This document shows positions 1-64,000 of a stretch of DNA of 64,000 bases, piece after piece. This stretch comes from Ianthella basta (lineage: Eukaryota; Porifera; Demospongiae; Verongiida; Ianthellidae). A program made the position numbers and the translations under genes. The notes under the pieces are model-generated. The model was given only the letters and a program-made list of their open reading frames with translations, made no database searches and had not been told where the DNA came from. The stretch covers positions 5,807,011-5,871,010 of the forward strand of contig OZ025889.1 in the NCBI GenBank assembly GCA_964019415.1, in the 5' to 3' direction. Positions within the stretch are counted from its first letter, which is position 1; each line of letters begins with the position of its first letter.

Positions 1-165
1 GCCCAGAGAGAATACTTCGTCCTCGACCGTGATCACTATTGCCTCATTACCAGCCCCTCCAAACACGCAAGCCAGTTTAATACTCGCCAGAAACTCTGGC
101 TCCAACAGACTAAAGATGGGCCATCGACTGAGCTTCTGTGTCTCTGCAGCCATTTTCTCTGCCAT
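1..165 (-). CDS. RCBTB-like protein, N-terminal exon (partial)
   Basis: The minus strand from the ATG at 163-165 gives 55 residues that run off the left edge. The motifs RWPIFSLL, ASIKLACVFG and DEVFSLG closely resemble the start of RCBTB1/RCBTB2 proteins (RCC1 beta-propeller repeats followed by a BTB domain), where KWPIF, ASIRKACVFG and DEVFVFG occupy the same positions. Those proteins are thought to act as adaptors linked to cullin-3 ubiquitin ligases. A second in-frame ATG lies at 151-153, so the true start is one of two. Only the beginning of the first RCC1-type repeat is visible. The identification rests on remembered similarity over a short stretch, but the spacing of the motifs is right. 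Confidence 0.7.
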   Translation of the reverse strand, partial: MAEKMAAETQKLSRWPIFSLLEPEFLASIKLACVFGGAGNEAIVITVEDEVFSLG

Positions 166-586
166 TGCGTAACCTACTCATGCCTCTCCCGCGGGCGCTT
201 AAATAAAGACCGAAGCAAGCGCTTAAATAAATACCGCAGCAAGCGCCCAGGGAAGAGCGCTCGGCTACGTATACGTACGTACTATACGTACCTTTGCTGC
301 CTGACTCATAGTCAGTGACTGACCTGTGCTCCCAATTTGCAGCCCATGCTGGTTCCGCCTTGTGCAACCTGCTCTGGCAGAGGTGTTCATGTTGCTAGCC
401 AGGTGGTACCTTACTACTCTAACCAATGCCGGGGTGTAGGTAGCTAAGCACAAACACATGCTTGCAGCCTGTCCTACAATATAGCTAAGGTTGTTGATGT
501 GATCGTGGTGGGTTGGTAGAAATTTTAGAATAGAAACTATAAGAAAATGGTACAAATGTACAGTTGTTGAATAAATGGAATTACAA
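166..586. other. Spacer between RCBTB-like gene and first CE4 gene
   Basis: No coding signal is evident. A 24 bp unit beginning GCGCTTAAATAAA is repeated twice at 195-218 and 219-242, in the 5' flank of the RCBTB-like gene. The part next to 587 should hold the 3' UTR of the minus-strand CE4 gene. Confidence 0.5.
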
Positions 587-2656
587 TCAAATAATGTCTG
601 GGTTTCTGTATGCAAGTGAATCAGTTGAGTTCCCCACTGCTCTCCGGGCTCCATACCTATAGCTGTACCCTGAGCGCTTGCCAGAGCCTCTCTTACTCTT
701 CATCCACAAGGTGATCAGAACACCCTGCAGATAAGGGAGAAAACAGGACAACAGTAACTAGTGAAATTTTGCAGCATAAGATATGAAGGGGCAGGACTGT
801 ACACTACAGCTGACACCATACAGTGTCTGTAGCATAAGACAATAATATGGTATACCTGTAATGTATACAGACCATGCAATATGTTATGTATGCACACTTA
901 CCACAATAATTACACCAATTATGGTGAGCAAGATGGCACCTCCAACGCCAGCACCCACGGCTGATACAAGGGCTGTGTCAATGGCTCCGTTCTGGGGAGC
1001 TCCAGTGCCATTCTGCACTCCTGTTGCTGGGTTGGTAGGCTCTGGTGACTGAGAGGTGGAGGTCGGTGCTCCAGTGACTGGAGAAGAGGACTGCACAGGC
1101 TGTGATGAGGAATCCACTACTGTCGTTGGTGCAGGTACAGATGAAGTGCTCTCCACTGAAGGTTCAGCAGAACTGCTCTCCACTGGAGGTTCAATAGAAC
1201 TGCTCTCCACTGGAGGTTCAATAGAACTGCTCTCCACTGGAGGTTCAATAGAACTGCTCTCCACTACAGGTTCAATAGAACTGCTCTCCACTGGAGGCTC
1301 AAGGGAAGTGCTTTCCACTGGAGGTACAAGTGAAGTGGTCTCCCCCACAATTACTACTGTCTCACTCGGAGACTCTGACACAACTTCTGAGCTGGTAGTG
1401 GAAGAAGGGTCAATCACTGACGTGCTCACTGGAATTTCAGAGCTTGATGCAACTTCAATTGAAGACGTGGACGTTGGCATCACTTCCAAACTACTGCTGC
1501 TGAGGGCAGCCAAGGCTTCAGGGTCAAGCCCAAGGGGATTTCCAAGAGCTGGTAGCGCAAACGGACATTCGTCGCAGATATTAATTGTCTCAACCGCCTC
1601 AGGGTCATACACACACCTGGTGGACGACTGGTATGGGCACCTTGGAGGAAGAGGGACGGAGGAACAGCTCCAAGGAACAAAGCTGTCAATGTTGCTCAAA
1701 GGGGTGGGATTACGAACCCAATCCAGCATTTTCTGCTGACTGACTACATAGACATCATCCAGGGTCTCAAGGTAAGTGAGAAAGTCATTCAGAGCTTCAA
1801 GGCGGTCCCCAGGGTGGAAGAACCAGGAAGCGTGTGTGTACAGACCAAAAGGAGCTCTGTTCCCATTGTAATGCCTGAGAAAGTTGTCCTGTAACAGATT
1901 GAACCACTCCCGTCTGTTCTGTGGAACGGTGCATGAGTCCAGCATCCCACAGACTGGTCCATTCCTGGGTTGTTGGAGGAAGGGCGTGGGTATGAGCCAG
2001 AGTCCGGGGTAGGAGTTATCTGGGCATAGAGCTGGGCTGTCACACAGAGGGGACTTGTAGTCCAGTGTGAACGGCCAGTACATCGTCCTGCTCGGCATGG
2101 ACGCTTCGTACAGAAATTTCTCGTTGTGCAGTGCTTGCATTTCGTTTTCGCTGACGGCGAGGAAGGGAGCACGGAATCCGCGAATATGGCCCTCCGGCAC
2201 ATTGCCCCACCTCTCGCTTATGGTCTTCATATCTGCTATTTCTCTGGTCAGGTTCCCGACGGTCCCTTCCGTCCACCAGGTTATTGGCTCGCGGTGTGTG
2301 ACGGAGTGATCTGCAATCTCGTGCCCCTCCGACACTATTCGCTCCATCAAGGAATAGTCCGTGAACTGATTGCTGACGAAGAACGTTCCCTGAATAGGGC
2401 AGTTGTTCGGGTTTGTGTGGGCGTTAAGAAACCGGCTGTAGTACTGTTCGTAGTCGATTACTCTGATGCCGTCGTCCATGGATATGGTGACGATCTGCGG
2501 AGTTTGGAAGGCTGCAAGGTTCCCGGGGATGTTGGTGCTGGCGCAGCGGCAGTCGGGGAGGGTACAGAGGGCTGGGTTGCAGGGTTGGGCCGGCTCGCCT
2601 GCTGCAAGCGAGAGGAAGCAAGCCAAAGGGAGCAGCGCGGAGTGGAACGACACCAT
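587..2656 (-). CDS. Chitin deacetylase-like CE4/NodB protein, single domain, membrane anchored
   Basis: Two exons: complement(join(587..724, 902..2656)), 630 aa. The start at 2656 (MVSFHSALLPLACFLSLAAG) gives a signal peptide; an in-frame ATG upstream at 2752 does not. A Cys box (LPDCRC) precedes the NodB domain. Its motifs look intact: SMDDG near residue 60 (metal Asp), HSVTH near 117 (two metal His), FRAPF near 162 and LYTHASWF near 275. A Cys-rich stretch, a Ser/Thr-rich stalk (about 385-560) and one membrane segment (about 565-592) follow. The intron (donor GTAAGT, acceptor CTGCAG, phase 0) falls inside the membrane helix, and exon 2 supplies a basic cytoplasmic tail. The family removes acetyl groups from chitin-like polymers; activity here is inferred from the intact residues. 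It is a diverged relative of the array to its right. Confidence 0.85.
1150..1335 (-). repeat. 27 bp coding minisatellite in the CE4 stalk
   Basis: About six copies of a 27 bp unit encode ESSSIEPPV-type nonapeptides in the Ser/Thr-rich stalk of the 587-2656 gene. Three central copies are nearly identical, which points to recent slippage or unequal exchange. The unit length is a multiple of three, so copy-number change would keep the frame. Confidence 0.8.
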
Positions 2657-2715
2657 CGTAGTTCTGCTTGCAGGCTGTTTGCTGAGCTCTGTTGCGAGAG
2701 AAGTCGCGCTCTTAT

Positions 2716-2736
2716 TGACGTCGTATGATGACGTCA
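2716..2736 (-). promoter_or_regulatory. Paired CRE-like sites upstream of CE4 gene
   Basis: A perfect palindromic TGACGTCA lies at 2729-2736, with a one-base variant TGACGTCG at 2716-2723, 60-80 bp upstream of the ATG at 2656. This is the classical CREB/ATF binding site. Binding is inferred from the motif only. Confidence 0.45.
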
Positions 2737-2925
2737 TGGGAGCATAGTGCACTGTTTGCCAACAGACCTTGTTACAAGAGGTTATCTATCTCATTCTGAA
2801 TGAAGCATGTGTCCTAATGCACGCATTCCTCGAGTTTTTTCGCCGGTTCATTACATTCTACATTCTGTATTAGTAAACTTCGATTTATCTCTCTGACAGT
2901 GGTGATCAATAATGGAGACAAGCGT

Positions 2926-2928
<3 letters not shown>

Positions 2929-2979
<51 letters not shown>
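2929..2979. repeat. (CA)n microsatellite
   Basis: An uninterrupted CA dinucleotide run of about 25 units lies in the spacer left of the LINE fragment. Confidence 0.95.
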
Positions 2980-2980
<1 letters not shown>

Positions 2981-3039
2981 ATGTAATCTTGTAATTGATG
3001 CCAACTCTGATAGACATGCAGATATCTATATTGTGTGCA

Positions 3040-3560
3040 GGCGCACATGCATGCAATAATGGAGGAAATGGAAAACTGCCTGAAACGTAACAGACAAGGA
3101 GATTTCTTCAGGAAGCTAAGGGACCTTAATGCAAACAAAGTTAGGCCTACACCCCAACCATCCTGGATGAAAGTGGACAACTGCTCAAGAGCAAGGATGA
3201 GAAATTGGCACGCTGGAAGAGGCACTTTGAAGGAGTGTTAAATGTATACTGGGCACTGTAACTGAGGAGGTGATTGCTGGGGTGGAAGACCTCTCGGCAA
3301 CAGATGCAGCAGAAGTTCAAGGGGGAAAGTGGAGCGTGCAGTCAGTAAGCTGAAGAATGACAAGGCAGTTGGAAGTGATGAAATAGCGGGAGAGATGGTG
3401 AAGAATGGAGGACAGGTTGTGGGAGCTGCTGAGAGAAGTCTGGAAGATAAAGGAAGTACCTCAAGAATGGAAAAATGCCATCTTGATTCCAATCCACAAA
3501 AAGAAAAGACAGGAAAGTGTGTGATAACTATCAAGGAATCGCCTTGCTGAACATTCGAGG
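3040..3560 (+). pseudogene. Non-LTR retrotransposon reverse transcriptase fragment (degenerate)
   Basis: Pieces of a LINE open reading frame are spread over several frames. They include LARWKRHFEGVLN near 3195, VSKLKNDKAVGSDEI near 3340 and, after a frameshift, VPQEWKNAILIPIHKKK near 3455. In intact LINEs these belong to the region just before and at the start of the reverse transcriptase domain. Stops and frameshifts separate them, and neither the 5' endonuclease nor the catalytic YADD region is present. The ends are approximate. This is a dead, twice-truncated copy. Confidence 0.75.
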
Positions 3561-4487
3561 AAAAGTTCAGCTGCCAGTTGGTGCCGATTTTCCCTTTCTT
3601 TTCAACATTTATTCCGAGTTGTGACTTTCATTAGACTTAACACGGTTACAACCGACTTGTTCATCTTAAGTAAAAGGTGGAGGAAGTGTGTGTGTGTGTG
3701 TTCGTATGCAGTTTGCACTGCATCTAGCAGATCCAATGCTTCCTATACATTCTGCCACTGATCACGTGACCATACAGTGCAGTTTCACATGCAATTGTTG
3801 ATCGCTCACAGATCAGCAATTGTTCAGCTGGTTCAACACCATTTCTAGGCAGCAGTGACACTGGGTCAGACCAGGTGCATGTGTACAATTCCTTCTACAG
3901 TCTGTTTGTATGGTGTAGCATCATTCACACTGTATGTGTGTACACACTATCATACAGTACTGAGTGTGCAATGTTTACACTCCTAAATATGGATTGCCAA
4001 TATTTACATTCAGCTGTGTGCATGTTGCTGCCAGAGGACAAAATAGGCAGACACACCCAAAATCCTCACCTCCACCGCTATGTGAGATATTTTAGATGGA
4101 ATACAATGTTGCCAAACACTTCCTTGGTTGTTTATCTTAAATAAATAAAAAAAATGAATGGCTTCTAGCTAAGAATGGAGTGGGCAGAGTGTGCTGTATA
4201 CAAACAAAGCACAGCTATAATCTTATTACTAGTGGGTCACCCTATCAGATAATGATACATATTGGTCCACATTCAGCAGGACAGCTGCAAGGCAACTGGC
4301 TGCCTATACAGTGCATATCTGACACACACACAGCACTACACTTTATACCACAAGTGGTATTGTGTTAGATTATATACAGAATGATGTCAGCATAATGTAA
4401 TTGTGATGAATGTTTCACCAAATTATGCAACACAGTATTAATTATGCACCACATGATCGAAGTATTTAATTTACCATTGAACAATGC
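3561..4487. other. Spacer with no recognised gene
   Basis: AT-rich sequence with a short GT run near 3690. The open frames here are short and have no recognisable motif. From about 4455 the sequence matches the leader of the repeated palindromic element (TTTACCATTGARCAATGCAG). Confidence 0.5.
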
Positions 4488-4757
4488 AGTGAGGAGACAA
4501 GCTGTCACATCCTGGGATGTGTGCGGTCAACTGAGGATACAGTCACATGGGTGTGTGTGATCATAATAACAATAATATTATTATCATGGTCACACACACC
4601 ACATTGCACACATGTGTACCACATTACACACACAATGTGTGTGATGTGGTGTGCAATAATAACAATATTATTATTATGATCACACACACCCATGTGACTG
4701 TATTCTCTGTTGACTGTACACATCCCATCAGATGTGACAGCTTGTCTCTTCCCGCAG
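4488..4757. repeat. ~270 bp near-palindrome, copy 1 (unit A)
   Basis: Two arms of about 110 bp are inverted copies of each other. The left arm has GAGGAGACAAGCTGTCAC, then CACATGGGTGTGTGTGATCA and an (AATAAT)-type run. The right arm returns through the same blocks to GTGACAGCTTGTCTC. The centre (ACACATGTGT...ACACAATGTGTGT) is itself palindromic. It looks like a MITE or an inverted duplication. The same element opens units B, C and D. No transposase is present. Confidence 0.8.
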
Positions 4758-5494
4758 AATGAGGCGGCGTTTTAGTCATATATACACCTCTGTGTATTGC
4801 ACCTTCTGGCCTGCAACACGTGCAGTCTTAATGACTAGCAGGCTGGGGACCAGAGCCCTATTGATTGCAACCAGTGATTGTCTCCTCCCCTTTAGTCACC
4901 TAGCCTCGCACCCAGTCCCTCTTTACATTCCCTTGCACTTCTGCTCAGGAGGGAGAATGGAACTGTGAATGGAAATAGGGACTGGGTATCAGAGGCTGTC
5001 AGACACCCACAAAGATCGAGACGTCAGTTGTGTCCAGTCTCTGTAGATTCCATTGAAATCAACCTATATCTGCACACCATGTACAATGTAGGCCTACTCC
5101 TCAAGTGGTAGCAGAATGATGTTAATGCATTAAAAATTCATATACACACCACAATGTGGACAGTGTATTGAGTATGCAATACTATAGGGGTATATATACT
5201 AGTGCTAGTCCTGTGAGAGCTGTACACAAGGTTGTTGCACACTCAGAGATACACAGTGGATGATAACATTGTGTTGGTCATGCAATTACAGGACTCCTTT
5301 ACTGACAGCTTCTTATGCATCTTTTTTAATTTGAAGCAATTGATGGTCAGACAATCATTAAATGTTCAAAATTAATGATAATACAAATTAATCTACATTA
5401 GAGCATGTAGGAATATTAATAGTTCAAAATAAATGATACACTTTCCAAATAGTGTGAAGAATATAAACTTGTAATGAATTGCATACAAACATAA
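4758..5494. other. Unit spacer / 3' flank of CE4 copy A
   Basis: Non-coding sequence repeated with small differences after each palindrome (about 11573-13128, 19577-20303, 40043-40776). It should include the 3' UTR of the minus-strand CE4 gene. I see no gene in it. Confidence 0.6.
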
Positions 5495-8400
5495 TCAAGC
5501 CAGGGCAACATTAGTGCTTGGGTTTGTAATAAGTTCTACCTGCAAGGCGGTCACTCCCTTGAAGGCAGCAGCCCTCTTCCTGTTAATGAAGTAAGCGACC
5601 TACACAAAGAGGATTAGCACAGAGGATACATAACAGACATTTCACTCACTGCCACAAACACAATGGTGCTGACACAACATGAAGCAAACGAGTATAGTGA
5701 GATTTCATAACAGATAGTCGTACAATAGCTGACATCACGTACCATGCGATGTGCATGTTCTGTTGGCTATAAAACGTGTACACAGAACCATAACTGCACA
5801 GCACACACACATAGCTATACAGTGTGACTGCACTGCAAAAGGCAGTGTACAACAATGGGTGTGATTAGCACCTATTGGTGATATGTGATATCCTTACCAG
5901 TACTGTAGCTGCAGCAATGCTGGCAGCTGCTACTGTCAGTCCCACCACAAGTCCTACTGCCACGCCAACGGTGCTAGTGGTGTCCGGCTGTAGCCCGGGA
6001 GCCGCTGCACTGCCCTCACTGAAAGCGTTCACTACTGACCTAGAGGGTGTAACAGTCACTGAGGCAGTGTGAACAACTCCTTCTGAGGGGCTAGGTTGAA
6101 CTGTTTCAGAGGAGCTGGATGGAGTCCTCTCTGAGGTGCTGGGTGGAACAGTGTCTGAGGAGCTAGGTCGACCAGTTTCAGAGGAGCTGGATGGAATCCT
6201 CTCTGAGGTGCTGGGTGGAACAGTGTCTGAAGAGCTAGGTCGACCAGTTTCAGAGGAGCCGGGCAGAGTCCTTTCTGAGGAGCTACGTGGAACAGTGTCT
6301 GAGGAGCTAGGTCGACCAGTTTCAGAGGAGCCGGGCAGAGTCCTTTCTGAGGAGCTGGGTGGAGTCCTTTCTGAGGAGCTGGGAGGAACAGTTTTAGAAC
6401 TGGACAGAAACCTTTCTGAGGAGCTAGGTAGAACACCTTCAGAAGAACTAGGTGGAACACTTACAGATGTTGAAAGGTCAGCACGTGTTGTTGAAGGTGA
6501 TAGAGCCTCTGACGATTCTGTCAGTGCTACTGATGCACTGGTGGTAGTTGGTGATAAGGTATCTGCTGCTGATGTGGATGCCACACTGTCTGTCTCTGAT
6601 GTAGAGGGCTGTGTGGACAGGGCTGGGTCTTCCCCTAAGGGATTTCCCAGGCCAGGAGCATATGCCGGACAATCGGCACATAGCTTCAGATACAATCTAC
6701 CAGTGTTTGTTGTGTAGCTGCAAGATGTAGCGTTGCTCTGGTAGTCACATCTTGGGGGAGGGAGGGGGGGACAACCCCATGGCAGAAAGTCACCTATTTC
6801 GCTCAAGGGGGTGGGGCTGCGGACCCAGTCCAACAGCTGTGAGTGAGTGACAAAGTAAGTGTCAGAGAAGTTTGCTACGTAATCAAGGAACTCCTGCAAG
6901 GCCTGCACGCGTTCAGGGAAGTAGAACCATGACACACTAGCATAGAGGCTGAATGGGGCTTTGTTGCCATCGTAGTGTCGGTGAAAGTTGCTCTTGAAGA
7001 AGCTAAGCCACTGGTCTTTGGTCACCGTGTACAGACAGATGTCCAACACCCCGCAAGTGAAGATGGTGCCATCCTGCTCATGAAGAATGTTGGGCAGGAT
7101 CCAGAGGCCAGGGTAGGGGGTGTCAGGGCAGGTGGCTGGGCTGGTGCAGATGGGGGACTTGTAGTCCAGTGTGAAGGGCCAGTACATGGCGGCAGTTTCC
7201 ATGGATGCATCGTACAGAAAGCCATTGTCGTGTAGGACACGCAATGCATTCTCACTTGAGGCACGGAAAGGAGCACGGAACCCCTTGATATCACTCTCTG
7301 CCACATTGGCCCACACTCTTATTATCTCCTTCATGTCCACAATCTCCCGAGTCAGGTTCTCAATACTGGCTCCTGCCCACCAGGAGCTGGGCGATCTTGC
7401 AGTGACGGAGTAGTCGGCTATTTCATGACCCTCTGCATCAAGACTCTCAACCAATGCATGACTTGTGAAGGAATTGCTGACGAAGAAGGTGGCTGGAACA
7501 TTGCATCCATTGGGGTTTGTTCTGCCAGCCAGTACTGGTCTGTGGTAGGTGTCATAGTTCCTCTCCTGAAGGCTACCGATGAAGCCTAAAGTGATCATTT
7601 GTGGAGTGTCACTAGCGGCCAGTTCCCCGGGGATATCTGTTCCTGCACACCGGCAGTTGGGCAGCTGGCAGTCCTCTTGGCTGCAAGCTACAGGGGGGTC
7701 CACAGTCACATTTGGATTGGACACACTTCCATTTGTCCCCTGGATGTCCCCAAACCCAGGGATTACAACAGGACACTGTGAAGTGCTGGGAACTGCACAG
7801 CTCTTGAATTGCATCCAGGGTGGGCCAGGGTAGACACAGCTGACAGCAGCCTGGTAGTTGCAGGAGGGCAGAGGGAGGGAGGGACACTTCCAGGGATTGA
7901 ACTCTTGTATTTCACTCAGGGAGGTGGGGTGGCGGACCCACTCAACCAGTTGGGTATGGGTAACAATATAGGTGTCTTGGAGGTTTGCAGCATAATCCAG
8001 AAACTGCAGCAGTCCTTCAATGCGGTTCTTAGTTGTGTCAAAGAACCAAGCCGCATGGAGGTATATCCCGAAAGGTGCTCGATTGCCATTGTAATGTCGC
8101 TCAAAGTTGGCCACAAGCAGGTCATAGACTTGCTGCTGATTCTGCGGGTACGTGCAACTGTCAAGCATTCCACAGCTGACGCCATTTTCCTGTAGGAGAC
8201 GTATGTTTGGGATGACCCACAGCCCCGGGTAGGCCTCAATGGGACAGGTAGCAGGAGTGCCACACAGGGGAGACTTGTAGTCGAGCGTGAAGGGCCAGTA
8301 CCGGGTGGGGGTCTGCATTGAAGACTCGTACGTGAAGTTATTAGCTTGCAGGACCCTAATTTGGTTCTCACTGGTTGCAAGGAAGGGCGTCCTCCAACCC

Positions 8401-8882
8401 TTGACGCTGTCGCGAGGAAGGCCTCCCCAAGTTTGCATCATGTCCCGCATGCCGACAATCTCACCGGTCATGTCCTCCACACTGCCTCCATGCCACCACG
8501 TGTCCAGCTCCGTTCGGTGCGTGATGGAGTGGGAGGCCATCTCGTGGCCTTCCGCCGCCAGCGTCTGCAGCAGAGCGTAGTCCGTATAGTCGTGGCTGAC
8601 GAAGAAAGTGAAACGGATGTCGCAGCCGTTCGGGTTCTTCCTTCCAGCGAGTATCCTCTTGTAAAACATCTCGTGGTCGATCACTCTCACAGCATCGTCG
8701 AAGCTGATGGTTATCATCTGCGGGGTGGCGTTAGCGGCAAGACCTCCAGGAATGTCCGTTCCAGCACAGCGACAGCTGGGGAGGCTGCATGCTTCGGGCG
8801 CGCAGGGTTGTGCCGTAGCTGCATAGACCGACCCAACCTGAGTTAGCAGAAGAAAAAGACACTTTAAAATCAGAAGCCCCAT
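5495..8882 (-). CDS. Two-domain chitin deacetylase-like protein, copy A
   Basis: Complement(join(5495..5599, 5898..8882)), 1029 aa. The start MGLLILKCLFLLL (8882) begins a signal peptide. An upstream in-frame ATG at 8903 sits where a TATA-like box at 8931-8939 would place transcription start, so the inner ATG is preferred. Domain 1 keeps SFDDA (about residue 61), HSITH (119), WRTPF and YLHAAWF. After a Cys-rich linker, a second NodB domain begins with its own LPNCRC box. There the Asp motif reads GFIGS (about 435), the His motif reads YSVTA (about 491) and the last His region reads YASVSWF, so metal ligands and catalytic His are missing. A Ser/Thr-rich stalk (about 751-965), a membrane helix and a tail from exon 2 follow. 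The intron (GTAAGG donor, phase 0) splits the helix. The likely role is surface chitin or glycan deacetylation by domain 1 and binding by domain 2 (inference). Confidence 0.85.
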
Positions 8883-8930
8883 ACTGCAGTCCGCGATTGG
8901 CATAAGAGATCGTCTTGCAGATGGCACCAG

Positions 8931-8939
8931 TTAAATATA
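8931..8939 (-). promoter_or_regulatory. TATA-like box, CE4 copy A
   Basis: The minus strand reads TATATTTAA, about 50 bp upstream of the MGLL start. Copies C and D have a better TATATAA at the same place. Confidence 0.45.
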
Positions 8940-9601
8940 CTTCATAGCATCGTACGTGATCAAAGAGCGTCACCTCGAAGATCCCATTCCTAGTAATCTG
9001 ATTTAAGCACCCCCTGGCCTTCCTTATTCAGTGCACTCATACCAAAAGTACATATGTGACATAGTACCGGCACAAGGCACGCAAACAGTGAACGTGACTA
9101 TACTAGGCAAATGCAAGCATTATGGGGCGAGCCTGAGCGAGCGTCACATACTCTTGCAGTGATTGTGGCCTAGAAAGTGGGCGATGACAGGAATGGAGCA
9201 CACATGCATGATGGGTGTAGGTGAATGAAACAGGTTATAGGAAATGTGGATAGGCCTACTGAGGACGGACACACCTCCACATGAGTACCAAATGCAGAGC
9301 ATAAGACAGCAAATTACTGCATTGATATATACCAGTTTTCCTCTCAGAGTGTACTGTGTTACAATGGTGCTACTGCAGCTGAAATTGACGAAGTTAGGGG
9401 CAACAACAACTAGCTAACCAGCACCAAGAGTATTTTAGTACTCCTGGTGGTACTGAGACTGAACAAGTACAGATCAATTGGTTCAGCCATACATGGCTGT
9501 GTCATTACAACAATGGGCTGAATAAAACACACACAATACAATGGTATAGGGTGAGGGTTTGGACATAAACACTGTCATGTGACAGTCATGTGACATAGAT
9601 G
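8940..9601. other. Spacer between CE4 copy A and RTF2 fragment
   Basis: Repeated almost unchanged in unit B (16742-17401). It contains no open frame of note. It must hold the CE4 upstream region and the former RTF2 3' flank. Confidence 0.5.
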
Positions 9602-10712
9602 TCACTTGTAAGAATTAAATGTGACCCAGTGAGCTTTGGCTGTCTTCCCCTTTGGCTCGCTGGAGGTGAATATCGACTTGTACGCATCCCTTGCCATGTA
9701 ATCCTCCTCCTCCAACAGCTTCTTCTCTGATAAGACCTTTGTAACCATTTGCTTTGCTGTACCCTTCAAAGTGGTGCCGGTTGGAACAGTAGCAGAAGGC
9801 TTGCTGGCTTTCTTCTCCTTCTTTGTCATAACCGCACCATTCATCTCTGCCCCCTCCACCTTCACAGCTCCCTTGGTCCGGTCCTCTTCACTGTCATTTG
9901 GTTTAGTCCTCTTCCCACTTGGAGGTGCATCATGCTTGTCCTCATCCGACAGCTTATCTCCATTCTGCTGAACAGCAGTATGAACAGCAGAAGCAGATCT
10001 CTTCTTCTGTAAGAAACAAGTAAAAGGACACATGTACATCTCCTTTCCTTTGCTACACAACACAGTGCAGACATGGCAGACTACTCCAGTGCACAGTACA
10101 ACCTCACACGGACACAGCCAACACGCTACAGCACATTCGGGCAGATGTCTAAAATGATCACAGTAATCAGCACTGGTCATGCAGCGTCTTATTCAGTGGG
10201 CACGATAAGTCAATCTCATGTTCTCCACAACCTTGACTGATAACGTTGGCTGGATATGATTTGACGTCATAATTGAATGAAACCTTCAATAGAAATGACA
10301 TCACCAGGATGTTGACATTTGTCACATACCAACACTCCCACACATGAACTAGATTGTAACGTGTGACGCCGCAGTAAATTCATTAACTTGCTACAGAGAC
10401 AAGTAGCACGGCTGACCTACAGTCATGTGCTGTGTAGGAGATGAGTTGTTTTGAGATGGCAGGTTGCAACACTTTGGCAACCAGCGTTGCTATGGAGATC
10501 GTGTCAATGGCTTGCGTACCTTGGACAGTTTTGCCTGCTTCTTCCGTTCCTCAAGTGCGACAGTTTGCTTCTTCACATCTTCTTCGTCTCCATTGATTAC
10601 AATTACATCTTCGGCTGTGAAGGGACGGCTGCAGACATGGCAGTTCTTTGAAGGAGCCTCTTTGAGTGCGCGTTCGGAGAATACACAGCAGCACTGGAGA
10701 AGATACACAAAC
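9602..10712 (-). pseudogene. RTF2 3' fragment, unit A (exons 4 and 5 only)
   Basis: Exon 4 (10520-10712) and exon 5 (9602-10006) match the complete RTF2 gene at 44745-52575, with donor and acceptor sites still in place. Exon 4 carries CCCVFSERALKE and the CHVC of the C-terminal Zn-binding region; exon 5 ends AHWVTFNSYK. The exons for the N terminus and for the YVCPVTG segment are absent, so this copy cannot encode a complete RTF2. Frames are still open, which suggests a recent segmental duplication. Confidence 0.85.
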
Positions 10713-10957
10713 CTGGGGTGGGATCAGAGACAGCAGTGGCATGAAAGTGTACAAGCACAGTTAGATCTGTGATCTAGTGCACCAACAGTTTCAAACAGGA
10801 AACTATTTCCTTTCTGCGTCATCCCTGTGAGTGGTTTGTCAACAAAGGGTTAACAGGACTGCTGGCTGGCATTCTTCACTGCAGCCCTACCAGGCAGCAT
10901 CCGAAGTACGTAGGAAGGATTCGAAGGAATGAGACAACCTAAGAGAAATGGGCTCAC

Positions 10958-11012
10958 CACTCACCCCACACCACTCATCACCACTCACCGCTCATCACTC
11001 ATCACCCTCCAC
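10958..11012 (+). repeat. Short (CTCACCACTCATCA)n-type minisatellite, unit A
   Basis: A short version of the CTCACCGCTCATTACTCATCAC minisatellite that is longer in units B, C and D at the same position beyond RTF2 exon 4. Confidence 0.6.
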
Positions 11013-11058
11013 CACAAGTGCTTAACTTGTGGTGGATACGGAAGCATCCAATCATCAA

Positions 11059-11130
11059 CCATCAGTACGCCACACTGATGAGCCCCAATTAGAACGAAAC
11101 AGCTGTCTGTGGCTCTTCCATCTTTGATGG
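11059..11130 (+). ncRNA. Type I hammerhead ribozyme-like sequence, copy A
   Basis: The core CTGATGA (11075-11081), a stem II region and GAAA (11096-11099) are followed by ACAGCTGT and the cleavage-site C at 11107. Stem I is GCCACA (11069-11074) with TGTGGC (11108-11113). An outer helix CCATCA/TGATGG (11059-11064, 11125-11130) lies beyond an internal loop. Stem III has about 2 bp with a 4 nt loop, as in newt-satellite, Penelope-like-element and retrozyme hammerheads. Stem II here has two mismatches (G-C and C-G pairs at the ends only), so this copy is probably weaker than the one at 19058. Confidence 0.7.
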
Positions 11131-11300
11131 ATGACTGGGGGAAGCGATCACTGGTTGCCAACTTAGTAGGGCTTCGTGCCCCCCTCCCTCCCCTATACCA
11201 ACTGAGACACCAATACTAGTGTAGTTGGTAGGTTAGGTGTAATATCCAGTGATTACCATTTCAATCATATGATCTCTTAAATTTACCATTGAGCAATGCA

Positions 11301-11572
11301 GTGAGGAGACAAACTGTCACTTCTGATGGGATGTGTGTACGGTCAACAGAGGATACAGTCACATGGGTGTGTGTGATCATAATAACAATAATAATATTAT
11401 CATGGTCACACACACCACATTGCACACATGTGTACCACATTACACACACAATGTGTGTGATGTGGTGTGCAATAATAACAATATTATTATTATGGTCACA
11501 CACACCCATGTGACTGTATTCTCTGTTGACTGTACACATCCCATCAGAAGTGACAGTTTGTCTCTTCCCGCA
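11301..11572. repeat. ~270 bp near-palindrome, copy 2 (unit B)
   Basis: Same arms as copy 1, including GAGGAGACAAACTGTCAC and its inverse at the right end. It opens unit B. Confidence 0.8.
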
Positions 11573-12115
11573 GAATGAGGCGGTGTTTTAGTCATACAAA
11601 CACCTCTGTGTATTACACCTACACCTGCAACACGTGCAGTCTTAATGACTTAGCAGGCTGGGGACCAGAGCCCTATTGATTGCACCCTTCCCTTTAGTCA
11701 CCTAGCCTTGTATCCAGTCCCTCTTTACATTCCCTTGCACTTCTGCTCAGGAGGGAGAATGGAACTGTGAATGGAAATAGGGACTGGGTATGTATCAGAG
11801 GCTGTCAGACACCCACAAAGATTGAGTTGTCAGTTGCATCCAGTGCCTGTAGATTCCATTGAAATCAACCTACATCTGCACACCATGTACAATGTAGGCC
11901 TACTCCTCAAGTGGTAGCAGAATGATGTTAATGCATTAAAAATTCATATACACACCACAATGTGGACAGTGTATTGAGTATGCAATACTATAGGGGTATA
12001 GATCCCGTTGCCATGGTAACGTGCGTCTAAACGCTGTTTCTAAACGTCGTAGACACCCGGGTGTTGTTTCGCGCCGTGGTCTATTTCGTCTAGCCGTGTT
12101 CTAATTCGACGCGCG

Positions 12116-12270
12116 GCGTTCGCGCCTATGCTCTAAATGCCGATTTAGAGCATGGGCGTGGCACGCGCGTCGTTCGCGCTATGCTCTAAATGCCGATTTA
12201 GAGCATGGGCGTGGCACGCGCGGCGTTCGCGCCTATGCTCTAAATAGCGATTTAGAGCATGGGCGTGGCT
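12116..12270. repeat. Three tandem ~53 bp units, each with an 11 bp-arm hairpin
   Basis: ATGCTCTAAAT and its inverse ATTTAGAGCAT, separated by 4 bases, occur at 12128-12153, 12181-12206 and 12235-12260. Each is followed by GGGCGTGGC, a GC/GT-box-like motif. The spacer base changes in the third copy (GCCG to AGCG) while the arms stay perfect. Confidence 0.85.
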
Positions 12271-12704
12271 TGGGCCCGTGGTCTAGAGCAGAGAAACTGC
12301 AGCTGCAATAACAATAGTAGCTAACTCCACAACATACGATGCACAGTTCGCTCGGCTTACTTGCTTCGTCGACAAACAGGGTAACGCAACAATCCGGCAT
12401 GCCTACGAACCAGAGCCGAGAAAGGAACTGGTTACGAGCTGGGAACAGGCTTAGGACACCGCTCTGGGAAACGCTGTGGCTGACGGGGCTGACAGTGAGT
12501 AAGCTTACGTTTAGCTTACGCGCCGCATCCACTGCCGACCTTTAGGAACGTCTACTGCGAGATGACAACCCAATAACCAAACGACGTTCTCTCGGCCGTT
12601 GTCAGAAATTTCTAACTACTTCCGGAAGACGCGTGATGACGCAAGTACGAGTAGTTAAACTGATTCGCTGCCGCTCCTTGACCAATCGTTGGGATCTATA
12701 ACAC

Positions 12705-12818
12705 TTAAATGCTGACCAATCGGTGTCTCTGAAGATTTAGACCACTCGGCACTCGGGCGCTTCGCGCCCGAGTGCCTCGTGCTCTAAATCTCAGAGACAC
12801 CTCTTGGTCAGCATTTAA
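12705..12818. repeat. 114 bp terminal hairpin of the unit B insertion
   Basis: Nested perfect arms: TTAAATGCTGACCAA (12705-12719) pairs with 12804-12818, GGTGTCTCTG with CAGAGACACC, AGATTTAGA with TCTAAATCT, and CACTCGGGCG with CGCCCGAGTG around a CTTCG loop. It ends about 9 bp before the insertion boundary. Confidence 0.85.
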
Positions 12819-13128
12819 CTATTACATATATACTAGTGCTAGTCCTGTGAGAGCTGTACACAAGGTTGTTGCACACTCAGAGATACACAGTGGATGATAA
12901 CATTGTGTTGGTCATGCAATTACAGGACTCCTTTACTGACAGCTTCTTATGTATCTTTTTTAATTTGAAGCATTTGATGGTCAGACAATCATTAAATGTT
13001 CAAAATTAATGATAATACAAATTAATCTACATTAGAGCATGTAGGAATATTAATAGTTCAAAATAAATGGTACACTTTCCAAATAGTGTGAAGAATATAA
13101 ACTTGTAATGAATTGCATACAAACATAA

Positions 13129-16100
13129 TCAAGCCAGGGCAACATTAGTGCTTGGGTTTGTAATAAGTTCTACCTGCAAGGCGGTCACTCCCTTGAAGGC
13201 AGCAGCCCTCTTCCTGTTAATGAAGTAAGCGACCTACACAAAGAGGATTAGCACAGAGGATACATAACAGATATTTCACTCACTGCCACAAACACAATGG
13301 TGCTGACACAACATGAAGCAAACGAGTATAGTGAGATTTCATAACAGATAGTCGTACAATAGCTGACATCACGTACCATGCGATGTGCATGTTCTGTTGG
13401 CTATAAAACGTGTACACAGAACCATAACTGCACAGCACACACACATAGCTAGACAGTGTGTCTCTGCACCGCAAAAGGCAGTGTACAACAATGGGTGTGA
13501 TTAGCACCTATTGGTGATATGTGATATCCTTACCAGTACTGTAGCTGCAGCAATGCTGGCAGCTGCTACTGTCAGTCCCACCACAAGTCCAACTGCCAGG
13601 CCAAAGGTGCTAGTGGTGTCCGGCTGTAGCCCGGGAGCCGCTGCACTGCCCTCACTGAAAGTGTTCGCTACTGACCTAGAGGGTGTAACAGTCACTGAGG
13701 CAGTGTGAGCAACTCCTTCTGAGGGGCTAGGTCGACCAGTTTCAGAGGAGCTGGGTGGAGTCCTTTCTGAGGTGCTGGGTGGAACTGTGTCTGAGGAGCT
13801 AGGTCGACCAGTTTCAGAGGAGCCGGGCAGAGTCCTTTCTGAGGAGCTAGGTGGAACAGTGTCTGAGGAGCTGGGAGGAACAGTTTTAGAACTGGACAGA
13901 AACATTTTTGAGGAGCTGGGTAGAACACCTTCAGAAGAACTAGGCGGAACATGTACAGATGTTGAAAGGTCAGCACGTGTTGTTGAAGGTGATAGAGCCT
14001 CTGACGATTCTGTCAGTGCTACTGATGCACTGGTGGTAGTTAGTGATAAGGTATCTGCTGCTGATGTGGATGCCACACTGTCTGTCTCTGATGTAGAGGG
14101 CCGTGTGGAGCTAGGTCGACCAGTTTCAGAGGAGCCAGGCAGAGTCCTTTCCGAGGAGCTACGTGGAACAGTGTCTGAGGAGCTGGGAGGAACAGTTTTA
14201 GAACTGGACAGAAACATTTTTGAGGAGCTGGGTAGAACACCTTCAGAAGAACTAGGCGGAACATGTACAGATGTTGAAAGGTCAGCACGTGTCGTTGAAG
14301 GTGATAGAGCCTCTGACGATTCTGTCAGTGCTACTGATGCACTGGTGGTAGTTGGTGATAAGGTATCTGCTGCTAGTGTGGATGCCACACTGTCTGTCTC
14401 TGATGTAGAGGGCTGTGTGGACAGGGCTGGGTCTTCCCCTAAGGGATTTCCCAGGCCAGGAGCATATGCCGGACAATCGGCACATAGCTTCAGATACAAA
14501 CTACCAGTGTTTGTTGTGTAGCTGCAAGATGTAGCGTTGCTCTGGTAGTCACATCTTGGGGGAGGGAGGGAGGGACAACCCCATGGCAGAAAGTCATCTA
14601 TTTCGCTCAAGGGGGTGGGGCTGCGGACCCAGTCCAACAGCTGTGAGTGAGTGACAAAGTAAGTGTCAGAGAAGTTTGCTACGTAATCAAGGAACTCCTG
14701 CAAGGCCTGCACGCGTTCAGGGAAGTAGAACCACGACACACTAGCATAGAGGCTGAATGGGGCTTTGTTGCCATCGTAGTGTCGGTGAAAGTTGCTCTTG
14801 AAGAAGCTAAGCCACTGGTCTTTAGTCACCGTGTGCAGACAGATGTCCAACAGCCCGCAAGTGAAGATGGTGCCATCCTGCTCATGAAGAATGTTGGGCA
14901 GGATCCAGAGGCCAGGGTAGGGGGTGTCAGGGCAGGTGGCTGGGCTGGTGCAGATGGGGGACTTGTAGTCCAGTGTGAAGGGCCAGTACATGGCGGCAGT
15001 TTCCATGGATGCATCGTACAGAAAGCCATTGTCGTGTAGGACACGCAATGCATTCTCACTTGAGGCACGGAAAGGAGCACGGAACCCCTTGATATCACTC
15101 TCTGCCACATTGGCCCACACTCTTATTATCTCCTTCATGTCCACAATCTCCCGAGTCAGGTTCTCAATACTGGCTCCTGCCCACCAGGAGCCGGGCGATC
15201 TTGCAGTGACGGAGTAGTCGGCTATTTCATGACCCTCTGCATCAAGGCTCTCAACCAGCGCATGACTTGTGAAGGAATTGCGGATGAAGAAGGTGGCTGG
15301 AACATTGCATCCATTGGGGTTTGTTCTGCCAGCCAGTACCGGTCTGTGGTAGGTGTCATAGCTCCTCTCCTGTAGGCTACCGATGAAGCCTAAAGTGATC
15401 ATTTGTGGAGTGTTACTAGTGGCCAGTCCCCCGGGGATATCTGTTCCTGCACAGCGGCAGTTGGGCAGCTGGCAGCTCTCTTGGCTGCAAGCTACAGGGG
15501 GGTCCACAGTCTCATTTGGATTGGACACACTTCCATTTGTCCCCTGGATGTCCCCAAACCCAGGGATTACAACAGGACACTGTGAAGTGCTGGGAACTGC
15601 ACAGCTCTTGAATTGCATCCAGGGTGGGCCAGGGTAGACACAGCTGACAGCAGCCTGGTAGTTGCAGGAGGGGGGAGGGAGGGAGGGACACTTCCAGGGA
15701 TTGAACTCTTGTATTTCACTCAGGGAGGTGGGGTGGCGGACCCACTCAACCAGTTGGGTATGGGTAACAATATAGGTGTCTTGGAGGTTTGCAGCATAAT
15801 CCAGAAACTGCAGCAGTCCTTCAATGCGGTTCTTAGTTGTGTCAAAGAACCAAGCTGCCTGGAGGTATATCCCGAAAGGTGCTCGATTGCCATTGTAATG
15901 TCGCTCAAAGTTGGCCACAAGCAGGTCATAGACTTGCTGCTGGTTCTGCGGGTACGTGCAACTGTCAAGCATTCCACAGCTGGCGCCATTTTCCTGTAGG
16001 AGACGTATGTTTGGGATGACCCACAGCCCCGGGTAGGCCTCAATGGGACAGGTAGCAGGAGTGCCACACAGGGGAGACTTGTAGTCGAGCGTGAAGGGCC

Positions 16101-16686
16101 AGTACCGGGTGGGGGTCTGCATTGAAGACTCGTACGTGAAGTTATTAGCTTGCAGGACGCTAATTTGGTTCTCACTGGTTGCAAGGAAGGGTGCCCTCCA
16201 ACCCTTGACGCTGTCGCGAGGAAGGCCTCCCCAAGTTTGCATCATGTCCCGCATGCCGACAATCTCCCCGGTCATGTTCTCCACACTGCCTCCATGCCAC
16301 CACGTGTCCAGCTCCGTTCGGTGCGTGATGGAGTGGGAGGCCATCTCGTGGCCTTCCGCCGCCAGCGTCTGCAGCAGAGCGTAGTCCGTATAGTCGTGGC
16401 TGACGAAGAAAGTGAAACGGATGTCGCAGCCGTTCGGGTTCTTCCTTCCAGCGAGTATCCTCTTGTAAAACATCTCGTGGTCGATCACTCTCACAGCATT
16501 GTCGAAGCTGATGGTTATCATCTGCGGGGTGGCGTTAGCGGCAAGACCTCCAGGAATGTCCGTTCCAGCACAGCGACAGCTGGGGAGGCTGCATGCTTCG
16601 GGCGCGCAGGGTTGTGCCGTAGCTGCACAGACCGACCCAACCTGAGTTAGCAGAAGAAAAAGACACTTTAAAATCAGAAGTCCCAT
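13129..16686 (-). CDS. Two-domain chitin deacetylase-like protein, copy B (catalytic residues lost in both domains)
   Basis: Complement(join(13129..13233, 13534..16686)), 1085 aa, same plan as copy A: signal peptide, NodB domain 1, Cys linker, NodB domain 2, Ser/Thr stalk, membrane helix split by a phase 0 intron, short tail. Domain 1 reads SFDNA where A, C and D read SFDDA, so the metal-binding Asp is Asn. It also reads YLQAAWF where they read YLHAAWF. HSITH and WRAPF remain. Domain 2 is already degenerate (FIGS, YSVTA). The protein is therefore predicted to have little or no deacetylase activity, although the reading frame is complete. The stalk carries two higher-order repeat units. A chitin-binding or structural role is possible but not shown. 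Confidence 0.82.
13720..14410 (-). repeat. Duplicated higher-order stalk repeat, copy B
   Basis: The segment encoding RPSTSETDSVAST through VLPSSSKMF and the following PSSS(E/D) decapeptides occurs twice (about 13720-14100 and 14105-14420). Copies A and D have it once. Confidence 0.75.
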
Positions 16687-16732
16687 ACTGCAGTCCGCGA
16701 TTGGCATAAGATCGTCTTGCAGATTGCACCAG

Positions 16733-16741
16733 TTAAATATA
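16733..16741 (-). promoter_or_regulatory. TATA-like box, CE4 copy B
   Basis: TATATTTAA on the minus strand, about 50 bp upstream of the MGLL start, as in copy A. Confidence 0.45.
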
Positions 16742-17401
16742 CTTCATAGCATCGTACGTGATCAAAGAGCGTCACCTCGAAGATCCCATTCCTAGTAATC
16801 CGATTTAAGCATCCCTTGGCCTTCCTTATTCGGTGCACTCAAACCAAAAGTACATATGTGACATAGTACCGGCACAAGGCACGCAAACAGTGAACGTGAC
16901 TATACTAGGCAAATGCAAGCATTATGGGGCGAGCCTGAGCGAGCGTCACATACTCTTGCAGTGATTGTGGCCTAGAGAGTGGGCGATGACAGGAATGGAG
17001 CACACATGCATGATGGGTGTAGGTGAATGAAACAGGTTATAGGAAATGTGAATAGGCCTACTGAGGACGGACACACCTCCACATGAGTACCAAATGCAGA
17101 GCATAAGACAGCAAATTACTGCATTGATATATACCAGTTTTCCTCTCAGAGTGTACTGTGTTACAATGGTGCTACTGCAGCTGAAATTGACGAAGTTAGG
17201 GGCAACAACAACTAGCTAACCAGCACCAAGAGTATTTTAGTACTCCTGGTGGTACTGAGACTGAACAAGTACAGATCAATTGGTTCAGCAATACACGGCT
17301 GTGTCATTACAATAATGGGCTGAATAAAACACACAATACAATGGTATAGGGTGAGGGTTTGGACATAAACACTGTCATGTGACAGTCATGTGACATAGAT
17401 G

Positions 17402-18490
17402 TCACTTGTAAGAATTAAATGTGACCCAGTGAGTTTTGGCTGTCTTCCCCTTTGGCTCGCTGGAGGTGAATATCGACTTGTACGCATCCCTTGCCATGCA
17501 ATCCTCCTCCTCCAACAGCTTCTTCTCTGATAAGACCTTTGTAGCCATTTGCTTTGCTGTACCCTTCAAAGTGGTGCCGGTTGGAACAGTAGCAGAAGGC
17601 TTGCTGGCTTTCCTCTCCTTCTTTGTCATCACCATACCATTCATCTCTGCCCCCTCCACCTTCACAGCTCCCTTGGTCCGGTCCTCTTCACTGTCATTTG
17701 GTTTAGTCCTCTTCCCACTTGGAGGCGCATCATGCTTGTCCTCATCCGACAACTTATCTCCATTCTGCTGAACAGCAGAAGCAGATCTCTTCTTCTGTAA
17801 GAAACAAGTAAAAGGACACATGTACATCTCCTTTCCCTTGCTACACAACACAGTGCATAGGTACATGGCAGACTACTCCAGTGCACAGTACAACCTCACA
17901 CGGACACAGCCAACACGCTACAGCACATTCGGGCAGATGTCTAAAACAATTGCAGTAATCAGCACTGGTCATGCAGCGTCTTATTCAGTGGGCACGATAA
18001 ATCAATCTCATGTTCTCCACAACCTTTGGCTGAGAGAATGGAGGAAAGGCTCCACTTGTATGTGACACAGAAATGACGCCACCAGCATGTTGGCATTTGT
18101 CACATACCAACACTCCCACACATGAACTAGATTGTAACGTGTGACGCCGCAGTAAATTCATTAACTTGCTACAGAGACAAGTAGCACGGCTGACCTACAG
18201 TCATGTGCTGTGTAGGAGATGAGTTGTTTTGAGATGGCAGGTTGCAACACTTCGGCAACCAGCGTTGCTATGGAGATCGTGTCAATGGCTTGCGTACCTT
18301 GGACAGTTTTGCCTGCTTCTTCCGTTCCTCAAATGCGACAGCTTGCTTCTTCACATCTTCTTCATCTCCATTGATTACAATTACATCTTCAGCTGTGAAG
18401 GGACGACTGCACACATGGCAGTTCTTTGAAGGAGCCTCTTTGAGTGCGCGTTTGGAGAATACGCAGCAGCACTGGAGAAGATACACAAAC
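17402..18490 (-). pseudogene. RTF2 3' fragment, unit B (exons 4 and 5 only)
   Basis: Exon 4 is 18298-18490 and exon 5 is 17402-17794. Exon 5 lacks a four-residue HTAV insertion seen in copies A and D, as does copy C. Splice sites are retained and the frames are open, but the exons encoding the N-terminal half are missing, so no complete RTF2 can be made from this unit. Confidence 0.85.
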
Positions 18491-18734
18491 CTGGGGTGGG
18501 ATCAGAGACAGCAGTGGCTTGAAAGTGTACAAGCACAGTTAGATCTGTGATCTAGTGCACCAACAATTTCAAACAGGAAACTATTTCCTTTCTACGTCAT
18601 CCCTGTGAGTGATCTGTCAACAAAAGGGTTAACGGACTGCTGGCTGGCATTCTTCACTGCAGCCCTACCAGGCAGCATCCGAAGTACGTAGGAAGGATTC
18701 AAAGGAATGAGACAACCTAAGAGAAATGGAGCAT

Positions 18735-18935
18735 CACCACTCACCCCACATCACTTATCACCACTCACCGCTCATCACTCATCATCACTCACCGCTCATT
18801 ACTCATCACCCTCACCGCTCATTACTCATCACCCTCACCGCTCATTACTCATCACCCTCACCGCTCATTACTCATCACCCTGAGCCTCACCGCTCATTAC
18901 TCATCACCCTCACCCCTCATCACTCATCACCCTCC
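18735..18935 (+). repeat. Minisatellite, ~21 bp unit CTCACCGCTCATTACTCATCAC
   Basis: Tandem copies of a unit with CACCGCTCATTACTCATCAC. In the complete RTF2 gene this position is the intron between exons 3 and 4. Confidence 0.85.
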
Positions 18936-18936
18936 A

Positions 18937-19068
18937 CCACAAGTGCTTAACTTGTGGTGGATACGGAAGCAGCCAGTCATCCAACCATCAACCATCAGTA
19001 CGCCACAAGTGCTTAACTTGTGGTGGATACGGAAGCAGCCAGTCATCCAACCATCAACCATCAGTACG
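18937..19068 (+). repeat. Tandem 66 bp repeat abutting the hammerhead, unit B
   Basis: Two copies (18937-19002 and 19003-19068) of a 66 bp unit with the hairpin CCACAAGT...ACTTGTGG. Unit A has one copy. The second copy ends where ribozyme stem I begins, and both hairpins share the CCACA/TGTGG pairing. Confidence 0.75.
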
Positions 19069-19129
19069 CCACACTGATGAGCCCCAATTAGAGCGAAACA
19101 GCTGTCTGTGGCTCTTCCATCTTTGATGG
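19058..19129 (+). ncRNA. Type I hammerhead ribozyme-like sequence, copy B
   Basis: CTGATGA (19074-19080), stem II G81 C82 x C84 with G91 x G93 C94 around a CAATTA loop, GAAA (19095-19098), then ACAGCTGT and the cleavage-site C at 19106. Stem I is GCCACA (19068-19073) with TGTGGC (19107-19112). The outer helix CCATCA/TGATGG is at 19058-19063 and 19124-19129. All core nucleotides of the hammerhead consensus are present. Stem II has three of four pairs, one more than copy A. The short stem III is typical of hammerheads in Penelope-like elements and retrozymes, which may need to act as dimers. Confidence 0.75.
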
Positions 19130-19304
19130 ATGACTGGGGGAAGCGATCACTGGTTGCCAACTTAGTAGGGCTTCGTGCCCCCCTCCCTCCCATTCCCTAT
19201 ACCAACTGAGGCACCAATACTAGTGTAGTTGGTAGGTTAGGTGTAATATCCAGTGATTACCATTTCAATCATATGATCTCTTAAATTTACCATTGAGCAA
19301 TGCA

Positions 19305-19576
19305 GTGAGGAGACAAACTGTCACTTCTGATGGGATGTGTGTACGGTCAACTGAGGATACAGTCACATGGGTGTGTGTGATCATAATAATAATACTATTA
19401 TTATCATGGTCACACACACCACATTGCACACATGTGTACCACATTACACACACAATGTGTGTGATGTGGTGTGCAATAATAACAATATTATTATTATGGT
19501 CACACACACCCATGTGACTGTATTCTCTGTTGACTGTACACATCCCATCAGAAGTGACAGTTTGTCTCTTCCCGCA
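19305..19576. repeat. ~270 bp near-palindrome, copy 3 (unit C)
   Basis: Same inverted arms as copies 1 and 2. It opens unit C. Confidence 0.8.
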
Positions 19577-20303
19577 GAATGAGGCGGTGTTTTAGTCATA
19601 CAAACACCTCTGTGTATTACACCTACACCTGCAACACGTGCAGTCTTAATGACTAGCAGGCTGGGGACCAGAGCCCTATTGATTGCACCCTTCCCTTTAG
19701 TCACCTAGCCTTGTATCCAGTCCCTCTTTACATTCCCTTGCACTTCTGCTCAGGAGGGAGAATGGAACTGTGAATGGAAATAGGGACTGGGTATCAGAGG
19801 CTGTCAGACACCCACAAAAATTGAGATGTCAGTTGTGTCCAGTCTCTGTAGATTCCATTGAAATCAACCTATATCTGCACACCATGTACAATGTAGGCCT
19901 ACTCCTCAAGTGGTAGCAGAATGATGTTAATGCATTAAAAATTCATATACACACCACAATGTGAACAGTGTATTGAGTATGCAATACTATAGGGGTATAT
20001 ATACTAGTGCTAGTCCTGTGAGAGCTGTACACAAGGTTGTTGCACACTCAGAGATACACAGTGCATGATAACATTGTGTTGGTCATGCAATTACAGGACT
20101 CCTTTACTGACAGCTTCTTATGTTTCTGTTTAAGTTGAAGCAATTGATGGTCAGACAATCATTAAATGTTCAAAATTAATGATAATACAAATTAATCTAC
20201 ATTAGAGCATGTAGGAATATTAATAGTTCAAAATTAATGGTGTATACACTTTCCAAAAAGTGTGAAGAACATAAGCTTGTAATGAATTGCATGCAAAACA
20301 TAA

Positions 20304-23300
20304 TCAAGGCAGTGCACCTTCAGTGCTTGGGGTTGTGACAAGTTCCATCTGCAAGTCAGTCACTTCCTTGAAGGCAGCAGCCCTCTTGCTGTTGATGACG
20401 TAGGCAATCTACACAAAGAGGATTAGCACAGAGGATACATAACAGACATTTCACCCACTGCCACAAACACAATGGTGCTGACACAACATGAAGCAAGTGA
20501 GTATAGTGAGATTTCCTAACAGATAAAGTTACACAATAGCTGACATCACGTACCATGCGAAGTGCATGTTCTGTTGGCTATAAAACGTGTACACAGAACC
20601 ATAACTGCACAGCACACACACATAGCTAGACAGTGTGTCTCTGCACCGCAAAAGGCAGTGTACAACAATGGGTGTGATAAGCACCTATTGGTGATATGTG
20701 ATATCCTTACCAGTACTGTAGCTGCAGCAATGCTGGCAGCTGCTACTGTCAGTCCCACCACAAGTCCAACTGCCAGGCCAAAGGTGCTAGTGATGTCCGG
20801 CTGTAGCCCGGGAGCTGCTGTACCACCCTCACTGGGAGTGTTCACTACTGACCTAGAGTGTGTAACAGTCACTGAGGCAGTGTGAGCAACTCCTTCTGAG
20901 GGGCTAGGTTGAACTGTTTCAGAGGAGCCGGGCAGAGTCCTTTCTGAGGAGCTGGGTGGAACAGTTCTAGAACTGGACAGAAACCTTTCTGAGGAGCTGG
21001 GTAGAACACCTTCAGAAGAACCAGGCGGAACACGTACAGATGTTGAAAGGTCAGCACGTGTCGTTGAAGGTGATAGAGCCTCTGACGATTCTGTCTGAGC
21101 TACTGATGCACTGGTGGTAGTGTGTGATAAGGTATCTGTGGCTGATGTGGATGTCACACTGTCTGTCTCTGATGTAGAGGGCTGTGTGGAGCTAGGTCGA
21201 CCAGTTTCAGAGGAGCCGGGCAGAGTCCTTTCTGAGGAGCTAGGTGGAACAGTGTCTGAGGAGCTAGGTTGACCAGTTTCAGAGGAGCCGGGCAGAGTCC
21301 TTTCTGAGGAGCTGGGTGGAGTCCTTTCTGAGGAGCTGGGAGGAACAGTTATAGAACTGGACAGAAACCTTTCTGAGGAGCTGGGTAGAACACCTTCAGA
21401 AGAACTAGGTGGAACACTTACAGATGTTGAAAGGTCAGCACGTGTCATTGAAGGTGATAGAGCCTCTGACGATTCTGTCAGTGCTACTGATGCACTGGTG
21501 GTAGTTGGTGATAAGGTATCTGCTGCTAGTGTGGATGTCACACTGTCTGTCTCTGATGTAGAGGGCCGTGTGGAGCTAGGTCGACCAGTTTCGGAGGAGC
21601 TGGGCAGAGTCCTTTCTGAGGAGCTACGTGGAACAGTGTCTGAAGAGCTAGGTCGACCAGCTTCAGAGGAGCCGGGCAGAGTCCTTTTTGAGGAGCTGGG
21701 TGGAGTCCTTTCTGAGGAGCTACGTGGAGCAGTGTCTGAAGAGCTAGGTTGACCAGTTTCAGAGGAGCCGGGCAGAGTCCTTTCTGAGGAGCTGGGTGGA
21801 GTCCTTTCTGAGGAGCTGGGAGGAACAGTTTTAGAGGAGCCGGGCAGAGTCCTTTCTGAGGAGCTGGGTGGAGTCCTTTCTGAGGAGCTGGGAGGAACAG
21901 TTTTAGAGGAGCCGGGCAGAGTCCTTTCTGAGGAGCTGGGTGGAGTCCTTTCTGAGGAGCTGGGTGGAGTCCTTTCTGAGGAGCTGGGTGGAGTCCTTTC
22001 TGAGGAGCTGGGTGGAACAGTTTTAGAACTGGACAGAAACCTTTCTGAGGAGCTGGGTAGAACACCTTCAGAAGAACTAGATGGAACACTTACAGATGTT
22101 GAAAGGTCAGCACGTGTCGTTGAAGATGATAGAGCCTCTGACGATTCTGTCTGTGCTACTAATGCATTGGTGGTAGTCGGTGATAAGGTATCTGCTGCTA
22201 ATGTGGATGTCACACTGTCTGTCTCTGATGTAGAGGGCCGTGTGGAGCTAGGTCGACCAGTTTCGGAGGAGCTGGGCAGAGTCCTTTCTGAGGAGCTAGG
22301 TGGAACAGTGTCTGAAGAGCTAGGTCGACCTGCTTCAGAGGAGCCGGGCAGAGTCCATTCTGAGGAGCTGGGTGGAGTCCTTTCTGAGGAGCTACGTTGA
22401 ACAGTGTCTGAAGAGCTAGGTTGACCAGTTTCAGAGGAGCCGGGCAGAGTCCTTTCTGAGGAGCTGGGTGGAGTCCTTTCTGAGGAGCTGGGAGGAACAG
22501 TTTTAGAACTGGACGGAAACCTTTCTGAGGAGCTGGGTAGAACACCTTCAGAAGAACTAGGCAGAACACTTACAGATGTTGAAAGGTCAGGACGTGTCGT
22601 TGAAGGTGATAGAGCCTCTGACGATTCTGTCAGTGCTACTGATGCACTGGTGGTAGTTGGTGATAAGGTATCTGCTGCTGATGTGGATGTCACACTGTCT
22701 GTCTCTGATGTAGAGGGCCGTGTGGAGCTAGGTCGACCGGTTTCGGAGGAGCTGGGCAAAGTCCTTTCTGAGGAGCTAGGTGGAACAGTGTCTGAAGAGC
22801 TAGGTGGAACAGTGTCTGAGGAGCTAGGTTGACCAGCTTCAGAGGAGCCGGGCAGAGTCCTTTCTGAGGAGCTGGGTTGAGTCCTTTCTGAGGAGCTGGG
22901 AGGAACAGTTATAGAACTGGACAGAAACCTTTCTGAGGAGCTAGGTAGAACACCTTCAGAAGAACCAGGCGGAACACGTACAGATGTTGAAAGGTCAGCA
23001 CGTGTCGTTGAAGGTGATAGAGCCTCTGACGATTCTGTCTGAGCTACTGATGCACTGGTGGTAGTGTGTGATAAGGTATCTGTGGCTGATGTGGATGTCA
23101 CACTGTCTGTCTCTGATGTAGAGGGCCGTGTGGAGCTAGGTCGACCAGTTTCAGAGGAGCCGGGCAGAGTCCTTTCTGAGGAGCTAGGTGGAACAGTGTC
23201 TGAGGAGCTAGGTTGACCAGTTTCAGAGGAGCCGGGCAGAGTCCTTTCTGAGGAGCTGGGTGGAGTCCTTTCTGAGGAGCTGGGAGGAACAGTTATAGAA

Positions 23301-25783
23301 CTGGACAGAAACCTTTCTGAGGAGCTGGGTAGAACACCTTCAGAAGAACTAGGTGGAACACTTACAGATGTTGAAAGGTCAGCACGTGTCATTGAAGGTG
23401 ATAGAGCCTCTGACGATTCTGTCAGTGCTACTGATGCACTGGTGGTAGTTGGTGATAAGGTATCTGCTGCTGATGTGGATGTCACACTGTCTGTCTCTGA
23501 TGTAGAGGGCTGTGTGGACAGGGCTGGGTCTTCCCCTAAGGGATTTCCCAGGCCAGGAGCATATGCCGGACAATCGGCACATAGCTTCAGATACAATCTA
23601 CCAGTGTTTGTTGTGTAGCTGCAAGATGTAGCGTTGCTCTGGTAGTCACATCTTGGGGGAGGGAGGGGGGGACAACTCCATGGCGAAGAGTCACCTATTT
23701 CGCTCAAGGGGGTGGGGCTGCGGACCCAGTCCAACAGCTGTGAGTGAGTGACAAAGTAAGTGTCAGTGAAGTTTGCTACGTAATCAAGGAACTCCTGCAA
23801 GGCCTGCACGCGTTCAGGGAAGTAGAACCACGACACACTAGCATAGAGGCTGAATGGGGCTTTGTTGCCATCGTAGTGTCGGTGAAAGTTGCTCTTGAAG
23901 AAGCTAAGCCACTGGTCTTTAGTCACCGTGTGCAGACAGATGTCCAACAGCCCGCAAGTGAAGATGGTGCCATCCTGCTCATGAAGAATGTTTGGTAGGA
24001 TCCAGAGGCCAGGGTAGGGGGTGTCAGGGCAGGTGGCTGGGCTGGTGCAGATGGGGGACTTGTAGTCCAGTGTGAAGGGCCAGTACATGGCGGCAGTTTC
24101 CATGGATGCATCGTACAGAAAGCCATTGTCGTGTAGGACACGCAATGCATTCTCACTTGAGGCACGGAAAGGAGCACGGAACCCCTTGATATCACTCTCT
24201 GCCACATTGGCCCACACTCTTATTATCTCCTTCATGTCCACAATCTCCCGAGTCAGGTTCTCAATACTGGCTCCTGCCCACCAGGAGCCGGGCGATCTTG
24301 CAGTGACGGAGTAGTCGGCTATTTCATGACCCTCTGCATCAAGGCTCTCAACCAGCGCATGACTTGTGAAGGTATTGCTGACGAAGAACGTGGCTGGAGC
24401 ACCACATCCATTGGGGTTTGTTCTGCCAGCCAGTATCGGTCTGTGGTAGGTGTCATAGCTCCTCTCCTGAAGGCTACCGATGAAGCCTAAAGTGATCATT
24501 TGTGGAGTGTTACTAGCGGCCAGTCCCCCGGGGATATCTGTTCCTGCACAGCGGCAGTTGGGCAGCTGGCAGCTCTCTTGGCTGCAAGCTACAGGGGGGT
24601 CCACAGTCTCAGTTGGATTGGACACACTTCCATTTATCCCCTGGATGTCCCCAAACCCAGGGATTACAACAGGACACTGTGAAGTGCTGGAAACTGCACA
24701 GCTCTTGAACTGCATCCAGGGTGGGCCAGGGTAGACACAGCTGACAGCAGCCTGGTAATTGCAGGAGGGCGGAGGGAGGGAGGGACACTTCCAGGGATTG
24801 AACTCTTGTATTTCACTCAGGGAGGTGGGGTGGCGGACCCACTCAACCAGTTGGGTATGGGTAACAATATAGGTGTCTTGGAGGTTTGCTGCATAATCCA
24901 GAAACTGCAGCAGTCCTTCAATGCGGTTCTTAGTTGTGTCAAAGAACCAAGCCGCATGGAGGTATATCCCGAAAGGTGCTCGATTGCCATTGTAATGTTG
25001 CTCAAAGTTGGCCACAAGCAGGTCATAGACTTGCTGCTGATTCTGCGGGTACGTGCAACTGTCAAGCATTCCACAGCTGGCGCCATTTTCCTGTAGGAGA
25101 CGTATGTTTGGGATGACCCACAGCCCCGGGTAGGCCTCAATGGGACAGGTAGCAGGAGTGTCACACAGGGGAGACTTGTAGTCGAGCGTGAAGGGCCAGT
25201 ACCGGGTGGGGGTCTGCATTGAAGACTCGTACGTGAAGTTATTAGCTTGCAGGACCCTAATTTGGTTCTCACTGGTTGCAAGGAAGGGCGTCCTCCAACC
25301 CTTGACGCTGTCGCGAGGAAGGCCTCCCCAAGTTCGCATCATGTCCCGCATGCCGACAATCTCACCGGTCATGTTCTCCACACTGCCTCCATGCCACCAC
25401 GTGTCCAGCTCCGTTCGGTGCGTGATGGAGTGGGAGGCCATCTCGTGGCCTTCCGCCGCCAGCGTCTGCAGCAGAGCGTAGTCCGTATTGTCGTGGCTGA
25501 CGAAGAAAGTGAAACGGATGTCGCAGCCGTTCGGGTTCTTCCTTCCAGCGAGTATCCTCTTGTAAAACATCTCGTGGTCGATCACTCTCACAGCATCGTC
25601 GAAGCTGATGGTTATCATCTGCGGGGTGGCGTTAGCGGCAAGACCTCCAGGAATGTCCGTTCCAGCACAGCGACAGCTGGGGAGGCTGCATGCTTCGGGC
25701 GCGCAGGGTTGTGCCGTAGCTGCATAGACCGACCCAACCTGAGTTAGCAGAAGAAAAAGACACTTTAAAATCAGAAGTCCCAT
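20304..25783 (-). CDS. Two-domain chitin deacetylase-like protein, copy C, with greatly expanded stalk
   Basis: Complement(join(20304..20408, 20711..25783)), 1725 aa. Domain 1 keeps SFDDA, HSITH, WRTPF and YLHAAWF, so all expected catalytic residues are present. Domain 2 has the degenerate FIGS and YSVTA motifs. The Ser/Thr-rich stalk runs from about residue 751 to 1660, some 900 residues against about 165 in copy D, yet contains no stop or frameshift. Exon 2 encodes a tail related to but distinct from the others (IAYVINSKRAAAFKEVT). A TATATAA box lies at 25830-25836. The intron is phase 0 within the membrane helix. This is the longest and best-promoted copy. Such a stalk would be heavily O-glycosylated and extended, as in mucins (inference). 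Confidence 0.83.
20900..23515 (-). repeat. Coding minisatellite with six higher-order units (copy C stalk)
   Basis: The base unit is 30 bp, encoding decapeptides such as PPSSSERTLP and PGSSETGRPS. These are grouped into higher-order blocks that each begin PSTSETDSVTST and include TTTSASVALTESSEALS. Six blocks are present here, two in copy B and one in A and D. Since 30 bp units keep the frame, length can change freely. Confidence 0.85.
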
Positions 25784-25829
25784 ACTGCAGTCCGCGATTG
25801 GCATAAGAGATCGTTGCAGATTGCACCAG

Positions 25830-25836
25830 TTATATA
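25830..25836 (-). promoter_or_regulatory. TATA box, CE4 copy C
   Basis: TATATAA on the minus strand, 26 bp above the outer in-frame ATG (25804) and 47 bp above the preferred ATG (25783). The distance favours the inner start. Confidence 0.55.
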
Positions 25837-25854
25837 GCATTGCACGTGATCAAA

Positions 25855-26654
25855 GAGCGTCAAAAAACGTCATGCAACATTTGTGAAATGGCCTTAGGCC
25901 AGTACCCCCCTCCCCCAGTTTGAAAGTGTGTTTAGAATGCATATCTTCAATATTTAGAATTTTTGTTCCAGCTGCAAAAACCGGTCCGGCCTTGGCCGGA
26001 CCGGCCGGACTGGGTATAAGGGTTCTGTTTAAGGCATACTTTAGAAACGCTAGCCATCTGCTGTAAGGCCTCTTCACTCTCAGCTTACTGTACACGAAAT
26101 GCCCTCCATTCCGTTCTCGCGCCTGTAAATGGCTTGCATGCCTCAGGTATACCATAGCTAGAACAGTACTAACAACATACAACTGTGCATATACCTCACA
26201 GTATATTCTCATTCAACTATATGCACACAAAAATACGTACATACAGCAGTACAGTAGCTTAATTCATGAGCTTGCATGTGTGTACTGACTGCAGCATTCT
26301 AGTTTAAATTTGCATTCTAGCACTAGTTCTACTCATTTTGTAGCATGCAGAAGTCAGCAATGTACACGATTTGTGTGTGCATGCACACGCAGAAGCACAC
26401 ATGTACACCTTCCTGAAGTCTACATGCATGCATGCACGGGATGCATATAGGCAGCTGAATGTCTGCTGTTTGATTAATGCCTGGGAGTATGTGCAAAGCA
26501 AATTGTTTATTTATCTTGCAGCATGCAAGCCAAGATAGGAGCAATGGGCAGTCCTTCATCTTGCTCCAGGCTGAAGTGATTTCCAAAACATTAATTATGT
26601 TCCTAGCCTGAAACCTACAGTACATTTGTATCGTGAGTTTGTATATGTCACCAT
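25855..26654. other. Unit C-specific insertion, non-coding part
   Basis: The match to units A and B stops after GAGCGTCA near 25860. Nothing recognisable is encoded. A perfect GC-rich inverted repeat, CCGGTCCGGCC-TT-GGCCGGACCGG, is at 25981-26004. Confidence 0.5.
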
Positions 26655-27290
26655 GAATATCAATACTGAAGGTGAAGGAGATGCTGGAATCTATTGCTTG
26701 GAGGAAGACTCAGGAGGAATGGGGCCGTGAGATGGAAGTGAAGCCTAAGCTGAGTATGTTAAAGAGAATCACCAATCCGGATGGATGGTTGGACTGTGCA
26801 GGACTGAGACAGAGAGCTGACAGAAGGATGATGATAAAACTGAGAGGAGGGACAGCCGCTTTTCAAATTGAGACAGGAAGATGGCGTGGAGTGGCCAGAG
26901 AAGACAGAATATGCAAAGAGTGTGGAAAAGGCGAGGTAGAGGATGTGGAGCATTGGCTGCTGAGGTGTGAAACATGGAAGACCCACAGAGAGCCATTGAT
27001 AGCAATTGTGCAAGAACACTATGAAGTTGACCAGGATGACTTGGCTGCTGTCATATTATCTCTTGCATGCAGAAACTATAAAGTGTTATCATTTATCTCT
27101 CATATGTGGCATGCAAGATTTAACTGAGTTATTAGTACAATATACCTTTAGGATTTACGGCTGACCTTCACATTTGTTTCTTTTTCGCTGATGTATGCTC
27201 TCATGTGTTGGTGCTACATTGGGCCAACCTGGTCCTAGTGCCTTTGGGCATGGTGCACCTTAATCATTGAATTGAATTGAATATTGATAT
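26655..27290 (+). pseudogene. 3' end of a non-LTR retrotransposon (LINE)
   Basis: An open frame of about 150 residues (stop at 27125-27127) ends in a CCHC-like motif, ICKEC...VEHWLLRC, which is typical of the C terminus of LINE reverse-transcriptase proteins. After the stop come a 3' UTR and a short (ATTGA)n tail near 27270. The reverse transcriptase itself is missing. This is a 5'-truncated insertion, the usual result of target-primed reverse transcription. Confidence 0.75.
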
Positions 27291-28383
27291 TATGAATATG
27301 ATTATACATTCATTACTTGGATTAACAGTGTTAAACAAGTCTGTTAACTTACAACTCTGTTAAACCATGTTAAGTAAGCTGTTATTGCAAGTTAACAAGA
27401 TCTTTTACAACTCTGCTAACTAAGGCAGTTGGTGTGGTGAATGGAACGAATAGGAATCGGTTTGGGACTGCCACAGTCTAAATGTAGGACCAGTACCATA
27501 GCTTTAAACTCATTTCCACAAGCAGAAATGAGCTAGATGGCCGAACACCTACATCATATCTACTCCTCAGGAGTTGGGCAAATAATATCTGAATGAAGCT
27601 AGTGTGTTGCAGCTCCAGCTAATAAGAAAAATGCAGTTTTCCCCTTTAATCGGCGACACAAACTACGAGGTAAACGTTACAAACTAGCTTCAACCAGTTT
27701 TAGAAGCCTTCATCTATCTTTTACACTTGGGAACTTTCAAAGAATCACGAAGATTGCTTGTCGTCTGTGGAAATCGCTTTGCGTGAACACGGTAGAGGGT
27801 GCCATTTTGTTCATACGCGCCATGTTGTTCAAAGATACGCGGGGAATTTGGAATGGGAATCGGTTTGGAATCACTATTATAAGCTAGTGAATTAATGGCA
27901 ATGATCTGTAGTTTGAAGGTATTCATAAAGTGGAAATTACAACGTGTGCTAGGAAGCGGTGGTGCTGCCATTTTCTATTTTCCTGACCATACAGAGACAG
28001 AGACTATACAAGGCTTAGAGTTGCATTTCAAGGGACTTTTCAACATCATCATAACCTCTTAAGTCATGATGATAATGATTGAGTTCACAGGTTCATTATC
28101 CATTAAAGGTTGCAAGAGTGTACTGTGTTACAATGGTGCTACTCAGTCCACTGCTACTGCAGCTGAAATGAAGAAGCTAGGGGGAACAACAACTAGCTAA
28201 CCAGCACCAAGAGTATATTAGTACTCCTGGTGGTACTGAGACCGAACAAGTACAGATCAATTGGTTCAGCCATACACGGCTGTGTCATTACAATAATGGG
28301 CTGAATAAAAACACACAATATAATGGTATAGGGTGAGGGTTTGGACATAAACACTGTCATGTGACAGTCATGTGACATAGATG
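27291..28383. other. Spacer, unit C
   Basis: From about 27875 the sequence matches the 44240-44740 spacer of unit D, so C and D share a more recent history here than A and B. No gene seen. Confidence 0.45.
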
Positions 28384-30287
28384 TTACTTGTAAGAATTAA
28401 ATGTGACCCAGTGAGCTTTGGCTGTCTTCCCCTTTGGCTCGCTGGAGGTGAATATCGACTTGTATGCATCCCTTGCCGTGTAATCCTCCTCCTCCAACAG
28501 CTTCTTCTCTGATAAGACCTTTGTAACCATTTGCTTTGCTGTACCCTTCAAAGTGGTGGCCGTTGGAACAGTAGCAGAAGGCTTGCTGGCTTTCTTCTCC
28601 TTCTTTGTCATAACCGCACCATTCATCTCTGCCCCCTCCACCTTCCCAGCTCCCTTGGTCCGGTCCTCTTCACTGTCATTTGGTTTAGTCCTCTTCCCAC
28701 TTGGAGGTGCATCATGCTTGTCCTCATCCGACAGCTTATCTCCATTCTGCTGAACAGCAGAAGCAGACCTCTTCTTCTGTAAGAAACAAGTAAAAGGACA
28801 CATGTACATCTCCTTTCCCTTGCTACACAACACAGTGCATAGGTACATGGCAGACTACTCCAGTGCACAGTACAACCTCACACGGACACAGCCAACACGC
28901 TACAGCACATTCGGGCAGATGTCTAAAACAATTGCAGTAATCAGCACTGGTCATGCAGCGTCTTATTCAGCGGGCACGATAAGTCAATCTCCTGTTCTCC
29001 ACAACCTTTGGTGACTGACTGATAATGTTGGCTGGATATGATTTCACGTCATAATTGAATGAAACCTTCACTGCTATTGAAGCTGTTATACGAACTGAGT
29101 CAAACAACTGCTATTGGAGGAAAGGTTCCACTTGTACGTGACATAGAAATGACGCCATCAGCATGTTGGCATTCGTCACATACCAACACTCCCACACATG
29201 AACTAGATTGTAACGTGTGATGCTGCAGTAAATTCATTAACTTGCTACAGAGACAAGTAGCACGGCTGACCTACAGTCATGTGCTGTGTAGGAGATGAGT
29301 TGTTTTGAGATGGCTGGTTGCAACACTTTGGCAACCAGCGTTGCTATGGAGATCGTGTCAATGGCTTGCGTACCTTAGACAGTTTTGCCTGTTTCTTCCG
29401 TTCCTCAAGTGCGACAGTTTGCTTCTTCACATCTTCTTCATCTCCATTGATTACAATTACATCTTCGGCTGTGAAGGGACGACTGCAGACATGGCAGTTC
29501 TTTGAAGGAGCCTCTTTGAGTGCGCGTTCGGAGAATACGCAGCAGCACTGGAGAAGATACACAAACCTGGGGTGGGATCAGAGACAGTAGTGGCATGAAA
29601 GTGTACAAGCACAGTTAGATCTGTGATCTAGTGCACCAACAATTTCAAACAGGAAACTATTTCCTTTCTACGTCATTCCTGTGAGTGATCTGTCAACAAA
29701 AGGTTAACAGGACTGCTGGCTGGCATTCTTCAATGCACCAACAATTTCAAACAGGAAACTATTTCCTTTCTATGTCATTCCTGTGAGTGATCTGTCAACA
29801 AAAGGTTAATTAACAGGACTGCTGGCTGGCATTCTTCACTGCAGCCCCTACCAGGCAGCATCCGAAGTACGCAGGAAGGATTCGAAGGAATGAGAACCTA
29901 TGTAAGAGAAATGGAGTATCACCGCTCATTACTCATCACCCTCATCCCTCACCACTCATCACCACTCACCGCTCATTACTCATCACCCTCACCGCTCATT
30001 ACTCATCACCCTCACCGCTCATTACTCATCACCCTCACCGCTCATTACTCATCACCCTCACCGCTCATTACTCATCACCCTCACCGCTCATTACTCATCA
30101 CCCTCACCCCTCATCACCCTCACTCCTCATCACCCCCACCCTCCCCTCTCCCCTCCCCCACTCACCTGTACACCCCACTCATCTCTGTGCCTGTGACAGG
30201 ACACACATACTCTGCTGCTTGTGTGTCCTCAAAACTGTCTCCCTTCTTAAAAGATGGGTTCACAGTCAAATTCAGCTGCACAACATC
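28384..30287 (-). pseudogene. RTF2 3' fragment, unit C (exons 3, 4 and 5)
   Basis: Exon 3 is 30166-30287 (starts DVVQLNLT, includes EYVCPVTGTEMSG), exon 4 is 29374-29566 and exon 5 is 28384-28776. All splice sites are intact and phases agree with the full gene. Exons 1 and 2 exist only at 52.2-52.6 kb, so this copy has no start unless it is reached by very long-range splicing or uses its own promoter. It is the most complete of the three partial copies. Confidence 0.85.
29915..30125 (+). repeat. Minisatellite, ~21 bp unit, RTF2 intron, unit C
   Basis: Tandem CTCACCGCTCATTACTCATCACC copies lie between RTF2 exons 3 and 4. Confidence 0.85.
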
Positions 30288-30834
30288 CTGTGGGCACACA
30301 ACAACGGATACACAGTAGTCACACATCACACAACGCTTACCTTGTGTCATGAGATAGTCTGTCTATACATTACATCATAGGGACTGCCACCAAGAGAAAC
30401 TAAGAATAACATCAAGGGGAATTCCCACCAAGTCTCCAATCAATTCATGAACTCCCACCCTAAGTAGCCTGTCAGAGTCAGTTGACAAGTGCACATGTAA
30501 CACAATGGGCAGCATACTGACATTACTGGTAGCAGAAGTGGACCGCGATGTCTCAGTGCAGTTGGTAAGGTTGGTAAGCTCATCTATACAGGGGAAGCCT
30601 TTAGTCAGCGGCTACTATTCTAGGCACCCTGAAAGAACACAGTACAACAAGAAAAAAAGAACAGAACAGAAGTGGACCGTGATATCTCAGTGCAGTGTCT
30701 GTTAGTTCTAGCCGTTTCTTTGTTCTGTTCCACACCGGAATATTGCACTGGTGTAAATGGGGTATTGTGTAGTCATTATTTGACAAGTAAACTGTGTGTC
30801 AGCTGTGTGCAACAGGCAATGTGTACTTAGACTA

Positions 30835-30840
30835 TATAAA
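30835..30840 (+). promoter_or_regulatory. TATA box of the disrupted plus-strand CE4 gene
   Basis: TATAAA within CTATATAAAG, identical to the one at 47152-47157 in front of the intact paralogue. Confidence 0.5.
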
Positions 30841-30963
30841 GCTACAGTGAAATTGAAAGTTTACACACCTCACAACAAACGAAAGGTCAAGGCCTCCCAT
30901 TTAAGGCAGTAGGAAATTACCACAACAGGCAAACAGAACAGAGACCGAGACCTCTCAGCGAAG

Positions 30964-31169
30964 ATGTATTTGTTCCTCTCCTCCCTCCTCCTCCTGCTGC
31001 TGACCCTCCCCCCAGTTGGGGCCACTCCTGCCAAGCCTTGTGTGGAAGCTGACTGCAAGCTACCCAACTGTCGCTGTGCCAGCACTGGGATCCCAGGGGG
31101 ACTGCCATACTATGAAACACCACAGATTGTCACCATCACTGTCGACGATGGACTCAGAGTGGAAGACTA
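30964..31169 (+). pseudogene. Chitin deacetylase-like gene, 5' part, interrupted by insertion
   Basis: A signal peptide (MYLFLSSLLLLLL), the Cys box LPNCRC and TVDDGLRVEDY match the intact gene at 47275-48396 almost base for base. The frame is cut at the TA at 31168-31169 by the 7.86 kb insertion. The rest of the gene is at 39030-39751. Confidence 0.9.
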
Positions 31170-31187
31170 CGCATGTGGGACATGGCT
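31170..31187 (+). repeat. Left 18 bp terminal inverted repeat
   Basis: Perfect inverse of 39012-39029, next to the TA target site at 31168-31169. Confidence 0.9.
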
Positions 31188-32280
31188 ATGTAAACAATGC
31201 GCAGCCGATTTTGACCTAAGTATTTTGGCTAATATCTCCTAGCAGCTTTGCTGGATCTAAGCGGAAGAAGCACTGAACGGAAGCCAAGGGACCGCTCTGT
31301 AACACTGTGAATAAGCGTTGTTAATAATACTTTTGTACATCGAGAAATACCGACAATTGCAAAGCCACTGAAACAGCAGTAAATGCCGATGTCGCTATCG
31401 AGGAAAAGTCACAGCCGCTAGAGAAAGGTATGATTGGATGCGCATTCGTATTATCTAACTTTTGCATGTGGCATAAGTTGTTAAAGCAATCCGCTGACAA
31501 CTTATAGCAAGAAAACTATCACAACTTGTTGGTGTTCAAAATGTCGGGTCACATAACTCTAGATAGGAAGGATGCGCAGCATTATGCCTCATGCAAAAGC
31601 TAGAGATATTACTTGACTAACCATTTAGTTAGACGTGGTTAATGCCGAGGCGCCCATTCTCATTTCCTACCTAGCAATATTGGGAGTGGAAAGGTGCATG
31701 TTCCTTGTAAAAATGGCTACCCGACGAACGGACCAATAGGAGGGACCGCTAATTTAAATGGCTGGAGCCCGAACGTGCGGCTAATCATTTCGTCGTTGCG
31801 TTGCGCCGCAACGTTACCGACGCTCCTTGCTCTCGTCAAGAAGTGAACGCTTTCGCTGTCGCTGGACTTTGTTGTCTCCCTGTCTATTGTCCTTCATTCC
31901 TCCACACGTGACATGAGTTGTCCCTCCTCAAGGGCTGCCCCATACCCCTCGGTCCGGGGGTCATGGCCTCAGAATACTGGGCCACTGCTTCCGCCCCCCC
32001 CCCCCTACCCCTCCCACCTCTCGCTGAGGCCTCTCTAATGGTCAACCACTAATGTTCAGTTATCTGTATGCAGTGTATTAGATTAATTGCTAACCAGTTC
32101 TTGGCTTTAGCTGTCCTCTCTTTATCGTGTTCTTGTATTAGTTCCTCTACAATATTAAAACACATTGACGGTATGATGGGCAGTCCTTGCTCTATAATTT
32201 ATCATTTGTTGTAATGAATTCTTTGCTGATAATTATGGTTATCCTTTGATTATCACCTGCTAGATTCCCATGTCTCTATT
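31188..32280. other. Left non-coding arm of the 7.86 kb element
   Basis: No open frame of note. It contains a run of C (about 31994-32005) and a short hairpin CGTTGCG...CGCAACG near 31795. No gag-like gene was recognised. Confidence 0.4.
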
Positions 32281-33872
32281 TCTCGTGGACTTCAAGCGTC
32301 TGGGCTCCTTGCGGCCCATTTCTGCAAGTTGCAGACTACCCATTTGGCATGCCAGTATGTGGCACCGTACCTCCCCCCTGAGGCATTAATAATTCAGACA
32401 CCTCTAAAAGTGGACAAATGGTCTACCGCGCTACGCTCACATCCCAACCAGGTCTGGGCCCAGGCACTGGTGGAAGGCCTTAGGACTGGGGTTCGGATTG
32501 GCCGCTCCCCTGCACGAGTTTGTAAAAGGACTAAGGCCAATTGTCGGTCTGCACGTGACCATCCGTACGTCATTGACAAGTACTTGGCCAATAAATTAGC
32601 ATTGGGTCGAGTGGCAGGCCCATTTGCTGATAGTTTGCCTGGTGTCATGATCAGCCGTTTTGGCGTCATACCAAAATCTGGCTAACCAGGAAAATGGCGC
32701 CTTATTGTCGACCTATCTGCCCCGTTGGCGGCAAGTGTCAATGATGACATTAGTAGTGTGGATTCAGGGATGGCCTATTCATCTGTCGCAGACGCTGCCA
32801 GGCTCATTTTGCAGCTTGGTGTGGGTACGGAAATGGCTAAGATGGATATTGCAAGTGCCTTTCGGCTCATCCCTGTACATCCTGATGATCGCCACCTTTT
32901 GGGCATGAAATGGAAGGAACAAGTTTACTATGACATGCAACTGCCTTTTGGCTTGCGATCAGCCCCTGTCCTTTTCAACGGTTATGCAGATGCATTGGAA
33001 TGGGTCATCCGTTCTGCAGGTGTGCCATACATCCTCCATTATTTGGATGATTTTCTGGTATTGGGTCCTCCTCGTTCAGGGGTTTGCAGAGATGCATTAG
33101 GTCACATGCTCACTACTTGCCAGTCTCTAGGGGTGCCTCTAGCCGAAGATAAGGTAGCAGGACCCGCTACCTCTCTGGTTTTCCTTGGTATCGAGCTTGA
33201 CTCTGTCTGCATGGAAGCAAAATTGCCCAAGGAAAAACTCACTCGACTTTGCCAAGAGCTTCAGCAGTGGGCCATCCGAAAATGCTGCAAGCGTAAAGAG
33301 CTAGAGCATTTGTTGGGGGTCCTAAACTTCGCCTGTACAGTACTACCTTCTGGACGGTCTTTTCTGCGGCGAATGTTCTCTCTGCTGCACAGTTCAAAGG
33401 ATCCCAATCGGTTTCTTAGGCTGAATGCAGAGTTCAGGTCAGACTTGGCCTGGTGGCCGGCCTTTGCCAGCAGATGGAATGGGATCTCTTTCTTGCAGCT
33501 CTCAGGTTCTGCTGAGCCCTCTGTGGTTTTCTACACAGAGGGTCGTGGGGCTGTGGTGCCATTTGGGGCTCCCAGTGGCTCCAGTGGGGAGGGCAACATG
33601 TCCTCTGCTTTTGTGACAACATGTCGGTGGTTGCCGCGCTCAACAAAGGCTCCTCAAAGGAGCCTTCCGGCATTGTCATGCACCTTCTGCGAACGCTTAC
33701 ATTCTTTTCAGCCATTTTTGGCTTTGTTCTGCGGGCTCAGCATGTGGCTGGCTCCAACAATGGCCCTGCGGATAGCATCTCCCGGGGTAACATGTCCCTG
33801 CTCTTCTCACAGGTGCCCATGGCATCCAGGGAGCCAACCTCATTCCAGATGACCTCTGGACTCTGCTGGTGA
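32281..33872 (+). pseudogene. DIRS-like reverse transcriptase and RNase H (broken)
   Basis: The frame from 32329 runs through a stop at 32683-32685 (TAA) into the RT at 32725-33852. RT blocks include MDIASAFRLIPVH (32845), LPFGLRSAP and the catalytic YLDDF at 33040. RNase H-like sequence follows, with the frame shifting near 33530-33620 (CDNMSVVAALNKGSS is in another frame from about 33612). Block order and wording match tyrosine-recombinase retrotransposons of the DIRS/Ngaro group. At least one stop and one frameshift make this copy inactive as it stands. Confidence 0.8.
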
Positions 33873-34848
33873 GAGAGCAGCCAGATTGGCTCTCAGAGAG
33901 GTAGAGGAATCTTTTCACTTCTTTTTGCAAAACGGCTTGGCCAACTCCACTAAGAGATGCTATGAGTCAGGTCAGCGCCGATACTTCACCTTCTGTGACA
34001 AAGTGAACTTCTCTCCGTTGCCTGCATCAGAAAATTCTATCGCCCTATTTATCTCCTACTTGGGAAGCGAAAAGGTATCTTACAAAACGATAAAGTCATA
34101 CTTGGCTGCAGTTAGACATCTACATATTTCATTTGGTTTATCTTTCATTGGCTTATCGCCTCGTACCCATCTACTTATCAGAGGTATAAAGCGTACTCAG
34201 AGTGATGCTGCAGTTAGACCACGCCTACCAATCACACCTTCTGTTCTCCGCAACATCAAAACCAGCCTGGCAGGTAAACCCTTGGATTACGACAATTGGT
34301 TGTATTGGGCTGCCATGTGTCTTGCCTTCTTCGGCTTCCTCTGCTGTGGGGAGTTCACAGTACCGGAGGGTCAGGAGTGTGATGCCTCTGTCCATTTAAT
34401 GGTGAATGACATTGCCATGGACCCTGGCTTATATCCTGCTGGCATCTCAGTGCATATCAAAGCTTCCAAGACCGATCCCTTTCGACAAGGTGTTACATTA
34501 TACCTTGGGAGAACCGGTGTTGACCTTTGTCCTGTGGCTGCCATGGTTGATTTTTTATCAGTCCGGGGGTCCTCGCCTGGGCCCTTATTTCAGTTCAAGG
34601 ATGGTTCTGCCCTCCATCGGCAGCAGCTTGTGCGTACAGTTCGAAGTACCCTTGCTGGTCAGGGCTTTGATGTTTCCCAGTACTGCGGACATAGCTTCCG
34701 CATTGGGGCTGCCACAACTGCAGCCCAAAATGGGATTGAGGACTGTGTCATTAAGACATTGGGGCAGTGGGAGAGCACAGCTTACCAACTATACGTCCAT
34801 ACACCCAGAGCCACGCTGGCATTCTACACCTCCAAACTTACAAAATGA
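33853..34848 (+). pseudogene. Tyrosine recombinase of DIRS-like element (first catalytic Arg replaced)
   Basis: The open frame has no ATG near its start, as expected if it was read by shifting from the RT frame. An N-terminal SAM-like core-binding part (NSTKRCYESGQRRYFTFC) is followed by the catalytic part: FFGFLCCGEF, KTDPFRQG, HSFRIGAAT and LGQWESTAYQLYV. These supply the Lys, the HxxR box, the His/Trp position and the nucleophilic Tyr. The usual FLRxGEF at the first catalytic Arg reads FLCCGEF, so that Arg is Cys (codon TGC). The recombinase would join circular DNA intermediates; this copy is likely defective. Confidence 0.82.
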
Positions 34849-35581
34849 ATATTGTACGCTTTTGGCTATCGTACATTGACTGTATGATTGATTTGACCAT
34901 GACAGCTCACTGGATTATTCTCTGTTTGACTGCAATCATGTCCACTATGTGTATGTTATTGATTATCGAGACTTGCTATGCTTGGCGTCTGTTCTAATGA
35001 GGGTAGTTGGGAGGTAGAGTGTCCTATCATACTGTGTACATACGTACCTGTAGCTGTTCCTTTTTCTTTCTTTTGCTGTTGTGGCCGATGCTTTGGAGCC
35101 AATGGCCTTCTACTTCGTATCAGCCCATTTTGGGAGGTTACACTGGTCCAAACCATCTGCTGTGTGGTCGGACAACCGAACTCTTCACGTGACCTACGGC
35201 CAAATATAACCAGTTATATGGTTAGGCGATCGTAGAAGAGACGGCCGGCTTGATCTGGATGTTGCAGCACAACGCCGGACGGCCATTTGCCAAGAATGGT
35301 AAGCTGAGGGACATTAATCTGAAAGTACAAGGTGAAAGCCTATTAGCATGTGATGTCACGTGGTATTCTCGTGACATTTTCGGAAAATGGCTGACAATCG
35401 TTGTGCTTCCCGTGATTCGACGGTTCCGCTCGAACGACTCGATCAACCTTCTGCGATTTGGCTTCCTCACAAATAATAATACATAAGGCACACATGCGCA
35501 CTGCCTTGGATAATAAACAACAGACACAACAGAGACAAACCAAATGTCATAGTTGATATAGTAGTTAGTAGTTAGTCATAG
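34849..35581. other. Spacer between the two convergent modules of the element
   Basis: No gene recognised. If two elements are nested, one boundary should lie here, but I could not find a clear repeat pair. Confidence 0.4.
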
Positions 35582-38500
35582 TTAGCCCATCATTTGGGCT
35601 TCGGCATGCATGAGGATGAAATCGAGTGGAGCAATCGGGTGATGCAGTGATCTTGATCCTCTGATAGCGCAAATGGAGGATCTAAGAAGGGCAAATGAAA
35701 TCTTGCAGCGAATCAGAAACATCATCTTGGAGAAGCCGATCTTCTTCTCAGCCAGGATGTCAGCTAGTCTCTTGAAGAAGACAGTGCATTCTCTTGCCAT
35801 TCCTCCCATTGATGAAAAAACTAGAGGCGTAAATGACGCTTTCTCAACTTCGCGCACTCTCTCACCATAGCTTCTCTTCTTCTCTCCCTCATGCTGATTG
35901 TAGATTGCCTTGAGCTGTTTCTGGCGATAGGATGGGGCAATTGGGTAAAAAAACCCTTACATCAAAAAAGGCATCCCTTCCTTTTGACCAAAAGTCACTC
36001 ACTTTGATGTCAAGTCACGCCTCATCATCACAATTGCTTGAGCGGAAGTTGAATTCCTCATCATCAAGGGCTTGCAGTGGAGGTTCTACGGACACACCTT
36101 TACACGTCTCTGCAAGCAGGGCAGCAGTCAGGTCACGCACTTCATTGTGCCGCAGGGTGGGCAGCCCACCTTTGTGGCAGATCATTGCGTGGTCCACAGA
36201 GAATGGCTTGCCGCAGGCGCACTTTGTGCTCATGCCTGGCAGTTGCCAGCCGTACTGTAGACTGAGTGCATCTCTAAATGAGCTCTTGCTGAGACAGAAG
36301 CCATGCTCCTCCACAGGTAAAGCTGACAGCCATGTAGAGGCGCCCGGCTCACAAGCACAATCCAATAGCCTCCTACTTGGTGGCTCCAGGGCATCATAGA
36401 TCCTTGCAAAGTTGCTCTCCTGTTGCTCTTTCTTTCTTCTCTTGATGTCATTGATGGAGGTGTTTGCTGAGGTAGGATCCTGACTGAATACTGTTTCTTG
36501 GCTGATGATGGATTGAACCATGGATGCTGTGATTTCTCTAGAAGCATTGTGTTCGTGGTCAGCTATGGAAGTAGGATCTGTCAAACCTAATCCCCCCAGC
36601 TTTGTTGGGAGAGCCAATAGTGCCCGCTCCTCCCGTGAGCATGGGGGTCTTCCAGTGATGGTAGGGATAAGCTTCTGTTGTATTGCATCTTCCACAGGTT
36701 GCAGGAGATGGCCACAGTTAGCCACTGTTCTACACACGTAGTTCCATTTGTTCTTTGTGCCATGCACAAACGCTGCATAAGCAGCCTGTGGCTGACTACC
36801 TGCAACTTCAGCAAGCTTCTCCACCTCCATTCTCCATTCATCCACTTTGTGCTTCACATATTCTTCTACAAAGGGGACTGATCCAAGTGCACCTCCCAAA
36901 TGCCTCTTTCCTTTGGTGGTAATAATGATGCCAGCTGCCCCAAACACTGCTTGGGCTGCCTCCTCATCATCCGGGTGTATGACAAGGCAGGTTTTAGATG
37001 CCTTTGGATGGTATCCAAAAGATGGACCCAAGGTGGATAGCGCATCCCACCACTGCCTCAGTCCTTTGAAAGATCCTGCCCCAGAGGCATCATCCGCAAA
37101 CCAGACCTGAGCAAGTGATTCACAGATCTCATTCAACTTAAGCATGAGAGGGACGAGCGAGAGGGCAAACATGGCCATACCAAGTGGGTCGCCTTGTGTG
37201 GTACCCTCTTTAGAGAGTAGTTCCCCTCCCCTTGGCACAATCAGGCGACTTGGTATCTGGTAGCAGTTGTTTAAGACAATAGCAAGTGCAGGACAAACAT
37301 AGGAGATGTTGTGAAGTGCTACTTTCCTATTCAAGGAGTTGAAAGCATTCTCAGCATCTACAAGTAGCATTCCTTGGCTCTCCGGCTCTTCGAACAGTTC
37401 TGTCATGACATGAACAGCTGCCTCACAACCACTAGGTATGCCAGTGCACATTTGCAGTGGACCTGCAGATACCATAACATCCTTCTTTACAACAATCATT
37501 ATGGCCTTGCAGATGATTCGCCTGGCTACCTCTCCAACCCCAATAGGGCGGGCCCCAGGATTCTTATTCAGTGGGACTAGTCTGCATGCGAGTAGCGCAC
37601 CCAGTCCATCTGGTGGTACCATAGTTGTGCAGATCCTATGGGCAACTCTCGCCAAGGCTTCACAAAGGTTCGATGAAGCTTCCTTGTAGGAAGAGCACAT
37701 TCTTCGCCAGGCTACAGCATCCACTCCCGATGGTCCAGCAGATCCTTTTGAATGCAAGGCAACATTTTTGATAACATCTCCATTCAAGCACTCAAACATA
37801 ACAGGGTCCATAGGCAATGCATTTGGCAGGGATTTGTCCAAGAGGGCTGTTGGATCAGCTGGTTGTCCTTCAGGATGGAGGGACAGCAAGACATCTTTCA
37901 CCGTTTTGGTGGAGCCATCATTAGTGGTGATGATGTCATCCATCTTCAATGGTGTTCTGGAAGTATGTCTTGACAGATAGTTAAGAGCACCTCTGACGTT
38001 CCCTGCAAACATCATTTTGCTGAAGGCCCGTGAAACAGACTCATTCACTGTGTGCAGCTCGCTCTTTGGGAGGTGGGCTTGGATACATCTCCCCTCACTT
38101 AAGAGAGCGTTGATGTCACCCGCTTTCCAAAGTGTTAAGTGTCTTCTGAGATGTTTAGCGTGGTCTTTTGCTTTGCTCTTTTGGGATGGCTTCTGTAGCA
38201 GCAGCACATGCATCAGCATGCATGCTTTTAAGGCAATACTCTCAAGGGTGGACTTGCTGGCATAAGACTCAAACAGATCAGCAGTTTCCTGGATGAATGA
38301 CTTGGCTACTTTACCCATAGGGAGTAGGAACAGGTTCCTTCGCCACTGTACAACTTCATCGTAGCCCTTGGAAACTTTTTCACAGAATTCAACCCCACTT
38401 CGATTTCCCCACATGAAGTTTGGCGGTTCAGATCTAGGCTCACCTTCCACCGAGTCTTCATTATCCACCCAATCAGCCTGAACTGGAGATGGCAAATTAT

Positions 38501-38780
38501 GCCGAACTTCTCTGGGGGCTTCTCTGGGAGCTTCGCTTTCTTCTTCTTCAAACCCCTCTCCATCACCTTGCGGTTCTGGAGATGGTGCTGCCGTTTCCTG
38601 ATTCGACTCGGCTTCACCTGAATCGCTCACGTTCTTACATTTGTCCAGTTTCATCGGCAAACAATTCGAACAATTTCTTCTGGCTTTGGCACATCCACAT
38701 CCTGAACAAGTGCCATGTCTATTGCATCTACAGCAAGGCATGATTAGCCGATCTGTACGAAGATTTGTGCTGTCTCCCAA
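35582..38780 (-). pseudogene. Reverse transcriptase with N-terminal Cys-rich domain and C-terminal endonuclease-like domain (two lesions)
   Basis: The minus-strand frame from 38780 encodes 921 aa to a TGA at 36015-36017. Near residues 14-50 is a Cys cluster (CCRCNRHGTCSGCGCAKARR) resembling CXC-type zinc modules. The RT domain shows NKNPGARPIG, LLVDAENAFNSLNR, EGTTQGDPLG and FADDA (37088-37105). After the TGA the same frame continues with LDI and FFDVRVF, like a PD-(D/E)XK restriction-type nuclease. A frameshift at an A7 run (35947-35953) then leads into a conserved tail (REVEKASFTPLVFSSMGGMA, then LIRCKISFALLRS). Restriction-type nucleases follow the RT in some non-LTR retrotransposons. I recognise this RT-tail combination from invertebrate genomes but cannot name the family. 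Confidence 0.72.
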
Positions 38781-39011
38781 ATCAGTATATCATACTCCAA
38801 CCGCCAATGACCGCCATCTTGTCCATCAATCGGCCATTTGGCTTCCTCCCGTCTTCAAGAACGTACGTAGCAGCCAAACACTACATTTTAAGGCCATTTC
38901 GTCATGACCTTTTGTCAAATCACGCGAATGTCACATGACAATGCTCGCGTAGCCATGGCAACACAGGAATTCACACCTTTCAGGTGTCATACTTCCTTAA
39001 GTAAACAAAAC

Positions 39012-39029
39012 AGCCATGTCCCACATGCG
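39012..39029 (-). repeat. Right 18 bp terminal inverted repeat
   Basis: Perfect inverse of 31170-31187, followed by the TA at 39030-39031. Confidence 0.9.
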
Positions 39030-39751
39030 TACGAAAGATTCTACAGCAAATTCCTTGTTGGTTGCAAAATCCCCAATGGATGTCCGATTCTGATGACCCA
39101 TTTCGTCTCACACAACAACACTGACTTTGCACTGGCAGAGGACCAGTTCTCAGCTGGGCATGAGATTGCCGAACACTCTTCCCTCATGGGAGCAACTGTG
39201 TCAGAGTTGGCGGAGATATGATTGACCTGCGAACCATCCTGCAGGCATGGGCTGACATTCCAGCCAAGTACACTGTTGGGTATCGGACTCTTGTCCCAAG
39301 CGTGAATGCAATAGAAGCTCTTTTTCAGAGTAACTTCATCTACGATGCTTCCATGCCCACCAACGGTCCACTGTACTGGCCTTTCACTTATGACTACAAG
39401 TCTCCTCTCTGTACCTTCCCAGCTGTCTGCCTGAACAACTCCTATCCAGGACTTTGGGAGCTGCCTGAAATTGACTACAAGCAGAAGGATGGCATGCTAT
39501 GCATTCAGATTAACGCATGTGTCTACCCAGCGCCTACCACTGAAGAGGGCTGGTTTGAACTGCTCATGGACAACTTTGAGAATCACTATTACGGAAACAG
39601 AGCTCCTTTTGAGGTGCACACCACTCCAGCATGGTATTTCATGACTGGGAACCCCCTCCAGGCATTCAACACCTTCCTGGACAAGATTCAGTCCCTTCCA
39701 GAGGTCTACATCATCACTCAGTCTCAGATGTTGGCCTGGGTTCGCAGCAGT
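39030..39751 (+). pseudogene. Chitin deacetylase-like gene, 3' part after insertion, frameshifted and truncated
   Basis: Continues the gene cut at 31169 (ERFYSKFLVG onward). One base is lost near 39210 compared with the intact copy (GGCGGAGATATG against GGCGGAAGAAATG), shifting the frame. It stops abruptly after LAWVRSS at about 39751, where the leader TTAAATTTACC of the unit D palindrome begins. The final Cys-rich tail is missing. The gene was broken by insertion, frameshift and truncation. Confidence 0.88.
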
Positions 39752-39774
39752 TAAATTTACCATTGAGCAATGCA

Positions 39775-40042
39775 GTGAGGAGACAAACTGTCACATCCTG
39801 GGATGTGTGCGGTCAACTGAGGATACAGTCACATGGGTGTGTGTGATCATAATAACAATAATACTATTATCATGGTCACACACACCACATTGCACACATG
39901 TGTACCACATTACACACACAATGTGTGTGATGTGGTGTGCAATAATAATAATATTATTATTATGATCACACACACCCATGTGACTGTATCCTCTGTTGAC
40001 TGTACACATCCCATCAGAAGTGACAGTTTGTCTCCTCACGCA
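39775..40042. repeat. ~270 bp near-palindrome, copy 4 (unit D)
   Basis: Same inverted arms as the other three. Here its leader is fused directly to the truncated CE4 pseudogene, which marks a duplication breakpoint. Confidence 0.8.
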
Positions 40043-40776
40043 GGATGAGGTGGTGTTTTAGTCATACATACACCTCTGTGTATTACACCTACACCTGCAA
40101 CACGTGCAGTCTTAATGACTAGCAGGCTGGGGACCAGAGCCCTATTGATTGCAACCAGTGATTGTCTCCTCCCCTTTAGTCACCTAGCCTCGCACCCAGT
40201 CCCTCTTTACATTCCCATGCACTTCCGCTCAGGAGGGAGAATGGAACTGTGAATGGAAATAGGGACTGGGTATCAGAGGCTGTCAGACACCCACAAAGAT
40301 TGAGACATCAGTTGCGTCCAATGTCTGTAGATTCCATTGAAATCAACCTACATCTGCACACCATGTACAATGTAGGCCTACTCCTCAAGTGGTAGCAGAA
40401 TGATGTTAAATGCACTAAACTTCATATACACACCACAATATGTGAACAGTGTATCAAGTATGTAATACTATAGGGGTAACTACTGTTAGTCCTGTGAGAG
40501 CTGTACACAAGGTTGTTGCACACCCACAGATACACAGTGCATGATAACATTGTGTTGGTCATGCAATTACAGGACTCCTTTACTGACAGCTTCTTATGTA
40601 TCTTTTTTAATTTGAAGCAATTGATGGTCAGACAATCATTAAATGTTCAAAATTAATGATAATACAAATTAATTTACATTAGAGCATGTAGGAATATTAA
40701 TAGTTCAAAATAAATGGTACACTTTCCAAATAGTGTGAAGAATATAAACTTGTAATGAATTGCATACAAAACATAA

Positions 40777-43700
40777 TCAAGCCAGGGCAACATCAGTGCT
40801 TGGGTTTGTAATAAGTTCTACCTGCAAGGCGGTCACTCCCTTGAAGGCAGCAGCCCTCTTCCTCTTAATGAAGTAAGCGACCTACACAAAGAGGATTAGC
40901 ACAGAGGATACATAACAGACATTTCACTCACTGCCACAAACACAATGGTGCTGACACAACATGAAGCAAACGAGTATAGTGAGATTTCATAACAGATAGT
41001 CGTACAATAGCTGACATCATGTACCATGCGAAGTGCATGTTCTGTTGGCTATAAAACGTGTACACAGAACCATAACTGCACAGCACACACACATAGCTAT
41101 ACAGTGTGACTGCACTGCAAAAGGCAGTGTACAACAATGGGTGTGATAAGCACCTATTGGTGATATGTGATATACTTACCAGTACTGTAGCTGCAGCAAT
41201 GCTGGCAGCTGCTACTGTCAGTCCCACCACAAGTCCTACTGCCAGGCCAGCGGTGCTAGTGGTGTCCGACTGTAGCCCGGGAGCCGCTGCACTGCCCTCA
41301 CCGAAAGTGTTCACTACTGACCTAGAAGGTGTAACAGTCACTGAGGTAGTGTGAACAACTCCTTCTGAGGGGCTAGGTTGAACTGTTTCAGAGTAGCTGG
41401 GTGGAGTCCTCTCTGAGGTGCTGGGTGGAACTGTGTCTGAAGAGCTAGGTCGACCAGTTTCAGAGGAGCCGGGCAGAGTCCTTTCTGAGGAGCTACGTGG
41501 AACAGTGTCTGAGGAGTTGGGAGGAACAGTTTTAGAACTGGACAGAAACATTTTTGAGGAGCTGGGTAGAACACCTTCAGAAGAACTAGGTGGAACACTT
41601 ACAGATGTTGAAAGGTCAGCACGTGTTGTTGAAGGTGATAGAGCCTCTGACAGTTCTGTCAGTGCTACTGATGCACTGGTGGTAGTTGGTGATAAGGTAT
41701 CTGCTGCTAGTGTGGATGTCACACTGTCTGTCTCTGATGTAGAGGGCTGTGTGGACAGGGCTCGGTTTTCCCCTAAGGGATTTCCCAGGCCAGGAGCATA
41801 TGCCGGACAATCGGCACATAGCTTCAGATACAAACTACCTGTGTTTGTTGTGTAGCTGCAAGATGTAGCATTGCTCTGGTAGTCACATCTTGGGGGAGGG
41901 AGGGGGGGACAACTCCATGGCAGAAAGTCACTTATTTCGCTCAAGGGGGTGGGGCTGCGGACCCAGTCCAACAGCTGTGAGTGAGTGACAAAGTAAGTGT
42001 CAGTGAAGTTTGCTACGTAATCAAGGAACTCCTGCAAGGCCTGCACACGTTCAGGGAAGTAGAACCACGACACACTAGCATAGAGGCTGAATGGGGCTTT
42101 GTTGCCATCGTAGTGTCGGTGAAAGTTGCTCTTGAAGAAGCTAAGCCACTGGTCTTTGGTCACCGTGTGCAGACAGATGTCCAACTCCCCGCAAGTGAAG
42201 ATGGTGATATCCTGCTCATGAAGAATGTTGGGCAGGATCCAGAGGCCAGGGTAGGGGGTGTCAGGGCAGGTGGCTGGGCTGGTGCAGATGGGGGACTTGT
42301 AGTCCAGTGTGAAGGGCCAGTACATGGCGGCAGTTTCCATGGATGCATCGTACAGAAAGCCATTGTCGTGTAGGACACGCAATGCATTCTCACTTGAGGC
42401 ACGGAAAGGAGCACGGAACCCCTTGATATCACTCTCTGCCACATTGGCCCACACTCTTATTATCTCCTTCATGTCCACAATCTCCCGAGTTAGGTTCTCA
42501 ATACTGGCTCCTGCCCACCAGGAGCCGGGCGATCTTGCAGTGACGGAGTAGTCAGCTATTTCATGACCCTCTGCATCAAGACTCTCAACCAATGCATGAC
42601 TTGTGAAGGTATTGCTGACGAAGAACGTGGCTGGAACATTGCATCCATTGGGGTTTGTTCTGCCAGCCAGTACCGGTCTGTGGTAGGTGTCATAGCTGCT
42701 CTCCTGTAGGCTACCGATGAAGCCTAAAGTGATCATTTGTGGAGTGTTACTAGCGGCCAGTCCCCTGGGGATATCTGTTCCTGCACACCGGCAGTTGGGC
42801 AGCTGGCAGTCCTCTTGGCTGCAAGCTACAGGGGGGTCCACAGTCTCATTTGGATCGGACACACTTCCATTTGTCCCCCGGATGTCCCCAAACCCAGGGA
42901 TTACAACAGGACACTGTGAAGTGCTGGGAACTGCACAGCTCTTGAACTGCATCCAGGGTGGGCCAGGGTAGACACAGCTGACAGCAGCCTGGTAGTTGCA
43001 GGAGGGGGGAGGGAGGGAGGGACACTTCCAGGGATTGAACTCTTGTATTTCACTCAGGGAGGTGGGGTGGCGGACCCACTCAAGCAGTTGGGTATGGGTA
43101 ACAATATAGGTGTCTTGGAGGTTTGCAGCATAATCTAGAAACTGCAGCAGTCCTTCAATGCGGTTCTTAGTTGTGTCAAAGAACCAAGCCGCATGGAGGT
43201 ATATCCCGAAAGGTGCTCGATTGCCATTGTAATGTCGCTCAAAGTTGGCCACAAGCAGGTCATAGACTTGCTGCTGGTTCTGCGGGTACGTGCAACTGTC
43301 AAGCATTCCACAGCTGGCGCCATTTTCCTGTAGGAGACGTATGTTTGGGATGACCCACAGCCCCGGGTAGGCCTCAATGGGACAGGTAGCAGGAGTGTCA
43401 CACAGGGGAGACTTGTAGTCGAGCGTGAAGGGCCAGTACCGGGTGGGGGTCTGCATTGAAGACTCGTACGTGAAGTTATTAGCTTGCAGGACCCTAATTT
43501 GGTTCTCACTGGTTGCAAGGAAGGGCGTCCTCCAACCCTTGACGCTGTCGCGAGGAAGGCCTCCCCAAGTTTGCATCATGTCCCGCATGCCGACAATCTC
43601 ACCGGTCATGTTCTCCACACTGCCTCCATGCCACCACGTGTCCAGCTCCGTTCGGTGCGTAATGGAGTGGGAGGCCATCTCGTGGCCTTCCGCCGCCAGC

Positions 43701-44020
43701 GTCTGCAGCAGAGCGTAATCCGTATTGTCGTGGCTGACGAAGAAAGTGAAACGAATGTCGCAGCCGTTCGGGTTCTTCCTCCCAGCGAGTATCCTCTTGA
43801 AGAACATCTCGTGGTCGATCACTCTCACAGCATCGTCGAAGCTGATGGTTATCATCTGCGGGGTGGCGTTAGCGGCAAGACCTCCAGGAATGTCCGTTCC
43901 AGCACAGCGACAGCTGGGGAGGCCGCATGCTTCGGGCGCGCAGGGTTGTGCCGTAGCTGCATAGACCGACCCAACCTGAGTTAGCAGAAGGAAAACACAC
44001 TTTAAAATCAGAAGTCCCAT
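40777..44020 (-). CDS. Two-domain chitin deacetylase-like protein, copy D
   Basis: Complement(join(40777..40881, 41180..44020)), 981 aa. Start MGLLILKCVFLLL at 44020; the TATA at 44068-44078 makes the outer ATG (44041) less likely. Domain 1 keeps SFDDA, HSITH, WRTPF and YLHAAWF. Domain 2 has FIGS and YSVTA instead of FDDG and HSVTH, so it should not bind the metal. The Ser/Thr stalk is the shortest of the four (about 165 residues, one higher-order unit). The membrane helix is split by a phase 0 intron (GTAAGT donor here, GTAAGG in A-C), and exon 2 gives VAYFIKRKRAAAFKGVT. It lies directly downstream of the complete RTF2 gene in the same orientation and may represent the ancestral arrangement. 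Confidence 0.85.
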
Positions 44021-44067
44021 ACTGCAGTCCGCGATTGGCATAAGAGATCGTTGCAGATTGCACCAGT

Positions 44068-44078
44068 TATATATATAG
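44068..44078 (-). promoter_or_regulatory. TATA box, CE4 copy D
   Basis: TATATATATAA on the minus strand, 48-58 bp upstream of the preferred ATG. Confidence 0.55.
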
Positions 44079-44744
44079 CATTGCACGTGATCAAAGAGCG
44101 TCACCTCGAAGATCCCCTTCCTAGAAATCCGATTTAAGCATGCATCCCCTGGCCTTCCTTATTCAGTGCACTCAAACCAAAAGTACATATGTGACATACC
44201 ACCAGCACAAGGTACGCAAACAGTGAACGTGACTATATTATGAGCTAGTGAATTAATGGCAATGATCTATAGTTTGGAGGTATTCATAAAGTGGAAATTA
44301 CAACGTGTGCTAGGAAGTTGTGGTGCTGCCCTTTTCTATTTTGCTGATCATACGGAGACAGAGACTATACAAGGCTTAGAGTTGCATTTCAAGGGACTTT
44401 TCAACATCATCATAACCTCTTAAGTCATGATGATAGTGATTGAGTTCACAGGTTCATTATCCATTAAAGGTTACAAGAGTGTACTGTGTTACAATGGTGC
44501 TACTCAGTCCACTGCTACTGCAGCTGAGATGAAGAAGCTAGGGGCAACAACAACTAGCTAACCAGCACCAAGAGTATTTTAGTACTCCTGGTGGTACTGA
44601 GACCGAACAAGTACAGATCAATTGGTTCAGCAATACATGGCTGTGTCATTACAACAATGGGCTGAATAAAAACACACAATACAATGGTATAGGGTGAGGG
44701 TTTGGACATAAACACTGTCATGTGACAGTCATGTGACATAGATG

Positions 44745-47700
44745 TTACTTGTAAGAATTAAATGTGACCCAGTGAGCTTTGGCTGTCTTCCCCTTTGGCT
44801 CGCTGGAGGTGAATATCGACTTGTAAGCATCCCTTGCAGTGTAATCCTCCTCCTCCAACAGCTTCTTCTCTGATAAGACCTTTGTAACCATTTGCTTTGC
44901 TGTACCCTTCAGAGTGGTGCCCGTTGGAACAGCAGCAGAAGGCTTGCTGGCTTTCTTCTCCTTCTTTGTCACCACCGCACCATTCATCTCTGCCCCCTCC
45001 ACCTTCACAGCTCCCTTGGTCCGGTCGTCTTCGCTATCATTTGGTTTTGTTCTCTTCCCACTTGGAGGTGCATCATGCTTGTCCTCATCCGACAGCTTAT
45101 CTCCATTCTGCTGAACAGCAGTATGAACAGCAGAAGCAGATCTCTTCTTCTGTAAGAAACAAGTAAAAGGACACATGTACATCTCCTTTCCTTTGCTACA
45201 CAACACAGTGCAGACATGGCAGACTACTCCAGTGCACAGTACAACCTCACACGGACACAGCCAACACGCTACAGCACATTCGGGCAGATGTCTAAAACAA
45301 TTGCAGTAATCAGCACTGGTCATGTAGCGTCTTATTCAGCGGGCACGATAAGTCAATCTCATGTTCTCCACAACCTTTGGTGACTGACTGATAATGTTGG
45401 CTGGATATGATTTCACGTCATAATTGAATGAAACCTTCACTGCTAGTGAAGCTGTTATACGAACTGAGTCAAATGGCCGCTATTGGAGGAAAGGCTCCAC
45501 TTGTTGTGATATAGAAATGACACCACTGGCATGTTGGCATTTGTCACATACCAACACACCCACACATGAACTAGATTGTAACGTGTGACACTGCAGTAAA
45601 TTCATTAACTTGCTACAGAGACAAGTAGCACGGCTGACCTACAGTCATGTGCTGTGTAGGAGATGAGTTGTTTTGAGATGGCTGGTTGCAACATTTTGGC
45701 AACCAGCGTTGCTATGGAGATCGTGTCAATGGCTTGCATACCTTGGACAGTTTTGCCTGCTTCTTCCGTTCCTCAAGTGCGACAATTTGCTTCTTCACAT
45801 CTTCTTCGTCTCCATTGATTACAATTACATCTTCAGCTGTGAAGGGACGACTGCACACATGGCAGTTCTTTGAAGGAGCCTCTTTGAGTGCGCGTTCGGA
45901 GAATACGCAGCAGCACTGGAGAAGATACACAAACCTGGGGTGGGATCAGAGACAGCAGTGGCTTGAAAGTGTACAAGCACAGTTAGATCTGTGATCTAGT
46001 GCACCAACAAGTTCAAACAGGAAACTATTTCCTTTCTACGTTATCCCTGTGACTGGTTTGTCAACAAATAGGTTAACAGGACTGCTGGCTGGCATTCTTC
46101 ACTGCAGCCCTACCAGGCAACATCCGAAGTACGTAGGAAGGATTCAAAGGAATGAGACAACCTAAGAGAAATGAAGCATCGCCACTCCCCCCTCATCACT
46201 GTCATCCGTCAACCCTCTCTCCTCGTCACACATCGTCACCCCTCACCACCCTCACTCCTCATCACCCATCGTCACCCCTCATCACCCTCACCCCCACTCC
46301 TCGTCACTCATCATCGTCACCCCTCATCACCCTCACTCCTCATCACTCATCACCCCCACCCTCACTCCCCACTCCTCATCACTCATCACCCCCACCCTCA
46401 CTCCCCACTCCTCATCACCCTCACCCCTCATCACCCTCACTTCTCATCACCCCCACCCTCCCCTCTCCCCTCCCCCACTCACCTGTACACCCCACTCATC
46501 TCAATGCCTGTGACAGGACACACGTACTCCGCTGCTTGTGTGTCCTCAAAACTGTCTCCCTTCTTAAAAGATGGGTTCACAGTCAAATTCAGCTGCACAA
46601 CATCCTGTGGGCACACAACAACGGATACACAGTAGTCACACACCACACGATGCTTACCTTGTGTCATGAGATAGTCTGTCTATACATTACATCATAGGGA
46701 CTGCCACCAAGAGAAACTAAGAATAACATCAAGGGGAATTCCCACCAAGTCTCCAATCAATTCATGAACTCCCACCCTAAGTAGCCTGTCAGAGTCAGTT
46801 GACAAGTGCACATGTAACACAATGGGCAGCATACTGACATTACTGGTAGCAGAAGTGGACCGTGATGTCTCAGTGCAGTTGGTAAGGTTGGTAAGTTCAT
46901 TTATACAGGGGAAGCCTTTAGTCAGCAGCTACTATTCTAGGCACCCTGAAAGAACACAGTACAACAAGAAAAAAAGAGCAGAACAGAAGTGGACCGTGAT
47001 ATCTCAGTGCAGTCTCTGTTAGTTTTAGCCGTTTCCTTGTTCTGTTCCACACCGGAATATTGCACTGGTGTAAATGGGGTATTGTGTAGTCATTATTTGA
47101 CAAGTAAACTGTGTGTCAGCTGTGTGCAACAGGCAATGTGTACTTTGACTATATAAAGCTACAGTGAAATTGAAAGTTTACACACATCACAACAAACAAA
47201 AGGTCAAGCCCTCCCATTTAAGGCAGTAGGAAATTACCACAGCAGGCAAACAGAACAGAGACCTCTCAGCGAAGATGTACTTGCTCCTCTCCTCCCTCCT
47301 CCTCCTGCTGCTGCCCCTCCCTCCGGTTGGGGCCACTCCTGCCAGGCCTTGTGTGGAAGCTGACTGCAAGCTACCCAACTGTCGCTGTGCCAGCACTGGG
47401 ATCCCAGGGGGACTGCCATACTACGAAACACCTCAGATTGTCACCATCACCGTCGATGATGGACTCAGAGTGGAAGACTACGAAAGATTCTACAGCAAAT
47501 TCCTCGTTGGTCGCAAAAACCCCAATGGATGTCCGATTCTGATGACCCATTTCGTCTCACACAACAACACTGACTTTGCACTGGCAGAGGACCAGTTCTC
47601 AGCTGGGCATGAGATTGCCGAACACTCTTCCCTCATGGGAGCAACTGTGTCAGAGTTGGCGGAAGAAATGATTGACCTGCGAACCATCCTGCAGGCATGG

Positions 47701-50700
47701 GCTGACATTCCAGCCAAATACACTGTTGGGTATCGGACTCTTGTCCCAAGCGCGAATGCAATAGCAGCTCTTTATCAGAGTTACTTCCTCTACGATGCTT
47801 CCGTGCCCACCAACGGTCCACTGTACTGGCCTTTCACTTATGACTACAAGTCTCCTCTCTGTACCTTCCCAGCTGTCTGCCCGAACAACTCCTATCCAGG
47901 ACTTTGGGAGCTGCCTGAAATTGACTACAAGCAGAAGGATGGCACGCCATGCATTGAGATTAACGCATGTGTCTACCCAGCGCCTACCACTGAAGAGGGC
48001 TGGTTTGAACTGCTCATGGACAACTTTGAGAATCACTATTACGGAAACAGAGCTCCTTTTGAGGTGCACGCCACTCCAGCATGGTATTTCATGACTGGGA
48101 ACCCCCTCCAGGCATTCAACACCTTCCTGGACAAGATTCAGTCCCTTCCAGAGGTCTACATTGTCACTCAGTCTCAGATGTTGGCCTGGGTTCGCAACCC
48201 CACCCCACTGAGTGAAGTGATCAACTTCCAGCCATGGCAGTGCCCGACACGACCACCGCCAAGATGCTCGTACTACAATGAGAAGGTCTGTTACTACGGC
48301 GACAACAAGTACCTGCGTACGTGTGTACTGACTTGTCCCCCATGCTGGCCAAACATCGGTGACCCATTTGGAACGTGTACCAGCAAACGTGGTTAAATGT
48401 AGAGCAAGCCAGAGATGCGTAGAGCAAAGACACACACACAGATAACTTCCATGCTACCACAACTTACGCACACACCACACGCACACACATTGTTGCTGAC
48501 AGCATCTTAGTGTGTACAGCGGTCAGCTCAATATTAGATTAGCAAACTGTGTGTAATCTGTTGCAATAGAAAATGTGTACCTAGCCTCTACATAAACCCA
48601 CAGTGAATTCTCAGTCAAATTGAAAGTTTACACACCTCATAACACACTAAAGGTCACCCCCCACCCCCCACAAGGGAATTACCGCTGCAGGCAAATAGAA
48701 CAGAGCTACGTAGGTAGAGAGATCTCTCAGTGAAGATGTACTTGCTCCTCTCCTCCCTCCTCCTGTAGAGAGATCTCTCAGTGAAGATGTACTTGCTCGC
48801 TAGAAGGGGGGAATTAGTGGAGCAGATCGCAGCAGGAAACATTAATTCAATAGAACAAGTTCTATTGAATTAATGTTTCCAGTAATTCCCCCCTTCTAGC
48901 AACAACACACCACGCAGCAATGAACCTCTACAGCATCATGTACTTGCTCCTCTCCTCCCTCCTCCTGCTGCTGCCCCTTGAGAGTGACTGTGCTGTGTAA
49001 TTGTGTGCACCACCAACCACATGCTTGCACTGTCAGCCCTCACTCAGCTCTCCCTTCCTTCCCCCTCACTACCACACAGTCACAAGGCACTTACTGTAAT
49101 AACAGCTCTGCAACCCACAGACAAACAATTCCAAATAAAGCCCCCCAAAACTGTGAATATAAACAGCACAGCACAGCACAGGTTACAGTGTCCCTCTTAG
49201 TGAAGAAGATGTACTTGTTCCTCTCCTCCCTCCTCCTCCTGCTGCTGCCCCTCCCCCCAGTTAGGGCCACTCCTGCCAAGCCTTGTGTGGAAGCTGACTG
49301 CAAGCTACCCAACTGTCACTGTGCCAGCACCAACATCCCAGGGGGACTGACACCCAGTGAAACACCTCAGATCGTCACCATCAGCTTCGATGATGGACTC
49401 AGAGTGGAAGACTATGAAAGATTCTACAGCAAATTCCTTGTTGGCCGTAAGAACCCTAACGGATGTCCAATTCCACTCACCTTCTTCATCACTCACAACT
49501 ACACAGACTACGCCCTCACAGAAGACCTGTTCTCAGAGGGTCATGAGGCAGCAGACCATTCTGTAACACACAGGGAGGAGCCGTGGTGGCTTAATGCCAC
49601 TGTCGCAGAAATATCCAAAGAAGTTGTGGACATGCAGACAATCCTGCTTGCTTGGGCAAACATTGCTCGATCAAACGTGACTGGATTTCGTGTGCCCAAT
49701 CTTGCCACCAGTGAGAACGAGATACAAGCGCTGTATGAGAACAAGTTCACATACGAATGCTCCATGACCACGCCCACCATGTACTGGCCCTTCACACTGG
49801 ACTACAAGTCCCCCATCTGCACCAAACCAGCCACCTGTCCTGAGAACTCCTACCCTGGTCTCTGGATCCTGCCCAACATCCAGTACAAGCAGAAAAGTGG
49901 GCTCAACTGCGTAATGCTTGATGCCTGCACTGATCCAACCACGGAGGAGGAGTGGCTTGAGTTCTTATTGAACAACTTCAACACACACTACAACGGGAAC
50001 AGGGCTCCATTCGGACTGTATGCCCACTCTGCGTGGTTCTTCTTCCCCAATCAGGGGCGACTTGAAGCACTCGAAGCCTTCCTGGACAAGATTCTCTCTA
50101 TGCAAGATGTCTACATCGTCACTCAGTCTCAGATGTTGGCCTGGGTCCGCAGCCCCACCCCACTGAGCAAGGTGAAGGCCTTCCAGCCATGGCAGTGCCC
50201 TAAGAGACCAGCACCAAGATGTTCGTACACAAATGAGAAGGTTTGCCCATATCCTGGTCAGCATTACCTTCGCTCATGTGTGGAGACATGTCCTCCTTGC
50301 TGGCCCAACATCGGAGACCCTTACGGAACATGCAAGGCCTAACAGACAGAAACTGCTCCTCCAATTTCATACATACACAAACACTACCAATGTACTAATA
50401 CTAATGTAGCACATCACAATGCAAACTATACTAGAGTAGCACACAGAATAGTATAGTGCAAACTGTATTGATGTGGTACACTCAAAGTGCATGCTTTAAT
50501 CAATGCATATGAATATACTGCATACAGTAAACGGATGCAGTAATGTGAATAGAGCAATGGCATCAAAATGTGCACAGACAACTGAGGGTCAATTACTCAG
50601 CTCACATTGCGGGGTGCAGTGGTGAGAGTGACTGTGCTGTGTAATTGTGTGCACCACCAACCACATGCTTGCACTGTCAGCCCTCACTCAGCTCTCCCTT

Positions 50701-52575
50701 CCTTCCCCCTCACTACCACACAGTCACAAGGCACTTACTGTAATAACAGCTCTGCAACCCACAGACAAACAATTCCAAATAAAGCCCCCCAAAACTGTGA
50801 ATATAAACAGCACAGCACAGCACAGGTTACAGTGTCCCTCTCAGTGAAGAAGATGTACTTGTTCCTCTCCTCCCTCCTCCTCCTGCTGCTGCCCCTCCCC
50901 CCAGTTGGGGCCACTCCTGCCAAGCCTTGTGTGGAAGCTGACTGCAAGCTACCCAACTGTCGCTGTGCCAGCACTGGGATCCCAGGGGGACTGACACCCA
51001 GTGAAACACCTCAGATCGTCATGATTAGCTTTGACGATGGTATACAATCGAACACCTATGAAACTCTATACAGCAAGTTCCTCAATGGTCGCAAGAACCC
51101 CAACGGGTGCCCTGTACCAATGACCCTCTTCCTTGCCCACTACTACAGTGTGGACTATGCCCTTGTGGAAGACCTGTACTCGGAGGGACACGAAATGGAA
51201 GACCACTCGGTGACACACAGAACACCGACGACGTGGTGGACAAGCGCCAATGTGTCTCAGCTTACACAAGAGATCATGGGCATGAAGACCATCCTTGAGA
51301 AGTGGGGAAACGTACCGAGTAAGAGTATCGTCGGGTACCGCTCTCCGTTCCTGGCATCAAGCGAGAACCAACTTCTGGTACTCCACCAGAACAACTTCAC
51401 CTACGACTGCTCCATGCCCACTGACGGGACCATGTACTGGCCCTTCACGCTGGACTACAAATCTCCAATCTGCACTAGCCCAGCGACCTGTCCCACTGAG
51501 TCAATGCCGGGACTATGGATACTGCCCAATATCCCATACAACCAGACCAGCGGGATTGTGTGCAGTATGATGGATGGATGTGTGTTTCCCGTCATGAAAA
51601 CGACAGAGGAGTGGCTCGAGTTTCTGACCAGCAACTTTGACAAGCACTACAACGGGAACAGAGCCCCATTCGGTGTGTATGCGCACTCTGCATGGTTTTC
51701 AATGCAGGGAAATCCTCTTGAGGCATTCAACACCTTCCTGGACAAGATCCAGTCCCTTCCAGAGGTCTACATTGTCACTCAGTCTCAGATGTTGGCCTGG
51801 GTCCGCAGCCCCACCCCACTGAGCAAGGTGAAGGCCTTCCAGCCATGGCAGTGCCCTAAGAGGCCAGCACCAAGATGCTCATACAAGGATGAGAAGACTT
51901 GTACCTACGACCTTCCCTCCCAGCAGCGAGTGTTCCAGGCTTGTATCGACACGTGCCCTAAATGCTGGCCAGACTTGGGAGACCCATTGGGAGAGTGCAA
52001 GTGAAGGCTTATTGGCCATTCATGACTGCTGGTTTGAGTGAATTGTTGCACCAATAGTTGTATATACCTAATCGAGCGTGTCTTAAAACACTGTACTAGG
52101 ATTCTGTAAACATTACACACACGCACACCACACAATGTATGTACACACGTGTATTTACATGTATAGTTTAACATGTATGAGTGTATTAAATGCCTCACCT
52201 TGAGTGATTTGATGTGTGCTGCGTCGTCTGGCATCTTGCTCCGGTCAAGGAGGGCCTCAATGACTGCCTCCTTGTTGTACAGCTTGCCCAGCCCACAGGC
52301 CACCACTGGCTGCCTCAGACGCTGCGAACTGATGGCACAGTGCCGCCACCTGGCCATGAGGGCGATGTCCTTACTAGCCTGGGGCGAGGGGGTCGTTCAA
52401 CACTCACACACTTATACAGGTATACACAGAGCACATACACGTCACTACGGGTGGTGGCGACTAAGGCTGTGTGACTTGAGATCGTGTTGACCACTAACAT
52501 TCTCACCTTTTCGTCTTTCTTCTTTAATTTTACCATCTCTACGCGCTTCGGAATACTTCCTCCATCACAACCCAT
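44745..52575 (-). CDS. RTF2: Replication termination factor 2 homologue (RTF2), complete, five exons
   Basis: Complement(join(44745..45149, 45742..45934, 46483..46604, 52199..52378, 52507..52575)), 322 aa; human RTF2 is of similar length. All phases agree. Exon 1 starts MGCDGGSIPKR. Exon 2 has RWRHCAISSQ, VVACGLGKLYNKEAVIE and HIKSLK. Exon 3 has EYVCPVTGIEMSG. Exon 4 has CCCVFSERALKE and CHVC. Exon 5 is charged and ends AHWVTFNSYK. These match the RTF2 family (a RING/U-box-like fold, replication fork control in the nucleus). The intron between exons 2 and 3 is about 5.6 kb and contains three plus-strand CE4 genes; the other introns are far shorter. Units A-C carry copies of its 3' exons only. 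USP9X lies 400 bp upstream in the same orientation. Confidence 0.92.
46180..46475 (+). repeat. Minisatellite in RTF2 intron 3, unit D
   Basis: Imperfect tandem CACCCCTCATCACCCTCACTCCTCATC-type units between exons 3 and 4. More diverged than in units B and C. Confidence 0.75.
46605..47151. other. Spacer between RTF2 exon 3 and the first nested CE4 gene
   Basis: Nearly identical to 30288-30834 in unit C. No gene seen. It serves as the upstream region of the plus-strand CE4 gene. Confidence 0.5.
47152..47157 (+). promoter_or_regulatory. TATA box, CE4 gene at 47275
   Basis: TATAAA, 118 bp upstream of the ATG. Confidence 0.5.
47275..48396 (+). CDS. Chitin deacetylase-like protein lacking part of the active site
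   Basis: Single exon, 373 aa, secreted: signal peptide MYLLLSSLLLLLLPLPPVGA, Cys box LPNCRC, NodB domain, Cys-rich end (CPPCWPNIGDPFGTC). No stalk or membrane helix. The Asp motif TVDDG is present, but the His motif reads EHSSLM where relatives have DHSVTH (second metal His lost). The RxPF motif reads YRTLVPS, and the last His position reads VHATPAWYF against LYAHSAWFF. The ORF is otherwise complete. It may be a non-catalytic chitin-binding or regulatory protein (inference). It is the intact paralogue of the split pseudogene at 30964/39030 and lies inside the large RTF2 intron on the opposite strand. Confidence 0.88.
   Translation: MYLLLSSLLLLLLPLPPVGATPARPCVEADCKLPNCRCASTGIPGGLPYYETPQIVTITVDDGLRVEDYERFYSKFLVGRKNPNGCPILMTHFVSHNNTDFALAEDQFSAGHEIAEHSSLMGATVSELAEEMIDLRTILQAWADIPAKYTVGYRTLVPSANAIAALYQSYFLYDASVPTNGPLYWPFTYDYKSPLCTFPAVCPNNSYPGLWELPEIDYKQKDGTPCIEINACVYPAPTTEEGWFELLMDNFENHYYGNRAPFEVHATPAWYFMTGNPLQAFNTFLDKIQSLPEVYIVTQSQMLAWVRNPTPLSEVINFQPWQCPTRPPPRCSYYNEKVCYYGDNKYLRTCVLTCPPCWPNIGDPFGTCTSKRG
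48720..48978 (+). repeat. Broken copies of the CE4 leader sequence
   Basis: The sequence around the CE4 start codon (TCAGTGAAGATGTACTTGCT) recurs at about 48727 and 48779. A third ATGTACTTGCTCCTCTCC leader occurs near 48938 without that upstream stretch. Each is cut short by a stop or a junction. The last is fused in mid-leader to the upstream region of the next gene at 48979. They look like debris of unequal exchange between tandem CE4 genes. Confidence 0.75.
48799..48900. repeat. 102 bp two-step inverted repeat between leader fragments
   Basis: Outer arms GCTAGAAGGGGGGAATTA (48799-48816) and its inverse at the right end are perfect. Inner 22 bp arms (GGAAACATTAATTC... and inverse) are also perfect around AA. 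Between them, 18 bases on the left face 2 on the right. Confidence 0.88.
49158..49163 (+). promoter_or_regulatory. TATA box, CE4 gene at 49209
   Basis: TATAAA 51 bp upstream of the ATG, in a block shared with the next gene. Confidence 0.55.
49209..50342 (+). CDS. Chitin deacetylase-like protein, secreted, catalytic motifs present
   Basis: Single exon, 377 aa. The start MYLFLSSLLLLLL (49209) is preferred over upstream in-frame ATGs because it begins the signal peptide and sits about 50 bp after TATAAA. The NodB motifs are SFDDG, DHSVTH, FRVPNL (slightly altered RxPF) and LYAHSAWFF. The protein ends in a Cys-rich segment, CPPCWPNIGDPYGTC, without stalk or anchor. It is likely a secreted chitin/glycan deacetylase. 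It is nested in the RTF2 intron, opposite strand, and shares its 5' flank with the gene at 50853. Confidence 0.9.
   Translation: MYLFLSSLLLLLLPLPPVRATPAKPCVEADCKLPNCHCASTNIPGGLTPSETPQIVTISFDDGLRVEDYERFYSKFLVGRKNPNGCPIPLTFFITHNYTDYALTEDLFSEGHEAADHSVTHREEPWWLNATVAEISKEVVDMQTILLAWANIARSNVTGFRVPNLATSENEIQALYENKFTYECSMTTPTMYWPFTLDYKSPICTKPATCPENSYPGLWILPNIQYKQKSGLNCVMLDACTDPTTEEEWLEFLLNNFNTHYNGNRAPFGLYAHSAWFFFPNQGRLEALEAFLDKILSMQDVYIVTQSQMLAWVRSPTPLSKVKAFQPWQCPKRPAPRCSYTNEKVCPYPGQHYLRSCVETCPPCWPNIGDPYGTCKA
50343..50801. other. Spacer between nested CE4 genes
   Basis: 3' flank of the previous gene, then from 50623 a block nearly identical to 48979-49270 that carries the next promoter. Confidence 0.55.
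50802..50807 (+). promoter_or_regulatory. TATA box, CE4 gene at 50853
   Basis: TATAAA 51 bp upstream of the ATG. Confidence 0.55.
50853..52004 (+). CDS. Chitin deacetylase-like protein, secreted, catalytic motifs present
   Basis: Single exon, 383 aa, same plan as the gene at 49209. NodB motifs SFDDG, DHSVTH, YRSPFL and VYAHSAWF are all present. The Cys-rich end reads CPKCWPDLGDPLGEC. The first about 55 residues are almost identical to the 49209 and 47275 proteins, and the C-terminal part (LDKIQSLPEVYIVTQSQMLAWVR) again matches, while the middle differs, suggesting patchwork gene conversion. It ends 195 bp before RTF2 exon 2 on the opposite strand. Confidence 0.9.
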   Translation: MYLFLSSLLLLLLPLPPVGATPAKPCVEADCKLPNCRCASTGIPGGLTPSETPQIVMISFDDGIQSNTYETLYSKFLNGRKNPNGCPVPMTLFLAHYYSVDYALVEDLYSEGHEMEDHSVTHRTPTTWWTSANVSQLTQEIMGMKTILEKWGNVPSKSIVGYRSPFLASSENQLLVLHQNNFTYDCSMPTDGTMYWPFTLDYKSPICTSPATCPTESMPGLWILPNIPYNQTSGIVCSMMDGCVFPVMKTTEEWLEFLTSNFDKHYNGNRAPFGVYAHSAWFSMQGNPLEAFNTFLDKIQSLPEVYIVTQSQMLAWVRSPTPLSKVKAFQPWQCPKRPAPRCSYKDEKTCTYDLPSQQRVFQACIDTCPKCWPDLGDPLGECK

Positions 52576-52975
52576 CTTCTCTCTGCGTCCACTTCAGAGA
52601 ATCAACTGAAACAGATCTTGTCCGGGCGTTGGAATCACGAATATACGAGAAGGGTAAACCCCCGAAACACCAGAATATTCGAACGGACTCCGCCCTCTAA
52701 CCTCAACGACACGCAAAATTCGCGACCCAAACGCTTGCATCATGTCTAAGTCTGTACAACAAATAATTATTAATATTCATTATACTCTACATGTGAAAAA
52801 GCAGGGCTGGTATCCCAGCAACAGCCACAAGTAACACTAGCGTCCAAAATTGTGGAAACATACTTTAAAGTGTGTCACAATATGAGTGTGGAATATTATC
52901 ACATAATTAACATATTAACGTGCTCTAACGAAGGCTTATTCAAAATTTTCCATAATAATATTCATTGGATGTGTC
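52576..52975 (-). other. RTF2 promoter region / USP9X 3' flank
   Basis: A 400 bp gap between the RTF2 start and the USP9X stop, both on the minus strand. It should hold the RTF2 promoter. No TATA box was seen near the RTF2 start; the first 170 bp is richer in CpG than the rest. Confidence 0.5.
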
Positions 52976-63896
<10,921 letters not shown>

Positions 63897-64000
63897 CTGT
63901 GCACAGCGACAGAACATACCAGTCAACACACACACACACTCCTACCCCAACACACACACTCAGAGGAGAGTAGCAATAGTGGTTGCAGCACACCCTTATT

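Follow-up and report, generated by a model that had tools for sequence, protein, structure and literature searches.

The 7.86-kb insertion that interrupts one copy of a duplicated gene in the window (64,000 nt of Ianthella basta DNA; assembly GCA_964019415.1, contig OZ025889.1, positions 5,807,011 to 5,871,010 of the forward strand) is, with a probability of about 97%, an ordinary nest of a MITE and two unrelated, broken retrotransposons, assembled in three independent events. A first-pass annotation had proposed either two retroelements nested within a cut-and-paste element or a composite element that moves both as a unit. Our analysis bears out the former and not the latter.

The arms of the insertion, TACGCATGTGGGACATGGCT (31168-31187) and AGCCATGTCCCACATGCGTA (39012-39031), are complementary at 20 of 20 positions, flanking TA included, confirming the perfect terminal inverted repeats (TIRs) that the annotation had described. 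The left TIR (31170-31187, + strand) and right TIR (39012-39029, - strand) are the only sites in the window that match with three or fewer mismatches; shuffled sequences are expected to yield 0.09. The two copies of the 2-bp target duplication, TA, lie at 31168-31169 and 39030-39031. An intact paralogue of the interrupted gene (47275-48396, + strand) contains the exact empty site, also as claimed: the match to the upstream flank reaches 47480 and that to the downstream flank begins at 47479, overlapping by TA. Identity between the flanks of the insertion and the paralogue is 95% and 97%. The host gene, which may resemble polysaccharide deacetylases, had no match in a Pfam search.

We searched for the TIR in the 209-Mb genome, allowing up to two mismatches, and found 261 forward and 261 reverse sites (522), compared with 12 and 9 for a reversed control pattern. 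Our listing covered about 100 of these sites, and we read 30. At 27 of these a partner TIR (≤4 mismatches) was in view, with 3 having none within 1.5 kb; some of the 27 represent opposite ends of a single element or duplicated loci. Identical 2-bp flanks and a length of 768 to 925 bp were found at 23 of the 27, and the MITEs read fall into size classes of 841-843 and 911-919 bp. Like other MITEs and non-autonomous TIR DNA transposons, they are short, numerous, bounded by near-perfect TIRs, and flanked by a target duplication of fixed length. The TA duplication claimed earlier is thus real at the window copy, but the 2-bp duplication of the family is not TA-specific; its variability distinguishes these MITEs from both Tc1/mariner and ISL2EU. 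Tc1/mariner elements duplicate TA, and we rejected this assignment since TA was found at none of the 23 loci, the window copy apart. Assignment to ISL2EU was also rejected: AT was found at only 3 of the 23, whereas a 5'-AT-3' target duplication characterises that group (PMC4482050). Reading the ORFs of one 4.2-kb TIR pair (C3:2048363-2052562) revealed none that is transposase-like. An ISL2EU-like element inside another copy of insert A (copy c1b) encodes THAP plus DDE_Tnp_4 and YqaJ domains; it is not an obvious partner of the MITE because its TIR is a different one (GAGCTTATGCAGT).

Alignment of the insertion to an 842-bp MITE (locus L013) showed that the MITE in the window is split three ways, with aligned segments of 457, 152, and 181 bp at 98.7, 95.4, and 95.0% identity. 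The left piece occupies 31170-31626, the middle piece 35317-35468, and the right piece 38836-39029, all on the + strand. Insert A separates the left and middle pieces, and insert B the middle and right pieces. The boundaries of B are marked by a 13-bp direct repeat (ATTTGGCTTCCTC), identified by a repeat search and by the MITE alignment, with copies at 35456-35468 and at 38836-38848, the latter within the right MITE piece. The repeat is MITE sequence and occurs once in each of nine other MITEs aligned. At the left edge of A, the window copy lacks approximately 43 to 50 bp of the MITE centre. Because these ~50 bp are missing, the left junction of A is not that of a clean insertion, and a secondary deletion must be assumed.

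Insert A (31627-35316, + strand), delimited by its ends and by copies elsewhere, is a decayed tyrosine-recombinase (YR) retrotransposon. Its first 14 bp are gone, and a region of about 1.5 to 1.8 kb that in three other copies of A contains a gag-like frame is absent at 31918/31919. An in-frame TAA (32683-32685) precedes the region with the RT and the remains of RNase H (32686-33852), in which 90 bp of RNase H found in two other copies are missing at approximately 33584/33585. The YR frame (331 aa; 33853-34848) has FLCCGEF in place of the FLRCGEF of its relatives, whose Arg is presumably catalytic. In a Pfam search of the + strand, RVT_1 exceeded its curated cut-off (E = 1e-12), phage-integrase domains scored below theirs (E = 6e-5 to 3e-4), and the truncated RNase H reached only E = 0.12; hence, of the RT/RNase H/YR module annotated here, RT and YR were recovered but the RNase H is incomplete. 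The nearest YR of solved structure is Cre (E = 3e-4). Elsewhere in the genome we found 7 five-prime and 6 three-prime termini of A (7 three-prime including the window), with differing flanks. Fuller copies have the gag-like frame and a longer RNase H, both assigned by reading the sequence, with no significant Pfam match. One other copy (C1:2595238-2605240) sits within a TIR element that belongs to a related family and is flanked by TG/TG; the copy occupies the place in that MITE equivalent to that of A in the window and is inverted. The association of A with a MITE is therefore not unique to the window.

Insert B (35469-38835, - strand) is a decayed RLE-type non-LTR retrotransposon (LINE) with a 13-bp target duplication and with copies elsewhere, and is 95% identical to a copy on C15. 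Its outermost bases (~13 at the 5' end and 4 at the 3' end) are not common to other copies. The main frame (36015-38741, - strand) has a Cys cluster, an RT, and a zinc-knuckle-like motif, and stops inside a putative endonuclease-like region, the C-terminal part of which lies in another frame (35582-35956). RVT_1 matched a 924-aa frame on this strand with a score below the Pfam cut-off (E = 6e-5). Two modules do face each other between the TIRs, as first noted, with RT and YR on the + strand and this RT frame on the - strand. The Cys cluster and RT of the annotated Cys-cluster/RT/restriction-nuclease-like gene are likewise present, but its nuclease region is cut by the stop and is longer in relatives. 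B-type elements elsewhere sit in other flanks, some with target duplications of their own; the picture is mixed, with 8 bp at the C15 copy and none evident at those on C4 or C14. In a sister family, three copies read are 99.7 to 99.9% identical and have an intact ORF of ~1036 aa; two have clear duplications, of 10 and 14 bp, and the third, in a tandem repeat, is uninformative. Among solved structures, R2 is most similar to the B-type RT (E = 1.6e-5). B-type elements resemble RLE-type LINEs (R2, NeSL, CRE, Hero, Utopia, and others) in having a single ORF, an N-terminal Cys cluster, an RT, a knuckle-like motif, a putative C-terminal endonuclease-like region, and target duplications at some copies. 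They differ in having an A-rich tail in 2 of 3 sister copies, in lacking one fixed insertion site, and in the spacing of the knuckle, which is CX1CX7HX3C instead of CX2-3CX7-8HX4C (PMC5678591).

Could the TIR element instead transport the YR module together with the RT-endonuclease gene, all as one mobile unit? Intact TIRs and a 2-bp duplication do enclose both modules, and the second A copy is also inside a related TIR element. There is a precedent in MarCry-1_FO, a YR-Mariner (Crypton-Mariner) composite with TIRs and TA duplications; its four copies are >97% identical and share the composite structure (PMC3212892). The insertion resembles MarCry-1_FO in having a YR gene between TIRs and a 2-bp duplication, but we saw no second copy of its arrangement. 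Indeed, DNA similar to A or B was found in none of the 30 TIR loci read (27 two-ended). The only protein-level match to either module among them, at locus L026, lies outside the MITE and represents the converse nesting, a B-like gene with a 917-bp MITE inserted between its residues 812 and 816. A and B each have their own ends and copies elsewhere, and the ends of the YR module lie inside the window insertion, save for the 14 bp lost at the left. The nearest other A-B pair is 42 kb apart, among 37 A and 62 B matches compared, the B match list coming from the scoring of 40 of 191 candidates. Moreover, duplicated MITE sequence flanks B, the orientation of A is opposite in the two MITEs, and both modules are decayed in the window. 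Beyond the 30 loci read, of which 3 had no partner TIR in view, another TIR element with A or B inside may exist, but we consider a composite transposon extremely improbable.

MITEs often arise through internal deletion of a parent element, and the 7.86-kb element could on that basis be the autonomous parent of the 842-bp MITEs. We give this next to no credence. The ~43 to 50 bp at the MITE centre are missing from the window copy, the duplication that brackets B occurs once in the MITEs aligned, and both MITE size classes are without A or B DNA. Graded remnants of A or B at MITE breakpoints were found in none of the 30 loci, and the frames scanned contained no transposase domain. We concluded that the insertion is a nest of three independent elements.

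A-type elements combine RT, RNase H, and YR (the RNase H by reading; Pfam not significant), and we compared them with a related, intact-looking 6.8-kb YR retrotransposon family, F1. These elements resemble DIRS-order YR retrotransposons (DIRS1-like, PAT, Ngaro, and VIPER) in the shared orientation of a gag-like frame, RT, RNase H, and YR, and in the 3'-to-5' junctions of tandem copies, as circles predict. A target duplication adjoined the ends in none of 5 copies with both flanks, as in that order, although in 2 of the 5 one 6-bp word recurs no more than 15 bp from each end. Tandem copies of F1 are joined 3' to 5'. Unlike DIRS1-like elements, A and F1 have no methyltransferase domain that we could see and no inverted terminal repeats with internal complementary regions. 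The RT/RNase H frame of A has no Pfam match beside RVT_1; in both families this frame, by reading, stops ~80 residues past RNase H, and no terminal inverted match exceeds 8 to 9 bp. Unlike Ngaro, PAT, and VIPER, they showed no split direct repeats: the arrangement A1-B1-A2-B2 was not found when the 5' 420 bp and 3' 479 bp of A copy c1a were compared with the pieces of its element, or when F1 was compared with itself. A candidate split direct repeat (~217 bp) in a sister family, F3, was rejected in favour of an apparent 3'-5' junction in which the second unit is short. A palindromic, lox-like site (GTTTAACCGC-ATA-GCGGTTAAAC) lies within the first ~30 bp of F1, A has an imperfect version of it, and A and F1 share a conserved 3' end, CATTA(A). 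The junction predicted for F1 circles is CATTAA/ATGAAGTTTAAC. The titles and abstracts examined, which are no proof of absence, name none of the element families described here. A and F1 might represent a YR type without terminal or split repeats, in which circles integrate via the palindrome and ends are regenerated by transcription across 3'-5' junctions, with A steered to promoter-like DNA by a nearby CGTGAC motif; we think it unlikely that this is correct in full.

CGTGAC is the most enriched 6-mer in the 100-bp flanks of A, occurring 14 times in total and in 9 of the 14 flanks, compared with a background of 18 in 85,830 positions (P = 2e-19); 8 of 9 A sites (partly related) have it. The motif was, however, discovered and tested on the same data, the background is drawn from 86 kb around the window and the TIR loci, and the TIR-element flanks (5 of 54 with CGTGAC) themselves exceed it. 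Besides the pair of A copies that occupy equivalent places in related MITEs and face opposite ways, two others adjoin one shared repeat and are also inverted. The sites are not independent, some pairs having a MITE, a repeat, or a duplicated flank in common, so that approximately 6 groups remain, 5 of them with CGTGAC. In sister YR families, CGTGAC occurs in 2 of 9 right flanks (6 of 7 versus 2 of 9; Fisher P = 0.04) and 0 of 2 left flanks, and we rejected the motif as a rule for all YR elements on the basis of these 2 of 9 right flanks. A preference of A for promoter-like DNA with CGTGAC, carried by these MITEs, so that A lands in such MITEs above chance, is a tentative reading with the odds somewhat against it.

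The following reconstruction infers the enzymes, the intermediates, and the sequence in which A and B arrived. A non-autonomous MITE of ~842 bp would have entered one copy of the duplicated gene by cut-and-paste, duplicating TA, with a transposase supplied from elsewhere. A gag-RT-RNase H-YR retrotransposon, A, would then have integrated inside the MITE as YR-joined circular DNA, following the usual model for the class; subsequent losses would have removed gag, some of RNase H, and the leftmost end of A with ~50 bp of the MITE. Finally, target-primed reverse transcription would have placed B 152 bp to the right of A, facing the other way, and produced the 13-bp duplication of MITE sequence. 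The A and B modules do not function jointly. Stacking of three unrelated mobile elements at a single site can mimic one new composite element, and copies of each piece elsewhere resolve the apparent composite. If A and F1 do lack terminal and split repeats, such YR retroelements would need a way of completing their ends other than those of the DIRS and Ngaro models; and if the integration preference linked to CGTGAC is real, a compact eukaryotic genome would be available in which to test it.

The 7.86-kb TIR-bounded insertion proposed by the first-pass annotation lies at 31170-39029, and its terminal arms are complementary at 20 of 20 positions, including the flanking TA. No other TIR site occurs in the window at ≤3 mismatches. 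The claim of a base-exact empty site also held: in the intact paralogue of the interrupted host gene (47275-48396), similarity to the upstream flank stops at 47480 and similarity to the downstream flank begins at 47479, indicating that TA was duplicated. Between the TIRs, the two facing modules described earlier were recovered as an RT/tyrosine-recombinase (YR) module (plus strand) and an RT gene (minus strand). The host gene is represented by tandem paralogues at 30001-49500, without a Pfam hit; the interrupted copy starts near 30963, and another partial match lies near 49200-49500.

We searched the 209-Mb genome, whose content is eukaryotic, for the TIR at ≤2 mismatches and found 261 forward and 261 reverse sites, compared with 12 and 9 sites for a reversed control pattern. 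Thirty sites were read with 1.5 kb on either side, and partner TIRs were accepted at ≤4 mismatches. A partner was in view at 27 of the 30 loci (none at L003, L006, and L014), and the outer dinucleotides were identical at both TIRs in 23 of these 27 (lengths, 768 to 925 bp; the exceptions were L002, L005, L021, and L022). Nineteen of the 23 measure 841 to 843 or 911 to 919 bp. These counts include two ends of one element (L017 and L018) and a pair of near-identical loci (L023 and L024). The TA duplication stands for the window locus but not as a family rule, TA being only one of many dinucleotides: among the 23 loci we observed TT, TG, CC, AA, GG, CA, and others, with AT three times and TA not at all. 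Searching by TIR did not yield other copies carrying the modules, since DNA of either was present in 0 of the 30 loci. Given the many TIR copies of ~0.8 to 0.9 kb with a 2-bp duplication and without module DNA, the TIR element is thus a MITE. Alignment of the window insertion to a full MITE (L013) identified three MITE pieces in unchanged order: a left piece at 31170-31626 (98.7% to L013), a middle piece at 35317-35468 (95.4%), and a right piece ending at 39029 (95.0%). The remainder is two insertions: A (31627-35316, plus strand), a decayed YR retrotransposon, and B (35469-38835, minus strand), a decayed RLE-type LINE with RT.

The suggestion that A and B are partners in a composite was not borne out. 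They are separate elsewhere, the closest other pair being 42 kb apart among the 37 A and at least 62 B matches listed outside the window (for B, 40 of 191 candidates were scored). At one locus (L026) the nesting is reversed, with a 917-bp MITE (AA/AA flanks) interrupting a B-like RT gene that has diverged; the break falls between query residues 812 and 816. The distance between A and B matches and this reversed nesting are as expected of independent elements; A and B are not partners. A true composite of a YR gene with a TIR element has a precedent in MarCry-1_FO (PMC3212892); in contrast, the window locus is no such composite. Nested insertion of the kind seen here is ordinary, and the families concerned (the MITE, A, B, and the YR families) probably represent known kinds, as members without a name so far.

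A second A copy (C1:2595238-2605240) sits in a related TIR element (C1:2594920-2605841; L039 and L032) that has the TIR CGCATGTGGGTTATGGCA, TG/TG flanks, and a length of ~919 bp minus inserts. The right flank of this copy matches MITE left ends. Its position is equivalent to that in the window (318 bp from the right MITE end, versus about 333 bp), with inverted orientation; two further A copies adjoin one common repeat, likewise in opposite orientations. We read this association as site preference, not cargo. The most enriched 6-mer in the A flanks was CGTGAC, which occurred 14 times and was present in 9 of the 14 100-bp flanks, with a background of 18 in 85,830 positions (P, 2e-19), for few sites and a motif picked from the same data that test it. 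The flanks examined were from L032, L038, L042, L043, L044, L048, and L074, together with window positions 35317-35416. By site, CGTGAC was present at 8 of 9; when sites that have flanks in common were pooled (c1a with the window copy, c2 with c6b, and c1b with c1d), about six groups remained, five of which have the motif. CGTGAC was found in 6 of 7 right flanks of A versus 2 of 9 for sister YR families (Fisher P, 0.04), in 0 of 2 sister left flanks, and, likewise above background, in 5 of 54 TIR-element flanks. A second enriched word in A flanks was AAATGG/AATGGC. It is possible, judging from these words, that A prefers promoter-like DNA for integration. Promoters of the sponge Amphimedon carry E-box and YY1-like motifs (PMC4773876).

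Copies of A elsewhere share a 5' end (ATGGAGTTTAACGCAGTTAGACG) and a 3' end (GGTAAGCTGAGGGGCATTA), outside which the flanks diverge. The 5' end occurs at seven sites genome-wide, none in the window; the 3' end also occurs at seven, one of them in the window. In the window copy, the initial 14 bp of A are gone, together with ~50 bp of adjoining MITE. Two fuller copies (C1:2595238-2605240 and C1:3297834-3307305), into which a gypsy-type and an ISL2EU-like element have inserted, have a gag-like frame and a longer RNase H (VVFYTDASG...), and their YR reads FLRCGEF versus FLCCGEF in the window copy, which also has an in-frame stop within RT. On the basis of the lost 5' end, shorter RNase H, FLCCGEF, and the stop, we conclude that A is a YR retrotransposon remnant, dead at the window locus. 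The window copy starts exactly in the middle of the imperfect palindrome of A's 5' end, beside MITE GACTAAC (31620-31640), and for this reason the local deletion at its left edge may be a recombinase-mediated event. No duplication adjoins the A ends in five copies with both flanks read; in two of the five, a 6-bp word (CGATAT or CCAGAC) is repeated ≤15 bp from both ends, so a short target duplication is possible. A lone 32-bp stub of the A 5' end (L074, C1:3283608) stops at TTAATG, with a flank resembling that of c1b. The ISL2EU-like transposon within an A copy (L034 2956 to L042 1500; C1:3303042-3307020) has THAP, DDE_Tnp_4, and YqaJ; its duplication is TA or TATA, not AT, and its terminal bases are ambiguous.

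B is bracketed by ATTTGGCTTCCTC at 35456-35468 and 38836-38848, a sequence that is single copy in the other MITEs aligned. B copies elsewhere sit in other flanks; the copy on C15 has an 8-bp duplication, and none was evident at those on C4 and C14. Motifs (C-A-C-G...H-A-M-x-C, RHN, RLDV, and FFDIRV) mark a putative endonuclease region in the B type, inside which the window copy stops. A sister family is 68% identical to B. The RT is closest in sequence, among solved structures, to R2 proteins (E, 1.6e-5). Three sister copies (C19, C11, and C6) are 99.7 to 99.9% identical, with an unbroken frame of ~1036 residues. A-rich tails are present in two of the three. Target duplications are seen at two copies, one of 10 bp and the other of 14 bp; the remaining copy, inside a tandem repeat, is uninformative in this respect. 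From its sequence, this family has probably been active recently. The 5' end of these near-identical, intact-ORF copies (L076, L077, and L078) lies near AAAATGGCGGACA, which we take to be YY1-like.

The YR protein has 125 matches genome-wide. We read the downstream kilobase for 20, of which 11 could be placed in three sister families (F1, F2, and F3). Shared sequence stops at ACATTAA in all 11 family loci. An unbroken F1 copy of 6,809 bp (C2:9954814-9961622; L099 115-6923) has gag-like, RT/RNase H (614-aa), and YR (353-aa) frames. At two loci (L081 and L082), the F1 3' end runs straight into the F1 5' end, which is established from the termini of F1 itself; two F3 loci (L088 and L096) look similar, with a putative 5' end assigned by likeness. 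Integration as a circle or in tandem would produce such junctions. When F1 was compared with itself, and both ends of A with pieces of a fuller copy, neither inverted terminal repeats nor internal complementary regions nor split direct repeats were found. The sole repeats were a minisatellite within F1, a 23-bp palindrome at the F1 5' end (positions 6-28; GTTTAACCGCATAGCGGTTAAAC), and 8 to 9 bp of TTAATGCC/GGCATTA in A. DIRS1-like elements are defined by inverted repeats together with complementary regions; split direct repeats define PAT, Ngaro, and VIPER (PMC3266345, PMC4157794, and PMC6681497). A and F1 differ from the former in having neither inverted repeats nor complementary regions detected, and from the latter in that split direct repeats were not found. 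YR retroelements without terminal or split repeats are the most interesting lead, one drawn from a single genome and dependent on how sensitive the repeat search was.
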